Below, one piece after another: positions 1-64,000 of a DNA stretch of 64,000 nucleotides. Below the pieces are notes generated by a model, which was not told the DNA's origin, made no database searches, and worked only from the letters and a program-made list of their open reading frames with translations. This DNA is from Sneathiella sp. P13V-1 (GTDB lineage: Bacteria; Pseudomonadota; Alphaproteobacteria; Sneathiellales; Sneathiellaceae): positions 496,001 through 560,000 of the forward strand of contig NZ_WYEU01000001.1 in the NCBI RefSeq assembly GCF_015143595.1, written 5' to 3'. How positions within the stretch are numbered: the stretch's first letter is position 1; every line of letters starts with the position of its first letter. Both the position numbers and the translations under genes were made by a program.

Positions 1-1
1 A

Positions 2-466
2 ATCGGATACATGGTTGTCCCGCCCGACCTTGTGGATATGTTCCTGTCTTTAAGGCGGGATATGGATGGGCATTCACCTGCCACAGTGGAACCTGCCCTT
101 GCCGAATTTATTCGTGAAGGGCATCTGTCTAGCCATATTCGCCGGATGCGGTTACTTTATGACGAACGTCAACAATGCCTTTTGAAACTGCTCCAAGATA
201 AATGTGGTGATTTTCTTGATGTGAAACCGCAAGAGTCTGGCATGCATCTGGTCGCTTTTCTAAAGGACAATATCAGAGATTTGGATGTTGAGGCCAAATG
301 CAAGGAAGATGGATTGCTCTTGCGGGCGTTATCCCGGTTTTATCACGGGCCGAAAAGTCGTAACGGTCTGATCATTGGTTTCGCCGGAACCTCCAAAGAG
401 CACATGCCTGCCCATGTGGATAAACTGCAACAGCATTTAGTAACCCTAAATGGTGGGAAAACATGA
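2..466 (+). CDS. MocR/PdxR-type regulator, aminotransferase-like C-terminal part (partial)
   Basis: This is the 3' end of a gene that enters from the left edge; the frame is open from base 2 and reads IGYMVVPPDLVD, typical of the fold-type I aminotransferase domain of MocR-family (GntR-HTH plus PLP-aminotransferase) transcription factors. The C-terminal small domain is visible (SGMHLVAFL, then GLIIGFAG). The N-terminal winged-helix domain and the PLP lysine would lie outside the window. A stand-alone aminotransferase of the same fold is possible, but the short C-terminal domain fits MocR better. The stop overlaps the start of the following solute-binding protein by 4 bp (ATGA), so the two are translationally coupled. 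Confidence 0.7.
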   Translation: MGYMVVPPDLVDMFLSLRRDMDGHSPATVEPALAEFIREGHLSSHIRRMRLLYDERQQCLLKLLQDKCGDFLDVKPQESGMHLVAFLKDNIRDLDVEAKCKEDGLLLRALSRFYHGPKSRNGLIIGFAGTSKEHMPAHVDKLQQHLVTLNGGKT

Positions 467-2223
467 TAAAGCGGGCCATCATCGCATTTGCGCTCACCCT
501 TCTTGTTAGACATGGCACAGCAGCATCTGAAGAGGGAATTGCCATGCATGGAAGTCCGAAGTATCAAGCGGGCTTTTCCCATTTTTCATATGCCGACCCT
601 GCCGCCACTCAAGGGGGACATTTACGCCTTGCGTCAGTTGGAAGTTTCGACAGCTTGAACCCGTTTATTGTGCGGGGGAATCCGGCAAAAGGTTTGGGCC
701 TGATATACCAGTCTCTTCTTAACCGAAGTGCAGATGAACCCTTCAGTTTGTATTCCGGTCTTGCTTCCATTGTTGACATCAGCAGCGACAGGCGGCGACT
801 GCATTTGCGCCTTCATGACAAAGCCCGGTTTTCTGACGGCACCCCTGTCACCGCTACAGATGTAAGGTTCAGTTTCGAAACCTTAAGAGACAAAGGCCGA
901 CCCAATCACAGGCAATATTACCGTGAAGTCTTAACTCTGGAAGCCCCAAACGATAGAGACCTTATCTTTACCTTCCGGGAAGCCAGTGGTCGGGAGTTAC
1001 CCCTTATACTTGGGCTAATGCCCGTGCTATCAGCCAAATTCTATAGCCAGCAACCCTTCGCAGAGACACATCTTTCACACCCGGTTGGCAGCGGTCCCTA
1101 TCGCATAAAAACTGCCGAGGCCGGCAATCAAATAACATATGAACGCATTCGCCCCTTTTGGGGGGATGAGCTGCGCTCCATGAAGGGACGCCACAATTTT
1201 GATCAGGTGACCTACAAGTATTTCCGCGACAAGGAAGTTGCCTTTCAAGCGTTCAAAGCCAATGAAGTGGATCTCTATACAGAAGGTGATCCTGCAAAAT
1301 GGAACGCTCGCAAAAAAGACACCACCTACCGTTCAGTGGCACTATCGAGGCGGCTCCCCCCATATATGGAAGCCCTCGTTTTCAACACACGGCGCGCGCC
1401 TTTTGACGACAAAAATATCCGAAAAGCGCTAGCGAGGTTGTTTGATTTTGAGTGGATTAACAAAAATCTTCTTCACGGTTTATACCAAAGGACCGGCAGC
1501 TTTTTTGAACATACTCCCCTTTCCGCCTTAAACCCTCTGTCTACAACAGAACAAGAGACCTTAAAAATCCTCGGCATAAAATCCGACGATTACGAACTTC
1601 TAGATCAGCAAGCATTTGCAACCAATCTGGACAGACGAAACTCCCTTCGGGCTGCGAAGAAAATCCTTCGTGAAGCGGGTTGGAAAATTGGCCCTGATGG
1701 GATGTTGATAGATCGCAACAAAAAAGCATTTGAATTTGAAATTCTGCTGGTCGATCGTCAATACCAGAAAATACTGGCAGGTTTCATCGATACCCTTCGA
1801 AAAATCGGCATTCAGGCGAAAATCCGAATGATGGATAGTGCTGGATATCAACAGCGCATCAACCAATTTGATTTTGATATGATGATCGCGAGATGGGGCC
1901 AAAGCCTGTCTCCCGGAAACGAACAGGCCTTTTACTGGGGCAGTGCTGCTGCTGATCTTTCAGGAAGCCGTAATTATCCTGGAATCCGATCAGCAGCCGT
2001 TGATGAAATGATCCAGAAGATCAAAGCCTCGATTACGAAAGAGGAGCTACAAACCGCTACCCGTGTACTGGACCGGCTTCTTTTGGCAGGGCATTACGTT
2101 ATCCCGCTTTATCATCGAAATTCGGTCTGGGTGTATCATCACAAACATCTCACATATCCAACAACTCTTCCTGATCGGGGTCTTTCGACCGACCTTTGGT
2201 CCATGCGCCCTATTGACGAATAG
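463..2223 (+). CDS. Periplasmic oligopeptide-binding protein, family 5 (YejA-like)
   Basis: A 586-aa extracellular solute-binding protein of family 5 (SBP_bac_5). An N-terminal signal peptide (MIKRAIIAFALTLL, cleavage near GTAA-SEE) is followed by the motif FSYADPAATQGGHLRLAS and SFDSLNPFI, characteristic of the YejA branch that feeds peptide ABC transporters. The length is normal for the family. No permease or ATPase genes follow, so it either works with a transporter encoded elsewhere or is an orphan. It starts inside the stop of the upstream regulator gene (ATGA overlap), suggesting co-expression. The peptide substrate cannot be read from the sequence. Confidence 0.85.
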   Translation: MIKRAIIAFALTLLVRHGTAASEEGIAMHGSPKYQAGFSHFSYADPAATQGGHLRLASVGSFDSLNPFIVRGNPAKGLGLIYQSLLNRSADEPFSLYSGLASIVDISSDRRRLHLRLHDKARFSDGTPVTATDVRFSFETLRDKGRPNHRQYYREVLTLEAPNDRDLIFTFREASGRELPLILGLMPVLSAKFYSQQPFAETHLSHPVGSGPYRIKTAEAGNQITYERIRPFWGDELRSMKGRHNFDQVTYKYFRDKEVAFQAFKANEVDLYTEGDPAKWNARKKDTTYRSVALSRRLPPYMEALVFNTRRAPFDDKNIRKALARLFDFEWINKNLLHGLYQRTGSFFEHTPLSALNPLSTTEQETLKILGIKSDDYELLDQQAFATNLDRRNSLRAAKKILREAGWKIGPDGMLIDRNKKAFEFEILLVDRQYQKILAGFIDTLRKIGIQAKIRMMDSAGYQQRINQFDFDMMIARWGQSLSPGNEQAFYWGSAAADLSGSRNYPGIRSAAVDEMIQKIKASITKEELQTATRVLDRLLLAGHYVIPLYHRNSVWVYHHKHLTYPTTLPDRGLSTDLWSMRPIDE

Positions 2224-2274
2224 CTGTGAATTGCCACATAACAAAAGCGACTAATTAATAATTGGAATAATTCT

Positions 2275-3048
2275 ATGCTGGTATTGCTTTCTCCTGCAAA
2301 AAAACTCGATTTTGACCGTACCTACGCGCCTGAAACCTATACTGAACTTAAATTTCAGAAAGACACTCAGGAACTGTTGAAAACGGCAAAGAAGCAAAAC
2401 CCGGCGGACCTGAAGCGACTGATGAAGATCAGTGATGACCTCAGTGACTTAAACTATAAACGCTTTCAGGCCATGGAATTTCCGTTTAATCCTGAAAATG
2501 CCAAGCAGGCCGGCTTTGCCTTTGCAGGCGACACCTATACAGGCCTCGACATCACGACATTGTCGGAAGCGGATCTTGCTTTTGCACAGGATCATGTGCG
2601 TATTCTTTCCGGCCTCTATGGCATTGCACGGCCGCTGGACCTGATCCAGCCATACCGTTTGGAAATGGGAACCCGCATGGCCAATACTCGCGGTGAAAAT
2701 CTCTATGACTTCTGGGGGGAGCGGTTGGCCGATGGGCTGAATGATGAACTTTCCTCTCATTCTTCAAAAATGATCATCAACTGTGCCTCAAACGAGTATT
2801 TCAAAGCGGTCAAACCCAAGGCATTAAACTATCCAGTCATCACTCCCGTCTTTAAAGAGGTGAAAAGCGGCGTTGCAAAAGTCATTGGCTTTAGCGCCAA
2901 ACGCGCCCGCGGCATGATGGCCCGTTATATCAGCCAGAACCGCATCGAAAATCCAGAAGACATCAAAGCCTTCGACATGGCTGGATACAGTTTTCAGCCA
3001 GATGCTTCAAACGACAAAGAATTTCATTTCCATCGGGACGTTAGTTAA
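2275..3048 (+). CDS. yaaA: Peroxide stress protein YaaA (DUF328/UPF0246)
   Basis: A 257-aa protein that begins MLVLLSPAKKLDF, the signature start of the YaaA family, and contains LSGLYGIARPLDLIQPYRLEMG and the conserved NCASNEYFKAV segment. In E. coli YaaA lowers intracellular free iron during peroxide stress and binds DNA. Length and motifs are complete. Its last codons overlap the last codons of the convergent YbiB-like gene, and the stop codon lies in the loop of a hairpin at 3035-3056. Confidence 0.93.
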   Translation: MLVLLSPAKKLDFDRTYAPETYTELKFQKDTQELLKTAKKQNPADLKRLMKISDDLSDLNYKRFQAMEFPFNPENAKQAGFAFAGDTYTGLDITTLSEADLAFAQDHVRILSGLYGIARPLDLIQPYRLEMGTRMANTRGENLYDFWGERLADGLNDELSSHSSKMIINCASNEYFKAVKPKALNYPVITPVFKEVKSGVAKVIGFSAKRARGMMARYISQNRIENPEDIKAFDMAGYSFQPDASNDKEFHFHRDVS

Positions 3049-3056
3049 AACGTCCC
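3035..3056. terminator. Shared hairpin at the convergent yaaA / ybiB-like ends
   Basis: A perfect 8-bp inverted repeat (GGGACGTT / AACGTCCC) with a 6-nt loop. It includes the last codons of both convergent genes; the yaaA stop is in the loop and right arm and the opposing stop straddles the left arm and loop. On the plus strand it is followed by TTAT, so it is a plausible but weak bidirectional terminator. Confidence 0.45.
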
Positions 3057-4039
3057 TTATCCCGGGCTTCCCATATCTCCCGGGCGATGTTGTCCAATTC
3101 GTCCGGTGATTTCTCTGGCTGCTTCATTTTAAGCGCCGCCGCCAGTGTTCCGATCACGGCAAGCGTGGGAACCTCAAGCACCAGCTCGCCGCTCCACAAT
3201 CGTCTCAGGTTTTCAGGATCAAGATCCTCTTCCCGCCATTTATAATCGTTGATATCCGTAAGCTTCGGCCAGACGATTTCAGAGACGTCACCCGATAAGA
3301 TCGCATCCATGCGGGATGGCTTCATGGGATTCCGCATGACTTCACCGCCCCCGCCTTTGAAAATCAACGCATTCTCCTGCGACAAATACTCCGCAGCCCC
3401 CAAATGCAACGCTTTATAGGGTGGGTGGAATACCCCCTGCATCTGACAGCGGGCATTTAAAGGGTTAAGATCCCGACCAAATGTATTGACGGCAGTGCGC
3501 ACCCCAAGCAACGGTCTTAAATCAAACAGCTGTTGAAGGGGAGCACAGAAAGTCTCCAGCCCAACATAGGTGAGCGGGTTATCTTGAAGAAGGCTCGTAG
3601 CTTCCTTCAAGGAACTTGCTTGCGGGATACCGAACAGATCAAGCCCGGGTCTCGTGGGCGCAAAACCATCGCTGTACCCTTCGATACCATGCATCAAAAC
3701 GCGATATCCCTGATCTGCCAAAAGGATTGCTGACAGGATAAACCAAGGTTGCTGGCGGTGGCGATCTGCGTATGAAGGCCAATCAAAATCCACATGGGGT
3801 ATTTCTGCTGGCAACTCAAATGTCTCTTTGGCAGCCGCTGCCATGCCTGCAAGTTCCTCGCCTGTCTCTCCTTTTCGGCGAAGAAGCAGAAGAAATGCCC
3901 CTAGCTGCAGCGGTTCAACCTCATCTCGCAGGATCATTCCCATGGCACTTTTAGCTTCGTCAAAAGTGAGGTCACGCCACATATTTGGCCCTTTGCCAAG
4001 AATGCGGACATATTCAGAAAAAGGGTGATCTTGGGTCAT
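3041..4039 (-). CDS. YbiB-like protein of the anthranilate phosphoribosyltransferase fold
   Basis: A 332-aa protein of the glycosyltransferase family 3 / TrpD-like fold. It has the N-terminal helical domain (LTFDEAKSAMGMIL and the QLGAFLLLLRRKGET region) and a central alpha/beta domain. The usual TrpD glycine-rich PRPP motif is replaced (GLETFCAPL / GVRTAVNTFGRDLNP), as in the YbiB group, whose E. coli member binds nucleic acid rather than catalysing tryptophan synthesis. No trp genes are nearby. It is convergent with yaaA and ends within it by 8 bp. Molecular role is uncertain. Confidence 0.75.
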   Translation of the reverse strand: MTQDHPFSEYVRILGKGPNMWRDLTFDEAKSAMGMILRDEVEPLQLGAFLLLLRRKGETGEELAGMAAAAKETFELPAEIPHVDFDWPSYADRHRQQPWFILSAILLADQGYRVLMHGIEGYSDGFAPTRPGLDLFGIPQASSLKEATSLLQDNPLTYVGLETFCAPLQQLFDLRPLLGVRTAVNTFGRDLNPLNARCQMQGVFHPPYKALHLGAAEYLSQENALIFKGGGGEVMRNPMKPSRMDAILSGDVSEIVWPKLTDINDYKWREEDLDPENLRRLWSGELVLEVPTLAVIGTLAAALKMKQPEKSPDELDNIAREIWEARDKGRFN

Positions 4040-4104
4040 TCTTGGTCCTGCTTAAGGCGGTTTCTAACCTTAAACATATGGGAAGGTGAGGCCCGTTGCC
4101 AGTC

Positions 4105-6552
4105 TCAATTGAAACGCTCCAGCAATCGCTTCAAGTAGTCTTTTTCAAGAGGGCTCCGACCGGGTTCGTTAAGTCGCCTTTGTAATTCATTTAAGATGGC
4201 GCGGGCGCGGGAGACACTACTTGCCCCTGGAATTTGGTTCTTGCCTGCGCTGTCTGGCGGGCTACCCATTGGACCATCTGAACGCCCCAGTGGATCCTGA
4301 TTGCCATCTTGACCAAAAGCGCCTCTTAACTTTCCACTTCCTTGTCCCTGCATCATTTGCTGTGCAAGACTGGATGCGCTTTGCTGCAGTTGTTGCAGTG
4401 CATTTTGTTGCCAATCCTGCGCTTCATTCGATTGCTGTCGGGAAAGCGCTTCTAACGCCCGTTTCATGGCACGTTCTGCGCGGCCAAGTGGGGCCGGAAT
4501 AGGTCCGTTAAGGCCAAGGTCTCCCATTAAATCTCCAAGCTGCTGACGCAGCACCTTCTGCTGCTCTTGCAGACCTTTATAATCCCCCGGTCTGGTGGCG
4601 AAGGGCAGGCTGTCAGGATTGCGGGCAGCCTCATCTGCTTTACGCATCTCTTTTTCAGACAGGGAAAAAGTTTGATCCAGAAGCTTCTGCTGCTCTGAGA
4701 CGATATCCCCAAGCTCCTTCAACATTTTTTGGCCTGCCTGCATTTGACCATTTTGCGCAGCCTCTCCTGCGGCCTGAAGGTTTTCAAGGATATTTTGAAG
4801 CTGATTTAGAAGATTACGTGCCTCATCCGTCGCCCCGGTTTTTGCCAGATCATCAACCTGCGACAACATCCTGTTCAAATCATCCTGCGCAAAAGCGTTG
4901 GGGGTGCCAGACATAGGAAGGTTTTGAAAATCTTCCGGGCTCATAGCGCGGGCCGCCATTTCCGCCAGAAAATCATTCATCGCTTCTTTCAATTCCTGAA
5001 CCCGACGGGAGATCTCATCAGCATCTGCGCCATTGTTAAGCGCCTCCATCAAAGCTTTTTCGGCATCTCTCATGCGTTGCTCTGCGATATTCAGATTACC
5101 ATTTTCCAGCTTCAGTGCCGCTTGCCACAGTAATCCGGCCACAGGCTCAATTTTCTCTGACATAAGATCCGTGATTAAAGAGGCGCGGGCCACAGAAATG
5201 GCTAAAACCACCCCCCAATCATTGTCCATTGCCTCTGGCAGCGACGTGATGGCCTCCAATGTGGCGATAACGGGAAGGCGATTATGAATAGGGTCCAGTA
5301 CCAGTTTCTTGCGCTCCCCGACAAGTACGCGGGCAACCGGATGAGAAAACTGGCGTTCAGGCAATATCATTTCAATGGTGCGTGATCTGCCTACTTGGCC
5401 CTGCTCATCCACGGCTTCCAAATGCAGTCGAACGGGTAGGCCTGCCCAGATGTCCGCCGTCAGGTCAATATAGCTCTGGCTCTCGCTTTGCTTTTGCCCC
5501 TCGGGATAAGGCAAATCAATCAGTAACTCTCTTTCGTTTCCGTCACGGTAGAAACGCGCTTTTAACCCGTTTACGCCGTAATCATCTTCCGCCCGACCTA
5601 ATATCTGAAGGGCATTTCTACTGGTAACTAAAGGCGTCGCCAGAAGATTTGCAACCGGTGGCAAATCAGGAATAGGGGTGATGGTAAAATCAGAAATCAC
5701 ATCCCCAGCAACCACCATCTGCCAGCGACCCGCGGGAATATTATCCCAACTGATCTGGTAATTACCCGGGGCAATTTGGGTAAGTTCCTTCTCCGTTTGC
5801 TCCCCTTTTAGCAAAGGCACCTCATCCGCCCCCGACAAACTGGCAACCAAACTGCTTCCTTCAGGAAGTCTAAAATCCGTCACTGGTCCCGCCTCGGTTA
5901 CCTCTCCCTTGAACAGCAATTTGGGCGCTAACGCTGTATATTCAGGTGGGGTGGCCCAGATATCCAGTTGAATGACCTGCTTTTCAAAATGGATCGCGAT
6001 ATCAAAGGAAGAGGCGAGACGGCCTTTATAGTCGCCACTTGCGAAAATAGCCGATGCAACGACAGTAAAGAGAGCCATCGCCCGAAGGGCATGAGGGTCG
6101 CCCTCTGAGAGCCATAAGCGCGGGAGAATATATTTAAGCTGCCTTAGCCGTTTAGCCTGCTGCGCCATATGAAGGCGCCACAAAGAAACGGCCTTGTCGC
6201 TCTCTACAAAAGAAACCGCCGTTGGCTGCTCCAGATCTTTTAAGGGGTTATGCTTGATGTGGCTGCGCCGCTCCAGCGCCTCCAGAACATCATCATGGTG
6301 TGGAAAATGGATATTTCGAACCGCCTTCCAAAGAAGGATGTAGAAAATAATCGCCCCGGCAACAAATAACGAAAAATGCAGTAAATCGGGGATGGCCTGC
6401 CAAAATCCAGTAAAGCTGACGGCAACGTAAAGGCAAATAAAAACAAAAAGATAAGTGCTGGCTTTCCAGATATTTTCGACAAGAAGAACGGCTTGCGCCC
6501 ATTTCAGGCGCAACCCCACTTTCCAGTCTGACATCTGCACTTCGTCGTTCAT
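4105..6552 (-). CDS. DUF4175 / TIGR02302-family membrane protein
   Basis: About 815 aa. The N-terminus has two or three hydrophobic segments (the STYLFVFICLYVAV and LLHFSLFVAGAIIFYILLW regions), followed by a long periplasmic or cytoplasmic part rich in Gln-containing coiled coil near the C-terminus (LQQSASSLAQQMMQGQG). This matches the TIGR02302 family, which in alphaproteobacteria usually sits beside lysA/argH. I chose ATG at 6552 because GGAGGG lies just upstream on the minus strand; an in-frame ATG at 6570 is also possible. It is the last gene of the argH-lptM-lysA group. Function unknown. Confidence 0.8.
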   Translation of the reverse strand: MNDEVQMSDWKVGLRLKWAQAVLLVENIWKASTYLFVFICLYVAVSFTGFWQAIPDLLHFSLFVAGAIIFYILLWKAVRNIHFPHHDDVLEALERRSHIKHNPLKDLEQPTAVSFVESDKAVSLWRLHMAQQAKRLRQLKYILPRLWLSEGDPHALRAMALFTVVASAIFASGDYKGRLASSFDIAIHFEKQVIQLDIWATPPEYTALAPKLLFKGEVTEAGPVTDFRLPEGSSLVASLSGADEVPLLKGEQTEKELTQIAPGNYQISWDNIPAGRWQMVVAGDVISDFTITPIPDLPPVANLLATPLVTSRNALQILGRAEDDYGVNGLKARFYRDGNERELLIDLPYPEGQKQSESQSYIDLTADIWAGLPVRLHLEAVDEQGQVGRSRTIEMILPERQFSHPVARVLVGERKKLVLDPIHNRLPVIATLEAITSLPEAMDNDWGVVLAISVARASLITDLMSEKIEPVAGLLWQAALKLENGNLNIAEQRMRDAEKALMEALNNGADADEISRRVQELKEAMNDFLAEMAARAMSPEDFQNLPMSGTPNAFAQDDLNRMLSQVDDLAKTGATDEARNLLNQLQNILENLQAAGEAAQNGQMQAGQKMLKELGDIVSEQQKLLDQTFSLSEKEMRKADEAARNPDSLPFATRPGDYKGLQEQQKVLRQQLGDLMGDLGLNGPIPAPLGRAERAMKRALEALSRQQSNEAQDWQQNALQQLQQSASSLAQQMMQGQGSGKLRGAFGQDGNQDPLGRSDGPMGSPPDSAGKNQIPGASSVSRARAILNELQRRLNEPGRSPLEKDYLKRLLERFN

Positions 6553-6593
6553 CTGCCCTCCAGCTTCCATAGCTGAAAAGCAGATGCCCTACC

Positions 6594-7853
6594 TTACAGC
6601 CACTCTGGCAGCTTATCCTGTTTTAGCAATTCCTCCAATGCCGGACGTTCACGGATCACGGCAAAGTCATCACCGTTCACCAAAACCTCTGGCACCAGTG
6701 GCCGGGTATTGTATGTCGACGCCATCACGGCCCCATAAGCACCCGCACTTCTAAAGGCAACCAGATCGCCAGCAGACACAGGGGGCAATTCACGCCCTTT
6801 AGCGAAAGTATCACCGGTTTCACAAACAGGCCCAACAACATCCACCATTTCCGTGCCATCCGCCTCATTAGGCTGACGGATTGTGTCGATATGATGGTAG
6901 CCGTCATACATGGCAGGGCGAATAAGGTCATTCATGGCAGCGTCCAGAATGACAAACTTTCGTTCAGCCCCCTGTTTGACGTAAATCACCTCAGATACCA
7001 GAACACCCGCATTACCTACAATTAGGCGACCCGGCTCAAAGATCAACTGTACGCCAAGGTTCCCCATAGCCTGCAAGGCAACCTGACCATAGTTTTCTGG
7101 CGCAGGTGGGATCGTGCCATCATAGGGAATACCAAGACCGCCGCCCAGATCAACTTGCGTAATTTCATGACCTTCTTTGCGTAGTTGGTCCACGAGTTCA
7201 CGGACCCGCATAAAGGCATTATTGAACGGATCCAGATCCGTGAGCTGCGATCCGATATGGACATCAACGCCCTGGATTTTAATGCCAGGCAGCGTTGCTG
7301 CTTCCCCATAAATGCGCGACACATCCTGCCACGGCACACCGAACTTGTTTTCAGCCTTACCGGTTGAGATTTTCGCGTGAGTTTTGGCATCCACGTCCGG
7401 GTTCACCCGAAAGGCAATCGGCGCAACTTTTCCAAGGCGCGTTGCGACTTCGGATAGAACTCTCACTTCTGGTTCGGACTCTACGTTGAACTGCAAAATC
7501 CCTGCGTTCAGTGCCAGTTCCATTTCATGTGGTTTTTTACCAACACCAGAGAACACGATTTTGTTCGCAGGAATACCAGCTTCCAGCGCCCGGCGTAGTT
7601 CCCCTTCAGAAACTACATCTGCGCCCGCACCCAATTTGGCAAGGGTTTTGATAACAGCCAGATTGGAGTTGGCTTTTACCGCATAGCAAACCAGTGCATT
7701 TGCCCCGTCAAACGCCTTTGAAAAGACATTGAAATGACGTTCCAACGTCGCCGTGGAATAACAATAAAAGGGCGTTCCCACCTCTTTCGCAATTTCAGCA
7801 AGAGGAAGATTTTCGGCGTACAGTTCGCCGTTCTGGTAATTAAAATGATCCAT
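6594..7853 (-). CDS. lysA: Diaminopimelate decarboxylase
   Basis: A 419-aa fold-type III PLP enzyme that decarboxylates meso-diaminopimelate to L-lysine, the last step of lysine synthesis. The PLP lysine is in CYAVKANSN, the glycine-rich phosphate-binding motif in DLGGGLGIPY, and the active-site CETGD motif is near the C-terminus, followed by GAYGAVMASTYN. Full length. It lies 12 bp downstream of the small lipoprotein gene and belongs to the argH-lptM-lysA operon. Confidence 0.97.
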   Translation of the reverse strand: MDHFNYQNGELYAENLPLAEIAKEVGTPFYCYSTATLERHFNVFSKAFDGANALVCYAVKANSNLAVIKTLAKLGAGADVVSEGELRRALEAGIPANKIVFSGVGKKPHEMELALNAGILQFNVESEPEVRVLSEVATRLGKVAPIAFRVNPDVDAKTHAKISTGKAENKFGVPWQDVSRIYGEAATLPGIKIQGVDVHIGSQLTDLDPFNNAFMRVRELVDQLRKEGHEITQVDLGGGLGIPYDGTIPPAPENYGQVALQAMGNLGVQLIFEPGRLIVGNAGVLVSEVIYVKQGAERKFVILDAAMNDLIRPAMYDGYHHIDTIRQPNEADGTEMVDVVGPVCETGDTFAKGRELPPVSAGDLVAFRSAGAYGAVMASTYNTRPLVPEVLVNGDDFAVIRERPALEELLKQDKLPEWL

Positions 7854-7865
7854 TATTCAGGTCCG

Positions 7866-8000
7866 TTATTCAGTGACGACAGGGAGGGTGTAACCGCTTG
7901 CTTGCTTCTTATATGTGGGACTGCCCTTCTTGCCGCACGCAGCAAGACCGCCCAACATAAGACCAGAAACAACAAGTAAGGTTACAACTTTCCGCATCAT
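7866..8000 (-). CDS. lptM: Small outer-membrane lipoprotein, LptM (YifL)-like
   Basis: A 44-aa ORF. It encodes a short signal peptide with a lipobox, [19 protein letters not shown] then AACGKKGSP, so Cys would be lipidated. The LAACGxKG motif is that of LptM/YifL, which in E. coli assists maturation of the LPS translocon LptD/E. Position fits too: this gene commonly sits between argH and lysA. Its ATG overlaps the argH stop as ATGA. The later residues are polar and extended. Confidence 0.85.
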
Positions 8001-9388
8001 CCTTCTCCGTCCAGAATTGTCTGCCAACGGGCCACCTGCGCCCGCACTTGACTAGGTGCTGTTCCGCCATAACTTACGCGGCTGGCAACAGAATTATCCA
8101 CACCCAGTACATCAAAAATCTCATCAGTGATTTCAGCTTCAACAGATTGCATCTGTGCAAGCGTCAAATCTTCAAGACCACAGTTATTATCTTCTGCCAT
8201 TTTCACAAGTGTGCCCGTCACATGATGGGCATTACGGAACGGCATGTTCAATTTACGAACCAGCCAGTCCGCAAGATCTGTCGCAGTTGTGAAACCTGCG
8301 CCAGAGGCCGCTTTCATGATCTCACCATTTACTTTGATATCGCGGATCATGCCTGTCATCGCCGCAAGGCAAAGCTGCAGGTTATCGGCGGCATCAAACA
8401 CAGGTTCTTTATCTTCCTGCATGTCCTTGCCATACGTCATCGGCAGCCCCTTCATCATCATGAGCAGGGTCTGGAAAGCACCGGCACTACGGCCCGCTTT
8501 ACCACGGATCAATTCCGCCGCATCCGGGTTTTTCTTCTGCGGCATGATGGAAGATCCGGTTGAGAAACTGTCGGAACATTCCACAAATTTAAACTGCGCA
8601 CTGGACCAAATGACAATTTCTTCTGCTAGACGCGACAGATGCATGGAACAGATTGAGGCAAAACTCAAAAACTCCAACGCAAAATCGCGATCTGCAGTTC
8701 CATCCAATGAGTTTGCAGTTGGACGATCAAACCCCAGCGCCTTTGCTGTCATTTCCCGATCAATTGGGAACGATGTACCGGCAAGGGCCGCTGACCCCAA
8801 TGGACATTCATTCAGACGCGCCCGTGCATCGGCAAGGCGGCTTCGGTCCCGCGCAAACATTTCAAGGTAAGCCAGCATATGGTGACCGAAAGTCACCGGT
8901 TGCGCGGCCTGAAGGTGAGTAAAGCCTGGCATAACTGTGTCGGCTTCAGTGTCCGCCTGAAACAAAAGCGCTTTTTGCAGGTCTTTCAATTCACCATCAA
9001 GATGGTCCATCGTATCCCGCACCCAAAGGCGCATGTCCGTTGCCACTTGGTCGTTACGAGATCGTGCGGTATGCAAACGACCTGCCGGATCGCCGATCAA
9101 TTCACGCAAGCGTGCTTCCACATGCATGTGAATATCTTCAAGGGCCGGATCGGTTTTGAAATTGCCAGCCTCGATCTCACGAAGAATTGTCTGTAATCCT
9201 TCCTGTATTTTCTGGCAATCTTCACTTGAAATGATCCCCTGTTCCCTCAACATAGTTGAATGGGCCATGGATCCGGCGATATCCTGCTTATAGAGCCGTC
9301 GATCGAAATCGATGGAGGCGTTAATACGTTCCATAATTTCGGCGGGGCCTTTGGCAAATCTGCCACCCCAAAGCTCATTTGCGCTCAT
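7997..9388 (-). CDS. argH: Argininosuccinate lyase
   Basis: A 463-aa enzyme that splits argininosuccinate into arginine and fumarate. The family signature [12 protein letters not shown] is present, as are the substrate-binding [10 protein letters not shown] and [12 protein letters not shown] segments. Full length. It is the first gene of the minus-strand group argH-lptM-lysA-DUF4175 and diverges from the thioredoxin-like gene at 9430, with a 41-bp gap that must hold both promoters. Confidence 0.97.
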
Positions 9389-9429
9389 GTCTGTGGGCTC
9401 TCTTTAAGTAACTGTTGGACCAAGTCACG

Positions 9430-9999
9430 ATGATGTTTAAAAAATTACCGATCGCAACCCTTCTTGCTGTGCTTACATTTACAGGGCTTGGGCTCTCGAC
9501 TTCAACTGCTTTCTCCCAAAATCTTGACCAATATCTCAACGGTGAGATGAAAAATGTCACCTTGAAGAAAGAACGGGAAGAAATTGCGGACATCAGCTTC
9601 AAAGATGGGGATGGCAACACGCGCCAGATTTCAGAATTTAAAGGCAAAGTGCTCCTGGTCAATTTCTGGGCCACATGGTGCGCCCCCTGCCGCGAAGAAA
9701 TGCCAAGTCTGGATAACTTACAAGCGGAACTAGGATCAGATGACTTTACCGTTCTTGCCGTTGGGCAGGACCTTCAAGGTGTTGAAAAAACAAAAAAATT
9801 CCTGAAAGCACTTAAACTTGAAAACCTGGCTGCTTTCAACGATAAAACCGTTAAATCTGGCCGCAAACTTGGTGTTTTTGGCCTTCCTGCCACATTGATC
9901 ATCGACCGGGAGGGCCGCGAAGTAGGACGGCTTGTGGGTCCTGCAGAGTGGGATTCTGAGGAAGCGATAGAACTTTTGAAAGCCGTGATCGAAGGCTAG
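9430..9999 (+). CDS. tlpA: TlpA-family thiol:disulfide interchange protein
   Basis: About 189 aa: an N-terminal signal/anchor segment (MMFKKLPIATLLAVLTFTG), a short linker, then a thioredoxin fold with the active site WATWCAPCREEMPSL and cis-Pro in FGLPATLIID. TlpA proteins keep periplasmic thiols reduced for cytochrome c / CuA maturation. I prefer ATG 9430 over an upstream in-frame TTG (9415). It is divergent from argH, a very common alphaproteobacterial neighbourhood. Confidence 0.9.
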   Translation: MMFKKLPIATLLAVLTFTGLGLSTSTAFSQNLDQYLNGEMKNVTLKKEREEIADISFKDGDGNTRQISEFKGKVLLVNFWATWCAPCREEMPSLDNLQAELGSDDFTVLAVGQDLQGVEKTKKFLKALKLENLAAFNDKTVKSGRKLGVFGLPATLIIDREGREVGRLVGPAEWDSEEAIELLKAVIEG

Positions 10000-10389
10000 T
10001 TATTTCTTGGGCGCGGTTTCATCATATGTTTTGACGCCGCGCATCTCCCGCTCGAACCTTTCACGGACAATTTTATCGCCATAACTTTCTGGTGGCTTAT
10101 TTTGCTCCCGGCGGATCAGCCAGATTCTAAAAACCCGTTCCACCAGAAAACTGCTCAGGAAGAAGAAGACGCCCTTCAAGATATCAAGAAGGGCAAGGTC
10201 CTTGGCGAGCGCAAGCTCTCCTTTTTCCATACCAACCAAGATATCCAGCGCGACAATAGCGGCCAGCCCCCCAAAACCAAGCACCGCAAAAATCAGCCGA
10301 ATGCGTCCGACCGTCCAGGGGAAAAGAATGAGTGAAATAAACACGGCCGCATAAACGACAGGCCCCCAAATTTCTGGACTAATCGGCAT
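10000..10389 (-). CDS. Small integral membrane protein of unknown function
   Basis: About 129 aa with three hydrophobic stretches (PVVYAAVFISLILFPW, LIFAVLGFGGLAAIVALDIL and ILKGVFFFLSSFLV) followed by a charged C-terminal tail (FEREMRGVKTYDETAPKK). I do not recognise the family. The stop abuts the tlpA stop with no gap, so the two are convergent. Start chosen at ATG 10389; an in-frame GTG lies two codons upstream. Confidence 0.65.
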   Translation of the reverse strand: MPISPEIWGPVVYAAVFISLILFPWTVGRIRLIFAVLGFGGLAAIVALDILVGMEKGELALAKDLALLDILKGVFFFLSSFLVERVFRIWLIRREQNKPPESYGDKIVRERFEREMRGVKTYDETAPKK

Positions 10390-10422
10390 TTTCACTCACT
10401 CTAAATTTTCAGATAAATCAGC

Positions 10423-11004
10423 TTAACCTTTTAAGGAAGCCAGTGCCACTTCTACCATGGGCCGAAGGGTGGTTTCTTCCGGGCGCAATTTACCCATAAC
10501 CCGGATACCCTGCATCACACCAACAAAGAAGGTCGCAAGCTCTGCTGCCTCTCTCTGGTTTTCGATTTCGCCATTTTGCTGACCTTTGGCAATCAGCGCA
10601 GTGAGATCTTCTTCGATTTTACCGTAATATTCCCGAATCAGCTTTGCACATTCCGGATCGTAGGAGCCGCGTTCCACCGTTGTGTTGGTGATAAAACACC
10701 CACGCTTTTCAGGATCTTCCAGCGTGCGATACATGAAGGCGTAAAGGTAGTCGGTCAGGATTTCGACAGTGTTTCCATCCTGCTTCAGGGCATTTCCCCG
10801 GGACAGGGAGCGCTGTGTGTATTGATCAAGAGCAGAGATAAAAAGCTGATGCTTATCACCGAAAGTATCATACAGGCTGCCCCGGTTGATACCCATGCAA
10901 TCCACTAGATCCTGAATGGAAGTTGCTTCATATCCACGGGCCCAAAAGGCTTTCATGGCTTTCTGTAAGGCATCTTCTTTATCAAAACACTTTGCGCGGG
11001 GCAT
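10423..11004 (-). CDS. TetR/AcrR-family transcriptional regulator
   Basis: About 193 aa. The N-terminal helix-turn-helix reads ALQKAMKAFWARGYEATS with GINRGSLYDTFGDKHQLF, the form seen in the TetR subgroup that includes NemR/ComR-like regulators. The C-terminal half is an all-helical ligand domain (ELATFFVGVMQGIRVMGK). The ATG at 11004 is preferred over an upstream TTG. Target genes are not evident; it lies downstream of the SDR gene on the same strand. It is unrelated in sequence to the tandem TetR at 32.6-33.9 kb. Confidence 0.85.
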   Translation of the reverse strand: MPRAKCFDKEDALQKAMKAFWARGYEATSIQDLVDCMGINRGSLYDTFGDKHQLFISALDQYTQRSLSRGNALKQDGNTVEILTDYLYAFMYRTLEDPEKRGCFITNTTVERGSYDPECAKLIREYYGKIEEDLTALIAKGQQNGEIENQREAAELATFFVGVMQGIRVMGKLRPEETTLRPMVEVALASLKG

Positions 11005-11052
11005 GTGCAAACTCGACCAATTGTTAGAATTTCATTTATGTTACATAAACGC

Positions 11053-11922
11053 TCAAAGCGCCTCTGACAAGGCTTTCAATCCCTCTTTATAGGTTGGAAA
11101 CCTTAAAGAAATCCCAAGTTCATCCTTGATGCGTTTATTACTGACTGTCTTATTGTCATTATAGAAGCTACGCGCCATTGGGCTTAGGTTAGCCGTTTCA
11201 AAATCCTGAAGCGGCGGCGCCTCAATCCCCAGCAATTCTGCGGCGTAAGCAACCACATCCTGCGGCGGTGCCGGATTGTCATCCGCAATATTATAAATAC
11301 GTCCGGGATTAGGCTGTTTCATGGACGCTGATAGAATGGCCGCGATGTCCTCAACATGAATTCGTGAGAAAACATGATCTTTTTTCACAATTCTGTGAGC
11401 TTTCCCTTTTTGCAGGGAAACAAGCTGATTTCGGCCAGGACCATAGATGCCCGGTAAACGGAAGATATGAAGCGGCAATCCATTGCGAGCGTGTAGATCT
11501 TCCCACGCCATTTCTGCATCTACCCGACGCTGTCCGCGTGGACCGCTTGCATTGCGGGGGGTTTCTTCGGTTGCTTCACCGCCGTTCAGATTGCCGTAGA
11601 CACCAGTAGTCGAGAGATACCCGACCCACTCAAGGCTATTCAGGGTGACCAGCGCTTCTGACATCGTCAGAAATACCGGATCCCCTTCCCCTGACGGCGG
11701 AATGGATAAAAGGACATGAGTGATGGTATCCGCCACCTCGTCCCACCAGATGGGAAAGGCTTCGCCTTCAAAAGGCTTCAAAGTGACATTAGGCGGCAAG
11801 GTCTCCCCTGCCGCCGTGACATCTCGTTTGGTTCCGATGAAATTCCAGTTTGGATTTTGCCGGGCAAGTTCCCTCGCCGTAAACCCAAGACCAAAACAAA
11901 GAACCGTCTTCTTATCCGTCAT
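11053..11922 (-). CDS. NAD-dependent epimerase/dehydratase-like SDR (YeeZ type)
   Basis: A 289-aa extended SDR. The Rossmann start reads KTVLCFGLGFTARELARQ and the sequence contains LSTTGVYGNLNGG and the conserved FRLPGIYGPGRNQL with RIHVEDIAAIL. These are the hallmarks of the YeeZ-like uncharacterised SDRs. The usual catalytic YxxxK is not obvious, so the enzymatic role is uncertain. It starts 6 bp after the end of the SIMPL-domain gene on the same strand. Confidence 0.75.
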   Translation of the reverse strand: MTDKKTVLCFGLGFTARELARQNPNWNFIGTKRDVTAAGETLPPNVTLKPFEGEAFPIWWDEVADTITHVLLSIPPSGEGDPVFLTMSEALVTLNSLEWVGYLSTTGVYGNLNGGEATEETPRNASGPRGQRRVDAEMAWEDLHARNGLPLHIFRLPGIYGPGRNQLVSLQKGKAHRIVKKDHVFSRIHVEDIAAILSASMKQPNPGRIYNIADDNPAPPQDVVAYAAELLGIEAPPLQDFETANLSPMARSFYNDNKTVSNKRIKDELGISLRFPTYKEGLKALSEAL

Positions 11923-11927
11923 AAATC

Positions 11928-12668
11928 CTAATTCTCTTCCGCGGGCATCTGGCCCAACACAACCGTGGCAGACAGCATCGCCTTTCTGGAGACCGGCATC
12001 TGGGCACCGCCGCTGCTTTGCCCAGCGACCCCGCGCGCGTCCATTTCCGCCATCGCCATTTTTGGCTCCATCGCAGGACGTGCCATCAAGCGCGGGCTAG
12101 GCATACCTTCGCCCACAAAATCCACCATACGCACACGATATTTGGCGCCTTCAAAAGCAGTATTCAAGCGTTTTGCTTCTTCAGCGGCCATTTTATAGAT
12201 CTTACCGCGAAGTTCGCCCATCAGCCCCTGCATCGCTTCCAAAGAAGGAGCAAAGTTCACATAATTGATGGTCGCTTTAAAACCGGGGCGGCTCACTTCT
12301 TCGGCTTTATCGCGAAGACCTGCAACATATTTTTCATGGAGACGCGCTTCCGCCGCAACATACCAGCGATTGAGACCGGTTTGGTCTTTAGATTGATTTG
12401 TGGATGTCACATGCCACTTGGCATCGGGAGAGAATTTCTTCAGCTTATCCAGAATTTCCTGCCGGATTTCAGAGGCAGTTTCTTTCTGCTGCACAACAGT
12501 AAATTGCACCCCAACCCGGGCATCTTCTGTTGTCACCCACCCTTCAGTTTGCAGGTTCATAACAACTTCATCTTCCACCAATGGATAGTCCTGCACCTCA
12601 TCGGCATATACTGCCAGAGGCGCAACAAAACCCAATCCCATTGCCAGACCGAAAACTGCTGATTTCAT
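11928..12668 (-). CDS. SIMPL-domain (DUF541) periplasmic protein
   Basis: A 246-aa protein with a clear signal peptide (MKSAVFGLAMGLGFVAPLAVYA-DEV) and a SIMPL/DUF541 domain: VTTEDARVGVQFTVVQQKE, then a helical KLNTAFEGAKYRVRMVDF-like region and a final strand KAMLSATVVLG. The middle of the C-terminal part is Met/Ala-rich (MARPAMEPKMAMAEMDARG), which is probably disordered. Family members are periplasmic and often stress related; no specific activity is established. GAGGGA precedes the start. Confidence 0.8.
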   Translation of the reverse strand: MKSAVFGLAMGLGFVAPLAVYADEVQDYPLVEDEVVMNLQTEGWVTTEDARVGVQFTVVQQKETASEIRQEILDKLKKFSPDAKWHVTSTNQSKDQTGLNRWYVAAEARLHEKYVAGLRDKAEEVSRPGFKATINYVNFAPSLEAMQGLMGELRGKIYKMAAEEAKRLNTAFEGAKYRVRMVDFVGEGMPSPRLMARPAMEPKMAMAEMDARGVAGQSSGGAQMPVSRKAMLSATVVLGQMPAEEN

Positions 12669-12846
12669 AAGATTCCCTCATCCTTTGGAACGTGTAACCT
12701 CATACCTAAAATTCAATTTAGACCGATTTGTGTCGAAACAGGAGCGGTTTCTGGACCAATTAAGGTAAAATAAGATGCTGGCACTCCTGCGTACCAGCCC
12801 CTATAAATTCAAATTGGAAATCAATTTACAGCTTGAAATAACACTG

Positions 12847-13602
12847 ATGATCAAACCCTTTGTGAGTTTTCTGCTTCTGACCTCGTTTCTAAGCCTTCAA
12901 ACCACTGCCGCGACAGCAGCAGTACGTAACGAGAAAGACGAGTATGACGCCTGTATCAAGCTGACAAAGAAAGATCCGGAGCTAGCTTTTGAAAGTGCTC
13001 TGAGCTGGCGCGATCAAGGAGGCGGATTTCCGGCCCGCCATTGCGCCGCACTTGCCCTCGTCGGCATGAAAAAATACCATCTGGCAGCCCCGCGCCTTGA
13101 AAAACTGGCACAGGAAATGCGCGAAGCGGGCTCTCATCTTGTCCTCGCCGTCCTCTCGCAAGCCGCCAATACATGGCTTCTTGCCAAGGATTATTCCCGC
13201 GCCTACGGTGTGGTGACCGCCGCGTTGGAACTCAATTCAAATGACGTGGATCTGCTGGTGGATCGCAGCCGTATTCTGGCCGCCGCAGAAAATTATCAGG
13301 ACGCCTTCAACGATCTGGATCTTGCCCTGCGCATTGATCCGACCCGTATTGATGCCATGGTTTTCCGTGCGGTTGCCTGGCGGCATCTTGGCAATAATGA
13401 GCGGGCCTTTGAAGATGTGGACTTGGCTCTCTCCTTGCTTCCTGATGATGTGGATGGCTTGGTGGAGCGCGGCATTCTCCACCGCCTTTTGGGGCGCCCG
13501 GATGAGGCCAGAAAAGACTGGCTAAAGGTGCTGGAGCTCACCCCCAATAGCCCGGCCGGAGAGACCGCCAGACGAAACATTGAAAAACTGGACGTAAAAT
13601 AA
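12847..13602 (+). CDS. Secreted tetratricopeptide-repeat protein
   Basis: About 251 aa. It starts with a signal peptide (MIKPFVSFLLLTSFLSLQ, then TTAATA) and is then built from TPR units; the clearest are AENYQDAFNDLDLALRIDP and LGNNERAFEDVDLALSLLP, each with the canonical small/aromatic pattern. TPRs mediate protein-protein contacts; partner unknown. I moved the start to ATG 12847 because this places the signal peptide at the N-terminus. Convergent with the comM fragment one base after its stop. Confidence 0.8.
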   Translation: MIKPFVSFLLLTSFLSLQTTAATAAVRNEKDEYDACIKLTKKDPELAFESALSWRDQGGGFPARHCAALALVGMKKYHLAAPRLEKLAQEMREAGSHLVLAVLSQAANTWLLAKDYSRAYGVVTAALELNSNDVDLLVDRSRILAAAENYQDAFNDLDLALRIDPTRIDAMVFRAVAWRHLGNNERAFEDVDLALSLLPDDVDGLVERGILHRLLGRPDEARKDWLKVLELTPNSPAGETARRNIEKLDVK

Positions 13603-13603
13603 T

Positions 13604-14305
13604 TCAAGCTGCGGCAGATGACCTAAGGCCGTGTAGTGCTGCACGATACCCCAATGCTTCAGCTATATGAGCACGACCAAGCTGTTCCTTCCCTTCCAGA
13701 TCTGCAAGTGTGCGCGCTACCTTCAACACCCGATGATACCCCCTTGCGGAAAGTTTCAGCTTACCGATGGCATCCTGCATCAAGGCACGCCCACTCTCAT
13801 CCAACACAGCAACCTGCTCAAGCACTCTCCCTTCGGCTTCTGCATTGGTACGAATTGGGTTGAGAAGGTTCAGCTTTCCATATCGTGCCCGCTGAATGGC
13901 ACGGGCACGTGCGACTCGCTCCGCCACCATTTCACTGGTCTCGCTTGGCGGCGGTAAAGTTAAATCCATAGCGGAGACCGCGGGCACTTCCACAAAGATA
14001 TCCATACGATCCAGCATAGGGCCAGATATTTTGTTCCGATATTCCAACGCGCATTTAGGGGCTTTTGCACAGGCAAGTTCCGCATCATCCAAATGCCCAC
14101 ATCGGCACGGGTTCATGGCGGCGACCATTTGAAACCGTGCAGGATATGACACATGTGCATTCGCGCGAGCAATCACCGCCCGGCCAATTTCTACAGGTTG
14201 CCGCAAGGCCTCCAGAACCTGTCTTCCAAATTCCGGCAACTCATCCAAAAAGAGAACCCCAAGATGAGCCAGCGACACCTCCCCTGGATTGGCTTTGCGC
14301 CCACC
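13604..14305 (-). pseudogene. comM: comM (yifB) 3' fragment, interrupted by a Tn7-like element
   Basis: The C-terminal ~234 residues of the Mg-chelatase-like AAA+ ATPase ComM, a hexameric helicase that drives branch migration in natural transformation. The frame reads GGRKANPGEVSLAHLG and then the Walker B segment VLFLDELPEFGRQ, the sensor NPCRCG and the C-terminal Mg_chelatase_C domain. Upstream of the Gly-Gly codons (GGTGGG, minus strand) homology stops and AT-rich transposon DNA begins. The N-terminal domain and Walker A are absent from the window. comM is a known target of Tn7-like elements of the Tn6022/AbaR group, and the break here lies at its Gly-Gly codons. Confidence 0.9.
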
Positions 14306-14371
14306 TGACAGGAATAATTTTAAATGATAGTATGGTCAAAATAAGATATAATTATATAGAAAAAGGCGATA

Positions 14372-15031
14372 TTGGTGACAGTTAGGCGGATACAAAAAAG
14401 CTATCGTAGCCTTACAGGGTACGTGGGAACTTCAAGATTTGGCTCTATTCAATTTGAGTCTACTCTTGAGAGAGACTTTATCGAACTGATGGAGTTCAAC
14501 ACACAGGTAACAAACATTATCTCTCAGCCAATTAAGATCAGATATGTCAACTCAGAGCAGGCAATACGCCACTATACCCCCGACTTTTTGGTCAGTTATG
14601 AAGTATCAGATAGCAATGAAGAAGAGACCTGGATTTATGAGATCAAATATGTCGATGACCTTCACAAGAATTGCTCTGACTTAAAAGAAAAGTTCCGCGC
14701 GGCCATTCGCCATAGCAAGTCAAACCAGTACCGGTTCAAAATTTTAACAGAGCGGCAAATCAGAACCCCTTACCTTGAAAACGTGAAAATTCTTCAAAAA
14801 CACCTCAGGTACCCTCTCCCGGAATATTGGAAAGTAGTGTTTGAAGTTTTTAACAACGGCTTGGCAACCTCTTTAGACACTTTCGTTTCAAAACACGGCA
14901 TCGAAGGCATTCAACTTCAAGAGCTCATATTTGTTATCTGGCAGCTCGTTGCACGCAACATCCTAATTACGGACCTGAATAAACCATTGTCAAAAGACAC
15001 GATAATCTCAACACATCCGGAAGGAATCTGA
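14372..15031 (+). CDS. tnsA: TnsA endonuclease subunit of a Tn7-like transposase
   Basis: A 219-aa protein of the TnsA family, the restriction-enzyme-like subunit that cuts the 5' transposon ends and allows cut-and-paste movement together with TnsB. The nuclease motif is readable: FESTLERDFIELMEF (Glu), RHYTPDFLVSYE (Asp) and WIYEIKYVDD (E-x-K). The C-terminal winged-helix part follows. The start is TTG 14372 (or GTG 14375), with AAAAAGG upstream; TATAAT at 14347-14352 may be the -10 box. tnsB follows after 5 bp. Confidence 0.92.
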   Translation: MVTVRRIQKSYRSLTGYVGTSRFGSIQFESTLERDFIELMEFNTQVTNIISQPIKIRYVNSEQAIRHYTPDFLVSYEVSDSNEEETWIYEIKYVDDLHKNCSDLKEKFRAAIRHSKSNQYRFKILTERQIRTPYLENVKILQKHLRYPLPEYWKVVFEVFNNGLATSLDTFVSKHGIEGIQLQELIFVIWQLVARNILITDLNKPLSKDTIISTHPEGI

Positions 15032-15036
15032 TCGCT

Positions 15037-16917
15037 ATGGTACAACCATTAAGCTTTGAAGTATCTGTAGGTAATTACTATCGATGTGATGGGGTGTTGG
15101 GTCGCGTAATGAGTTTCGTGGAACACAATGTTGTACTAGTTAAGTTTGATCCGATCAAAGACCTAGTTAGATATAAAATCCACGATCTAGAACCACTCCA
15201 GTTTCCAGAAAATACTTTTAGGCTTAAGGATATTACGAGCTTAACTGAAAAAGAGCAGGAAATAATTGATTTCCGATTTAATGCTATCAAAGACCTATTA
15301 GATAACCGCCAAAAAGGAAACGGATTCGAAAAAGTAAAATCCAGAGCTCAAGAATTAAATGTAAGCTACACAACACTCTATCGGTGGATCAAAAAATACA
15401 AATCTGGAAGAAGTAAATCAGCGCTGTTAGACGTCACACGAAGCGACAAAGGAAAATCCCGTATCGATCTTCAAGTCGAAGAGTTAATGCAGGACATTAT
15501 AGATAATCACTACCTGACACCTGAACGACCCACTATCGAGTCTTCATATAATTATCTAAAGGTTAAATGTGACGAACTGAATCTTAAGCCTCCCCATAAA
15601 AACACACTCTTAAACCGAATTAGACAACTACCAGACCAACAAATCAGAAGTGCAAGATTTGGCAAGAAAGCCAAACGTGTTTTCTACGCCCCGTCGCCTG
15701 AAGGATATCAAGAAGCGATCCGTCCGCTCTCAGTCATCCAAATTGATCATACGCTGATGAATATTGTCTGTGTGGATGAAGAGTTTGGAGAAGTAATTGG
15801 AAGACCTTGGATAACCTTGGCAATTGACGTTTACTCCAGAATGGTTGCCGGTTTTTTTATCAGTTTTGATCCTCCAAGCGCCGGCTCAGTAGCCCAATGC
15901 ATTTATCATGCAGTCCAACCTAAAGATGAATGGTTGAAGTCTATGGGTATTGAGGCTGACTGGCCTGTATATGGATTACTGGAAACCATTCATTGCGACA
16001 ATGCCAGAGAATTTAGGGGAAATACCCTAAAAAATGCCTGCGAGCAGTATAATATGAACCTTCAATTTCGTCCTGTCGCCAAACCAGAGTTTGGCGCTCA
16101 TATCGAAAGACTAATGGGTACTTTATCAACCCAACTTAATTCAATGAAAGGGACAACACGTTCCAATGTAACAAGCAAGGGTGACTACGACCCGGCGAAA
16201 AATGCAACTTACACGATTTCTCAAGTACAAAAGCACTGTACGATTTTTTTCTCAAAAATTTACCACACTAAAGAGCATACTGGTTTAGATTTTGGTTACT
16301 GCCCCTTACTTAAATACAAAGATGCTTTGCACCCATATAACGACAGCGGGCTTACAGGGACGCCACCGCTGATTGTTGATCAACACAAATTTAGACTGGA
16401 CTTCATGCCCATGTTTGAACGAACCATACAAAAAGACGGTGTTAGTCTGGATACTCTAACCTACTACAGTGACACGCTGGAACCCTTCATCAAATACCGG
16501 AAATCTGAAAATTCTAAAGCCTCAGAAAAGTTTATATTCAGAAGAGATCCATGGGACATTTCGAAGCTATACTTCAAAAATCCAATTACTGAAGAATATT
16601 CAGAGATTCTGTGTAAAGACACTCGCTTTCCCCCAATGTCTCTTTGGGAGTTCAAAGCTGTTTCCAACTATCTTAGTCGACAAAACCTCAATCGAATAGA
16701 TACACAACAAATCATTGAGGGCCACAGAGAACTGCAGGAGCTGGCAAATGAAGCTCAGAAAACCCAAAAACAGAAAAAACTTGCCAAACCCTTTATGAGA
16801 AAGCCTGGGCATCACGACCCAACCCCAGCACAAAAAAAACAAGTTTGTGAAGAAGTTGATGACTGGCGCTCACAAATAGATCCCTCTGAAATCACCGCCT
16901 TTACCGATGAGGATTAA
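15037..16917 (+). CDS. tnsB: TnsB DDE transposase subunit
   Basis: A 626-aa Mu/Tn7-type integrase that binds the transposon ends and joins them to target DNA. The N-terminal helix-turn-helix region (ELNVSYTTLYRWIKKY) precedes the catalytic core, where the DDE residues are in VIQIDHTLMNI (Asp), TIHCDNAREFRG (Asp) and EFGAHIERLMGTL (Glu). A Mu-transposase C-terminal beta barrel and a Lys/Gln-rich tail that would contact TnsC follow. Full length. It lies between tnsA and tnsC with 3-5 bp spacing. Confidence 0.94.
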   Translation: MVQPLSFEVSVGNYYRCDGVLGRVMSFVEHNVVLVKFDPIKDLVRYKIHDLEPLQFPENTFRLKDITSLTEKEQEIIDFRFNAIKDLLDNRQKGNGFEKVKSRAQELNVSYTTLYRWIKKYKSGRSKSALLDVTRSDKGKSRIDLQVEELMQDIIDNHYLTPERPTIESSYNYLKVKCDELNLKPPHKNTLLNRIRQLPDQQIRSARFGKKAKRVFYAPSPEGYQEAIRPLSVIQIDHTLMNIVCVDEEFGEVIGRPWITLAIDVYSRMVAGFFISFDPPSAGSVAQCIYHAVQPKDEWLKSMGIEADWPVYGLLETIHCDNAREFRGNTLKNACEQYNMNLQFRPVAKPEFGAHIERLMGTLSTQLNSMKGTTRSNVTSKGDYDPAKNATYTISQVQKHCTIFFSKIYHTKEHTGLDFGYCPLLKYKDALHPYNDSGLTGTPPLIVDQHKFRLDFMPMFERTIQKDGVSLDTLTYYSDTLEPFIKYRKSENSKASEKFIFRRDPWDISKLYFKNPITEEYSEILCKDTRFPPMSLWEFKAVSNYLSRQNLNRIDTQQIIEGHRELQELANEAQKTQKQKKLAKPFMRKPGHHDPTPAQKKQVCEEVDDWRSQIDPSEITAFTDED

Positions 16918-16920
16918 CGC

Positions 16921-17829
16921 GTGCCCTTAGATCACATGACTCAAAAAACACAACAGGTGTTTCTTGCTGGGAAAGATCAACGCACTCTATGGGTGCAACA
17001 GGATCATTGGATTAATTATCCCACTGCAGCAAAGGCTCTCAATCAAATGGAGAAGTTACTTACCTCTCCGGCAAGGACCAGAATGCAGAACCTATTAATA
17101 TTTGGGGAAAGCAATAATGGTAAAACGGCAATCCTAAATCAGTTCTGTAAAGAACATCCGATCGATGAAAACCCTGAAGGGGATCACATCCTATGTCCAG
17201 TCTTCAAAATAGAGGCTCCGCCGGAAGCCAGTATCCAAGCCTTCTACACAACGATACTTGATCTTCTTTGCGTACCTTTTCGATACAATGACAGGATTGA
17301 GAAAAAAGCCCATCAAGTTGAAACAGTCCTTCGCCAGATCGGTGTCAAGGTTCTCATCATTGATGAGGTTCACAATATGCTTGCCGGCACAGCTTTAAAA
17401 CAACAACAATTTCGCAATGTTCTTAAATATTTAAGCAATACACTTCAGATTTCCATAGTGGCCGCTGGTACTAACGATGCGTTAAATGCCCTCTCTGCCG
17501 ACAAACAGATTCGGAGCAGGTTTATGCCTTTCAAGCTAAATCATTGGACTTTAAATAAGGATTACCTTCGCCTGCTCTACACTCTTGAAAGTCGCCTTCC
17601 TCTTGCGGAACCAACAAGGCTGGTTGATCACAAGACGCTCTACATGCATCTGTTCGAAAGATCTGAACAGGTGATTGGAGAAATCATTGAACTCGTTCGC
17701 GAAGCAACACTCATTGCAATTGAAGAGGACGCACCGAAGCTAACTTTAGACATCTTCCGAAAAGTGGACCGATTGAGTCCTTCTTCTAGGAGACAGCTCT
17801 ATCGAGAACGACCTCGTGAGACTTTCTAA
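16921..17829 (+). CDS. tnsC: TnsC AAA+ ATPase, transposition regulator
   Basis: A 302-aa AAA+ ATPase: Walker A in LIFGESNNGKTAIL, Walker B in KVLIIDEVHNML, and sensor residues in ISIVAAGTNDALNAL. It is the short TniB/TnsC form (Tn7 TnsC is 555 aa), as in Tn5053- and CAST-type systems. TnsC polymerises on DNA, links the target-selection protein to TnsAB and gives target immunity. It starts with GTG and overlaps tniQ by 14 bp. Confidence 0.92.
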   Translation: MPLDHMTQKTQQVFLAGKDQRTLWVQQDHWINYPTAAKALNQMEKLLTSPARTRMQNLLIFGESNNGKTAILNQFCKEHPIDENPEGDHILCPVFKIEAPPEASIQAFYTTILDLLCVPFRYNDRIEKKAHQVETVLRQIGVKVLIIDEVHNMLAGTALKQQQFRNVLKYLSNTLQISIVAAGTNDALNALSADKQIRSRFMPFKLNHWTLNKDYLRLLYTLESRLPLAEPTRLVDHKTLYMHLFERSEQVIGEIIELVREATLIAIEEDAPKLTLDIFRKVDRLSPSSRRQLYRERPRETF

Positions 17830-18784
17830 AACATGGCCGATACATTTAAACCCCCTACCAGATGAATTAACCTCATCCTGGCTCATTCGATGTGCTTCCG
17901 CTCACGGGCAAAAAATCCAGACATTCACAACGCTTACCCTAAAGTCTACAGATATCTGGACTAGAGACCTTGATAATTCGGTATCTGACGAAAAGCTTCA
18001 AACTCTATCAGCGCAATCGGGCCGCTCATTCAGGATCCTTGATCAAACACGCCTTAAGAGCTTTGAAAATTTAGCGTTCAAATCTCACGCACCTAAATCC
18101 TATACAAGAAATATTCTCTCACTTGGCGTCTACCATAGAACCCGCAAGCGTTACGGCTTACAGTATTGCCCATTATGTCTGCGCGATGACGCTATACCCT
18201 ATTACCGGCGAACCTGGCGCCTTGTATTTATTGTAGCTTGCCAAAAACATAAGGTTCTACTTCATGATCAGTGCCCATTCTGTTCCGCTCCAGTAGCCCC
18301 TCATCGATTTGACTTTCGAAACCGCATAATCCCAGAACCGCTTGATTTCCGGCTTTGCAGTTTCTGTAAGGGAAATTTGGCTGCCGCAAACACTGTATTG
18401 GCTGAAAAAGAACATCTCAGCTTCGCGATCAAGTTTACCAACAGCTTTTCTGATGGCCGTGTAACACTTAGTGATGGCACCTGCGTGAATGCATTTGAAT
18501 TTTTTGAGTTTGCGCGTGAACTATTGAAAATTCTTTTACAGCATGAGGTTAAGGTCAAAAAATTTAGAGATCTTGTATGGAAGACCTACTCAAAACCAGA
18601 AGACCTTGATAATGCTAAGCAGGTTGAGATGATGAGAGTAAAGGCTCGTTCTTTAGGGCTCCAACTTGTTTATAACATTCTGGAAGATTGGCCCGCCAGA
18701 TATAAAGATATACTGTCACGCTCACGTGTTTCACCAAGTCTGGTTACCAAAGAGCTTGGATACCCACTACAGTGGCTCCCTTAG
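17816..18784 (+). CDS. tniQ: TniQ/TnsD-family target-selection protein
   Basis: A 322-aa TniQ protein: N-terminal LNPLPDELTSSWLIRCASAHG, then zinc-ribbon motifs (YCPLCLRDD, ACQKHKVLLHDQCPFC and LCSFCKGN). In Tn7 the equivalent TnsD binds the attachment gene; here it would be the factor that recognises comM, since no second TniQ/TnsD gene is present. It is shorter than TnsD (about 500 aa) and ends abruptly (YPLQWLP) in an 18-bp convergent overlap with the relaxase, so a 3' truncation is possible. Start GTG 17816 inside tnsC. Confidence 0.88.
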   Translation: MRLSKTWPIHLNPLPDELTSSWLIRCASAHGQKIQTFTTLTLKSTDIWTRDLDNSVSDEKLQTLSAQSGRSFRILDQTRLKSFENLAFKSHAPKSYTRNILSLGVYHRTRKRYGLQYCPLCLRDDAIPYYRRTWRLVFIVACQKHKVLLHDQCPFCSAPVAPHRFDFRNRIIPEPLDFRLCSFCKGNLAAANTVLAEKEHLSFAIKFTNSFSDGRVTLSDGTCVNAFEFFEFARELLKILLQHEVKVKKFRDLVWKTYSKPEDLDNAKQVEMMRVKARSLGLQLVYNILEDWPARYKDILSRSRVSPSLVTKELGYPLQWLP

Positions 18785-19759
18785 AGGACAGTTTACCCCT
18801 TCTCCAATGTCATCCCAAATGTAAAATCTTCCTGTAACTTCTCGATCCTCAATCCGTGGCGACGTTCCTTGCATATGACTTAAACCCAGAGCTCTACATT
18901 GCGTCCATTCCCGATAGGACTTGCCGAATCCCTCTTCCAAGGCACTCAGGCGAACGCCACGTCCCATCTGGGAGAGTTTGGCAACCTGCCTGCCATCAGT
19001 GATGATTGCGCCCTGCCCTTTGGGCATAAGGGTGTATCCTTTCGCGCCCAGCCGATCTTCAAGGTCTTTCCAACTGGCGGCTTCGGAAAAATCAACGCCG
19101 ATCAGGTCTCGAAGGTCTTTGAGCTGAGACTTCTCGAACGGGATATCCGGAACACGATTTTCCTTCAGGGCTTGTTGGAGCTCTCCCTCCGAAGGTTTCG
19201 GCCCTTCGATATCCAGATCGTCACGCTCAATCCGTTCCTTCACGCGCTCCAGGTCGCGCTCAAAGTCCACGCCCCAATGATCCACAAGATCGAGACCGAG
19301 CTCCCGTTCCTCGTCCGCCAGCACCTTGTTGATCCGCTGCCAGTCCCGAGACGTAGACCATGCCCGGCCCGTTTCAGGGTCAATGCGGTTGACCAGAATA
19401 TGGATGTGCTTATGGCCCGTGTCGTTGTGGGCATAGATGGCCGCTTGGTGATTCTCCAGCCCGAGTTCCTTTAGCAGCCGGTCGGCAATGCGCTCCATCT
19501 TCTCCCGGTCCAGATTCGGGGCGTCCTCTTTCGTCCAGGATACTGGTAGATGCAAAACCGGTTTCTTGGTTCGTGATGACAGGTTGGCCGTTGCCCGCAT
19601 GATCCGCCCGATCTCTTTCGCGTCACCCTGCGCGTCGAGCCTGCCGAGATTGCGCGTCGAGCTCCATTCTACCCGCTCCGGATTCTTCCTTTGTCGCCCC
19701 CTGGTCAGATATGACAGGCATCCCCTGAAGCCATTTCCATAGATGGGTTTGCCGATCAC
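18767..19759 (-). CDS. MobA/VirD2-like relaxase
   Basis: A 330-aa conjugative relaxase. The N-terminus (MIGKPIYGNGFRGCLSYLTR) and the metal-binding His cluster HNDTGHKHIHILVNRID identify the MOB_P/VirD2-like class, which nicks oriT through an N-terminal Tyr and pilots the strand. No helicase or primase domain and no type IV secretion genes are present, so it would mobilise the island only with a helper. Start GTG 19759. The C-terminus overlaps the tniQ 3' end by 18 bp, which may mark the joint between the Tn7 core and its cargo. Confidence 0.85.
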   Translation of the reverse strand: MIGKPIYGNGFRGCLSYLTRGRQRKNPERVEWSSTRNLGRLDAQGDAKEIGRIMRATANLSSRTKKPVLHLPVSWTKEDAPNLDREKMERIADRLLKELGLENHQAAIYAHNDTGHKHIHILVNRIDPETGRAWSTSRDWQRINKVLADEERELGLDLVDHWGVDFERDLERVKERIERDDLDIEGPKPSEGELQQALKENRVPDIPFEKSQLKDLRDLIGVDFSEAASWKDLEDRLGAKGYTLMPKGQGAIITDGRQVAKLSQMGRGVRLSALEEGFGKSYREWTQCRALGLSHMQGTSPRIEDREVTGRFYIWDDIGEGVNCPLREPL

Positions 19760-19768
19760 CGCCCTGCC

Positions 19769-19927
19769 TCACTTCTTGGTCGCGGCTTCTTCGATAGCGC
19801 GAAGGGTGGTCAGCACATGGCCCAGGCAGTCTTGTATCTCCGCATTGGAAATTTCCCGCCCCATATTGGCGCGGCGGGTCAGGCGATTGAGGGAGACACG
19901 CGCGAGCCGACGCTGACGGCTTGGCAG
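19769..19927 (-). CDS. MobC-like relaxosome accessory fragment
   Basis: A short frame of about 52 codons directly upstream of the relaxase, reading SLNRLTRRANMGREIS and ending AIEEAATKK, which resembles the C-terminal part of MobC relaxosome proteins. An in-frame TGA sits just before it and no good ATG is available at the start (CTG 19927, or an internal ATG), so it may be a remnant. Its position right before the relaxase gene, on the same strand, supports the assignment. Confidence 0.4.
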   Translation of the reverse strand: MPSRQRRLARVSLNRLTRRANMGREISNAEIQDCLGHVLTTLRAIEEAATKK

Positions 19928-20021
19928 TCACAATCCTTGCGCCCCATGCCCCAGCGGGCGGCTGGGCGCGCCTCATAAGGGGGGCGGGCTATTACATCCT
20001 GAAAGCCTGAAACAAATCATC

Positions 20022-20047
20022 ATCAGCCCTGCAATCGCAGGGCTGAT
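20022..20047. terminator. Hairpin downstream of ardA
   Basis: A perfect 11-bp stem (ATCAGCCCTGC / GCAGGGCTGAT) with an AATC loop, just past the ardA stop on the minus strand and upstream of the mob genes. The plus-strand 3' side has TTCTTGT; the minus-strand 3' side has GATGATTTGTTT. It likely separates ardA from the mob operon. Confidence 0.6.
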
Positions 20048-20054
20048 TTCTTGT

Positions 20055-20576
20055 CTATCCATGATACTCGATCACAAACTGATTCCCGTCATGTTCAAAG
20101 GTGGTAAACCCGCCGTTGATTTCCATATCGCGGGCATAGGCGTCCGTGTCGATATAGAATGGATTAAGGCCTGCCTTTTCTACAGCATCCAGAATTCCGC
20201 TACCTTCAAGATACTGCTCCGCATAGTCCTTGAGCGAACCTTCAAACAGATAAACGTCATCCAGATCACGCTCCAAGATTTCCTTCATGCTCAAGCCAAA
20301 CTCACCAGATAGGTAGAGCACCTTCACCAACTCCTCATCCGTGAACGCGCCTTCAAAGTCATCAAACCAGATGTTCAAGTTTGCCTGATTAACCGACAAG
20401 GCATGAAACAAGTCGCAATCGTCTCCGTCGCCGTCGATATACTGGATTTCATATTCCTCAACCGGATCACCGTATTCGTTTCGGTGTTCGCCTGCTTTCT
20501 TCTGGTACTCTTCCAAAGTCTGAAAATAAAACCCTGTGGCGGAAATATCGTAAGGGGTCGCATGGTAGGTGTTCAT
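20055..20576 (-). CDS. ardA: Anti-restriction protein ArdA
   Basis: A 173-aa acidic DNA-mimic that blocks type I restriction enzymes when a mobile element enters a new host. It shows the ArdA pattern: N-terminal ATPYDISATGFYF, the acidic ANLNIWFDDFEGAF region, and the C-terminal GGFTTFEHDGNQFVIEYHG. Negative charge is spread along the whole chain. It is typical cargo of conjugative elements and fits the adjacent relaxase. Confidence 0.92.
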   Translation of the reverse strand: MNTYHATPYDISATGFYFQTLEEYQKKAGEHRNEYGDPVEEYEIQYIDGDGDDCDLFHALSVNQANLNIWFDDFEGAFTDEELVKVLYLSGEFGLSMKEILERDLDDVYLFEGSLKDYAEQYLEGSGILDAVEKAGLNPFYIDTDAYARDMEINGGFTTFEHDGNQFVIEYHG

Positions 20577-20916
20577 CGTCTTTAGTCCTTCTCTTGAATT
20601 ACCCGCAGGGCAAACCCCCGCGCTATACCTTCTGCCCAGCGGCGAGCGACCAAAGAGCCGCGAGCAAGAGAAGGGAGTGAGACCGATAAACAGACGGCTC
20701 CAAGAAGCCGCCCTTCAATCAAAGGGGCATCTGGCCAAACACGTTTGTGCGGGCATGGCCGGACGGCGACCTTGGGAAAGCCGGAGGTGTTCGGTAAAGC
20801 TGGAAGAACAAGGATATCGCGTGGAACACGCAATAGAGTAATAGCAATATCTGATAACAAAGATTGACATTTTGTCGTTTATTACCATACTTAAATGTAG
20901 TTAAGGAGGGTCAGAG
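20577..20916. promoter_or_regulatory. Intergenic region with the parDE promoter
   Basis: About 340 bp without a credible gene. It must hold the ardA promoter near its left end. At the right end is a good sigma-70-type promoter for parDE: TTGACA at 20864-20869, a 16-bp spacer and CATACT at 20886-20891, then AAGGAGGG at 20903-20910, seven bases before the parD ATG. The middle (20640-20840) shows nothing I can name; oriT could be here or beside mobC. Confidence 0.5.
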
Positions 20917-21165
20917 ATGAATTTCAGCCTAACACCGAATTTAGAACAATTTGTTCGCGATCGCGCAGATTCAGGCGATTATAACAATGCGAGCGAAGTC
21001 GTTCGTGAAGCGCTGCGTCTTTTGAAAAAACATGAGGAAATTGAAACCCTCAAACTCCAGAAACTCAAGATAGCTCTTAAGGAAGCGGACAACGATCTTA
21101 AAAATGGAGATTTTGTTGACCTAGAGACATCCGAAGTTTTGGATCGGTTTTTTGCCGAACTCTAA
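20917..21165 (+). CDS. parD: ParD-type antitoxin
   Basis: An 82-aa type II antitoxin with an N-terminal ribbon-helix-helix fold (MNFSLTPNLEQFVRDRADSG, then NNASEVVREALRLLKKHE) and a C-terminal tail that would wrap the toxin. ParD proteins neutralise ParE and repress their own promoter. A strong ribosome site (AAGGAGGG) precedes the ATG. It overlaps parE by 14 bp. Likely stabilises the island. Confidence 0.92.
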   Translation: MNFSLTPNLEQFVRDRADSGDYNNASEVVREALRLLKKHEEIETLKLQKLKIALKEADNDLKNGDFVDLETSEVLDRFFAEL

Positions 21166-21484
21166 TAGAAAAATCCGGATTACGGCTTCCGCGGAACGTG
21201 ACCTTAAAAAGATAGGCGATTACACCCAGAAAGAATGGGGAAGAAAACAGAAGGCAAAATATCTTTCTGGTATAAGGAATAAGTTCTCTGAATTGAATGA
21301 CATGCCCGATATAGGGAAAGAGCGAGACAATTTACGTAAGGGCTTACGCTCACACCCGGTTGGAAGTCATGTCATCTTCTATGAATCGACATCAAAGAGA
21401 CTGACAATCATGCGCATCCTGCACAAAAACATGGAGCCTGAGCGGTATTTAAATATGGATCGTGGTCGGGGCTTATCTCGTTAA
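21152..21484 (+). CDS. parE: ParE-type toxin
   Basis: A 110-aa RelE/ParE-superfamily toxin (ITASAERDLKKIGDYTQKEW; SHPVGSHVIFYESTSKRL; IMRILHKNMEPERYL). ParE toxins poison DNA gyrase. It starts from TTG 21152 inside the parD 3' end, the usual coupled arrangement, and is followed by the terminator at 21611. Confidence 0.92.
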   Translation: MPNSNRKIRITASAERDLKKIGDYTQKEWGRKQKAKYLSGIRNKFSELNDMPDIGKERDNLRKGLRSHPVGSHVIFYESTSKRLTIMRILHKNMEPERYLNMDRGRGLSR

Positions 21485-21610
21485 GCTACGGAAAATGCAA
21501 AATGGTACAATTTGGTACAGCAAATTGTAGCCAACATTGTTGAGAGCTATTGTAGCCTGAAATTTATTTTTGAGATTTAGTGTACCAAAACTGTACCATT
21601 GGCATAAACG

Positions 21611-21645
21611 AAGGGCTTAGCATTTCTGCTAAGCCCTTGATTTTA
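21611..21645 (+). terminator. Rho-independent terminator beside the tRNA fragment
   Basis: An 11-bp perfect stem (AAGGGCTTAGC / GCTAAGCCCTT) with a 6-nt loop followed by GATTTTATT. It ends parDE transcription, but it also lies just beyond the 3' end of the minus-strand tRNA fragment and may once have been the tRNA terminator. Confidence 0.75.
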
Positions 21646-21646
21646 T

Positions 21647-21693
21647 TGGTTGCGGGGGGCAGGATTTGAACCTGCGACCTTCAGGTTATGAGC
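21647..21693 (-). repeat. 3' half of tRNA-Met (CAT), probable attachment-site core
   Basis: On the minus strand the 47 bases contain the anticodon loop CTCATAA, the 3' anticodon stem CCTGA, the variable region AGGTC, the T-arm GCAGGTTCAAATCCTGC, the 3' acceptor strand and CCA. The bases upstream (TAAAG instead of a TCAGG partner strand) do not pair, and no D-arm or 5' acceptor strand follows, so this is not a working tRNA. A tRNA 3' end next to a tyrosine integrase is the usual att structure of tRNA-targeting elements. Confidence 0.75.
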
Positions 21694-21869
21694 TTTACGC
21701 TCTTTTATAATTCTGAACAACCTTGAACAAAGAATATCGCCATTTCCTGCCATTTTCAACGGTTTCAGTTGTTCGAAATTGTTGCTACGTCTCCGGGTTT
21801 TTCGTATTCTAGTGACCCCATATTGACCCCACGGGGCCAATTGACCCCTTTTTACCGAAAGCCGCGCTC

Positions 21870-22142
21870 ATGGCCTACATTGAGAAACGAGAACGACCGG
21901 GCGGCACATGTTGGCGTGCCCGCGTTCGCATTAAGGGCTTTCCAGCCCAACAAAAAACCTTTTCCCGCAAGACCGACGCGAAACTATGGGCGCAGCAAAC
22001 CGAGGCCGCCATACGCAAGGACGAGTTTAAGAACGTGGTCAAAACAGCGGGCCGCTACACCTTGAGCGAGGTTATAAGCCGCTATCGCTTGGATATTGCC
22101 CCACACAAGGCCGCGACCACGCGCCGGACAGAAGGCACCTAG
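21870..22142 (+). pseudogene. Truncated tyrosine integrase (N-terminal part)
   Basis: A 90-aa remnant of a phage/ICE integrase: MAYIEKRERPGGTCWRARVR and FPAQQKTFSRKTDAKLWAQQTEA form the N-terminal arm-binding domain, and YTLSEVISRYRLDI starts the core-binding (SAM-like) domain. It stops after about 90 aa, so the catalytic R-H-R-Y domain is missing. It lies 180 bp from the tRNA-Met fragment and reads away from it, as expected for an integrase at its own attL. Confidence 0.85.
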
Positions 22143-22154
22143 GAGGCGGCTGGA

Positions 22155-22292
22155 TTGAACAACAACCCTTTCAACAAGGCGGAAGAATTGACGCAAAAAT
22201 ATGGAAGCTTCAAAGCCTACCGCCTTGCCTTGGAAGCCGCCGACCGGGAAATCAAAAAGGCCCGGTTCCGGGAAGATAGATACCTCTATTAG
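22155..22292 (+). CDS. Possible 45-aa small protein
   Basis: A short frame starting at TTG, 8 bases after a perfect AGGAGG. It reads MNNNPFNKAEELTQKYGSF and ends in a charged helix (ALEAADREIKKARFRED). It directly follows the stop of the broken integrase. Family unknown; the strong ribosome site is the main support. Confidence 0.35.
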   Translation: MNNNPFNKAEELTQKYGSFKAYRLALEAADREIKKARFREDRYLY

Positions 22293-22410
22293 CGAGACGT
22301 GGCGTTTACCGTCCGCGAAATCCGCTACCGGGAACTTGGCCTTATTCCGACCCCCTAAAACAGAAAGCCGCGCAATAGACGCGGCTTTCCCTTCTCGGTA
22401 TCCTTGTCCC

Positions 22411-22908
22411 ATGACGGCCAACGACACCACGCTCCCCAACCCTTTTGACCATCCCGCCACAATGGAGCTTGCGCGGGAGGTTTTAGATTTGCCCAGCCTT
22501 TCCGGCTTGCCCGCCCTTGACCGCTGGACAAAGGCCAAACTGCAAGACGCTATCGCCTATAACGAGGCCGCCGTATTTGTTGCTCTTATGTGCAACGTCA
22601 TTGAGAACTTTTTGCCGGAAACCATGCTCACCCGCTTTCGGCAACTCCCTATCGCCCCCTACGTCACACATGACGGGGCCGGGCTTCAAATGAAGCTTGC
22701 CGCACTCAAAGAAGGCCGCGCCATGATTGACGCGGTAGAGGGCGCAATCTTGGCCGAAAGGCAGGCGGGCAATCGCAGTTTTTCAAATGAATTCGATTTT
22801 GATGCTTTTTTTAGCCAACTGGCCGAGGACTTTTTGCCCGGACTGAAAATTCCGGCGAGGCTCCCCAACAGCGCCAGCATTATCGAAGCCATCCTAAAGA
22901 AAGAATAG
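22411..22908 (+). CDS. Hypothetical protein, 165 aa
   Basis: Starts at ATG 22411 (MTANDTTLPNPFDHPATMEL); the open frame reaches further upstream but without support. Predicted mostly helical (AKLQDAIAYNEAAVFVALM; FDFDAFFSQLAEDFLPGL). No catalytic motif, signal peptide or membrane segment. I do not recognise the family. It lies between the integrase remnant and an IS remnant, so it is probably accessory mobile-element DNA. Confidence 0.5.
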   Translation: MTANDTTLPNPFDHPATMELAREVLDLPSLSGLPALDRWTKAKLQDAIAYNEAAVFVALMCNVIENFLPETMLTRFRQLPIAPYVTHDGAGLQMKLAALKEGRAMIDAVEGAILAERQAGNRSFSNEFDFDAFFSQLAEDFLPGLKIPARLPNSASIIEAILKKE

Positions 22909-22978
22909 CTCTTAGCGGCGCATGGCAAAGCTACTTGTCGCCGCCCACTTGCCGCCAATGTTTAGCATTGTGTCGCTT

Positions 22979-23333
22979 GGTGGCATTTTACAATCACCGT
23001 GGCACGGCGGAGCAGTACATCAAGGAAGGCAAGAACGCCATTAAGTGGACCCGGTTGTCGTGCCGCAAGTTCCGCAATTACGAGGTTCGGCTCCACCTTC
23101 ACGCTCTGGCTTACAATCTGGCGAACTTCATGCGAACGTTGGCCTTGCCGAAGGAAGTGGAACACTGGTCGCTGACTACGATTCGGGAAAAATTGGTGAA
23201 GATCGGTGCGAAAGTGGTCAGCCATGGCCGATACGTCACGTTCCAATTAGCCGAGGTGGCCGTACCACGGAGCCTGTTCCAAAAAATTCTGGGACTGATT
23301 GATGATCTGCGACGAAGACCCGTCCCGACGTAG
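22979..23333 (+). pseudogene. IS1380-family transposase, C-terminal remnant
   Basis: From about 22979 the frame reads FYNHRGTAEQYIKEGKNAIK, then WTRLSCRKFRNYEVRLHLHA and LAYNLANFMRTL, which is the conserved C-terminal block around the catalytic Glu of IS1380-type DDE transposases (RGTAEQ.IKEGK). The N-terminal two-thirds with both catalytic Asp residues are missing, so it is a dead fragment. It marks the junction between the mobilisation module and the catabolic region. Confidence 0.85.
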
Positions 23334-23670
23334 GCCGGGATCATCGACGGCACAGGGAACAAGATGGGAGAAGTGCGTTCGGATGACGACAAAAACTCCC
23401 ATTGGGCATCTGAGCTTGATCAAATCGTCAAATCGAGGCTGTCGCATCGCCGATCGGGGAAAATTCTTTCCTTCGATAACGGGGAGCGGCTACATTGGCA
23501 ACGAAATAAAGGTTATCTGGGAAATGTCGGCTAACATATGTTCTTTTATTTGAATGTGGGTAATGGAAGGCAGCGCATTTCGGACCTTCGGTTGCCAGCA
23601 TGACTGTCCATGAACGTTTGGTGACTGTTTTCTTAAACCAGCGACATGCAGACTGCGAAAGGAAGCGAGA
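23334..23670. other. Gene-free junction between IS remnant and paaY relic
   Basis: About 337 bp with no convincing gene. It contains a degenerate copy of the cluster's palindrome (23530-23545) and a possible ribosome site (AAAGGAAGCGAGA) before the paaY-like start. The exact right end of the IS remnant could not be placed. Confidence 0.5.
23530..23545. promoter_or_regulatory. Degenerate copy of the cluster operator
   Basis: GCTAACATATGTTCTT: the left arm matches six of seven bases of TCTAACA, and the right arm keeps only TGTT. It lies 126 bp upstream of the paaY-like relic. Probably a decayed or half operator. Confidence 0.35.
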
Positions 23671-24227
23671 ATGGCGTACTGTTATGAATTCAAAGGGTTT
23701 ATACCCGTTGTGCCTGAGGATACATATGTCCACCCCCAGGCCGTTCTGATCGGAAATGTCATCCTGGGGCATGGGTGCTACATCGGACCCGGGGCAAGCA
23801 TGCGGGGCGATTTCGGCAGGATCGTGATCGGGGATGGTGCCAATGTTCAGGACAATTGCATCATCCATTCCTTTCCCGGCCGCGACGCCGTGGTGGAAAC
23901 CGACGGCCACATTGGCCATGGCGCGATCCTACACGGTTGCACAGTGGGGCGGAATCGATTGTCGGCGCGCAGGCGTTTGTGCGGGGCGAAACCGTGATTC
24001 CGCCGCGTTCGATGGTGGTCGGATCGCCAGCCAAGGTGATCCGCGGCGTCAGCGAGAAGGAAGTCGCGTGGAAGACACGCGGGACGGCGGAATACCAGAA
24101 ACTCGCGCGTGACTGTCTGGCCGGATTGATGTCCGTCGAGCCGCTGAAGATGGTCGAAGCCGACCGGCCCGAGGTGGCAGCCTCTGACGTCGTTTCGATT
24201 CAGGAGGCGCGGCAGACGTCGTCCTGA
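23671..24227 (+). pseudogene. paaY: PaaY/gamma-carbonic-anhydrase-like protein, internal deletion and frameshift
   Basis: A left-handed beta-helix (hexapeptide-repeat) protein of the PaaY group, a thioesterase linked to phenylacetate degradation. It begins [20 protein letters not shown] and continues to [13 protein letters not shown], where the frame breaks; the family sequence resumes in another frame as [18 protein letters not shown], then RSMVVGSPAKVIRGVSEKEV. One hexapeptide coil (about 15 residues) is missing at the break near 23955, so it is an internal deletion that shifts the frame. Confidence 0.8.
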
Positions 24228-24338
24228 CCTGTCCGGGCACCGGACCGCGGCGGCGAACTTCGCATTGCGAAACCGCCAGATGGAAAGACCTTGACGCGGG
24301 ACGGCACCCCCTAAATCGGTGCGCCGTCCCGCAAGCAG

Positions 24339-24815
24339 TTACAGCCGGAAGATCCCGTAGCCCAAAGCGCGGGCGCGTTCGACAAAGCTCGCCGGATCGT
24401 CATCCTCGATCGCCGAGGGTGCGACGGGAAATCCGCGTTCCTCGACAAAGGCGCGCGCTCGGACCTTGTCACGCATCAGGTCGATGACCTCGGACGTCGG
24501 GCCGACAAAGGTCACTCCGGCTTTTTCCAGCGCCGCGACAAAACCGGCATTCTCTGACAGAAAGCCATAGCCGGGATGCACCGCATCCGCGCCGATCTTT
24601 TTTGCAGCCTCGACGATCTGAGGGATATCCAGATAGGCGGCCACGGGCGTCGGGCCATCGATGGTCACGATCTCGTCGGCAATCAGGTGGGCGGGCCCCT
24701 TCTGCTCCGACGTATGGCGCAGCACAGCCGTCGCAAGGCCTCGGGCCTTGGCGGTGCGCAACACGCGCGCCGCGATCTCACCCCGATTGGCGACCAGGAG
24801 TTTCGAAATGGTCAT
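24339..24815 (-). pseudogene. Truncated biotin carboxylase (N-terminal domain only)
   Basis: The 158 aa cover the biotin-carboxylase N-terminal Rossmann domain (ISKLLVANRGEIAARVLRTA; DAVHPGYGFLSENAGFV; TFVGPTSEVIDLMRDK) and then end at ARALGYGIFRL, just where the ATP-grasp domain should begin (normally GYP followed by a Lys-Pro and a glycine loop). ATP-grasp, B and BCCP domains are missing. It is a different paralogue from the complete enzyme at 51,753. It follows the AtuA-like gene by 12 bp, so an atuF/liuD-like gene was once here. Confidence 0.85.
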
Positions 24816-24827
24816 GGTGTCGTCCTC

Positions 24828-26627
24828 TTAGTTCGGGTTCGCGGCATTCAGCCCGTCACGTGCGGCCAGATCGGACGGCACGGGAATTTCGATATCAAGC
24901 AGCATTTGCGCGAACCCTTTGCCCTGCGGGTCGATGCGGACCGAGGCGATGCCGCCACCGCCAAGCGATTCGTGCAGCAGGAAGTTAAGCGAATGGCTTC
25001 CGGCAAGGTCGAATCGCTCGACCTTGCCTTCGCAGACATGGGAGAAATAGTCTTTCACCACCTCTTCGCTGAGAGCTGAGCGGATATATGGCAGGTAGTC
25101 TGGCTTGCGCGCAAGGATGCCGATATTGGCGATATCCCCCTTGTCGCCCGAGCGGCCCCAGGCCAGATCGACGAGGCGCACCTTGACCGCGTCCGGACCG
25201 GGCTCGCGGCTATCTGCGGGCGGCGCAGCAGGCGGATCAAGGTGGACTGGCGTGGTGGCCACGGTGACGGGCACTTCCTTGCCGTCGACCTCGACTGCGA
25301 CGGGGGTCTCGGCCTTGCTCTGCAGGAAGGAGAACAGACGGACCACCGGCTGCACCTTTGGCCGTCCGGCGAAGAACCCGGTTAGACCCTGCGCGGTCGA
25401 AATCGCCATCGGTGCGATTTCTCCGGCAAAGATGTTCAGCGCGGCGCGATCGTCATGGACCGCGCCGATCTTGAGCACCACCTCGCGGGTCCGGGCGCGC
25501 GCATTTGCGCCATAGGCCGCCTCGGCCCCCAGCACCTCGACGCTGACCTGCCGGAAATCGCCCATGTTCCGGTCGCGGAAAATCCGGTGGCAGCGGGTCA
25601 GGATCGCCTCGGCCACGCGCTCGGCCTTCGCAGGTGCATCAATCGCGGCCAGTGTCAGTGTGGAGACAGCGCGCCAGCCATCGGCATGGGTCGCCGACAC
25701 CTTGTAGCTGTCGGTGCGCCCTAGCCCCCTGCCGCCCTTGACCAGCACCTGATCAGGTCCGACCTGTTCCAGGGTGACCCCGGACCAGTCGCAGATCACG
25801 TCGGGCAACAGGTAAGCGCGCGGGTCCCCGATTTCATAAAGCATCTGCTCTCCGACTGACCCGGGCACGACCAACCCGCCTGTGTCAGGCGTCTTGGTCA
25901 TAATGAAACTGCCGTCTTCGGACACCTCGACGACGGGCATCCCCATGTTGTCCCAACCTGGCACGTCCTGCCAGTCGGTGAAGTTGCCGCCCGTTCCCTG
26001 GGGGCCGCATTCGATCAAGTGGCCGGCCAGCGATCCCTGGCTGAGCTTGTCCCAGTCGTCATCGCCCCAGCCGTATTCATGCATCAGGGGACCAAGCGCG
26101 ACCGCGCTGTCGGCGCAGCGCCCGGTGATCACGATGTCGGCCCCGGCATCCAGCGCCGCCGAGATCGGGCGAGCACCCAGATAGGCATTCATGCTCCAGA
26201 TATCGTCTGGAAATTCTACACCCGAGAACATTTCCGTCTGACCGCTTTTGCGAATTTCATCGGCCCTAGGCAACAGGTCATCGCCCAGCACGACACCGAC
26301 CGAGAGATCAATCCCGGCCTCGGCGGCGGCTTTGGCAAGCGCATCACGGCAGCCACGCGGGTTCACGCCCCCGGCATTGGCAACGACCTTGATGCCCTGA
26401 CGCTTGATTGCAGGCAGCCACGGAACAAGCGCCTTTACGAAGTCCGGCGCATAGCCCGACTCGGGCGTTTTGGCGCGCGCCCGCGCCATCAGCGACATAG
26501 TCACCTCCGCCAGATAGTCAAAAACCAGATAGTCGATCTCGCCCTTTGAGACCAGTTGACCGATCGCTTCCGGTGTATCACCCCAGAAGCCCGATGCGCA
26601 TCCGATGCGCAGTTTTCGTTCCGACAT
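24828..26627 (-). CDS. AtuA-family (DUF1446) acyclic terpene utilisation protein
   Basis: A 599-aa DUF1446 protein: N-terminal KLRIGCASGFWGDTPEAIGQ, VVANAGGVNPRGC, ITGRCADSAVALGPLMHEYG and a C-terminal AtuA-like domain (VRLVDLAWGRSGDKGDIANI). In Pseudomonas AtuA is required for growth on citronellol and geraniol and is proposed to act late in removal of the beta-methyl group. It forms a short operon with the enoyl-CoA hydratase upstream (21 bp) and the biotin-carboxylase remnant downstream. Strongest pointer to a terpenoid-like substrate. Confidence 0.88.
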   Translation of the reverse strand: MSERKLRIGCASGFWGDTPEAIGQLVSKGEIDYLVFDYLAEVTMSLMARARAKTPESGYAPDFVKALVPWLPAIKRQGIKVVANAGGVNPRGCRDALAKAAAEAGIDLSVGVVLGDDLLPRADEIRKSGQTEMFSGVEFPDDIWSMNAYLGARPISAALDAGADIVITGRCADSAVALGPLMHEYGWGDDDWDKLSQGSLAGHLIECGPQGTGGNFTDWQDVPGWDNMGMPVVEVSEDGSFIMTKTPDTGGLVVPGSVGEQMLYEIGDPRAYLLPDVICDWSGVTLEQVGPDQVLVKGGRGLGRTDSYKVSATHADGWRAVSTLTLAAIDAPAKAERVAEAILTRCHRIFRDRNMGDFRQVSVEVLGAEAAYGANARARTREVVLKIGAVHDDRAALNIFAGEIAPMAISTAQGLTGFFAGRPKVQPVVRLFSFLQSKAETPVAVEVDGKEVPVTVATTPVHLDPPAAPPADSREPGPDAVKVRLVDLAWGRSGDKGDIANIGILARKPDYLPYIRSALSEEVVKDYFSHVCEGKVERFDLAGSHSLNFLLHESLGGGGIASVRIDPQGKGFAQMLLDIEIPVPSDLAARDGLNAANPN

Positions 26628-26648
26628 ATGTCTCTCCTCCCCGCTTGA

Positions 26649-27434
26649 TTAGCGGCCTGTCCATTCAGGTTTGCGTTTCGAAATGAAGGCATCAAAGCCT
26701 TCGCGCGCGTCTTCGGTCTGCGCTACTCGCGGCAAAAGTGTTTCTGCAAACCGCATTTGCTGCGGATAGGTCATGTCCTCCATCGCGTGACAGGCGTATT
26801 TTCCCAGCCGGATCGCGCTTGGCGACTGCGCAGCAATCTGGGCAACCAGTTCTGCAACCTTCTCGTCCAACCCCGCGGCATCGGTCACATAGTTGACCAG
26901 ATTGAATTGCAGGGCTTCCTCGGCCGTCAGAGGAACGCCGGTGATGAACATCTCCATCAGCCTCCGCCGGGGCAAAACACGCATCATAGGTGGCACGATC
27001 GTCATGGGAAACAGACCCACCTTCACTTCCGGCGTTCCGATGCGCGCATGATCCGCCATTACCGCAAGGTCGCAGGCACAGATGATGCCCACCCCCGCCC
27101 CCATCGCGACGCCGTTTATACGCGCGATCGTTGGCTTTCGGCACGCCTGTATCGTTTCGAATAACCTTCCGGCAAAATGATCCGGGTCCGAGGGATCCTG
27201 AACAAACGGGCCGCCATCCGCACCCGCCTTGATGTCACCCCCGGCACAGAAGGCGCGCTCGCCCTCGCCGGTCAGAACGATCACACGACAATCGCTGTCA
27301 CTCTCGGCAGCTCGCATGGCGGCCATGACCCCGTCTGCGACCTCGCGGTTGAGGGCATTTCGATTATCAGGACGCCGAATCGCGATACGCACTTCATTGC
27401 CACACGCCTGCGATTGAACAACGCTCTCAGTCAT
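26649..27434 (-). CDS. Enoyl-CoA hydratase (crotonase family)
   Basis: A 261-aa crotonase. Oxyanion-hole glycines lie in FCAGGDIKAG and NGVAMGAGVGII. The two catalytic glutamates of rat enoyl-CoA hydratase have counterparts in GTPEVKVGLFP and RRRLMEMFITG, so true hydratase activity is likely; among the four crotonases here it alone keeps both. I chose ATG 27434 (GGGGGAG upstream) over the longer frame. Its promoter region holds the palindromic operator at 27512 shared with the divergent dehydrogenase operon. Confidence 0.85.
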   Translation of the reverse strand: MTESVVQSQACGNEVRIAIRRPDNRNALNREVADGVMAAMRAAESDSDCRVIVLTGEGERAFCAGGDIKAGADGGPFVQDPSDPDHFAGRLFETIQACRKPTIARINGVAMGAGVGIICACDLAVMADHARIGTPEVKVGLFPMTIVPPMMRVLPRRRLMEMFITGVPLTAEEALQFNLVNYVTDAAGLDEKVAELVAQIAAQSPSAIRLGKYACHAMEDMTYPQQMRFAETLLPRVAQTEDAREGFDAFISKRKPEWTGR

Positions 27435-27511
27435 ATTCGAAGCTCCCCCTGTGTGATCTGGGCACCATGCTTTCAAACCTTAGGTCTTTAAGAACTTGGC
27501 TTGATTTATTT

Positions 27512-27527
27512 TCTAACATATGTTTGA
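27512..27527. promoter_or_regulatory. Palindromic operator, divergent promoter region 1
   Basis: TCTAACA-TA-TGTTTGA: arms of the 16-bp palindrome found at four catabolic promoters, one mismatch in the right arm. It lies 78 bp from the hydratase ATG and 41 bp from the acyl-CoA dehydrogenase ATG. Probable binding site of the tandem TetR repressor. Confidence 0.65.
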
Positions 27528-27568
27528 TTTTGGTCAATACCGCAGACGAAATTTTTTGGGAGGTTGAT

Positions 27569-28783
27569 ATGGCGACTCAAAGTGAGACTATCGCGGCTGA
27601 TCTGGAAGCCATCAGGGCGAACTATTCTTTGACCGATCAGCAACGCCAGATTGTCGATCACGTGGATCGGGTATCGCGCGAGGTGCTGCACCCACTGCAG
27701 GCGCGCATGGATGACGAGGAATGGTGGCCCGATGATCTGTTCAAGCAGATGGGCGAACTAGGCTTGCTGGGGATTACCGCGCCGGAGGAGCTAGGTGGAT
27801 CGGGACAGAACGAGTTCACCCAGGCGCTGGTGTCCGAGGTGATTTCGAAGTGGAATCCGGCTGTGGGCCTCTCGCACGGGGCGCATGACAACCTGTGCCT
27901 GAACAACCTGCTGCGCAACGGATCCGAAGAGCAGGTGAAGAAATATGTGCCGGGCCTTTGCTCCGGCGACTTGGTTGGTGCTCTGGGCCTAACCGAACCG
28001 GGTGCGGGATCCGATGCGCTTGGGTCCATGGCGACCACTGCGCGCCGCGACGGCGACGAATACGTCATCAACGGCTGGAAGATCTACATCACCAACGGGC
28101 CGATCGCCGATGTGATCCTGCTTTATGCCAAAACCGACAAGTCGAAGGGCGCCAAGGGCATTTCTGCTTTTATCATCGAGACGGACAATCCTGGTTTCAA
28201 GGTGGCGCAAAAGCTTGACAAGATGGGCTTCCGCGGCTCGCCAACCGGAGAACTGGTGTTTGAGGATTGCCGCGTACCCGCATCCGCCATGGTTGGACAG
28301 GAAAACACCGGCGTTTCGGTGGTAATGAGCGGGCTGGATCTGGAGCGTGCTATGGTTGCCTCAGTCTGCGTTGGCATGGCCGAACGTGCGCTGGAACTGG
28401 GTCTGGAATACGCCAAGATTCGCGAACAATTCGGCAAGCCGATTGCTAGTTTCCAGATGATGCAGTCGAAACTGGCCGAGATCTACACCGAGGTCGAAAC
28501 CGCGCGTGCCTTCAGTTATCGAGCCTTGGCCGCCTGTACCGGCCTGCCGAAAGGGGCCGGGGGCCGCGGTGAAATCCACAAACTGACCGCGGCGGCCTGT
28601 CTTTACGCAGGCGAGGCATTCAACAAGGCGGTGACCGAAGCCTGCCATATTCATGGTGGCTCTGGCTACATGCAGGACACCGAGATTAACCGGCTGTTCC
28701 GCGCCAACAAGCTGCTGGAAATCGGCGCGGGTACAAGCGAAGTCCGCAAAATCATCATTGCCGAAGAACTTTTGCGCGCCTGA
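27569..28783 (+). CDS. Acyl-CoA dehydrogenase, isovaleryl/citronellyl-CoA type
   Basis: A 404-aa flavoprotein dehydrogenase. The C-terminal motif is EIGAGTSEVRK, as in isovaleryl-CoA dehydrogenase, which lacks the usual YEGT glutamate; the alternative catalytic Glu of that group is present in SGLDLERAMVA. FAD-binding ALGLTEPGAGSDALGS and ITNGPIADVIL are intact. It would desaturate a branched acyl-CoA. Start at ATG 27569 after GGGAGG; the longer frame would run through the operator. First gene of a six-gene operon to 32,552. Confidence 0.9.
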   Translation: MATQSETIAADLEAIRANYSLTDQQRQIVDHVDRVSREVLHPLQARMDDEEWWPDDLFKQMGELGLLGITAPEELGGSGQNEFTQALVSEVISKWNPAVGLSHGAHDNLCLNNLLRNGSEEQVKKYVPGLCSGDLVGALGLTEPGAGSDALGSMATTARRDGDEYVINGWKIYITNGPIADVILLYAKTDKSKGAKGISAFIIETDNPGFKVAQKLDKMGFRGSPTGELVFEDCRVPASAMVGQENTGVSVVMSGLDLERAMVASVCVGMAERALELGLEYAKIREQFGKPIASFQMMQSKLAEIYTEVETARAFSYRALAACTGLPKGAGGRGEIHKLTAAACLYAGEAFNKAVTEACHIHGGSGYMQDTEINRLFRANKLLEIGAGTSEVRKIIIAEELLRA

Positions 28784-28796
28784 GGGGGACGAGACC

Positions 28797-29996
28797 ATGA
28801 ACAAGCAACTGCGCAACGACACCGCTCTGCCAACACATTTCATGACGGACGAACAGCAGGCCCTGGCCGATCAGGCCGGCAAGTTCTTCATGTCCGAATT
28901 CCACCATCTGAATGCGGAAATGGACGATACAGATGACCTGCCGCCTTCGGTTTTCCCCAAGCTGGGCGAGATGGGATATCTCGGCCTGAACGTGCCGCCG
29001 GAATTTGGCGGCGCGGGGCTGGATTTTACCTCGGCCTGTATCATCACCGAGGAAATGTCGCGCGCCTCGGCGGCCATCGGACTGACCCATGTGGCCCATG
29101 ACAATTTGTGCGTCAACAATATCTACCGCAACGCCAATGACGAGTTGCGCCGAAAATACCTGCCAGGTCTGTGCGACGGCACGCTGGTGGGTGCCCTGGG
29201 TCTGACCGAACCCGGCGCGGGGTCTGATGCGCTTGGCTCGATGCGGACCACGGCCAAAAAGGATGGCGACGACTACATCCTGAACGGCGCCAAGATCTAC
29301 ATCACCAATGGGCCGATTGCCGATCTGGTGCTGGTCTATGCCAAGACATCGCCCGAAAAAGGGGCCAAGGGCATTTCCGCCTTTATCGTGGAAACCGACA
29401 CGCCCGGTTTCAAGGTGGCGCAGAAGCTGAACAAGATGGGATTCCGCGGCTCGCCGACGGGCGAACTGGTATTCGAAGATTGCCGTGTTCCGGCCAGAAA
29501 CATGGTCGGCAAGCTGGATGGCGGGGTTGCCGTTACCATGTCCGGACTTGATCTGGAACGTGCCATCGTCTGTTTCAACGCTCTGGGCATTGCGCAGCGG
29601 GCGCTGGATATTTCCATCGATTACGCCAAGACACGCCAGCAATTCGGCAAACCGATCGCCAGTTTTCAGATGGTTCAGGCGATGCTGGCCGACATGTATA
29701 CGCAGATCGAGGCCGCGCGGAGCCTGTCCTTGCGCACCGCTGCCATGTGTGAAGGCCTCGAAGAGGGCGAAGGCGGGCGCGGCGAAATACACAAGCTCAC
29801 CGCTGCGGCGATCTACAAGGCCGCTGAGGCGACATCCTTCGTGCTGGACAAAGCTGTCCAGATTCACGGCGGCTCGGGTTACATGCGTGATACAGAAGTG
29901 AACCGGCTATACCGGACCGGTCGCGTGCTTGAGGTCGGCGCAGGCACCCAGGAGGTTCGCAAACTCATCATCTCTGGCGAATTGCTGAAGAACTAG
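28797..29996 (+). CDS. Acyl-CoA dehydrogenase, isovaleryl/citronellyl-CoA type (second copy)
   Basis: A 399-aa paralogue of the preceding gene with the same layout: ALGLTEPGAGSDALGS, SGLDLERAIVC (catalytic Glu of the isovaleryl-CoA dehydrogenase type) and VLEVGAGTQEVRKLI at the C-terminus. Sequence conservation between the two is high through the centre, suggesting a tandem duplication that diverged for different chain lengths or stereoisomers. It begins 13 bp after its neighbour (GGGGGA ribosome site). Confidence 0.9.
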   Translation: MNKQLRNDTALPTHFMTDEQQALADQAGKFFMSEFHHLNAEMDDTDDLPPSVFPKLGEMGYLGLNVPPEFGGAGLDFTSACIITEEMSRASAAIGLTHVAHDNLCVNNIYRNANDELRRKYLPGLCDGTLVGALGLTEPGAGSDALGSMRTTAKKDGDDYILNGAKIYITNGPIADLVLVYAKTSPEKGAKGISAFIVETDTPGFKVAQKLNKMGFRGSPTGELVFEDCRVPARNMVGKLDGGVAVTMSGLDLERAIVCFNALGIAQRALDISIDYAKTRQQFGKPIASFQMVQAMLADMYTQIEAARSLSLRTAAMCEGLEEGEGGRGEIHKLTAAAIYKAAEATSFVLDKAVQIHGGSGYMRDTEVNRLYRTGRVLEVGAGTQEVRKLIISGELLKN

Positions 29997-30005
29997 GGGC
30001 GGAAC

Positions 30006-30860
30006 ATGAACGAAGCGAAATCAAGGCGTTACGCGTCGGATCTCATGGCGGGTCAAGTTGCCCTGGTCACGGGGTCCGGATCTGGAATGGGCCGGGCGAC
30101 GGCGATCGAAATGGCCGCTTGCGGGGCAAGGCTTGCGCTGTTCGCGCGCCGCGAAGAGCCGCTGGAAGAGACCGCCGAAATGATCCGGGCGGCGGGGGGC
30201 GAGGCCTTTGTCGTGCCCGGAGACACCCGCGACGAAGACAGTATCGAAGCTGCGATGGGGCGGATCAAGGACCACTATGGGCAGTTGGATGTTTTGGTGA
30301 ACAATGCCGGCGGCCAGTATATCGCGGCCGCCCGCGATATCACCAACAAGGGCTTCGAAGCCGTGATCCGCAACAACCTGATCGGATCTTGGCAGATGAC
30401 CCGGGCAGCGGCGGATCACTTCATGTACGACAATGGTGGATCGGTTGTGTTTGTCACCGCCATCTCTGCGCGCACCGCGCTTACCGGCTTTACACACACC
30501 GTCGCCGCCCGCGCCGGTGTGACGGGCATGATGAAAACGCTGGCCGCCGAATGGGGCGAGTACGGCATCCGGCTGAACTGTGTCGCGCCGGGCACGATCA
30601 AGACCGATGCGCTTGGCCGCTATCCGATTCCGCCGGAACAGTGGAAAAAGCTGAACCGCTCGGTGCTAAACCGGATGGGGGCGGCCGAGGACATCGCAGG
30701 CACGATCATTTTCCTGGCCTCGAAACTTGGCGGTTTCATCACCGGAGAAGACATTTATGTAGACGGCGGTGAGACCTTGCATATGGGTCATGACGCGCGG
30801 GACATGATCAACCCCGCGATGTTCGAGAAACGCGAACGGGGAGATGGCAAGAATGAATAA
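30006..30860 (+). CDS. SDR of the 2,4-dienoyl/trans-2-enoyl-CoA reductase type
   Basis: A 284-aa short-chain dehydrogenase/reductase. The cofactor motif is VTGSGSGMGRATAIE, then VLVNNAGGQYI, and the C-terminal FITGEDIYVDGGETL. The classical YxxxK pair is replaced by AARAGVTGMMKTLAAEWG, as in peroxisomal enoyl-CoA reductase (PECR) and dienoyl-CoA reductase, so an NADPH-dependent reduction of an unsaturated acyl-CoA is the best guess. It overlaps the next gene by 8 bp. Confidence 0.82.
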   Translation: MNEAKSRRYASDLMAGQVALVTGSGSGMGRATAIEMAACGARLALFARREEPLEETAEMIRAAGGEAFVVPGDTRDEDSIEAAMGRIKDHYGQLDVLVNNAGGQYIAAARDITNKGFEAVIRNNLIGSWQMTRAAADHFMYDNGGSVVFVTAISARTALTGFTHTVAARAGVTGMMKTLAAEWGEYGIRLNCVAPGTIKTDALGRYPIPPEQWKKLNRSVLNRMGAAEDIAGTIIFLASKLGGFITGEDIYVDGGETLHMGHDARDMINPAMFEKRERGDGKNE

Positions 30861-31656
30861 ACAGCCCGTCCTTCTGGAGATTTCCGACAGGATCGCTACG
30901 GTTACGCTGAACGACCCCGAGCGGCGCAACCCGGTCACCGGCAACGACATGATCGCTGCCCTTCTGGAGACCTTCGCCAAGGTGCAGGCCGATCCTCAGG
31001 TCAGCGTGATGATCCTGACCGGGGCCGACCCGGCCTTTTGTGCAGGCGGGGACATCAAGGAGATGAACGATCCCGACAGCGTGTTCCGCAAGGAGCCGCT
31101 GGCGGCGGCGCAGAGCTATGTTGATGGGGTGCAGCGGCTGCCGCTTGCGCTCTACAACATGGATATTCCGACGATCGCCGCAGTCAACGGCCCGGCGGTG
31201 GGCGCGGGGTGCGACCTGACCATGATGTGCGACATGCGCATCGCGTCAGAAAAAGCAAGGTTCGGCGAGGTGTTTCTGAATCTCGGAATCATTCCGGGCG
31301 ATGCGGGCAGCTGGTTCCTGTTGCGTCGTCTGGGCCACCAGAAGGCCGCCGATCTGACCTTCTCGGGGCGCATGGTCGAGGCCAAGGAAGCGCTGGAGCT
31401 TGGTATGGTGCTTGAACTTGTGCCTCATGAAAAATTGATGGAACGGGCCCGTGAACGGGCCGCTGTCATCGCCGCGAAACCGCCGCGCGCGGTGCGGGTC
31501 GCCAAGCGTCTGATGCGCAATGCCGAACGGATGGACCTGCCGGATTTCCTGAATTCCGCGGCGGCCTATCAGGCGCTCATGCATCAGACCGAAGACCACC
31601 ACGAGGCGGTTGCTGCGTTCGTCGAAAAACGAAAACCCAATTTCACGGGGCGTTAA
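30853..31656 (+). CDS. Enoyl-CoA hydratase/isomerase family protein
   Basis: A 267-aa crotonase-fold protein (FCAGGDIKEM; NGPAVGAGCDLTMMCDMR; FGEVFLNLGIIPGDAGS). Where classical hydratases have the catalytic Glu of the PEILLG loop it has Phe (EVFLNLG), and the second Glu is Asp (KAADLTFSG). It may therefore be an isomerase, hydrolase or retro-Claisen-type crotonase instead of a hydratase. ATG 30853 is preferred over 30844 because GGGGAG is correctly spaced for it. Confidence 0.82.
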   Translation: MNKQPVLLEISDRIATVTLNDPERRNPVTGNDMIAALLETFAKVQADPQVSVMILTGADPAFCAGGDIKEMNDPDSVFRKEPLAAAQSYVDGVQRLPLALYNMDIPTIAAVNGPAVGAGCDLTMMCDMRIASEKARFGEVFLNLGIIPGDAGSWFLLRRLGHQKAADLTFSGRMVEAKEALELGMVLELVPHEKLMERARERAAVIAAKPPRAVRVAKRLMRNAERMDLPDFLNSAAAYQALMHQTEDHHEAVAAFVEKRKPNFTGR

Positions 31657-31668
31657 AGGAAAGATCGC

Positions 31669-32151
31669 ATGTCAGACATCACCCAAAAGAAGATGGAGCA
31701 AATCGCGCAGATGTGGAATGCGCGCGGCAAGGGTCTGATAACGCATATGGCGCTTGAGATCGAAGAGGTCTCGACGGAAGGTGTCCGGGTTCGGATGCCG
31801 TTCAATCCGGACTTTTGCGTCGATGCGGAACAATCGCTGCTCCACGGTGGTATCCTGACGGCACTTCTGGACAGTGTCTTTGGACTGGCGAACTTTGTTG
31901 CCATCGAAGGCGTCAGTACCATGGCCACTCTTGACCTCAGAGTTGATTACCTGCGCCCGGCCCGTTCGCGCGCGGATGTCATCGTTCAAACGCATTGTTT
32001 TCGCAAGACCCGCCACATCGCCTTCAATTCCGGCAGCGTCTGGTTCGCGGGCCATGAGGATGCTGAAATAGCTAGGGGAACCGCCTCGTTTGCATTGACG
32101 CGCGGCGAAACCAGCCTGTTTGACGCAATGACAAAAGGAAAAACCTCGTGA
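31669..32151 (+). CDS. PaaI-type hotdog thioesterase
   Basis: A 160-aa hotdog-fold acyl-CoA thioesterase (4HBT). The signature LLHGGILTALLDSVFGLAN holds the oxyanion HGG turn and the catalytic Asp position; STMATLDLRVDYLRPA is the conserved second strand pair. It probably hydrolyses a CoA intermediate to relieve CoA trapping. It is 12 bp after the crotonase gene and overlaps the next thioesterase by 4 bp. Confidence 0.88.
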   Translation: MSDITQKKMEQIAQMWNARGKGLITHMALEIEEVSTEGVRVRMPFNPDFCVDAEQSLLHGGILTALLDSVFGLANFVAIEGVSTMATLDLRVDYLRPARSRADVIVQTHCFRKTRHIAFNSGSVWFAGHEDAEIARGTASFALTRGETSLFDAMTKGKTS

Positions 32152-32552
32152 TGGACGTGCAAACTGTCAATGCCAATGTATCCCGGGTGCCGTTCTTCCG
32201 ATTTCTCAACTTTGAGGTCAGAAGTCTAGACAGTCTCCATGCTGAGGCGGAAATGACCTTTGATGACCGCCATATCGGTAACCCGATCATGGAGTACTAC
32301 CATGGCGGCATAATCGCGAGTTTTATGGAGGCCACTGCCGCCATCGCGGTACAGCCCGATTTCGCCGACGTTCCGGCCAAGCCGATCAACCTGACCGTCG
32401 ATTACCTCAGACCCGGTACAAAAGGCCCGCTTTTTGCGCGGGCTAATGTCACGCGCAAGGGCAATCGGATGGCGAGCGTTAGCGTGCTGAGCTGGCAGGT
32501 GGAACGGCAGAAGGCAATTGCCGAAGGACTGTATCACTTCCTTCTGGTCTGA
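32148..32552 (+). CDS. Second PaaI-type hotdog thioesterase
   Basis: A 134-aa hotdog protein (PIMEYYHGGIIASFMEATAAI; PINLTVDYLRPGTKGPLFAR). It may start at GTG 32148 or ATG 32151, both inside the stop of the previous thioesterase, so the pair is translationally coupled and could form a heteromer. Last gene of the operon, 15 bp from the convergent tandem-TetR gene. Confidence 0.87.
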   Translation: MMDVQTVNANVSRVPFFRFLNFEVRSLDSLHAEAEMTFDDRHIGNPIMEYYHGGIIASFMEATAAIAVQPDFADVPAKPINLTVDYLRPGTKGPLFARANVTRKGNRMASVSVLSWQVERQKAIAEGLYHFLLV

Positions 32553-32567
32553 CAAAGCCAACCGCGT

Positions 32568-33899
32568 TCAGGGCGTGCCTTGTCCCGTGGACGGGGCCGC
32601 CTCCCGGTTACAAATTCCTTCTAGTAACAGATTGATTAGCATGCTGGAGAATTCAAGCAGTGATAGATATCCTTCCACTCCTGCCTTGTTCGGGTCGAAC
32701 CATTCCACCGTCCAGTTTAAGGCGCCCAACATCACTTGGCGCAAGGGGACGATCTTGATATCCGACCTTATAGCGCCGTCGTCCTGAGCTTCACGGAGTA
32801 TCCGATCCCAGAGTTTTCCATATTCATGGCGAATACCCCTGTGCCTCTCCTTGAAATGATTGGGGAGCATTCCATAGCTTCTGATATTCGCCGAGGTGAA
32901 CTCGCTTGCCTTGAAGAGGAAATCCAGGTGCGCCCAGATTGCAGTCGCTATCCTGACGTGATGGTCGTACGGGGCATCGAATTTCCGAACGGCGGTTTCG
33001 ACACCTGATAGCAAGTCCCTTAGTCCGGCGTTTAGAACTTCGTCAACGATCGTTTCCTTGGAGTTGAAATGGTAATAGACGCTACCCGCTTTCATGTCGG
33101 CATCTTCCGCAATCTTTCTCAGAGTCGTCGCCTTGTAGCCATTGTCCCTCAGAACGCGCGCTGCGGCCTTTAGGATTTCTGCACGGGTCTTAGCCGCCTT
33201 GCCGTCGGGTTCCGGGATTTTGAAGGGAGTGGCGGGGCACAGCTTCAAACCTTCGGTATCCGCCCTACAATGCAGACACATTCCGTCAAGTATCAGCTTA
33301 CTCATTCGTTCCGCGAGGATGCGCACCGGATACTTGTCGATATTATACCATTCCACAGTCCAGTTCATGGCGCTCAGGATGAACTGGCGAATGACTGTTG
33401 TGGATATGTCATTTCGAAGGTGACCGGCGCGCTTGGCGTCATTTAGGAATCTGCCCCAGGCCCCTGCATATGAAGCACGCAATTCGCGATGCGGGGCGCG
33501 TGTTTCTTCCGACAACATCGGATAGTTCCGAATATTGGCCGACGTGAAGTCGCTGTCGGTCAACAGATAGGTAAGGTGTGTTTCAATCAGCAATTCGAAG
33601 GTCTTGCGAAAATCCTCCGAACTTGTTGTTGCCGACCGAACGATTTCACTGACCATCTCATAAAGCTGACGCACACCAAGTTCGAGGACTTCGTTCAGAA
33701 TCTGGTCCTTGGATTGAAAATGGTAATAAATGCTGCCGGCCTCAATGCCAGCTTCCTGCGCAATGTCGCGCATCGTCGTTGCGTGATAGCCTTCATACCG
33801 AAAAAGTCGCGCGGCCGCAGCGAGTATGACTTCGCGGGTCCTCTCAGACTTGCTCAGATTGTCATTCACTATCCTGGTATCTTCAATCCGTAGTGCCAT
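32568..33899 (-). CDS. Tandem (double) TetR-family repressor
   Basis: A 443-aa protein made of two complete TetR repressors in one chain. Half 1 (about residues 1-210): HTH TMRDIAQEAGIEAGSIYYHF, ligand domain ending MNWTVEWYNIDKYPVRILAE. Half 2 (about 225-443): HTH TLRKIAEDADMKAGSVYYHF, ligand domain ending LNWTVEWFDPNKAGVEGYL. Both halves share NIR.Y.ML and the NWTVEW motif, so this is an internal duplication. A Cys-containing linker (MCLHCRADTEGLKLC) joins them. The operator palindrome at 33946 lies 47 bp upstream, suggesting autoregulation and control of the cluster. Confidence 0.93.
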   Translation of the reverse strand: MALRIEDTRIVNDNLSKSERTREVILAAAARLFRYEGYHATTMRDIAQEAGIEAGSIYYHFQSKDQILNEVLELGVRQLYEMVSEIVRSATTSSEDFRKTFELLIETHLTYLLTDSDFTSANIRNYPMLSEETRAPHRELRASYAGAWGRFLNDAKRAGHLRNDISTTVIRQFILSAMNWTVEWYNIDKYPVRILAERMSKLILDGMCLHCRADTEGLKLCPATPFKIPEPDGKAAKTRAEILKAAARVLRDNGYKATTLRKIAEDADMKAGSVYYHFNSKETIVDEVLNAGLRDLLSGVETAVRKFDAPYDHHVRIATAIWAHLDFLFKASEFTSANIRSYGMLPNHFKERHRGIRHEYGKLWDRILREAQDDGAIRSDIKIVPLRQVMLGALNWTVEWFDPNKAGVEGYLSLLEFSSMLINLLLEGICNREAAPSTGQGTP

Positions 33900-33945
33900 T
33901 CATTATCGATACTTGTCCGAGATGAGTTTGTCCATTGCAAAAAAA

Positions 33946-33961
33946 TCTAATAACTGTTAGA
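33946..33961. promoter_or_regulatory. Palindromic operator at the tandem-tetR / SDR divergent promoters
   Basis: TCTAATA-AC-TGTTAGA: the 16-bp palindrome with one mismatch in the left arm. It sits in the 126-bp gap between the regulator and the BadH-like SDR, placed to repress both. Confidence 0.7.
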
Positions 33962-34025
33962 ATTCATCAAAGAGAGCATAGAATCAAACTCTTTACAAGG
34001 TGCAACGGAAGAGGAGGACCTCCAC

Positions 34026-34787
34026 ATGCGAGGGTTGAGTGGAAAACGGGTCATTGTGACCGGCGGTGGGAGCGGCATTGGCCGAGCGGTTTGCGAAATG
34101 TTCGGCGCAGAAGGTGCCGAAGTCGCCGTTTTTGATCTGAACAAGGCCGGGGCGGATGAAACTACCAAAATAATCACCGAGGCCGGCGGAAAAGCGACGG
34201 CATTTCAGGTGGATATTACCGATCGTGCCCAGGTCGACAAGGCCGTTGCCGAGTTCGAATCCGGCGGACCGATCGATGTACTGGTGAACAACGCCGGCTG
34301 GGACGTGATCAAACCGTTCCTCGACACCGATGCCGATCTTTGGAAGAAGGTCATCGACATCAATCTTTATGGACCGCTTAACATGCATCACGCGGTGCTT
34401 CCGGGCATGGTCAAAAACGGCGGCGGCCGCGTGGTCAACATCGCGTCCGACGCCGGCCGCGTCGGATCATCCGGCGAGGCTGTGTATTCGGCCTGCAAGG
34501 GTGGCATCATCTCGTTCACCAAGACCGTGGCGCGCGAACTGGCACGCAAAAATATTCAATTGAACGCGGTCGCCCCCGGACCGACCGACACCCCGCTGTT
34601 CGCTCAGGTTGCCGAGGGCGAAGCCGGTCAAAAGATCGCCGAGGGTCTCAAGCGGGCGATCCCAATGAAGCGCCTAGCGCAGCCGAAAGATTACCCTGGC
34701 ATCATCTGTTTTCTGTCGTCCGACGACGCGGGATTCATCACCGGTCAGGTGATTTCGGTTTCGGGCGGCTTGTCCATGCACGGTTAA
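34026..34787 (+). CDS. 2-Hydroxycyclohexanecarboxyl-CoA dehydrogenase-like SDR (BadH type)
   Basis: A 253-aa SDR with intact cofactor motif (VIVTGGGSGIGRAVCE), NNAGWDVIKPF, catalytic Ser and YxxxK (IASDAGRVGSSGEAVYSACK) and FITGQVISVSGGLSMHG. These segments match my recollection of BadH of Rhodopseudomonas palustris closely, including NNAGWD and the GSSGEAVY stretch. BadH oxidises 2-hydroxycyclohexane-1-carboxyl-CoA before ring opening. GAGGAGG precedes the ATG. It is transcribed alone and ends at the terminator at 34855. Confidence 0.85.
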   Translation: MRGLSGKRVIVTGGGSGIGRAVCEMFGAEGAEVAVFDLNKAGADETTKIITEAGGKATAFQVDITDRAQVDKAVAEFESGGPIDVLVNNAGWDVIKPFLDTDADLWKKVIDINLYGPLNMHHAVLPGMVKNGGGRVVNIASDAGRVGSSGEAVYSACKGGIISFTKTVARELARKNIQLNAVAPGPTDTPLFAQVAEGEAGQKIAEGLKRAIPMKRLAQPKDYPGIICFLSSDDAGFITGQVISVSGGLSMHG

Positions 34788-34795
34788 AACGCTGA

Positions 34796-34823
34796 CAGCA
34801 GCGCCGGACACAAGGCGCTGCTG
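34796..34823. repeat. Inverted repeat after the BadH-like gene
   Basis: A perfect 10-bp stem (CAGCAGCGCC / GGCGCTGCTG) with an 8-nt loop just past the stop of the SDR. No T-tract follows, so it may stabilise the mRNA 3' end or work with the terminator 32 bp further on. Confidence 0.4.
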
Positions 34824-34854
34824 CCAATCCGTGCCAAGAGTTGCCTACCCGACT

Positions 34855-34881
34855 GGCCGCACCTTAAGTGCGGCCCTTTTT
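34855..34881 (+). terminator. Rho-independent terminator after the BadH-like gene
   Basis: An 8-bp stem (GGCCGCAC / GTGCGGCC), CTTAA loop and a CTTTTT tail. It separates the SDR transcript from the CoA-ligase gene and argues that the ligase starts at ATG 34901, not at the GTG inside the hairpin. Confidence 0.8.
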
Positions 34882-34900
34882 CATTGCAGAAAGTTTACAA

Positions 34901-36838
34901 ATGTTTCAGCCAGACTCTGACATCCGGCGGACAAGCACGCTGACCGCATTTCTGAAAGACTGCGGTCTTGACAGTTACGAGGAGCTCGTCCGCCGCTCGA
35001 ATGAAGAGCCGGACTGGTTCTGGCGCCGGGTCATCGACCATGCCGGGATACGGTTCGCGCGGCCCTACACCCGGTTGCGAGATATCTCCGAAGGGTCCGA
35101 ATCTGTCAGGTGGGCCGTCGGGGGTACTTTGAATCTGACGGAAACCTGTCTTGACGCCCGAATTACCGATGGCCTGGGCGACAAGGTCGCAATCGACTGG
35201 GTCGGTGAAGACGGAAGCCGCCGCCACTGGACCTATTCCGAACTTGCCGCCGAAGCCTCCCGCGTCGCCTCAGCCCTTGCCGCGCGCGGTGTAAAGCCCG
35301 GTCAGGCAGTGGGCATCTATATGCCGATGATCCCCGAAATCGAGGCCGCGCTTCTGGGTATTGCCCGGCTGGGCGCGGTTGCGGTGCCGCTGTTTTCCGC
35401 CTTTGCGCCCCATGCCATCGTATCGCGTCTGAACGATGCCGCTGCGGTTGCGGTGCTGACAGCGGATGCCACATCCCGACGAGGTAAGCCGGTCTGGATG
35501 GAGGCGAGCCTTGCCCAGGCTTTGACCGACGTGCCATCGGTTCATACCGTGATCAGCCTGCGACGGTTCGGCGGCGCGGCGGCCGATCCGGCCCGCGATT
35601 TGGACTGGACCGAAACTGTCGACCGCGCCAGTCCGGAGTTTTCCGCCGTTCCGGTCAAGGCCGCAGACAACTTTTTGATCGCCTATACTTCGGGCACCAC
35701 CGGGCGGCCTAAAGGTGTCGTGCATACCCATTTGGGGGCGCAGGCCAAGGCCAAGGCCGATTTCCTGCTTTGTCTCGACATGAAACGGGACGACCGGCAT
35801 CTTTGGATGACCGACATGGGATGGGTCATGGGGCCGCTCACCCTTTTGTCGGTGCTCTTGTCCGGTTCGACTCTGGTGCTGGCCGAGGGTGCACCATCAA
35901 TACCCGGCGATCCCTTCAGGCTGTTGCGTCTTGCGTCCGAGATGGAGGTCACGCATCTTGGCCTGGCCCCGACTTTGGTGCGGCAGTTCATGACGCAGGA
36001 TACTGAACCTTTGTCGGGTTACAACTTGTCGCCCCTGCGCATTGTCGCCTCGACCGGTGAACCCTGGACCGACGACGCCTGGCTCTGGCAGCTCGATCAT
36101 ATCTGCCGCCGCCGTGCCGTGCCGCTGAACATCTCGGGCGGGACCGAGCTTTTTGGCGCGATCCTGACCTCGACTGTGCTGCACGAGATCAAGCCCGGAG
36201 GATTTTCGGCTCAGGCCCTGGGTGTCGGGGCCAAAGTGCTGCGTCAGGACAGCGGCGAAGCCACACCGGGCGAAGTGGGCGAACTGGTCGTGACTCAGCC
36301 GCCTCTGGGTTTGACCCCGGCCATCTGGGGGGACCGCGATCGCTACCTTGAAACCTATTGGTCCACCTTCCCCGGCCTCTGGCGGCACGGCGACTGGGTG
36401 CGCTGCGATCCAGACGGGACTTGGTATATCCTGGGCCGGTCTGACGACACGCTGAACATCGCCGGTAAACGCATCGGCCCGCCCGAGGTCGAGGCCGCCC
36501 TGACCGAATCCGGAGAGGTGGTCGACGCCGCTGCCATCGCGGCACCTGATGACATCAAGGGCGTGGCCGTTATCTGCGTCTGCGTGGCGGCGCCAAATGT
36601 GTCGCCGGACGAGGAGCTCGTGAACCGGCTCAAGGATCGGGTCGGAGAGATCGTCTCGAAACCATTCCGCCCGCGCGAGATCCACTTTGTCGAGGCGCTG
36701 CCCAAGACCCGCAGCATGAAAACCATGCGCCGTGTCGTGCGCGCCGCCTTTCTCGGTGAAGATCCGGGCGATCTGTCGTCTATCAGCAACCCGGAAACAA
36801 TTCAGCCCATCGCAGACCTGCAAAAGGATAAGTCATGA
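34901..36838 (+). CDS. Acetyl/acetoacetyl-CoA-synthetase-like AMP-forming ligase
   Basis: A 645-aa ANL-superfamily ligase. The P-loop is LIAYTSGTTGRPKGVVHTH, the adenine motif NISGGTELFGAI, the A8 hinge region GRSDDTLNIAGKRIGP, and the C-terminal lysine motif KTRSMKTMRRV (Met replaces the usual Gly before Lys). The N-terminal WFWRRVIDHAGIRF segment is that of acetyl/acetoacetyl-CoA synthetases. It would activate a small carboxylic acid such as a pathway product. Start at ATG 34901; no strong ribosome site. It overlaps the next gene by 4 bp. Confidence 0.85.
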   Translation: MFQPDSDIRRTSTLTAFLKDCGLDSYEELVRRSNEEPDWFWRRVIDHAGIRFARPYTRLRDISEGSESVRWAVGGTLNLTETCLDARITDGLGDKVAIDWVGEDGSRRHWTYSELAAEASRVASALAARGVKPGQAVGIYMPMIPEIEAALLGIARLGAVAVPLFSAFAPHAIVSRLNDAAAVAVLTADATSRRGKPVWMEASLAQALTDVPSVHTVISLRRFGGAAADPARDLDWTETVDRASPEFSAVPVKAADNFLIAYTSGTTGRPKGVVHTHLGAQAKAKADFLLCLDMKRDDRHLWMTDMGWVMGPLTLLSVLLSGSTLVLAEGAPSIPGDPFRLLRLASEMEVTHLGLAPTLVRQFMTQDTEPLSGYNLSPLRIVASTGEPWTDDAWLWQLDHICRRRAVPLNISGGTELFGAILTSTVLHEIKPGGFSAQALGVGAKVLRQDSGEATPGEVGELVVTQPPLGLTPAIWGDRDRYLETYWSTFPGLWRHGDWVRCDPDGTWYILGRSDDTLNIAGKRIGPPEVEAALTESGEVVDAAAIAAPDDIKGVAVICVCVAAPNVSPDEELVNRLKDRVGEIVSKPFRPREIHFVEALPKTRSMKTMRRVVRAAFLGEDPGDLSSISNPETIQPIADLQKDKS

Positions 36839-37689
36839 TTACTGTTTTCGGAGCCACGGGCACGACTGGCGCGCCCCTCGTCGATACGCTTCTGGCAAAA
36901 GGCGCGTCCGTGCGCGCTGTCACCAGCGACCCATCCAAGTTAGACGCGCTAAAGGCCAAAGGATGCGAAGCGGTCGCAGCGGATTTCACGGACCCTGCCG
37001 CGCTGGCGCGGGCCTGTGACGGGGCAAAAAAGATATACCTGGTCACGCCTGCACATCTGAACATGCGCCAGTGGAAGGCGAACGTGATCGAGGCGGCCAA
37101 GGCTGCGGGCGTGCGCCATATCGTTGTGGCCACGGGGCTTGGCGCCTCGCCCAAGGCGGGGCTGACCTTTGGAAAGTGGCATTCCGAAACCCAGGAGCTG
37201 CTAAAGCAAAGCGGCCTTGACTGGACTTTTGTCCAGCCAACCTATTTCATGCAGAACCTGCTGTGGCAGGCCGGCAACATTGCAAAGGACGCCGTGTACT
37301 ATGACGATCTGGGCGGCCCCGTGGCCTGGATCGACGCCCGCGACATCGCGGATGTCGCCGCCGAGGCGCTGACCGCTCCGGGTTACGAAGGGAAGGCTCT
37401 TGGTCTGACCGGGCCCGAAGCTCTTACCGGAGAAGATATCGCGGCCCTCCTGTCCGGGGTGACCGAGCGCACTGTCACCTGCGCACCCCTGTCGGCCGAA
37501 AATGCCAAGGCGGGCATGGTGGCTGGCGGAATGCAGGACGAGGTCGCCGGGGCCATGGTCGAATTGGCGTCCATCGCGCCCAAGGGCTACCTTGCCGGCA
37601 TCGAGACCACGGTCAGCGATGTGATGGGACGCCCGGCGCGCCGATTTGCCGATTTCGTCATCGAGAACCGGAAAGCTTTCGACAAGTAA
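36835..37689 (+). CDS. NmrA-like NAD(P)-binding protein
   Basis: A 284-aa atypical SDR (NmrA/HSCARG group). The N-terminal motif MITVFGATGTTGAPLVDTLL is the NAD(P)-binding loop; AACDGAKKIYLVTP-type and FVQPTYFMQNLLWQA segments follow. The catalytic Tyr/Lys pair is not evident. Such proteins act as redox sensors or quinone/flavin reductases. It overlaps the ligase stop (ATGA), so it is co-translated, but its link to the pathway is unclear. Confidence 0.78.
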   Translation: MITVFGATGTTGAPLVDTLLAKGASVRAVTSDPSKLDALKAKGCEAVAADFTDPAALARACDGAKKIYLVTPAHLNMRQWKANVIEAAKAAGVRHIVVATGLGASPKAGLTFGKWHSETQELLKQSGLDWTFVQPTYFMQNLLWQAGNIAKDAVYYDDLGGPVAWIDARDIADVAAEALTAPGYEGKALGLTGPEALTGEDIAALLSGVTERTVTCAPLSAENAKAGMVAGGMQDEVAGAMVELASIAPKGYLAGIETTVSDVMGRPARRFADFVIENRKAFDK

Positions 37690-37693
37690 CCTG

Positions 37694-38399
37694 ATGGCGG
37701 CGCCGCTTTATCTCGAAATGGCGCCGCCTGAGGAAGCGGCCAAACAGATCGACCATCTGTTCGTGTTCCGCGATACCGGTGTGCTGAGCGGTGGTGGACG
37801 CGGGCGGTTCGTAACCGACCTCCCTACCCTTTCGGAAACGCGCGACGACAGCGGCGGGGGCGCGTATATCGCTGGCGCCACCGCGCTCGGGTTTCGCTCC
37901 CCGCCCAAGGCCATTCCATGGAGTCGTGGCCGGGCTGAGGCTGCCGTCACGACCGAAGCACTTACCCGAATCCGAAGTGTTGGACACGTTGGCCTCAGGA
38001 CTGGCCCGTTTTCAGACCGGTGACGATGACCTGTCTGCGCTCATCGCAGTGCTTGACGGCCTTGCGAGAGACCTACGCTTTGCCGCACCACCCGGAGCTT
38101 ACAGCGACCGGACCGAACGTCGAAAGGTGCGGGCGGATACCGGCGTGTCGCGGCGGCGGCTTGTCGCCTCGCGGCGCTTTCGCCAGGCTCTTGGGCAGCT
38201 CGCGTCACAGAGCCTGCCGCTGGGCGATCTGGCGCTGGACGCCGGATATTGCAATCAACCCCAAATGTCCGTCGATTGCCAGATCTTCGCCGGCAAACTG
38301 CCCGGCGCGTTGCGCGCTCAGTCCGTTCCGCGTCATTTTGACCTTTCTCTACAAGATACGCGCCTCAAAGACCGCCTAAGATTGGTCATTGACGAATGA
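37694..38399 (+). pseudogene. AraC-family regulator, frameshifted
   Basis: The first frame (ATG 37694) reads LYLEMAPPEEAAKQIDHLFV and GRFVTDLPTLSETRD, an AraC N-terminal domain; from about 37,920 the family sequence continues in another frame (GLRLPSRPKHLPESEVLDTL, then GVSRRRLVASRRFRQALGQL and PLGDLALDAGYCNQPQMSVD, the AraC HTH pair). A small indel near 37,900-37,930 breaks the gene. It could also be a sequencing error, but other frameshifts are close by. Confidence 0.75.
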
Positions 38400-38420
38400 A
38401 ATCGAAGAGGAAGACCCGCC

Positions 38421-38875
38421 ATGACGCAATTCAAACCGAAAAACCCCGACTATGACGCACGCGTGCGCAACAGTTTCGATCGCCAGAAGGTGATGAACAC
38501 GTTGGGGACCAGCATTGCCGAGCTATCGCCGGCCGCATTGTTCTGGAGATGGCACATGAGGATGCCCTGACCCAGCAAAATGGGTTTTTGCATGCCGGAA
38601 TCGTGTCGACCGCGCTGGACAGCGCCTGCGGATACGCGGCCTTTTCGCTGATGCCCGCAGAAGCGGCCGTTTTGACAGTCGAATTCAAGATCAACCTGCT
38701 CAACCCCGCGGATGGCGAACGGTTTCGTTTCGTCGCTAACGTGGTAAAATCAGGCAGGACGCTGACCATTTGCGAGGCGCGTGCCTATGCTGTGACGGGC
38801 CAGGATGAAAAGCTCGTCGCAACGATGACCGGAACGCTCATGGCGCTGATCGGGCGGGCGGGGGTCGCGGACTGA
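38421..38875 (+). pseudogene. PaaI-type thioesterase, single-base frameshift
   Basis: From ATG 38421 the frame reads MTQFKPKNPDYDARVRNSFD and continues to TSIAELSP, then loses frame. Adding one G in the CCGG run near 38,533 restores GRIVLEMAHEDALTQQNGFL, HAGIVSTALDSACGYAAF and a full hotdog domain to the stop at 38875. The ribosome site GAGGAAGA is intact. Either a recent 1-bp deletion or a sequencing error. Confidence 0.8.
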
Positions 38876-39149
38876 GCGCAACCCGACCGCGGCACATCCG
38901 ATCCCGGCGGCCGGGCCGATTATTCAGACAGCTGGATCAGCTGTTCCAGCGGCTCGCGACCTCGGTCAACCGTTTCCCGTAAGCGCGCGCGGTATCCAGA
39001 TTGCCGCCAGCAGGTTCAGACCTGCCAAGCGGTAATGTTGGCCTTCAGCAGTGCGGTCGCCGATTGTCCGTCGTCAGGGTTTTTCGGAGAGCTGAGACTG
39101 TATCGTAACGGCGGATCTGGTTCGGTTTCTGTTCAAGTTTATGCGGTAG

Positions 39150-39761
39150 CGGCCTGATGCTGCAACCGTAATTGGAACAGATGGACGCCCACGGTACCGA
39201 TGGGCTGCCGTCACGCCGGACTTTCCATACTACCATGACCGGGAATGGGGTTGGCCCGTTGTTGACGACAGAATGTTGTTTGAGAAAATGTGCCTTGAGA
39301 GTTTCCAATCAGGGCTGAGCTGGCGCACCATTCTGGCCAAGCGCGAGAACTTTCGTGCAGCCTTCGCCGGGTTCGACTTTCGGAACGTTGCGAACTTTGA
39401 CGACAACGACATTCAGCGCCTACTTGCCGATGAAGGAATTGTTCGCCATCGAGGCAAGATCGAAGCCGTGATCAACAACGCTCGCCGTACTTGCGAGGTC
39501 GTCCAAGATGAAGGCTCCTTCGCCGCATTCATCTGGCTATATGAACCTGCCAAGGACGACGCACTGCCACAAATGCGGTCCAAATCACCAGCGTCCGAGA
39601 CCCTGTCCAAAGACCTACGAAAGCTTGGCTTCAAATTCGTGGGACCGACCAACGTATATGCATTCATGCAGGCCATGGGATTGATCAACGATCACGCGGA
39701 AGGCTGTTGGATGCGAAAGGACGTCGAAACAGCTCGAAACACCCTTCACACACCGACATAG
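39150..39761 (+). pseudogene. tag: DNA-3-methyladenine glycosylase I (Tag), 5' end and zinc site damaged
   Basis: Tag removes 3-methyladenine from alkylated DNA. The homologous frame starts before the first ATG: GTDGRPRYRWAAVTPDFPYY, HDREWGWPVVDDRMLFEKMC, ESFQSGLSWRTILAKREN, then GIVRHRGKIEAVINNARRTC and LINDHAEGCWMRK. The N-terminal zinc-binding Cys is Tyr here (RYRW), although the later His and Cys remain. No ATG, GTG or TTG lies between the in-frame stop at 39147 and ATG 39273, which is too far in. Probably inactive. Confidence 0.75.
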
Positions 39762-39847
39762 GCGGCTGTCGGCCAATTAACGTGAAAAAATCAGGGCCAC
39801 TTAGCGTGAAAAGTCACAGACGGGTTTCGCGTCAGTCGACCGAGGCT

Positions 39848-40276
39848 TCAGAGCCTTGAGAGTAGCGTGGCCAATTGAGCGGCGTCTTTGGGTTTCAGCT
39901 TTGCGCCGATCCTTTCCGACAGAACCCGTTCATAGATCGGCCACATCGCCCTCCTGACAGATTTACCCTTTTCAGAGATAGAAATGTTTTGACCTCGCCC
40001 ATCTTCCGAGCAGTCCTGTCGGTCCACCAGCCCTGCTTTCACCATGCGATCCAGCAACCGCGATGTACTGTATTGGGGTAACAAAATCCGGTCTTTGAGT
40101 TCGAATGGACGGAGTCCGTCCGGGCCTGCCTTCTCGAGTTCGAGAAGCGCGTCATACCATGCAAGTGGCGGGTATCCTGCCGATTTCAGAGACGATTCGA
40201 CAACCTCAAGCAAAACGCGGCTTTTAGTCATGCGGGTTGTCCAGGCGGCCTCAGTAGCATGGTCAATCTCGTTCAT
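39848..40276 (-). CDS. MarR-family transcriptional regulator
   Basis: A 142-aa winged-helix regulator: LAWYDALLELEKAG, FELKDRILLPQYSTSRLLDR with the recognition helix, and the wing (VDRQDCSEDGRGQNISISEKG). It diverges from the DoxX-like and GST genes. A palindrome CATGTACATG (40290-40299) in the 51-bp gap may be its operator. ATG 40276 (AGG upstream) is chosen over GTG 40285. Likely an oxidative or electrophile sensor for its neighbours. Confidence 0.85.
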   Translation of the reverse strand: MNEIDHATEAAWTTRMTKSRVLLEVVESSLKSAGYPPLAWYDALLELEKAGPDGLRPFELKDRILLPQYSTSRLLDRMVKAGLVDRQDCSEDGRGQNISISEKGKSVRRAMWPIYERVLSERIGAKLKPKDAAQLATLLSRL

Positions 40277-40327
40277 ATCCAGCACCTATCATGTACATGT
40301 AAATGCATCTATATATGGGATCATATC

Positions 40328-40759
40328 ATGTCACAATCGCACCTCACAGAATTTGGGATATTCCTGCTCCGTATAGCACTCGGGATCATGTTCCTGGCGC
40401 ACAGCCTGTTTCTCAAGCTCTTCATTTTCACACTTCCCGGAACGGCGCAGTTCTTCGTTTCGATCGGGCTGCCCGGCTGGTTTGCCTATATGATCTTTGC
40501 AGTCGAGGCGATTGCCGGTGCCCTTTTGGTCCTCGGCGTACAGGCTCTGTGGGTCGCGTCGGCGACCGTGCCCATCCTGGCCGGAGCGACCTGGGCTCAC
40601 TCCGGAAACGGCTGGATGTTCGGATACGAGAACGGCGGGTGGGAATACCCGGCATATCTGACGCTGCTTGCCGTCGTGCAAGGGCTTCTGGGCGACGGCC
40701 GTTTCGCCCTCAGCCCCTCCTTGCCCGGCAACGTGCAGATGGAGGGAGAGACAACATGA
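40328..40759 (+). CDS. DoxX-family membrane protein
   Basis: A 143-aa protein with four hydrophobic segments (GIFLLRIALGIMFLAHSLFL; WFAYMIFAVEAIAGALLVLG; ALWVASATVPILAGATW; AYLTLLAVVQGLLG), the DoxX/DUF417 layout. Such proteins are often co-encoded with thiol-redox or detoxification genes. Its stop overlaps the GST start (ATGA). Confidence 0.83.
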   Translation: MSQSHLTEFGIFLLRIALGIMFLAHSLFLKLFIFTLPGTAQFFVSIGLPGWFAYMIFAVEAIAGALLVLGVQALWVASATVPILAGATWAHSGNGWMFGYENGGWEYPAYLTLLAVVQGLLGDGRFALSPSLPGNVQMEGETT

Positions 40760-41454
40760 GTCTCCACCTCATTAGCCATGCGCTCTGCCCATATGTGCAG
40801 CGCGCGGCGATATCGCTCACTGAGAAAGGTGTCACGTTCGAGAGAACTCACATCGATCTTTCGAACAAGCCCGACTGGTTTCTTGCCATATCTCCGCTGG
40901 GCAAGACGCCTGTCGTGGACGGGACGCAGATTTTCGAATCTGCGGTTATCCTCGAATATCTTGAGGATACACAACCCCACGCGCTTCATCCGCACGACGC
41001 TCTCGATCGCGCCCGCCACCGTGCCTGGATTGAATTTGGATCTGCTGTCTTGAACGACATTGCCGGGTTCTACTCGGCGCCGGACGATAAAGCGTTGGAA
41101 GCAAAAGTCGCGGCGCTCCGCGCAAAGTTCTTTCGGCTGGACGCGGAACTTGGGGAGGGACCAAGGTTCGATGGCCACCGGTTCAGCCTCGTCGATGTCG
41201 TATTCGGCCCGGTCTTCCGCTATTTCGACGTTTTTGACGCCATCGGAGAGTTTGGCGTCTTCAAAGGGCTTGCCCGGGTAAGGGCCTGGCGACATGAACT
41301 GGAGCATCGGGTTTCTGTGAAGAGTGCCGTCAGTGAAGACTACCCGACTCTTCTGCGTGACTTCATCAGACGGCGCAATTCTTACCTGTCCCAGATCATG
41401 CAGACAGGAGGGTCGAAGAAGACAGTTACACAGGTGCAATCGGCTGACCGCTGA
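40756..41454 (+). CDS. Glutathione S-transferase
   Basis: A 232-aa cytosolic GST. The thioredoxin-like N-terminal domain has LISHALCPYVQRAAISLTEK (a CPY motif at the catalytic position, as in omega/lambda-type GSTs that deglutathionylate), the cis-Pro motif PLGKTPVVDG and ESAVILEYL for glutathione binding; the helical C-terminal domain includes FSLVDVVFGPVFRY. It is coupled to the DoxX gene and probably under the divergent MarR regulator. Confidence 0.9.
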   Translation: MSLHLISHALCPYVQRAAISLTEKGVTFERTHIDLSNKPDWFLAISPLGKTPVVDGTQIFESAVILEYLEDTQPHALHPHDALDRARHRAWIEFGSAVLNDIAGFYSAPDDKALEAKVAALRAKFFRLDAELGEGPRFDGHRFSLVDVVFGPVFRYFDVFDAIGEFGVFKGLARVRAWRHELEHRVSVKSAVSEDYPTLLRDFIRRRNSYLSQIMQTGGSKKTVTQVQSADR

Positions 41455-41917
41455 TCACTTGATATCGTTTTGTCGGGCCGCAGTACAGAACGGGACGTTT
41501 GAGTTCGCTTGGCGAATGCGCGCTCTGTCCCGCACATCGGATAGTCGCCGACTTTCCCTTGAAGGCCCGCAGCAGCCCCAACCGGCACTTGCCGGCATTC
41601 CATGCCCGTCCGTGCGAAGCGCCGGGTTACCTGCTGCTCCCACAGGGCAACCTGGAACAAACCACCGATCGCGCTGATGAATGGCTCAGGGATCGAAGAA
41701 TCCTCCTGAGCTCAAACCCCCGGAATACACGCAGCCGTGTGGTCCGACAGAGGGCAGCACATCAATCGCGGGTCAATCTATCCCAGTTGGTGGACCTCTT
41801 TCAGGGGGCTACTCCAAAGGGCGGGGATGAGAAGCTCATCGCAACGATGACAGGAACGCTTATATCGCTAGTGGGGCGAACGGGCGTGGCGGGGTGACGA
41901 TCGGGTCAGAGCGAAAA
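41455..41917. other. Gene-poor stretch with a thioesterase relic
   Basis: About 460 bp between the GST gene and the convergent CoA ligase. Only the last part is recognisable (41825-41897, see separate entry). The rest (41455-41824) shows no motif, repeat or RNA that I can support and looks like decayed DNA. Confidence 0.45.
41825..41897 (+). pseudogene. Thioesterase C-terminal relic
   Basis: The frame reads DEKLIATMTGTLISLVGRTG, nearly the same as the C-terminus of the frameshifted thioesterase 3 kb upstream (DEKLVATMTGTLMALIGRAG). It is therefore the tail of a second copy, whose body is lost. The pair brackets the tag-MarR-DoxX-GST segment. Confidence 0.65.
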
Positions 41918-43438
41918 TTAATCTGCGAGCCGGGCTTCGAGGATATGCCGCTGGACCTTTCCGCTGGTCGATCTGGGAAAATCCTCGAACGCGATGAATA
42001 GAAACTCGCGCGGCCGTTTGTAGCCAGCGAGGTTTTCGCGGCACAAATTCATCAGCGCCTCGGCATCCGGCCCGTCCTTGCTGCAGGCGACAAAGGCCAC
42101 CGGGCTTTCCCCCCATTTCACGTCGAATGCCCGCACTACCGCGGCATCGACCACACCGGGATGAGATAGAAGCACACGTTCGATTTCCGCCGGATAGACG
42201 TTCTCGCCACCGGTCTTGATCAGGTATTTCGCCCGATCCACAAAGTCGACAGTGCCGTCCGCATTGCGCCGGAACAAGTCGCCCATGTGGAAAAACCCGT
42301 TGCGAAAATCGCGGGCGTTGGTGTCGTCGTCGTTCCAGTACCCTGAAAACAGCGTCTGACCCCGAAGCGCCATTTCGCCAGGCGTTCCTTCCGGGACTTC
42401 GCGGTCGTCGGGATCGACCAGCCGCACCTCGCAAAAGGCGCTGATGCGTTTGGAAAGCCGGTCCGGGGTCACACCCGGCGCGATCAGATCGGCGGTTCCC
42501 GGCGGCAGGCCGGTTTCGGTTGCCCCGAAGGAATTCAGGTAAGGCGTGTCCAGAAGACCGGTCAGGTCCGCGATCTGATGCGGCGGCACCAGATCGGCCA
42601 TTGCCCCGCAAACCTTGATGCCTTTTACCGGCAAAGGGTTGGCGCGTCGTTCGGCAATAAAAGCTTCCAGCGCCCCGGGCATCATCACGAACCAGCCGAT
42701 CCTGTGGCGTGACAGCGCCTCGTTGATGACGGCAGGCCTCAACCCGTCCACCATCACCACGGTCCCGCCCCGCAGGATCGTCGCCAGCGCATGATCGGTG
42801 GAGGCCATGTGGAACATCGGCGCCCAGGCGATGAACCCGTCGCCGGGATCCAGCGCCAGCTGCGCCGCAAAAACCATGGATCGGGCGATATGCGCGCGGT
42901 GGCTGATAAGCGCCCCCTTGGGCAGGCCCGTGGTCCCCGAGGTATAAAGGATCGTCAGACCGGCTTCGGGGTCGTCAACCATGTTTCCGGTGCGCGGGTC
43001 CGGCCCGGCCCCGGCAATGGCCGTGTCCAGATCCGGCCCGATGGTCAGACAGGGCGTTGCCGCGACGGCCCGGTAAGCTTCTGAAAGATCCGGTTCGACA
43101 ACCGCGAGAACCGGCGCGACCAGATCTATGCAATGCCGCAGTTCCTCGGGGGCAAGCCGCCAGTTCAGACAGGCGACGATCGCGCCGATTCCCGCTGCGG
43201 CCAGTTCGACCTCCAGGTATTCAGAGCGGTTGTGCGACAGGATCGCAATCCTGTCGCCCGGTGCAACGCCCCTGGCCAGAAAGACGGTAGCCAAACGATC
43301 GACCCGCTCCAGCAGTTCTGCATAGGTCAGTTTCCTGCTGCCGTCCTCGATGGCGAGGGCGCGGGCGCAGTCATGTGCGCGGGTTCGAAAGATCGAATAC
43401 AGATCAGCGCGCCCCGCGCGGATGACGTCGGTCAGCAT
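41918..43438 (-). CDS. AMP-dependent acyl-CoA synthetase
   Basis: A 506-aa ANL ligase: P-loop LTILYTSGTTGLPKGALISH, NSFGATETGLPPG, hinge VDRAKYLIKTGGENVYPAEI and C-terminal STSGKVQRHIL with the catalytic Lys. These are medium-chain or aromatic/alicyclic acid CoA ligase features; it could activate the cyclic or branched acid that starts the pathway. It follows the dienoyl-CoA-reductase-like gene by 26 bp and shares its operator. Confidence 0.9.
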   Translation of the reverse strand: MLTDVIRAGRADLYSIFRTRAHDCARALAIEDGSRKLTYAELLERVDRLATVFLARGVAPGDRIAILSHNRSEYLEVELAAAGIGAIVACLNWRLAPEELRHCIDLVAPVLAVVEPDLSEAYRAVAATPCLTIGPDLDTAIAGAGPDPRTGNMVDDPEAGLTILYTSGTTGLPKGALISHRAHIARSMVFAAQLALDPGDGFIAWAPMFHMASTDHALATILRGGTVVMVDGLRPAVINEALSRHRIGWFVMMPGALEAFIAERRANPLPVKGIKVCGAMADLVPPHQIADLTGLLDTPYLNSFGATETGLPPGTADLIAPGVTPDRLSKRISAFCEVRLVDPDDREVPEGTPGEMALRGQTLFSGYWNDDDTNARDFRNGFFHMGDLFRRNADGTVDFVDRAKYLIKTGGENVYPAEIERVLLSHPGVVDAAVVRAFDVKWGESPVAFVACSKDGPDAEALMNLCRENLAGYKRPREFLFIAFEDFPRSTSGKVQRHILEARLAD

Positions 43439-43464
43439 AGTTTCCCCCTTGCCCGAGCTTCGGT

Positions 43465-45498
43465 TCAGAGATCCTGCGCCAGGCGCACACCCTCATCAAT
43501 GGCGCGCAGCGCATCCAGTTCGGCGGCCTCCTTTGCCCCGCCGACCATCGTAACCGGGACGCTGCGCGCGGCAAGCTCTTGGGCCAGGGCCCGTTCCGGT
43601 TCCTGACCGGTGCACAGCACAATTGTATCGGCTGCGATGACCTTTGGCATTCCGTCCGCGACGATATGCAGCCCCGCATCGTCGATATATTCATAGGTCA
43701 CGCCGCCCATTGCCTCGACCCCATGTTTGCGCAGCGCGTTGCGCAGGATCCACCCTGTCGAAACACCAAGCCCCGCCCCCGGTTTAGCGGTCTTGCGCTG
43801 CAGCATGACGACCTTGCGGCGCGACGGCTTCGGTGCCAGAGGGTCGCCCGCCAGGGCACCCGAGGGGACAAATTCGGGGTCCACACCCCAGGTTTCGCAA
43901 AAGACGTCGGAATTGGCGGTCTCGGCGGGTTCGGTCACCAGGAACTCGGCCACATCATGACCGATGCCCCCCGCCCCCATCACCACGACACGGTCGCCCG
44001 CCTCGCGGTCACCGGACAGAATTTCGGCATAGGTCGCGACGCTGGGATGGTCGATACCCGGCAGGTCGGGAATGCGCGGCGTGACCCCGGTGGCGATAAC
44101 AACATGGTCATATTCGTCAAGATCGCTCGCCTCTGCCCGATGTCCCAGACGCAGCGAGACCCCGTGTTTCTGCATCTGACCGGCATAATACCGCAGAGTT
44201 TCGTCGAACTCGTCCTTGCCCGGTGCCGCGCGCGCCAGGTTCAGTTGACCACCCAGCTTGTCCTGCGCCTCGAACAGCGTGACATCGTGGCCCAGCCGCG
44301 CCGCCTCAGCGGCTGTGGCCATGCCCGCGGCACCACCGCCAACGACGGCCACTTTCTTTGGCGTGTCGGCTGGCGTGTCCCGGAATTCCGTTTCACGCCC
44401 GGCCCTTGGATTGACCAGACATCCGACCGGCCGGTCCGAAAAGATGAAATCTAGGCAGGCCTGGTTGCAGGCGATGCAGGTGTTGATCTCGTCCGCGCGG
44501 CCCTCTCGCGCCTTTTTCACGAAATGCGGATCGGCCAGAAACGGTCGCGCCATCGAGATCATGTCCGCATCGCCAGAGGCAAGTATGTCTTCGGCAAGCT
44601 GGGGTGTGTTGATCCGGTTCGAAGCGACCACTGGGATCGATACCGCCGCTTTGACGTTGGCTGCCGCCTTGCGCCAGGCACCACGCGGCACCGGATAGGC
44701 AATCGTCGGCACGCGGGCCTCGTGCCAGCCGATGCCGGTGTTCAGAATATCCGCACCTGCTGCCTCGATCTTGCGCGCCAGTGCGGCAATTTCATCGGCG
44801 GGCGCGCCGCCCTCGACCAGATCGGCCGCCGAAATCCGATAGATGACCAGGAAGTCGGGACCACAGCGTTCACGTACTGCACGCACGATCTCGACCGGGA
44901 ATCGATGACGGTTCTCAGCGCTTCCGCCCCAGTCGTCGTCGCGCTTGTTGGTGTGAGTAACGGTGAATTCATTGATGAGGTATCCCTCGGACCCCATGAT
45001 CTCGACGCCATCGAAGCCTGCGGCCTGCGCATTCGCAGAGGCCACGGCAAAATCCTCAATGGTACGGAGAATGTCGGCTTCGGTCATTTCACGCGGGATG
45101 AAACGGTTGATCGGGGCGCGGATCGGCGACGGGGCCACACACCCTTCGATCTTTGCATAGCGCCCGGCGTGAAGAAGTTGCGCGCAAATCAGGCTACCTT
45201 CGGCTTGCACCGCCTCGCAGATCGGGCGCAGGCTAAGCGCTTCTTCGGGGTCATCGATTCGCGGACCTTCTGGATCGAATATACCCTCGGCATTGGGCGA
45301 AAACCCGCCAGTGACCAGAATAGCCGCTTCCCCCCGCGCACGCTCGGCGTAAAATGCGATCTGTTTGGCTAAGCCGTCAGGCTCGGTTTCCAATCGCGTG
45401 TGCATCGACCCCATGATGACACGATTTCGCAATGCATGCTGGCCTACACGAATAGGGGAAAGCATGGTTTCAAAGCTCCCCGATGGTCTATTTTCCAT
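43465..45498 (-). CDS. 2,4-Dienoyl-CoA reductase-like NADH:flavin oxidoreductase
   Basis: A 677-aa fused flavoenzyme of the FadH/Old Yellow Enzyme class. The N-terminal FMN barrel (RNRVIMGSMHTRLE; ICAQLLHAGRYA) is followed by the 4Fe-4S ligands CIACNQACLDFIF and CLVNP, then an FAD domain (KVAVVGGGAAGMATAAEAAR) and an NAD(P)H Rossmann domain (VVVMGAGGIGHDVAEFL). Reduction of a conjugated dienoyl- or enoyl-CoA is likely; some relatives are dehydrogenases. The ATG at 45498 has GAGGAGG upstream, whereas the longer frame would cross the operator. Confidence 0.9.
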   Translation of the reverse strand: MENRPSGSFETMLSPIRVGQHALRNRVIMGSMHTRLETEPDGLAKQIAFYAERARGEAAILVTGGFSPNAEGIFDPEGPRIDDPEEALSLRPICEAVQAEGSLICAQLLHAGRYAKIEGCVAPSPIRAPINRFIPREMTEADILRTIEDFAVASANAQAAGFDGVEIMGSEGYLINEFTVTHTNKRDDDWGGSAENRHRFPVEIVRAVRERCGPDFLVIYRISAADLVEGGAPADEIAALARKIEAAGADILNTGIGWHEARVPTIAYPVPRGAWRKAAANVKAAVSIPVVASNRINTPQLAEDILASGDADMISMARPFLADPHFVKKAREGRADEINTCIACNQACLDFIFSDRPVGCLVNPRAGRETEFRDTPADTPKKVAVVGGGAAGMATAAEAARLGHDVTLFEAQDKLGGQLNLARAAPGKDEFDETLRYYAGQMQKHGVSLRLGHRAEASDLDEYDHVVIATGVTPRIPDLPGIDHPSVATYAEILSGDREAGDRVVVMGAGGIGHDVAEFLVTEPAETANSDVFCETWGVDPEFVPSGALAGDPLAPKPSRRKVVMLQRKTAKPGAGLGVSTGWILRNALRKHGVEAMGGVTYEYIDDAGLHIVADGMPKVIAADTIVLCTGQEPERALAQELAARSVPVTMVGGAKEAAELDALRAIDEGVRLAQDL

Positions 45499-45535
45499 TT
45501 TGATCCTCCTCCTCAAAATTACTCTTGATCTATAT

Positions 45536-45551
45536 TCTAACATCTGTTAGA
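45536..45551. promoter_or_regulatory. Palindromic operator, perfect copy
   Basis: TCTAACA-TC-TGTTAGA, a perfect 7-2-7 palindrome in the 93-bp gap between the flavoenzyme (minus) and the ten-gene operon (plus). Best copy in the window and the reference for the consensus. Confidence 0.8.
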
Positions 45552-45591
45552 TTTTTGGAAAGATAAATTTCGGCCATAAGGAGGAGCACCG

Positions 45592-46773
45592 ATGCAATTC
45601 CAGCCTACAGAAGATCAAAAGGCGTTTCGCGAAACCGCGAAGCGCTTCGCAACTGAGAAACTTGCGCCCACTTATCAAGAGCGCGCAAGCGGCCACACCT
45701 TTGATCGCGCCCTGATCAAAGAGATGGGCGCACTGGGCCTGATCGGGGCCGATCTGCCTGAAGAATTCGGTGGGCTGGGCGAAAGCTCTGTCACGTCGGG
45801 GCTGATCGTCGAAGAGATCGCCTATGCCGATTTCAACGCAAGTTACGTGCAGCTTCTGGGCTCTCTCATGGGCGGCATGGTGGCCAAGCACGCGTCCAAA
45901 GAGATCGCATCGGAATGGGTTCCCAAAGTTGTTTCGGGTGAAGCTGTCATTGGTCTGGGTCTGACCGAGCCGCGTGGCGGGTCAGATGCGGCCAATCTGA
46001 TTCTAAAGGCGGAGAAATCTGGGAACGGATGGCGGTTGAACGGCGAGAAAACCTCGATGAGCTTTGCGTCCCAGGCCGATGCTGCCGTGGTTTTCGCGCG
46101 CACTGGCGATCCTAACGGCGGCTCACGCGGGGTCAGCGCCTTTTTCGTCGACCTGAACCAGGAAGGCATCAAGCGCACCCATTTTGACGACATCGGCACC
46201 AAGCCTGTCGGGCGCGGGTCGGTGTTCTTTGACGATGTTTTCGTGCCGGCCGAAAATATGATGTCGGAACAGGACCGTGCCTTTGGCACGATCATGGTGG
46301 GCTTCGACTATTCCCGCGCACTGATCGGGCTGGAGTGCCTGGGGGCCGCGCAAGCGTCGGTGGATGAAACCTGGGCCTACGTTCAGGAACGCGAGGCATT
46401 CGGGGCCCCGATCGTGCAGTATCAGGGTGTCAGCTTTCCCTTGGCCGAGGCCGAGACCCAACTGACCATGATGCGCCAGCTTTGCTATTACACGCTGGAC
46501 CTGCGCGACCGTGGCCTGCCCCACACCTCTCAGGCCGCCATGTGCAAATGGTACCTGCCCAAAACCGCCTGCGAGATCCTGCACCAGTGCCTGATCCTGC
46601 ACGGACATTACGGCTACACCACCGACCTGCCCCACCACCAGCGCTACAACGATGTGCTCGGCCTGCAGATCGGTGACGGCACCGCGCAGATCCAGAAGCT
46701 GGTGATCGCCCGCGAGAAGGTCGGTCGCATGGCGCTGCAGTATGACAAGAAAGCGAAGGGAGCCTCGAAATGA
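45592..46773 (+). CDS. Acyl-CoA dehydrogenase, cyclohexanecarboxyl-CoA (AliB)-like
   Basis: A 393-aa acyl-CoA dehydrogenase (IGLGLTEPRGGSDAANLILK). Where most members have the YEGT glutamate it has QIGDGTAQIQKL, an Asp; the alternative helix Glu is also missing (GFDYSRALIGLE). Asp in place of Glu is a feature I associate with alicyclic acyl-CoA dehydrogenases, such as those acting on cyclohexane- or cyclohexene-carboxyl-CoA. This suggests a ring substrate. First gene of the operon 45,592-57,611, with AAGGAGGAG before the start and the perfect operator 41 bp upstream. Confidence 0.87.
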   Translation: MQFQPTEDQKAFRETAKRFATEKLAPTYQERASGHTFDRALIKEMGALGLIGADLPEEFGGLGESSVTSGLIVEEIAYADFNASYVQLLGSLMGGMVAKHASKEIASEWVPKVVSGEAVIGLGLTEPRGGSDAANLILKAEKSGNGWRLNGEKTSMSFASQADAAVVFARTGDPNGGSRGVSAFFVDLNQEGIKRTHFDDIGTKPVGRGSVFFDDVFVPAENMMSEQDRAFGTIMVGFDYSRALIGLECLGAAQASVDETWAYVQEREAFGAPIVQYQGVSFPLAEAETQLTMMRQLCYYTLDLRDRGLPHTSQAAMCKWYLPKTACEILHQCLILHGHYGYTTDLPHHQRYNDVLGLQIGDGTAQIQKLVIAREKVGRMALQYDKKAKGASK

Positions 46774-47549
46774 GCGACCCCATCCTCGCCACTTCCGAGG
46801 GCAACACCGGCATCATCGAACTGGCCCGCCCCGAGAAATTCAATTGCCTTTCACTTGACGTGCATGAGCGCATTTCTGCTGCGCGGTCGGAATTCGAGGC
46901 GAACCCGGATATCCGGGTGATCCTCATCCGGGCGCAAGGCAAGAACTTTTGCACCGGCGCCGATCTGGTGGAAGTGAAAGGTAAATTGAACAATCCCGCC
47001 GCGCTGGACCATTTCATCGCCTTTGGCATGAACAACCTGCGAGCGCTCGAAACCTCCTCCCTCCCTATCGTGGTGGCAGTGCAGGGGTTGTGTCTGGCCG
47101 GCGGGATCGAACTTATGCTGGCATGCGATGTGTGTTTCGCGGCCGAAAGCGCCCAGTTTGGCGATCAGCACGCGCAATTCGGGCTGATTCCCGGTTGGGG
47201 TGGCTCGCAGCGGCTAACACGGTTGATGGGGCAGCGCAGGGCGCTCGACCTGATGTTCTCGGCCCGCTGGCTCAGGTCGGACGAGGCCAAAGAGGCCGGA
47301 TTGGTCAACTACGTTGTGCCGGATGTGGACCTGCACAAGTCCGCGCTGGAATACTGCGAGAAAATCGCCACCCGTTCACGTCCCGGCATCGCCGAGATGA
47401 AGCGGTTGGCGCGCGAAGGCGCGGACCTTTGTATCGACCAGCAGATGCGGCTTGAGCGCGATGCCGCGGTGCGTGCACTGCCCAACGATGACGTGACCGA
47501 AGGACTCGACGCATTCGAGAACCGGCGCACCCCCGAATTCAAGGCCTGA
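46770..47549 (+). CDS. Enoyl-CoA hydratase-like crotonase
   Basis: A 259-aa crotonase (FCTGADLVEVKG; VQGLCLAGGIELMLACDV; FGDQHAQFGLIPGWGGSQRL). The first catalytic Glu position is His (GDQHAQFG) and the second is Asp (ALDLMFSARW), so its chemistry may differ from simple hydration. By analogy with the badK-aliB neighbourhood it may act on the product of the preceding dehydrogenase. Its ATG overlaps the dehydrogenase stop. Confidence 0.83.
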   Translation: MSDPILATSEGNTGIIELARPEKFNCLSLDVHERISAARSEFEANPDIRVILIRAQGKNFCTGADLVEVKGKLNNPAALDHFIAFGMNNLRALETSSLPIVVAVQGLCLAGGIELMLACDVCFAAESAQFGDQHAQFGLIPGWGGSQRLTRLMGQRRALDLMFSARWLRSDEAKEAGLVNYVVPDVDLHKSALEYCEKIATRSRPGIAEMKRLAREGADLCIDQQMRLERDAAVRALPNDDVTEGLDAFENRRTPEFKA

Positions 47550-47558
47550 GGACGAAAC

Positions 47559-48719
47559 ATGGAATTCACTTTAAACGACGAACAGCGCCAGATTTACGAA
47601 TACGGCGGTCAGTTGGCGCAGAAATACGACAATGCGTATTGGCTGGATCACGCGCGCAGGCATGAGTTCCCGCACGCAATGTTCCGCCAAATCGCCGATG
47701 ACGGCTTCCTCGGCATCATGGTGCCCGAAGAATACGGCGGCGCGGGTCTTGGCATGACCGAAATGGCCCTGTTCATGGAGGGCACTGCCAATCACGGCAT
47801 TCCGCTTTTGATGATGGTGGTCGGGCCGACCATGTCTCTGGCCCATATCGCCACCCACGGGAGCGATTTCCACAAGAAAGAACTGCTGCCGGCTGCCTGC
47901 CGCGGCGAAATTCAGTTTTGTTTTGCGATCACGGAACCCGGCGCAGGGTCGAACACGATGAAGGCCACTACGCTGGCCAAGCGTCGAGGCAACCGGTTCA
48001 GCCTGTCGGGCGAAAAGACCTTCATCACCGGGGCCGAAGTGGCCGACTACTGCCTCGTGGTGGCGCGGACCAAACCGCATACCGAGGTCAGCCGCAAGAC
48101 CGACGGCTTTACCCTGTTCGCCGTGGATCTGAAGAAAAAAGGCGTCGACAAGCAGCGGGTGAAGATCTCGATCCCCCTGCCCGAGGAACAGTGGACGCTG
48201 TTCTTTGACGAGGTCGATCTGGGCCCCGAGGATGTGGTCGGCGAAGTTGATGAAGGATTCTCGATCCTGTTCGACAGCCTCAACCCCGAACGCATCATCC
48301 TGGCCGCTCTGTGCTGCGGCATCGGCCGGTTCGCCCTGAACAAGGGCGTGGCCTATGCCTCCGAACGCAATGTGTTCGGCCAACCCATTGGCGCGCACCA
48401 AGGTGTGCAGCATCCGATGGCCAAGGCTCATACGGCAGTCGAAATGGCCAGTCTGATGACCCGGCGCGCGGCATGGGAGTTTGACAACAAGCTGCCCGCG
48501 GGGGCGTCGTCGAACATGGCGAAATACGCCGCCGCCGAAGCCGGGATCGAAGCGGTGGACGCCGCACTGCAGGCGCATGGCGGATCGGGCTTCACCGAGG
48601 ATACGGGACTATACGAGATGTACCCGCTGGTGCGCTTGTTGCGCACGGCGCCCGTGAACCGCGAGCTGTGCCTCAGCTTCATCGGCGAAAAGATCATGGG
48701 TCTGCCGCGATCCTATTGA
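47559..48719 (+). CDS. Acyl-CoA dehydrogenase with LGLPRS-type C-terminus
   Basis: A 386-aa acyl-CoA dehydrogenase (FAITEPGAGSNTMKATTL; SLSGEKTFITGAEVADYC). The C-terminal YEGT segment is replaced by APVNRELCLSFIGEKIMGLP and RSY. A helix Glu in the isovaleryl-type position is present (DSLNPERIILAA). It shares this unusual C-terminus with the dehydrogenase at 56,448. Nine bases after the crotonase gene. Confidence 0.87.
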   Translation: MEFTLNDEQRQIYEYGGQLAQKYDNAYWLDHARRHEFPHAMFRQIADDGFLGIMVPEEYGGAGLGMTEMALFMEGTANHGIPLLMMVVGPTMSLAHIATHGSDFHKKELLPAACRGEIQFCFAITEPGAGSNTMKATTLAKRRGNRFSLSGEKTFITGAEVADYCLVVARTKPHTEVSRKTDGFTLFAVDLKKKGVDKQRVKISIPLPEEQWTLFFDEVDLGPEDVVGEVDEGFSILFDSLNPERIILAALCCGIGRFALNKGVAYASERNVFGQPIGAHQGVQHPMAKAHTAVEMASLMTRRAAWEFDNKLPAGASSNMAKYAAAEAGIEAVDAALQAHGGSGFTEDTGLYEMYPLVRLLRTAPVNRELCLSFIGEKIMGLPRSY

Positions 48720-48746
48720 TCGCCACGGCTTGGAACGGAGAACGAC

Positions 48747-50138
48747 ATGCAATTTGGAATGCGCTTCCGGCGGGAAGATGCCGCCGACAAGGTAAATGAT
48801 CGCTTCTGGCACGCGATCGAGGGCACGCCGCTCGACGAGGTGCGCCGCATTCAGGAAGAGCGGCTGCGCGATCAGATGGCCTATCTCAAGGCAAACTCGA
48901 CTTTCTATCAGGAGAAGTTCGCGAAAGCCGGTGTGGATTTCGACGATATCCGCACCTTCGAAGACCTGCAGAAACTGCCCTATACCTACAAGACCGAGAT
49001 CCGCGAAAGCCTGGCCGCCGAACCGCCGTTCGGCAAACACCGCGCCGCGCCCATGTACGAGATCATCCAGATGCAGGCCTCGTCGGGCACGACCGGCAGC
49101 CCCTCATATGTGGCCCTGACCGAATCCGACGCCGAAATGTGGCACGAGATGACGGCGCGCTGTTTCTTTGCCAATGGCGTGCGGCCGGGCGACATGGTGC
49201 TGCACGCGTTTTCGCTCGCCAAGGGCTTTGTCGGTGGCATCCCCGTGATGCAGGGATTGCAGTACATGGGCACGATTGATGTGCCGGTGGGCGCCGATGG
49301 CGGTGCGGAACGGCTGCTGCGCGCCTGCGCTGACACCCGCCCACGTTGCGTGGTCGGCGCCCCGAACTTTGTGCTGCACCTGGCCGAAAAGGCTCCCGAG
49401 GTGCTGGGATGCAAGGCCAGCGAACTGGGTATTGAGCGTGTGATCGTCGGCGGCGAACCCGGCGGCGGCATTCCCGCAATTCGGGCAAAGATCGAAGAGG
49501 CCTGGGGTGCGAAATGCACCGAAATGCTGGGCGGCACCGATCTGGGCGTGACCTATTGGGCCGAATGCGACGCCCAGTCGGGTATGCACATGGTCAACAT
49601 GGATTATGTCCTGACTGAGCTGCTCGAACCAGAGAGTGGAAGGATCATTCCCTGGGAAAAAGGCGCAGAAGGCGAGATGGTCTATACCGCGCTCGGCCGC
49701 CAGGCGAGCCCGCTCGTGCGGTTCCGGTCAGGCGATTATATCGAAGTGATCGATACCGAATGCTCCTGCGGCCGCACCGGACCAAAGATTCGCTGCACCG
49801 GCCGCACCGACGACATGCTGATCGTGCGCGGGGCCAATGTCTTCCCGTCGGCCATCAACAGCATCATTACCGAAATGGTACCGGACACCAACGGCGTCAT
49901 GCGCATCGTGGCCGATTTCGAGGGCCACACCACGCAGGGTGCGCTGACGGTGATTGTCGAACGCGGCCCCAATCGCAACCCGGCCGATGACGTCACCCTC
50001 AAGAAGAAAATCGAGCAGCGGCTGCGCGACTCCTTGGTCTTCAAGGCCGACGTTCACCTGGTTGCGGCCGACACTTTCGAAAAACCTGGCGCCGCAAAGG
50101 TCGCCTTTGTTCTCAGGAAATACCCGGACCTGCCATGA
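48747..50138 (+). CDS. PaaK-like phenylacetate-CoA-ligase-family protein
   Basis: A 463-aa adenylate-forming enzyme of the PaaK group. The P-loop IQMQASSGTTGSPSYVALTE is intact, as are GGEPGGGIPAIR, MLGGTDLGVTYWAEC and the hinge CTGRTDDMLIVRGANVFPSA. C-terminal Lys in the FEKPGAAKVAF segment. It activates an aryl or alicyclic carboxylate with CoA. It overlaps the carboxyltransferase gene by 4 bp. Confidence 0.9.
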   Translation: MQFGMRFRREDAADKVNDRFWHAIEGTPLDEVRRIQEERLRDQMAYLKANSTFYQEKFAKAGVDFDDIRTFEDLQKLPYTYKTEIRESLAAEPPFGKHRAAPMYEIIQMQASSGTTGSPSYVALTESDAEMWHEMTARCFFANGVRPGDMVLHAFSLAKGFVGGIPVMQGLQYMGTIDVPVGADGGAERLLRACADTRPRCVVGAPNFVLHLAEKAPEVLGCKASELGIERVIVGGEPGGGIPAIRAKIEEAWGAKCTEMLGGTDLGVTYWAECDAQSGMHMVNMDYVLTELLEPESGRIIPWEKGAEGEMVYTALGRQASPLVRFRSGDYIEVIDTECSCGRTGPKIRCTGRTDDMLIVRGANVFPSAINSIITEMVPDTNGVMRIVADFEGHTTQGALTVIVERGPNRNPADDVTLKKKIEQRLRDSLVFKADVHLVAADTFEKPGAAKVAFVLRKYPDLP

Positions 50139-51742
50139 CAAAAATGAAATCCCTTCTCGACAGCGGATCGGACGACTTCCGCGCCAACGACGTGTCTTAC
50201 CGCGAAAAGGTCGATGAACTACATGCCCTCCGGCTCACACAGCGCGTCGGCGGCCCCGAAATGGCGCGCAAACGTCATGTGGACAAAGGCAAAATCCTGC
50301 CGCGCGAACGGATCGAACGGCTGATCGACCCGGGTACGCCCTTTCTGGAACTCGGCGAGCTGGCCGGGTTGAACAAATATGACGGCGTGCCACCGGGCGC
50401 GGGCATCATCACCGGCATCGGTGTGATCGAAGGCCGTCAGTGCATGATCATCGCCAATGATGCCACCGTAAAGGGCGGCACTTATTTCGGCATGACTTCC
50501 CGCAAGCATGTGCGCGCCCAGAAGATCGCATGGAAGAACCGTCTGCCCGTCATCACGCTCGTGGACTCCGGCGGTGCCTTCCTGCCGGATCAGGAAAACA
50601 TCTTTCCCGACGAAGGCCAGTTCGGGTCCATCTTTCACCAACAGGTTGGCATGTCCGGCGATGGTGTGCCGCAAATCGCCGTGGTTATGGGGCCCTGCAC
50701 TGCGGGTGGTGCCTATATCCCCGCGCTTTGCGACGAGGTGGTCATCGTACGCGGCCAGGGCTTCATGTACCTGGGCGGACCAGAGCTGACCTTTGCCGCG
50801 ACCGGCGAAAAAGTGGATGCCGAGACATTGGGCGGCGGCAAGATGCATTCGTCCGTTTCCGGTGTGACCGACCATTTGGCCGAAGATGACGCCCACGCTT
50901 TAGCCATCACGCGCGAAATTGTCAGCCATCTGGGCGAAAAACCCCAACCCCGCAAGACACCCGAAGCGCCCCGTGCGCCTGCCTACCCAGTCGAAGAGAT
51001 TTATGGACTCATCAGCCGCGACCCCAAGGTGCCGACCGACAACCGTGAAATTGTTGCGCGGCTGGTGGACGACAGCGACTTTCATGAATTCAAGCCGCTC
51101 TATGGTGACACCATCATGACCGGCTGGGGCCGCATCCACGGGCATGAGATCGGTATTCTCGCCAATACCGGCGTGCTGTTCGTTGAGGCCGCGTTGAAGG
51201 CGACGCATTTCATCAATCTCTGTGTCCAGCGCGATATTCCGCTGCTGTTTCTGGCCGATGTGAACGGCTTCATGGTGGGCCGCGAGGTCGAGCAGATGGG
51301 CATTGCCAAGGCCGGTGCTAAGATGATCACGGCCATGTCTTCGGCCCGGGTGCCGAAATTCACCATTATCACCGGTGGCTCTTACGGGGCCGGATACCTG
51401 GCGATGCTGGGCAGACCGTTCCAGCCGGACGCAATGTTCGCCTGGCCGACGGGACGGTCGGCGATCATGGGGCCGGAACAGGCTGCCAGCGTGCTGGCAC
51501 AGGTGCGCGCGCAGATCAACGAACGCGAAGGCAAAAGCTGGACCCCCGAGGAGGAGGAAGCCTTCAAGGCACCGATCCGCAAGGAATACGAGGATTTTCA
51601 GGGGGCCTATAATTTTGCTTCAAACCTTTGGATCGACAGCGTGATCGAGCCCTGTGAGACCCGTGACGTCATGGCGCTGATGCTGGATGTGACATCGCGC
51701 AGACCCAAGGCCGATACCAACTTCGGCGTGTTCAGGATGTGA
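50135..51742 (+). CDS. Acyl-CoA carboxylase, carboxyltransferase subunit (MccB/AtuC/LiuB type)
   Basis: A 535-aa carboxyltransferase with N- and C-terminal crotonase-like halves. Motifs: ARKRHVDKGKILPRERIERL, TVKGGTYFGMTSRKHVRAQ, GPCTAGGAYIPALCDE and GGSYGAGYLAMLGRPF, EGAYGAM-like loops for CoA and biotin. It transfers CO2 from biotin to the gamma-carbon of a beta-methyl-enoyl-CoA in the MCC/GCC branch. Paired with the following biotin carboxylase; together with the lyase at 53,764 this is the Liu/Atu logic of removing a beta-methyl branch. Confidence 0.93.
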   Translation: MTKMKSLLDSGSDDFRANDVSYREKVDELHALRLTQRVGGPEMARKRHVDKGKILPRERIERLIDPGTPFLELGELAGLNKYDGVPPGAGIITGIGVIEGRQCMIIANDATVKGGTYFGMTSRKHVRAQKIAWKNRLPVITLVDSGGAFLPDQENIFPDEGQFGSIFHQQVGMSGDGVPQIAVVMGPCTAGGAYIPALCDEVVIVRGQGFMYLGGPELTFAATGEKVDAETLGGGKMHSSVSGVTDHLAEDDAHALAITREIVSHLGEKPQPRKTPEAPRAPAYPVEEIYGLISRDPKVPTDNREIVARLVDDSDFHEFKPLYGDTIMTGWGRIHGHEIGILANTGVLFVEAALKATHFINLCVQRDIPLLFLADVNGFMVGREVEQMGIAKAGAKMITAMSSARVPKFTIITGGSYGAGYLAMLGRPFQPDAMFAWPTGRSAIMGPEQAASVLAQVRAQINEREGKSWTPEEEEAFKAPIRKEYEDFQGAYNFASNLWIDSVIEPCETRDVMALMLDVTSRRPKADTNFGVFRM

Positions 51743-51752
51743 GGAGCGAACC

Positions 51753-53759
51753 GTGAAAATCAAAACGCTTCTGATCGCCAACCGCGGCGAAATTGCCTGC
51801 CGGATCGCGCGCACCGCGCGGGCCAGCGGTATCACCCCTGTCGGCGTGCATTCGCAGGCCGACACCAATGCCCTGCATGTCCGCGAGATCGGCAAATCGG
51901 TCTGTATCGGCGCCGGACCTGCATCCGAGAGCTATCTGAAAATTGACGCGGTCATTGCCGCCGCGCAATCGGTGGGCGCGGATGCGATCCATCCCGGTTA
52001 CGGCTTTCTGGCCGAAAACCCCGATTTTGCTCGTGCGGTCGAAGCCGCCGGCATGATCTTCATGGGGCCGACGCCGGCGACGCTTGAACGTTTCGGCGAC
52101 AAGGCCAGCGCCAAAGAAGCCGCCGTGGCGGCCAGCGTCCCGGTGATTTCGGGCGCAGAAGGCGCGCGGTCAGATCCCCAGCAAATCGCCGACGAGGTGC
52201 GCCAAATGGGCCTGCCGGTCCTGCTCAAGGCTGTCGGCGGCGGAGGCGGGCGCGGACAACGGCTGGTCACCGACGAAAACACGCTGGTCGAGGACATCGA
52301 AGGCGCGCTGCGCGAAGCAAAATCCACCTTCGGTTCCGAAGGGCTTCTGTTGGAGCGATTCCTCCCCGAGGCGCGCCATGTTGAAGTGCAGATCGCAGGT
52401 GACGGCAAGGGCCATGTGGTGCACCTGTTCGAACGCGATTGCACGCTTCAGCGCCGCCACCAGAAGGTCATCGAGGAAGCCCCAGCCTGGGGTCTGCCGC
52501 GCACGCTTCTGGACGACATCGCGCGCGACGCGGTGCGCCTCGGTGAAACGCTGGACTATCGCGGGCTGGGCACGGTCGAGTTTCTGGTCGCGGGAGACGA
52601 GTATTTCTTCCTTGAGGTGAACCCGCGCATTCAGGTGGAACATCCCGTCACCGAAGCGATAACCGGGCTGGACCTTGTCGCGCTTCACCTGCGGATTGCC
52701 GAAGGCGCGGGCCTTGGGCTGGTACAGGATGACCTCAAGATCAATGGACACGCGGTCGAAGCGCGGCTTTACGCCGAGGACCCGGGTATGCAATTCGCCC
52801 CGTCGACGGGTACGCTCTCTACACTCAGCCTGCCGTCGGGCACGCGTATCGACAGCGGCGTCGAGGAAGGCGATGCCGTCACGCCCTATTACGATCCGAT
52901 GATCGCCAAGCTGATCGTGCACGCGCCCGACCGGGAAACCGCATTGGCACGTCTGGCCACGGCGCTTGATCATGTCGCTGTCGAAGGTGTCGAAACCAAT
53001 CGCGCCTTTCTCACGGCGCTGGCGCGAAACCATGAATTCGAACGGATGCAGGTGCATACCCGCTGGATCGACGGCAGGCTGGATGAGCTGACACGGGCAC
53101 CCGGCCTGACCCGCACCGATCTGTGGAAAGCGACCGCTGCCATTCTCTTCGTGACCCAGTCGCGCGGTGACACAAACGCCAATCCCTGGACCAACCGTGA
53201 TGCCTTTACCGGCTGGCGGCTTGGCTTGGGGGGTGATGCCATGGAAGCAGGGCAAAGCGTGACGCTCACCGATTCTGACGAGGTATCCGAAGAACTGCGC
53301 ATCGGCCCTGTCAAACCGGGCACCAAGTACACCGTCCATTCGGAGAAAGGCGAGGCGCTGACACTGTCGGCACGTGAACTGACCCCGGGCCGTTGGCGTG
53401 TCGGCGAAGGCGACACCGTCCATCTGATCGACGCGCGCCTGCACGCGGGCGTGATCGAACTGGACACGCCCGAAGGCCGCCTGGTCTTTCGGCCCGCCGC
53501 GCCCCTTGCCTTTGCCGGCGGCGATGCCGCGGAGGATCGCGCCGTGACCTCTCCACTGACGGGTATGATTGTCGAAATCAAGGTTTCCGAAGGCCAGACT
53601 GTCGCCGAAGGCGACGTGGTTGCGGTCATGGAATCGATGAAACTCGAAATCTCGATCCGGGCGGCCGCGGCCGGGATCGCCAGCAATATATCCGTCTCGA
53701 ATGGGGACATGGTCGATCGCGGCCAGGTCATCGCCGAGATTCTGCCATCCGAGGAGTGA
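51753..53759 (+). CDS. Acyl-CoA carboxylase, biotin carboxylase/biotin carrier subunit (MccA/AtuF/LiuD type)
   Basis: A 668-aa subunit: N-terminal IKTLLIANRGEIACRIARTA, the ATP-grasp glycine loop GGGGGRGQRLV, FLEVNPRIQVEHPVTEAITG, the BT connector domain and a C-terminal biotinyl domain with the acceptor lysine in AVMESMKLEIS. GTG start after GAGGAGCGAACC. It ends 4 bp before the lyase ATG. Complete, unlike the biotin-carboxylase remnant at 24,339. Confidence 0.94.
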   Translation: MKIKTLLIANRGEIACRIARTARASGITPVGVHSQADTNALHVREIGKSVCIGAGPASESYLKIDAVIAAAQSVGADAIHPGYGFLAENPDFARAVEAAGMIFMGPTPATLERFGDKASAKEAAVAASVPVISGAEGARSDPQQIADEVRQMGLPVLLKAVGGGGGRGQRLVTDENTLVEDIEGALREAKSTFGSEGLLLERFLPEARHVEVQIAGDGKGHVVHLFERDCTLQRRHQKVIEEAPAWGLPRTLLDDIARDAVRLGETLDYRGLGTVEFLVAGDEYFFLEVNPRIQVEHPVTEAITGLDLVALHLRIAEGAGLGLVQDDLKINGHAVEARLYAEDPGMQFAPSTGTLSTLSLPSGTRIDSGVEEGDAVTPYYDPMIAKLIVHAPDRETALARLATALDHVAVEGVETNRAFLTALARNHEFERMQVHTRWIDGRLDELTRAPGLTRTDLWKATAAILFVTQSRGDTNANPWTNRDAFTGWRLGLGGDAMEAGQSVTLTDSDEVSEELRIGPVKPGTKYTVHSEKGEALTLSARELTPGRWRVGEGDTVHLIDARLHAGVIELDTPEGRLVFRPAAPLAFAGGDAAEDRAVTSPLTGMIVEIKVSEGQTVAEGDVVAVMESMKLEISIRAAAAGIASNISVSNGDMVDRGQVIAEILPSEE

Positions 53760-53763
53760 TGAA

Positions 53764-54723
53764 ATGAACGACTTTCCCAAATTCGTAGAATTTCGTGAAG
53801 AAGGCCCGCGCGAGGGTTTTCAGATCGAAAAAAAAATCTATCCGGTTGAAGAGCGGATCGAACTGATCGACATGCTCAGCGAAACCGGTCTGAAGCGCAT
53901 TCAGGTCGGAAGTTTCGTCAGCCCGAAATACGTGCCGCAGATGGCAGATACAGGTGAACTGTTCCAGCGTATCAAACGCAAGCCGGGGGTGAATTACACC
54001 TCGCTTTGGCTGAACGACAAAGGGTTTCGCAAGGCCCTGACCGCGCATGAGGTCGATATCGACCCGCGCCTGCTGTTCTATCCATCCGAGGCGTTTGCCC
54101 AGTCGAACAACAATTGTTCCTCGGCGGAGATGCGGGAAAAACAACGCGACTGGGTCCGTCTTTACAAGGAAGAAGGATATACCGTCGACGCGGCCTATGT
54201 GATGACGGCCTTTGGCTGCAACTTCGAAGGCCCCATCCCGCAAGAGCGCATCTTGGACGATTTCCGCTTTATCCTTCAGCTGTGCGAAGAAGAGAACATC
54301 CCCGTGCCGATCCTCGTGGTCGCCGACACCATGGGATGGGGAAACCCCGAGGCGGTCAAACGGATGATCGGCGCGCTGCGCGAAATGGCGCCCGAGGCGC
54401 GCATCGGTATGCACATCCATGATACGCGTGGGCTGGGGATCGCCAACGTTTATGCGGCCCTGTCGATGGGCGTGGACATGTTCGAAAGCTCCGTCGCCGG
54501 TCTTGGCGGCTGTCCTTTCGCGGGCCACGGCCACGCGCGCGCCGCAGGAAATGTCTGCACCGAGGATGCAGTGTTCCTGTGTCACGAGCTCGGCATCGAA
54601 ACCGGCATTGATCTGGACAAGCTGATCGCAGCGGCGGTCAAAGCAGAAGAGATCATCGGTGTGCCGCTCATAGGCCGGGTCATGCACACCGGCGGGTTGG
54701 ACAAATACCGCAAGTCACGCTGA
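53764..54723 (+). CDS. HMG-CoA-lyase-like enzyme (DRE-TIM family)
   Basis: A 319-aa TIM-barrel lyase. The N-terminal motif reads REEGPREGFQIEKK, where classical HMG-CoA lyases have GPRDGLQ, so the catalytic Asp is Glu. The metal His pair HIHDTRGLGIAN and the Cys loop GGCPFAGHGHARAAGN are present, but the loop is about four residues longer than usual. It should cleave a 3-hydroxy-3-alkylglutaryl-CoA-type product of the adjacent carboxylase. I moved the start to ATG 53764. Confidence 0.88.
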   Translation: MNDFPKFVEFREEGPREGFQIEKKIYPVEERIELIDMLSETGLKRIQVGSFVSPKYVPQMADTGELFQRIKRKPGVNYTSLWLNDKGFRKALTAHEVDIDPRLLFYPSEAFAQSNNNCSSAEMREKQRDWVRLYKEEGYTVDAAYVMTAFGCNFEGPIPQERILDDFRFILQLCEEENIPVPILVVADTMGWGNPEAVKRMIGALREMAPEARIGMHIHDTRGLGIANVYAALSMGVDMFESSVAGLGGCPFAGHGHARAAGNVCTEDAVFLCHELGIETGIDLDKLIAAAVKAEEIIGVPLIGRVMHTGGLDKYRKSR

Positions 54724-54735
54724 GGGAGCAAGAAG

Positions 54736-55650
54736 ATGACAAAAGCACTTGACGGAAAGGTGGTTCTGGTCACCGGGGCCGGCGGTGGGATCGGGCGTGA
54801 TATCGCCTTGATGGCAGCTACAGAAGGCGCCGCCGTGGTGGTCAATGATCTGGGCGCATCCCTGAAAGGCACCGGTCAGACAGAAACTGCGGCGCAGAAA
54901 GTCGTCGAAGAGATCAAGGCGGAGGGCGGCGATGCGATCGCCGATGGCGGCAACGTCACCGATCCGGACGCCGCGCGCGCGATGATCGAAGCCGGAGTCA
55001 GCGAATTCGGCCGAATCGACGCGGTGGTGAACAACGCGGGCATCCTGCGCGACGGGTTCTTCCACAAAATGACCTACGAGGATTTCGACGCGGTTGTGAA
55101 GGTCCATCTCTACGGCGCCTTCAACACCAGCCGCGCGGCGGCCGATTATTTCCGCGAACAAGAGGGCGGTGCTCTGGTGCACATGACCTCGACCTCGGGG
55201 CTGATCGGCAATCTGGCGCAGGCGAATTATTCGGCGGCAAAGCTGGGCATCGCGGCCTTCTCGAAATCGGTCGCGCTCGACCTGAAACGCTGGAACGTGC
55301 GGTCAAACTGCATCGCGCCCTTCGCCTGGAGCCGGATGATCTCGTCTATCAAGACAGACACCTCGGAACAGGTGGCACGGGTCGAAAAGATCAAGGAAAT
55401 GACACCGGCCAAAGTCGCTCCAATGGCCTGTTTCCTGATGAGCGACCGCGCGGCCGACGTGTCCGGACAGATCTTTGCGGTTCGCAAGAACGAGATCTTC
55501 CTGTTCAACCAGCCGCGCCCGGTAAGGTCGGTCCATTCCGGAGATGGTTGGACCGCCGATGAAATCGCCGAGCGCGCCATTCCCGCGCTCAAACCGCAGT
55601 TCACGCCGCTCGAAGTTTCGGCGGATGTCTTTTCGTGGGATCCGGTCTGA
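54736..55650 (+). CDS. 3-Hydroxyacyl-CoA dehydrogenase-like SDR (MFE-2 type)
   Basis: A 304-aa SDR resembling the dehydrogenase domain of peroxisomal multifunctional enzyme 2: VVLVTGAGGGIGRDIALMAA, VVVNDLGASLKGTGQ, VVNNAGILRDGFFHKMT and the catalytic QANYSAAKLGIAAFSKSVAL. It likely oxidises a (3R)-hydroxyacyl-CoA. GGAGCAAGAAG precedes the ATG. Its stop overlaps the next start as TGATG. Confidence 0.88.
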   Translation: MTKALDGKVVLVTGAGGGIGRDIALMAATEGAAVVVNDLGASLKGTGQTETAAQKVVEEIKAEGGDAIADGGNVTDPDAARAMIEAGVSEFGRIDAVVNNAGILRDGFFHKMTYEDFDAVVKVHLYGAFNTSRAAADYFREQEGGALVHMTSTSGLIGNLAQANYSAAKLGIAAFSKSVALDLKRWNVRSNCIAPFAWSRMISSIKTDTSEQVARVEKIKEMTPAKVAPMACFLMSDRAADVSGQIFAVRKNEIFLFNQPRPVRSVHSGDGWTADEIAERAIPALKPQFTPLEVSADVFSWDPV

Positions 55651-56444
55651 TGGGAAAACGCAAAGAAAAAATCAGCTCCGACATTGCCTGGAGCACCTCT
55701 GACAAGATCTGCGTGCGTGGGCTCGATCTGCCCAACGAGATCCTGGGCCACATGAACCTTGGCGATCTGGCGTTTCTGCAGTTGACGGGGCGCAAGGCCA
55801 CACCCGAGGAAAGCCGGTTGTTCAACGCCATCGTCATTACCCTGGTCGAACATGGCATCACGCCTTCGGCCCTGGCGGCGCGGATGACCTATATGGGGGC
55901 GCCGGAATCGCTTCAGGCAGCTGTGGCGGCTGGCTTGTGTGGGCTGGGCACCGTCTTTGTCGGTTCTATGGAAGGTGCCTCGAAAATGCTTTACGAGGCA
56001 CTGCCACAGGACAAGTTGGGCACCGGTGTCGATCTAGATGCGCTGGCCGTCGAGACGGTGGAAAAATTCCGCGCCCGCAAGATGATCGTGCCGGGGCTCG
56101 GACATCCGGTGCACAAACCGGTCGATCCGCGCACCCCGCGCCTGTTCCAGATCGCTGCCGAGAACGGCAAGTCCGGTGAATACATCGAGTTGATCCAGAA
56201 AATTCAGGCCGTTGCCGAAGAAAAATCGGGTAAGATGCTGCCGATTAACGCCACCGGGGCGATCGGAGCAATCTGCTGTGAATTTGGCTTCCCCTGGAAG
56301 ATCGTGCGGGGTTTTGGCGTTATGGCACGCGCCATCGGTCTGGTCGGTCATATCCTCGAAGAGAGCGAAAACCCGATTTCCTATGAGCTTTGGCAGCGTG
56401 CCGAGCAGGAAATTCTTGAAACGTCGGGTCCGGGAGCGAAGTAA
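55650..56444 (+). CDS. Citryl-CoA-lyase-like protein (citrate synthase superfamily)
   Basis: A 264-aa protein of the citrate synthase fold in its short lyase form: ICVRGLDLPNEILGHMNLGD, the conserved MIVPGLGHPVHKPVDPRTPR (active-site His) and NATGAIGAICCEFGFPWKIV. Such short forms are annotated as citryl-CoA lyase and split or join C-C bonds in acyl-CoA chemistry. Next to the HMG-CoA-lyase-like gene it suggests a second retro-Claisen step. The true substrate is unknown. ATG 55650 overlaps the SDR stop. Confidence 0.85.
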   Translation: MGKRKEKISSDIAWSTSDKICVRGLDLPNEILGHMNLGDLAFLQLTGRKATPEESRLFNAIVITLVEHGITPSALAARMTYMGAPESLQAAVAAGLCGLGTVFVGSMEGASKMLYEALPQDKLGTGVDLDALAVETVEKFRARKMIVPGLGHPVHKPVDPRTPRLFQIAAENGKSGEYIELIQKIQAVAEEKSGKMLPINATGAIGAICCEFGFPWKIVRGFGVMARAIGLVGHILEESENPISYELWQRAEQEILETSGPGAK

Positions 56445-56447
56445 CCG

Positions 56448-57611
56448 ATGCAGACGTCAGCCCCAGACACTCATACCGATCTGCGCGACGCCTTGCGCGC
56501 ACTTTGCGCGCAGTTTCCGCCAGAATATCATCGCAAGTTCGGCGAAAACGAAACCTACCCCGAGGAATTCGTCGATGCGCTGACCCGCGAGGGCTGGCTT
56601 GCCGCGATGATCCCAGAGGAATACGGTGGCTCGGGTCTGGGGTTGACGGAAGCCTCGATCATCATGGAGGAGGTGAACCGCTGCGGCGGAAACGCGGGCC
56701 ATTGCCACGGGCAGATGTATAACATGGGCACGCTTCTGCGACATGGTTCGGATGAGCAAAAGCAGAAATACCTGCCCGGTATTGCCAGCGGCGCGTTGCG
56801 CCTGCAATCCATGGCCGTGACCGAACCGACAACCGGGACCGACACCACCAAACTGAAGACCACCGCGGTCAAGAAGGGTGACCGGTATGAGATCAATGGC
56901 CAGAAGGTCTGGATCAGCCGTATCCAGCATTCTGACCTGATGATCCTGCTGGCACGCACCACGCCGCTGAACGAGGTCAAGAAAAAGTCGCAGGGCCTGT
57001 CGATCTTTATGGTCGATTTGAAAGAGGCAATCGGCAACGGGATGGAAGTTCGCCCAATCGCCAATATGCCCGGCCACGAAACCAATGAAGTGTTTTTCGA
57101 CAACCTGGAAATCCCCGCCGAGAACCTGATCGGCACCGAGGGGCGCGGGTTTTACCATATTCTTGACGGGCTGAACGCCGAACGGACCCTGATTGCGGCG
57201 GAATGTATGGGTGATGGATACTGGTTCGTTGACAAGGCCCGCGCCTATGCCGGTGACCGCGTGGTCTTTGACCGTCCTATCGGCCAGAACCAAGGCGTGC
57301 AATTCCCTATCGCCAGGTCCTATGTGAACATCGAGGCCGCCAATCTGATGCGCTTTGAAGCCTGCAGGCGCTTCGATGCCGGGCTGGATTGCGGAGCGCA
57401 GGCGAATATGGCCAAGCTGCTGGCCTCGGAGGCCAGCTGGGAAGCGGCCAATGCCTGCATCCAGACCCATGGCGGCTTTGGTTTCGCACGGGAATACGAT
57501 GTCGAGCGCAAGTTCCGCGAGGCCCGACTGTATCAGGTGGCCCCGATCTCGACCAACCTGATCCTGTCCTATGTCGGAGAACATATCCTCGGCATGCCGC
57601 GATCCTTCTAA
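56448..57611 (+). CDS. Acyl-CoA dehydrogenase with LGMPRS-type C-terminus
   Basis: A 387-aa acyl-CoA dehydrogenase (SMAVTEPTTGTDTTKLKTTA; NGQKVWISRIQHSDLMILL). Helix Glu in the isovaleryl-type position is present (DGLNAERTLIAAE). The C-terminal YEGT is replaced by VAPISTNLILSYVGEHILGM and PRSF, like the dehydrogenase at 47,559. Last gene of the operon, three bases after the previous stop. Confidence 0.87.
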   Translation: MQTSAPDTHTDLRDALRALCAQFPPEYHRKFGENETYPEEFVDALTREGWLAAMIPEEYGGSGLGLTEASIIMEEVNRCGGNAGHCHGQMYNMGTLLRHGSDEQKQKYLPGIASGALRLQSMAVTEPTTGTDTTKLKTTAVKKGDRYEINGQKVWISRIQHSDLMILLARTTPLNEVKKKSQGLSIFMVDLKEAIGNGMEVRPIANMPGHETNEVFFDNLEIPAENLIGTEGRGFYHILDGLNAERTLIAAECMGDGYWFVDKARAYAGDRVVFDRPIGQNQGVQFPIARSYVNIEAANLMRFEACRRFDAGLDCGAQANMAKLLASEASWEAANACIQTHGGFGFAREYDVERKFREARLYQVAPISTNLILSYVGEHILGMPRSF

Positions 57612-57636
57612 GGCCAGAAACATGGGTGAGATCGAC

Positions 57637-57945
57637 CTTGACGCGCGAAGGCACCGATTCCCCGCCACTCTCGGGCCGGCTGGATGCGGAGAAGCTGCCA
57701 CTGGAGAGGGAGTTCAGGTCACGGCGATCCTTGATGGCACCGCCCGCAGCTTTGTGATGACACCTGATCAGGAAATCGAAGGCGAGGCAGAGATGACGCT
57801 GAACTACGCTTTGGAGCCCTGGGAGTTGAAGGAGAATTTTGTCCTGACCTGCCAAACCCGTCCGAAAACCAAAAAAACTGACAGTCGATTTCGACCACGT
57901 TTGACCTGTGCCGCTTTCCGCGACACCGCACGGGCACACGCGGCC
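57637..57945 (+). pseudogene. paaE: paaE-like reductase relic (C-terminal part)
   Basis: Pieces of the C-terminal ferredoxin domain of the phenylacetyl-CoA epoxidase reductase, spread over three frames: REGTDSPPLSGRLDAEKLP, then GVQVTAILDGTARSFVMTPD and MTLNYALEPWELKENFVLTC, and after one extra A in a run near 57,870, LTVDFDHV and a stop. The Cys-rich 2Fe-2S loop between the second and third piece is deleted. Clearly dead; with the paaY relic it shows that a paa cluster once lay here. Confidence 0.75.
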
Positions 57946-58051
57946 GGGATCCCCAAGACCTCCACCAAGGTGAAAGTCTTGGGTCCACGAAAACCCGCGT
58001 GCCGGTGTCGGCTAACAGGTCGGATTCAGGCAAAGCCCACAGTTCCAGTGC

Positions 58052-59248
58052 TCAGCCGTCTTTTTGGTTGACGATCAGTTCTGTATTCTCGGGTAGTTCC
58101 GAAACAATGTTCACCTCATCAGCACGAATTCGTGCATGCAGTTTGAAGGTTTCGGCGGCGGATGCTTCCGCAGCAGAAGCGTCGGCACCGTCTTCCAGCA
58201 CAATCGAAAGGCGAATTATATCGCGCCCATTCTCGCGTGTTACCACGGCCTGCGCGGCCTTTGCGCCCGGCGTACCGATGACAACTTCTTCAACCACGCG
58301 CGGATAAACGAAAATCTCGCGCACTTTGACCGCTGCCCCGACCCGGCCCTGCAATGCTGAAATCCGGCTGACAGAGCCATCCGCATTGCTTTTCAGCGCA
58401 AGGGCGCTGTCGCCGGTACCGAACCGGATCATCGGCCAGGTGGCATCGCGCGCGGTCACTACAACCTCACCCGGTTCCCCGTGAGCGACCTGTTCGCCAC
58501 TGACCGGATCGCAGATCTGCACCACGCGGTCGGGATGAACGATATAGCCTTCGCCGCCATCCTCATAGGCGACCAGGCCCAGATCGGCGGTAGCATAGGC
58601 AGCCCAGGTTGACACGCCATAGTCTTCCTCGATCCGGCGGCGCTTGGCCATCCAGTCGCCCATCTCACCGCCGAGGAACGCGGTTTTCACCTTCCATGCG
58701 TCCTGGCCATAGGTTTCGATCACCTTTTCCGCCAGCGTCAGGAAAAACGCAGTCGAAGCACAGATCGAAGTCACGCCGGTTTCGACTATGATCTGTGCCT
58801 GAAGTTCGGTATTGCCGACGCCGCCGGGGATCACCGTGGCGCCCGCGGTCTGTGCCGCTTCGTCGAACAGCAGGCCAGCCGGCACCAGATGATACATCCA
58901 GGTGTTCAGGATGATATCTCCGGGCCCCACGCCTGCCGCCTTGAACAGCAGGTCCAGGCCGTGACCGCCACCGCCCGAAAGGGCCGGTTCGAAAATCGGG
59001 CCGGGGGACACATAGATCCGTCCAATATCCTTCAGATCCGAGGCGATAAACCCACCAAAAGGCGGGTTTTCGCGCTGAATCTTCAGAAGCTCTTCCTTCT
59101 TCATCACTGGAAGACGCGAGAGGTCCGCCACCGATTTGACGGCTGCCGGATCGAATCCGGCAGCCGTGAATCGCGATTTCAGGCCAGGGGCCTTTTCGGC
59201 CGCAGCGGCATAGGCTTGAGCTACTTCTTGGTAGATATCTTCAGACAT
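58052..59248 (-). CDS. PaaK-like protein without the canonical P-loop
   Basis: A 398-aa member of the phenylacetate-CoA-ligase family (LKSRFTAAGFDPAAVKSVAD; CASTAFFLTLAEKV; FLGGEMGDWMAKRRRIEEDY; LQGRVGAAVKVREIFVYP). The usual SSGTTG ATP-binding loop is replaced by RIYVSPGPIFEPAL, so ATP-dependent adenylation is doubtful; it could be an acyl-CoA-binding or structural homologue. A Ser/Ala/Glu-rich insert (ASAAEASAAE) lies near the C-terminus. ATG 59248 is correctly spaced from GAGGAGG. Last gene of the minus-strand operon from 63,538. Confidence 0.82.
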   Translation of the reverse strand: MSEDIYQEVAQAYAAAAEKAPGLKSRFTAAGFDPAAVKSVADLSRLPVMKKEELLKIQRENPPFGGFIASDLKDIGRIYVSPGPIFEPALSGGGGHGLDLLFKAAGVGPGDIILNTWMYHLVPAGLLFDEAAQTAGATVIPGGVGNTELQAQIIVETGVTSICASTAFFLTLAEKVIETYGQDAWKVKTAFLGGEMGDWMAKRRRIEEDYGVSTWAAYATADLGLVAYEDGGEGYIVHPDRVVQICDPVSGEQVAHGEPGEVVVTARDATWPMIRFGTGDSALALKSNADGSVSRISALQGRVGAAVKVREIFVYPRVVEEVVIGTPGAKAAQAVVTRENGRDIIRLSIVLEDGADASAAEASAAETFKLHARIRADEVNIVSELPENTELIVNQKDG

Positions 59249-59275
59249 TTCCATGCCTCCTCGTCCAATCAGGTG

Positions 59276-60085
59276 TTAGAGCGGGCAGTCATTGCGGAAG
59301 TTTGGCGCGCGCTTCTCCCGGTGTGACAGAACACCTTCCTTGACGTCCTCGCTCATGAAGCCAAGCATCTCCAGCGCAGTCGACGCATCGAAGATCGGGC
59401 CGGCCTGGCGCAGCCAGTTGTTCAGCGAATACTTGGTCCAGCGGATCGCGCTTTGAGAGCCGTTGGCCAGTTCGATGGCCGTGTCCAAAGCGATCTGCTG
59501 CAGCTCGTCATCTTCGACGCACATTGACACCAGACCAATGCGCTCGGCCTCTTCGCCCGACACTGGCTTGCAGGTCATCAGATAGTATTTCGCCTTGGCC
59601 ATCGAGGTCAGCAGCGGCCAGATGATTGCCGCGACATCGCCAGCGGCAACACCCAGGCGCGGATGACCATCGACAATCTTGGCCCGTTTTCCAGCGATCG
59701 AGATGTCGGCAAGGATGGCAACCACAAGGCCCGCGCCGGCAGCAGGGCCGTTGATCGCGGAAATGATCGGCTTGTTGCAGTTGATGATATTGTAGACGAG
59801 ATCCTTGGCTTCTTTCCACGTCTTCATAATCTCATGCGAATTGCCGATCATGTTTTCGATCAGGCTGAAATCACCACCGGCGGAAAACGCTTTGCCCTCA
59901 CCCGTCACGATGACCGAGTTGATGTTGGGGTCGCGGTCGATATCGATCCACATGTCCGTCATCTGGGTGTGGGTTTCGGCATCGACTGAGTTGAAGGTCT
60001 CGGGCCGGTCGAACGTGATGCGCAGCACGCGATCCGCCGGGTAGTCAAATTTCAGTTTGTCATATTTTGCATAACGATTCGACAT
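59276..60085 (-). CDS. Enoyl-CoA hydratase/isomerase family protein
   Basis: A 269-aa crotonase (VIVTGEGKAFSAGGDFSLIE; NGPAAGAGLVVAILADIS; VDGHPRLGVAAGDVAAIIW). At the first catalytic Glu position it has His (DGHPRLGV), and an Asp follows in VAAGD, a pattern of one uncharacterised crotonase group. GGAGGAAATAGAACT precedes ATG 60085; the longer frame has no support. Lies between the dehydrogenase pair and the PaaK-like gene. Confidence 0.84.
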   Translation of the reverse strand: MSNRYAKYDKLKFDYPADRVLRITFDRPETFNSVDAETHTQMTDMWIDIDRDPNINSVIVTGEGKAFSAGGDFSLIENMIGNSHEIMKTWKEAKDLVYNIINCNKPIISAINGPAAGAGLVVAILADISIAGKRAKIVDGHPRLGVAAGDVAAIIWPLLTSMAKAKYYLMTCKPVSGEEAERIGLVSMCVEDDELQQIALDTAIELANGSQSAIRWTKYSLNNWLRQAGPIFDASTALEMLGFMSEDVKEGVLSHREKRAPNFRNDCPL

Positions 60086-60113
60086 AGTTCTATTTCCTCC
60101 GTGGGTTGTTGAA

Positions 60114-61265
60114 TCAGCCAGGCAGTCCCAGGACGGCCTTGGAAAGGATGTTTCTCTGGATTTCGTTCGATCCACCGTAGATCGTGGTAGGTCGGGCCTT
60201 GTAGAAACTCGCCAGAACATCGACACTTACGTTGCCGACCTGAAGCGGCCCGATGGCGCCGCCATCGGGGCCGGCCGCTTCGATCATCAGTTCGGTAATA
60301 CGCTGAAAGCATTCGGTCACCCAGATCTTGAGCATCGAGACATCCGCGCCCAGCGTTTCGCCTCGCTTCAGCTGGTCGGCAAATCGGGCGTAGAGCGCCG
60401 CGTGGTCTTCAACATCCAGCGCGGCCTGGGCAAAATGATCGCGGAACACCGGATCGTCAAACGCTCCACGGCCACGGGCAAAGCTTTCCAGCTGTCCCAG
60501 AGCGTTCTGGGCCAGGCTCGGCGAACCGATGAAAATGCGTTCAAAGCTCAAGAGCGCCTTGGCCATCGTCCAGCCCTTGTTCAACTCGCCGACAAGGTTC
60601 TCGCGGGGCGTCCGGGCATCGTCAAAGAAGACTTCGCAAAACTCTGTATCACCCGACAGGGTAGTGATCGTGCGCACGTCGACTCCGGGCTGATCCATCG
60701 GAGCAAGCAGGAAACTGATGCCCTGTTGTTTCTTGGGTGCATCCGGATCGGTGCGCACCAGCATGAAAATATGCGTGGCGTCATGCGCCATCGTGGTCCA
60801 GATCTTCTGTCCGTTTATGACAAAGTCGACGCCGTCAATCTCTGCGCGTGTGCGCAGGTTTGCCAGATCGGACCCGGCGCCGGGTTCCGAGTATCCCTGG
60901 CACCAGATATCTTCGCAACTCAGGATACGCGGCAGCCAGTAATCTTTTTGTTCCTGGGTGCCGAATTTGATGATCAGCGGCCCGACCATCTGCACGCCCA
61001 TGTCGCGGCCGCGATTGACTCCCCAACGCTGCTGCTCTTCGTAAAAGATCAGCAGCTTAGCAGCGTTCAGCCCCATTCCACCGAATTCAGCGGGCCAAGC
61101 TGGCGCGACCCAGCCCTTGGCGTGAAGCTTGCGGTGCCAATGTTCGATCTCGGCGAACTTCGGGCGGTGCGGCAGGTGACGTAGCTCCTCGGGATATTCC
61201 GCCTCGAAGAACTGGCGCACTTCTTTGCGGAAGTCCGCATCGCTCATTGCGTTCCAGTCGGTCAT
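60114..61265 (-). CDS. Acyl-CoA dehydrogenase, catalytic subunit of a heteromeric pair
   Basis: A 383-aa FadE-type dehydrogenase (WCQGYSEPGAGSDLANLRTR; NGQKIWTTMAHDATHIFML; TIYGGSNEIQRNILSKAVLG). Catalytic Glu is in LLSFERIFIG. It overlaps the downstream-written partner at 61,262 by exactly 4 bp. In actinobacterial steroid catabolism such tandem genes form alpha2-beta2 enzymes (for example ChsE4-ChsE5) acting on bulky CoA thioesters. Confidence 0.88.
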   Translation of the reverse strand: MTDWNAMSDADFRKEVRQFFEAEYPEELRHLPHRPKFAEIEHWHRKLHAKGWVAPAWPAEFGGMGLNAAKLLIFYEEQQRWGVNRGRDMGVQMVGPLIIKFGTQEQKDYWLPRILSCEDIWCQGYSEPGAGSDLANLRTRAEIDGVDFVINGQKIWTTMAHDATHIFMLVRTDPDAPKKQQGISFLLAPMDQPGVDVRTITTLSGDTEFCEVFFDDARTPRENLVGELNKGWTMAKALLSFERIFIGSPSLAQNALGQLESFARGRGAFDDPVFRDHFAQAALDVEDHAALYARFADQLKRGETLGADVSMLKIWVTECFQRITELMIEAAGPDGGAIGPLQVGNVSVDVLASFYKARPTTIYGGSNEIQRNILSKAVLGLPG

Positions 61266-62386
61266 TGTGCTGCCCCCTCTGCTTCACGTGCATCGAACCA
61301 AATCCGCCTGTGATAGGCATCGTCGCCCAACCAAGCCGACAGCACCAATGCCCGATTCAGGTAGAGCCCGATATCGAACTCATCCGCGTACCCGACCGCG
61401 CCATGCAACTGGATGGCGTCGCGGGTGATTTTTTTGGCGGCCGTGACGGCGCGCGCCTTGGCGCGGCTGGCAATCGGGTTCCGAACCTTCGGATCGGTTT
61501 CGCTGTCCATATGCGCGAGCACCTCGCGCACTCCGGCCTGCGCCACCTCGCACATCACGTTGAGGTCCACGGCACGGTGCTGGATGACCTGGAAAGACCC
61601 GATCGGCTTGTCGAACTGCTCACGCGTCTTGATGTAGTTGAGCGTGATCTCGAAGGCGCGCTCGCTCAGGCCGACAAGCTCGGCCGCGGCAAGCGCCGTT
61701 GCATCGGCGACAGCCTCAGCCAGTGCAGCGGAAACCGCACCGCCGCTGGCCAATTCCGCAGCCGGCGTTCCCGAAAAAGAAAGCTCGCCCAGGGAGCTGC
61801 CGTCGGCCTGCGTCCGCTTGTCGATAACAAGGCCGTCCGCGTCTGCCTCGGCCAGAACCAGAACCGGGCCATCATCTTGTTCGGCCACGACAAGGAACCC
61901 TTGCGATCCGGTCACACCGACGACCCAAGCCTTGCTTCCGGTCAGCCGCCCCTCTGCGTATCGGCAGGTCACATCGGCAGGCGCCCCGCCCGGGACGCGT
62001 TCCTGCCAGGCAACCGCAAGGGAAATTTCACCGCCGATGAGCTGTGCCATCTTCGGATGATCCGGACAAAGGCGGCGCAGAAGGCCAAGACTCAGACCGA
62101 TCGTCAACACGACCGGTTCCGGTGCAATCACGCGGCCGACTTCCTCGGCGATAACACCCCCGGCGGCCAGGCCCATACCAAGCCCGCCTTGATCTTCGGG
62201 CACCGCCACGCCGAAAACACCTGCCTCGGCCAGTTCCCGGACCAACTCCGCATCGAAACCGCCCCCGGCATCACGGAGTTTTCTGGCTCTTTCACTTCCG
62301 CCCGCCCGTTCAAACAACGTGCGCGCGCTTTCTCGCAACAGACGAAGGTCTTCTTGTTCGCTGGAAAGGATATCAGTCTGTGTCAT
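61262..62386 (-). CDS. Acyl-CoA dehydrogenase, probable non-catalytic partner subunit
   Basis: A 374-aa acyl-CoA-dehydrogenase-fold protein (FGVAVPEDQGGLGMGLAAGG; KTREQFDKPIGSFQVIQHRA; IQLHGAVGYADEFDIGLYLN). It lacks both known catalytic bases: the helix position is Ala (VADATALAAAEL) and no YEGT-like motif exists at the C-terminus. It would be the structural or FAD-binding half of a heteromer with the 60,114 gene. It overlaps the MaoC gene by 14 bp. Confidence 0.86.
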   Translation of the reverse strand: MTQTDILSSEQEDLRLLRESARTLFERAGGSERARKLRDAGGGFDAELVRELAEAGVFGVAVPEDQGGLGMGLAAGGVIAEEVGRVIAPEPVVLTIGLSLGLLRRLCPDHPKMAQLIGGEISLAVAWQERVPGGAPADVTCRYAEGRLTGSKAWVVGVTGSQGFLVVAEQDDGPVLVLAEADADGLVIDKRTQADGSSLGELSFSGTPAAELASGGAVSAALAEAVADATALAAAELVGLSERAFEITLNYIKTREQFDKPIGSFQVIQHRAVDLNVMCEVAQAGVREVLAHMDSETDPKVRNPIASRAKARAVTAAKKITRDAIQLHGAVGYADEFDIGLYLNRALVLSAWLGDDAYHRRIWFDAREAEGAAQ

Positions 62387-62822
62387 TTTGTTTTCGCTGG
62401 ATCATCACGGGGGTGTCGGTCAAAAACACGATTTCGCCCTCGGGGTTTTTGGCGCTGAGCGTATAGTGCAAAACACCTCTGTCGGGCTTGCTTTTTGACG
62501 GCGTGACCGCGTTGACAGTCAGTTCGACATCAAGGGGTTCGTTCGGGCGCACAGGCCGTAGCCAGCGCAAATTTTCAAAGCCCATGCCACCGATATTGGC
62601 GACACCCACCATCATCTCGGTCATGACTGGCCTAAACACCTCCAGCATCGTCTGAAAGCCCGAGGCGATCAGGCTGCCATGTATGGCGGTTGCATAGTCT
62701 TCGTCGGTGTGCAGCCGCTGCGGATCCCATTCCTCGGCAAACGCCTTTATCGAATCCGCGCTCATCGAAGCGCTACGAAAGCGATAGACTTGGCCCGGCG
62801 AGAAGTCTTCCAGATACCTCAA
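62373..62822 (-). CDS. MaoC-like (R)-specific enoyl-CoA hydratase
   Basis: A 149-aa hotdog-fold protein: YLEDFSPGQVYRFRSASMSA, the hydratase-type motif SIKAFAEEWDPQRLHTDEDY (Asp and His of the hydratase 2 motif) and AIHGSLIASGFQTM. MaoC proteins hydrate trans-2-enoyl-CoA to (3R)-hydroxyacyl-CoA, which would match the MFE-2-like SDR. Coupled (4-bp overlap) with the upstream transglutaminase-like gene. Confidence 0.87.
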   Translation of the reverse strand: MRYLEDFSPGQVYRFRSASMSADSIKAFAEEWDPQRLHTDEDYATAIHGSLIASGFQTMLEVFRPVMTEMMVGVANIGGMGFENLRWLRPVRPNEPLDVELTVNAVTPSKSKPDRGVLHYTLSAKNPEGEIVFLTDTPVMIQRKQNDTD

Positions 62823-63538
62823 GAGGCATTCTCCTTTGCGAAACCGTCATCGTACCCGCTCGCATCTTTGAAAATCCGGACGCGGTTGAATTCCTCCAGC
62901 TTCGGATAGGTTTCCTTGAACGCCGCCAGGAATTCCTCCATCGGTGCATCGAAATAGAGACCCCGGTCGTTCACATATTCCATGTGCCGGTGATTCTGTT
63001 CGTCAAACTCGTGAAAGAGCGCGTCGTGATAGCCGTCGAAGACCAGGGGTTTAACCCCGAATCTTTTACACAGTTCCATGTTGAATGCAGGTGTTACTTT
63101 GTAAGCCTCATTCCCCAACCACAGTTGAACATAGCCGTGGTAGATAAAGAGATCGGTTCCCATCAATTCCTGCAACTTGGGTGTATTCAGGTGGTTGCGC
63201 ACATCCGCGAACCCCAGCGCGGCGGGGATACCCACAGAACGCAGACAAGCCGCCAGCAGAATTGCCTTGGGAACGCAAAACGCCGCTTCCGCCCCAGCGA
63301 TACGGCTGGCACGGTAAGAGTCCTCATCCAGCGCGAAACAATAAGGATCATAGCGAATATCGTCGCGTACCGCTTCGAACAAGCGAATCGCCTTGTCTCG
63401 ATTGGTTGCGTCCACAGGAAGATCGCGCAAAGCCGATGTCACGAAACCCTGCACTTCCAAGCTATCGCTTTCCACAAAGCGCGATGGCATGACATAACGC
63501 TCAGCTTCAGCCGCTAGGTCATCGTCGGACTTGTCCAT
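62819..63538 (-). CDS. Transglutaminase-fold (papain-like) protein
   Basis: A 239-aa transglutaminase-like domain protein. The Cys motif is EAAFCVPKAILLAACLRSVG, the His motif IYHGYVQLWLGNEAYKV; at the usual Asp position there is Asn (TPAFNMELC). Bacterial members are amidases, peptidases or unknown. Its place as first gene of an acyl-CoA operon is curious. ATG 63538 follows AAGGAG; the longer frame runs through the operator at 63554. Confidence 0.83.
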   Translation of the reverse strand: MDKSDDDLAAEAERYVMPSRFVESDSLEVQGFVTSALRDLPVDATNRDKAIRLFEAVRDDIRYDPYCFALDEDSYRASRIAGAEAAFCVPKAILLAACLRSVGIPAALGFADVRNHLNTPKLQELMGTDLFIYHGYVQLWLGNEAYKVTPAFNMELCKRFGVKPLVFDGYHDALFHEFDEQNHRHMEYVNDRGLYFDAPMEEFLAAFKETYPKLEEFNRVRIFKDASGYDDGFAKENAS

Positions 63539-63553
63539 TGACTTCTCCTTTTT

Positions 63554-63569
63554 TCTAACGTTTGTTAGA
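63554..63569. promoter_or_regulatory. Palindromic operator upstream of the transglutaminase-MaoC-FadE operon
   Basis: TCTAACG-TT-TGTTAGA, one mismatch from the perfect palindrome at 45536. It lies 16 bp before the ATG at 63538, where a bound repressor would block transcription or initiation. Confidence 0.75.
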
Positions 63570-63601
63570 ATACCGATTCCGAACCTACCCGTCAACAAGA
63601 T

Positions 63602-64000
63602 TTACTCTGTCTTCGGCAAGTCCACGCCACAACGCGTATTGACATCGCCCAAAGAAGCTGCAACTCCGACCGAACTTCCCGAAGAACGGAACTCCGGTGC
63701 AATTGGCGGCGGCAAAGCGGGTGCGCCCCGGCCGGAGATTTTTACGGTCCGCCCGAACACGTCACGTGCTTTGAATTGCGGTTCACGCGACGCCGCGGCG
63801 GGTGTTTTCACGACCGAACAGCAGCAATCGGCCACCGCCAGCAAAGGCTCCCAATGGGTCGAGGTGTGTTCCCTCAGACGACGTGCAACCTCCGCGGCGC
63901 AGGCATTTGGGCCGGACCAGTCATCGCGAAGCGCCACCGGCAAACCAACGACATCGCAGAACGACTGCCAGAACTTTTCTTCCAACTAGCCGACGGCGAT
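63602..64000 (-). pseudogene. CaiB/BaiF or alpha-methylacyl-CoA racemase-like gene, C-terminal part with in-frame amber
   Basis: On the minus strand the right-edge frame reads IAVG, then TAG (63986-63988), then LEEKFWQSFCDVVGLPVALR and EPQFKARDVFGRTVKI. The family consensus at the break is xAVGALExxFW, so the TAG replaces one residue of a continuous frame: a nonsense mutation (unless there is a sequencing error). The family transfers CoA or epimerises 2-methylacyl-CoA, useful for branched-acid degradation. The N-terminal two-thirds are outside the window. The last ~60 residues look divergent. Confidence 0.72.

Follow-up and report, generated by a model that had tools for sequence, protein, structure and literature searches.

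Mce3R (Rv1963c, PDB 9b7y) of Mycobacterium tuberculosis, in the accessible part of its description, carries two TetR units in a chain folded into a single pseudo-dimer, is autoregulated and linked to lipid metabolism genes, and has a 25-bp, non-palindromic operator (PMC11667970). The protein elutes as a homodimer with its own DNA duplex for each protomer, and looping was suggested by the authors; the same excerpt mentions '204 putative double TFRs in Actinomycetes' (PMC11667970). Engineered single-chain TetRs also fold intramolecularly, as stated for sc-rtTA in the available excerpt (PMC1797012, citing Krueger 2003). Among single-domain TetRs, the dimer of BkaR (Rv2506) binds a palindrome with a 16-bp core, according to the portion of the report at hand (PMC3920632). 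In the literature accessible to us, a single protein, from a mycobacterium and with an asymmetric operator, represents the double TetRs. None from proteobacteria was among the matches listed from open-licence papers; an earlier mention in other bacteria may exist.

The window, i.e. the whole stretch of 64,000 nucleotides analysed from Sneathiella sp. P13V-1, contains a double tetR gene on the minus strand (32568..33899), an ATG-initiated ORF of 443 aa with zero internal stops. The Pfam model PF00440 (TetR_N) matched the protein in two stretches with 125.6 bits against a curated cutoff of 24 (E 6e-37), and TetR_C_24 was also matched in two stretches (E 9.8e-28). The protein therefore belongs to the TetR family of regulators (TFR) and, with two complete TetR units per chain, is a double TFR of the Mce3R architecture. 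The initial annotation, made from the sequence alone, had recognised two complete TetR units in this 443-residue gene, and the intact ORF with both pairs of domains confirms this; the architecture as a novelty was not borne out, as double TetRs had been described already (Mce3R). The first HTH domain (TetR_N, residues 25-71; 33687..33827) and the first ligand domain (TetR_C_24, residues 101-206; 33282..33599) were placed by Pfam. They are followed by a linker (residues 209-233; 33201..33275) that is poorly conserved (0.40) and was modelled with lower confidence, by the second HTH domain (residues 242-288; 33036..33176), found by Pfam and placed via alignment to the first, and by the second ligand domain, whose helices from 281 to 427 (32619..33059; all features on the minus strand) were taken from the predicted model and column conservation. 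The HTH strings first reported were found as described, AGSIYYHF at residues 54-61 and AGSVYYHF at residues 271-278. The statement that both ligand domains end in NWTVEW held in part: the motif is present (179-184 and 395-400), but it sits in the eighth helix, and in the predicted model one more helix follows in each half (192-208 and 414-427). The name given by NF041196 (ScbR family autoregulator-binding, equivalog) was not adopted. Its score of 162.3 against a cutoff of 150 sums two stretches, so that the cutoff may be passed only through the doubleness of the protein.

The N half and the C half of the protein are 40% identical (84/208; E 6e-51). Identity is 27/47 in the DNA-binding parts and 38% (55/144) in the ligand domains, with 9 of 12 positions of helix 6 identical and an FTSANIR stretch common to both ligand domains. 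Mean column identities of the N and C halves were 0.83 and 0.85 for the HTH and 0.79 and 0.81 for the ligand domain. The two different ligand pockets of the initial annotation, sensing two pathway intermediates, were neither favoured nor contradicted by the analysis. The recognition-helix motif G-S-x-Y-Y-x-F-x-S-K was invariant in both halves of 44 sequences; the residue preceding the recognition helix was an invariant E at position 53 and K, E or Q at the equivalent position 270.

A scan with one genome per species yielded 170 stretches encoding relatives, of which the best 80 were retained as loci. Both HTH strings were located within one ORF in 79 of these 80 loci, the exception (L060) being cut by a contig end, and the search for further proteins with two TetR units in one chain, as initially suggested, was thus successful. 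Identity of the best 80 loci to the double TetR of the window ranged from 53% to 93%, and the loci derived mainly from Roseobacter-group genera, but also from Bradyrhizobium, Mesorhizobium, Enterovirga, Paracoccus and others. Among 191 relatives' genomes, matches at E 1e-60 or better were obtained in 10, all within the 24 genomes of the window's genus (its own included), and all 15 matched places in these 10 genomes span both halves. Of 385 genomes drawn evenly from the class, only three, all of the same genus, had both-half matches, and four others had single-length ones. When 398 genomes of the phylum were drawn and the single-domain paralogue described below served as query, two other genomes matched (E 1e-38), both single-length. 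These draws and the best 80 loci indicate that the double TetR is common in some groups and rare overall. A candidate triple TetR in L074, L075, L079 and L080 was rejected, because these loci actually carry the double gene and then, closely downstream, an additional separate single tetR of 220 aa.

An AlphaFold2 model of the double TetR, built from 44 sequences (43 of the 80 loci in the structure alignment), reached a pLDDT of 85.6 and a pTM of 0.84. In the VIA comparison, residues 16-431 of the model were aligned to residues 10-401 of Mce3R (9b7y_A) with Z 27.5 (rmsd 4.5 over 368/385 residues). Mce3R was alone among the 50 listed entries in matching both halves; the remaining 49 were aligned over at most 199 residues with Z no higher than 18.4. 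Foldseek also placed 9b7y first (E 8.5e-10, 424 columns, TM 0.63/0.71, rmsd 6.3). The rmsd values of 4.5-6.3 Å across the two alignments count against the match to Mce3R. The predicted arrangement of the single chain, whose modelling had been proposed as a check, is very probably a single-chain pseudo-dimer, in agreement with Mce3R; the internal pseudo-dimer of the initial annotation finds its computational support in this predicted fold and in the operator argument given below. The preference of AlphaFold for a pseudo-dimer may stem from the commonness of TetR dimers.

The palindrome TCTAAC-N4-GTTAGA occurred with at most one mismatch at four sites in the window, against 0.03 in 30 shuffles of the part from 24.3 to 64 kb. 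The predicted operator TCTAATAACTGTTAGA (33946..33961), one mismatch away from the palindrome, is flanked by the double tetR and, in divergent orientation, the badH-like gene. It overlaps the -10 hexamer of a promoter-like match of the badH-like gene (33935-33963, plus strand; 0.4 such matches expected by chance), which suits repression. The claim that the gene's own promoter carries the regulon palindrome was upheld. A second predicted operator, TCTAACATATGTTTGA (27512..27527), was located in the divergent promoter of an enoyl-CoA hydratase gene (26649-27476) and an acyl-CoA dehydrogenase gene (ATG at 27569). The remaining two are exact: TCTAACATCTGTTAGA (45536..45551) lies at the start of a flavin oxidoreductase ORF, overlapping the first codons of its longest form (43465-45543, minus strand), and precedes an acyl-CoA dehydrogenase gene (45592-46773, plus strand); TCTAACGTTTGTTAGA (63554..63569) lies 16 bp ahead of an ATG (63538) belonging to a series of minus-strand genes that includes acyl-CoA dehydrogenase and enoyl-CoA hydratase genes. 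The looser pattern TCTAA-N6-TTAGA with two mismatches gave 22 sites against 10 expected. Genome-wide, six exact sites were found, compared with 1 for the reversed pattern. Allowing up to one mismatch gave no enrichment, with 9 sites and 21 for the reversed control, and summed over the 23 further genomes of the genus the exact palindrome was no commoner than its reversal (13 and 11). Because one-mismatch sites were not enriched genome-wide, the sites at 33946 and 27512 rest on conservation and not on their count, and the regulon outside the conserved block was read from exact sites only. Outside the window, such exact sites precede an SDR-like gene adjoining branched-chain-type ABC transporter genes (C1:576258), nitroreductase-like and aldehyde dehydrogenase genes (C2:53922), carboxyltransferase and biotin carboxylase-like genes (C4:169983), and an enoyl-CoA hydratase-like gene near a single-domain tetR (C2:964219), the '-like' names having been assigned by sequence reading and not by family match.

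To follow the operator across the double loci, 250 bp upstream of the gene were inspected in 79 of the 80 (L060 was too short). The palindrome with at most one mismatch was present upstream in 78 of these 79 loci, the exception being L071, and it was exact in 60; many of the loci are close kin, so that this figure denotes conservation and not independent trials. With 86 permuted palindromes, a mean of 0.02 loci was matched (maximum 1). The upstream palindrome persisted in loci down to 53-58% protein identity, and in loci carrying it no further site with up to three mismatches occurred within 400 bp. A second site near the acyl-CoA dehydrogenase promoter was found in 66 loci, and in 62 of these it was the one-sided variant TCAAAC-N4-GTTAGA, as at 27512. 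Operator asymmetry as a mark of specialised halves was rejected, since single-domain relatives also showed one-sided variants.

The same palindrome was observed near the start of single-domain genes. Of 13 single-domain relatives, seven carried it near their own start with 0-2 mismatches at the nearest site (L105 exact; L107 and L108 one; L097, L106, L060 and L074 two), and L060 also had the second site of the cluster at one mismatch. No palindrome was found near the start in L112, L113, L098, L103 and the second single of L074, and the result for L053 was void, its start having been set too far upstream. In the control with 89 permuted palindromes, which comprised 11 of the 13 relatives, a mean of 0.16 relatives was matched (maximum 2). 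A single-domain TetR must dimerise to bind its palindrome. The simplest reading is therefore that the fused protein reads the palindrome with its two halves, as single-domain proteins dimerise to read the same site. One single-domain relative is encoded in the genome of the double TetR itself: this paralogue (L097, 7815-8432; 205 aa) is 48% identical to the N half and 46% to the C half, and its start is preceded by the palindrome TCTAATTTGAATTAGA. Three palindromes surround it at 5688, 7749 and 9220 of that stretch (two TCTAAT-N4-ATTAGA, one TCTAAC-N4-GTTAGA), and the neighbouring genes, identified partly by sequence reading, are acyl-CoA synthetase, dehydrogenase and carboxylase-like genes that form a parallel cluster. 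The paralogue thus shares with the double TetR the palindrome type and the acyl-CoA neighbours, but differs in having a single TetR unit. The exact site near it could belong to the regulon of the double protein, and cross-regulation between the two is possible.

The palindrome was less well kept in the 14 same-genus doubles, which are 39-52% identical to the protein of the window: one had one mismatch (L083), one had two (L082), four had three, and eight had no recognisable site. The four with three mismatches have in common the less symmetric TTGAAC-N4-GTTAGT. A common block, TTTGAACA-N-TTGTTAGTTTTTT, with the less symmetric operator form was observed upstream of the double tetR in L084, L085, L086 and L091. 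In the eight most diverged same-genus doubles no upstream 9-mer was found in more than 4 of the 8, and an alignment of seven yielded no clear operator. Loss of the palindrome may reflect drift to another operator after the fusion, or simply a different site and regulon. We tentatively consider, at somewhat less than even chance, that this is a separately evolved clade of single-chain TetRs that still reads the palindrome of its homodimeric ancestors, with operator symmetry fading stepwise after fusion. If true, fusing a dimer would free the operator from symmetry, from the symmetric form in Roseobacter-type doubles and singles via a less symmetric form to none recognisable, and Mce3R would have reached the end point of the same course on its own.

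For the origin of the fusion, an unrooted maximum-likelihood tree was calculated from the N and C halves of 25 double proteins, namely the protein of the window and 24 of 33 hand-picked doubles (nine were omitted for size), together with the 13 single-domain relatives left after removal of near-copies. All N halves fell on one side of a branch (99/98), as did all C halves (100/99). Several single-domain relatives were on long branches of this unrooted tree; the N halves had the same-genome paralogue as their nearest single (94/66) and the C halves had L105 (94/84), both placements being without a star. The tree fits one tandem duplication and fusion inside a TetR subfamily, or a fusion of two close paralogues. 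In searches against PDB chains, 9b7y was fifth for the N half, where the two Mce3R units scored 28.4 and 30.5 bits and the top single-domain chain 92, and 31st for the C half, where the scores were 34 and 64 bits. As judged from these scores, the halves are not closest to the Mce3R halves. The duplication-fusion thus looks separate from that of Mce3R, because the halves score closer to some single-domain PDB chains and because the tested N halves and C halves form one clade each.

Conservation of the gene neighbourhood was counted in the 80 loci at a minimum of 60% identity, a match over 60% of the gene and E 1e-20, some of the loci being too short. The divergent BadH-like SDR gene (34026..34787, plus strand; 361 bits, below the TIGR03206 cutoff of 431) was present in 76 of 80 loci and the following acyl-CoA synthetase gene, of the AcsA/acetoacetyl-CoA ligase kind (34868..36838, plus strand; below those cutoffs), in 69. 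The catabolic run on the other side (27569..32552, plus strand) comprises two acyl-CoA dehydrogenases (62 and 63 loci), an SDR (65), an enoyl-CoA hydratase (30844; 64) and two thioesterases (68 and 69); an NmrA-like protein was encoded nearby in 68 loci, the enoyl-CoA hydratase of 26649-27476 in 46, and an AtuA-family protein (24828..26627, minus strand) in 56. Among the NCBIfam rows listed for ten window proteins, three reach their cutoff, namely NF041196 for the double TetR, NF005559 (general SDR subfamily) for the BadH-like protein (227.7 against 215) and a hotdog thioesterase domain model. None of the carboxylases and the transporter part at the exact sites had a best match at its cutoff. 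Judging from the AtuA-family, BadH-like, thioesterase, carboxylase and branched-chain-type transporter genes, the pathway may act on a branched or alicyclic acid; the accessible open-licence literature on the pathway pointed to no comparable cluster. The structural neighbours of the halves include TetRs with acyl-CoA according to their titles (AibR with isovaleryl-CoA, FadR with stearoyl-CoA or lauroyl-CoA), and as these were solved with acyl-CoA ligands, the effector is by analogy probably a CoA thioester.

With the double TetR of Shimia biformata the protein shares 93% identity, with doubles of its own genus at most 52%. The GC content, 42-54% up to 24 kb, lies mostly at 56-64% beyond it, with 52% at 32-34 kb, the position of the double tetR. 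Owing to these identities and the GC shift, the cluster (window 24300-46000) looks horizontally acquired. At the edge of the conserved block, adjoining the AtuA-family gene, a short ORF (24339-24815) with only a biotin carboxylase N-terminal domain was observed, which looks like a truncated carboxylase. Mobile-element genes were also seen left of the cluster, i.e. a Mu-type transposase (15037-16917), a relaxase (18767-19759) and a weak match to ArdA antirestriction protein (20055-20576).

The intact double ORF, its conservation, the clades of halves, the conserved palindrome and the same palindrome at single-domain genes were all read directly from the sequences. The double TetR is likely a natural single-chain TetR 'dimer' acting on the ancestral palindromic operator and repressing a catabolic acyl-CoA regulon; for its repression and stoichiometry, we infer the following course. 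In one event common to all tested doubles, an ancestral single-domain TetR gene would have undergone tandem duplication and fusion. The halves, joined via the linker of about 25 residues, would pair within the chain through their last two helices, as do the two subunits of an ordinary TetR dimer, and so would bring a recognition helix, nearly the same in both halves of the protein, to each half-site of a single 16-bp TCTAAC-N4-GTTAGA. By occupying their promoters, the protein would then repress its own gene as well as the acyl-CoA catabolic operons that diverge from it or lie nearby, and it would probably be released when one or both ligand domains bind a CoA thioester that is an intermediate of the pathway.

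Four predicted operators inside 36 kb of the window, and the Mce3R homodimer with its own duplex per protomer and proposed looping (in the accessible part of PMC11667970), would suit a dimer of double chains, an option already raised in the initial annotation, in which each operator is bound by a pseudo-dimer and two chains bridge distant operators via a DNA loop. We regard this as unlikely but worth considering; it is compatible with the single-chain reading as an addition to it. A domain-swapped homodimer, in which the N half finds its partner in either half of another chain, giving four HTHs per working unit, might be permitted by the poorly conserved linker and by the NWTVEW helix kept in both halves. 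It is considerably less probable, as the single 16-bp site, present in 78 of 79 loci, accommodates two HTHs and the predicted intramolecular packing matches that of Mce3R. Equally improbable is a divided labour in which one half binds DNA and the other is mainly a sensor, with two different ligands: the ligand domains have diverged and residues 53 and 270 differ, but neither the HTHs nor the ligand domains differ much in conservation between the halves, and helix 6 is largely identical. That a sequencing error fused two neighbouring tetR genes is practically impossible, since the missed stop near residues 205-225 that would have revealed it is absent from the window and the same fusion recurs in 79 of 80 other records.

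The favoured single-chain reading can be set against known regulators as follows. AtuR, the TetR regulator of the atuA cluster, is reportedly, from a title in a reference list, connected with two inverted repeats of 13 bp between atuA and atuR; here, an AtuA-family gene is part of the cluster but is not the divergent neighbour of the double tetR. BkaR, KstR2, AibR and FadR have the same fold as one half (VIA Z of 15.1, 18.2, 18.4 and, for FadR entries, 13.9-17.1) and serve acyl-CoA or related catabolism, but are single-domain homodimers. The operator of BkaR has a 16-bp palindromic core like the predicted site, with another sequence, and BkaR was the only regulator to which a literature search with the operator letters led among the matches listed. 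With sc-rtTA, the protein shares two TetR moieties arranged head to tail with a linker; sc-rtTA is man-made from two TetR copies, whereas the double TetR of the window is natural and its halves have diverged. With a predicted site that is symmetric and is also carried by extant single-domain relatives, one of them in the same genome, this clade would open the causes and course of repressor-dimer fusion to direct testing in laboratory E. coli or harmless marine species, and would be a natural model for single-chain TetR tools built against unwanted heterodimers. Mce3R is alike in having two TetR units per chain of about 400-440 aa and in its full-length structural match to the predicted model. 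No Mce or YrbE name was among the best matches listed for the scanned window proteins (a part of all ORFs); the immediate neighbours of the gene are acyl-CoA enzymes and not an mce/yrbE operon. The site of Mce3R is non-palindromic, whereas the predicted operator of the double TetR is palindromic and its halves are 40% identical. While the architecture is already known from Mce3R, new here are, as far as the sequences indicate, an apparently separate origin and a palindromic predicted operator common to single-domain relatives.
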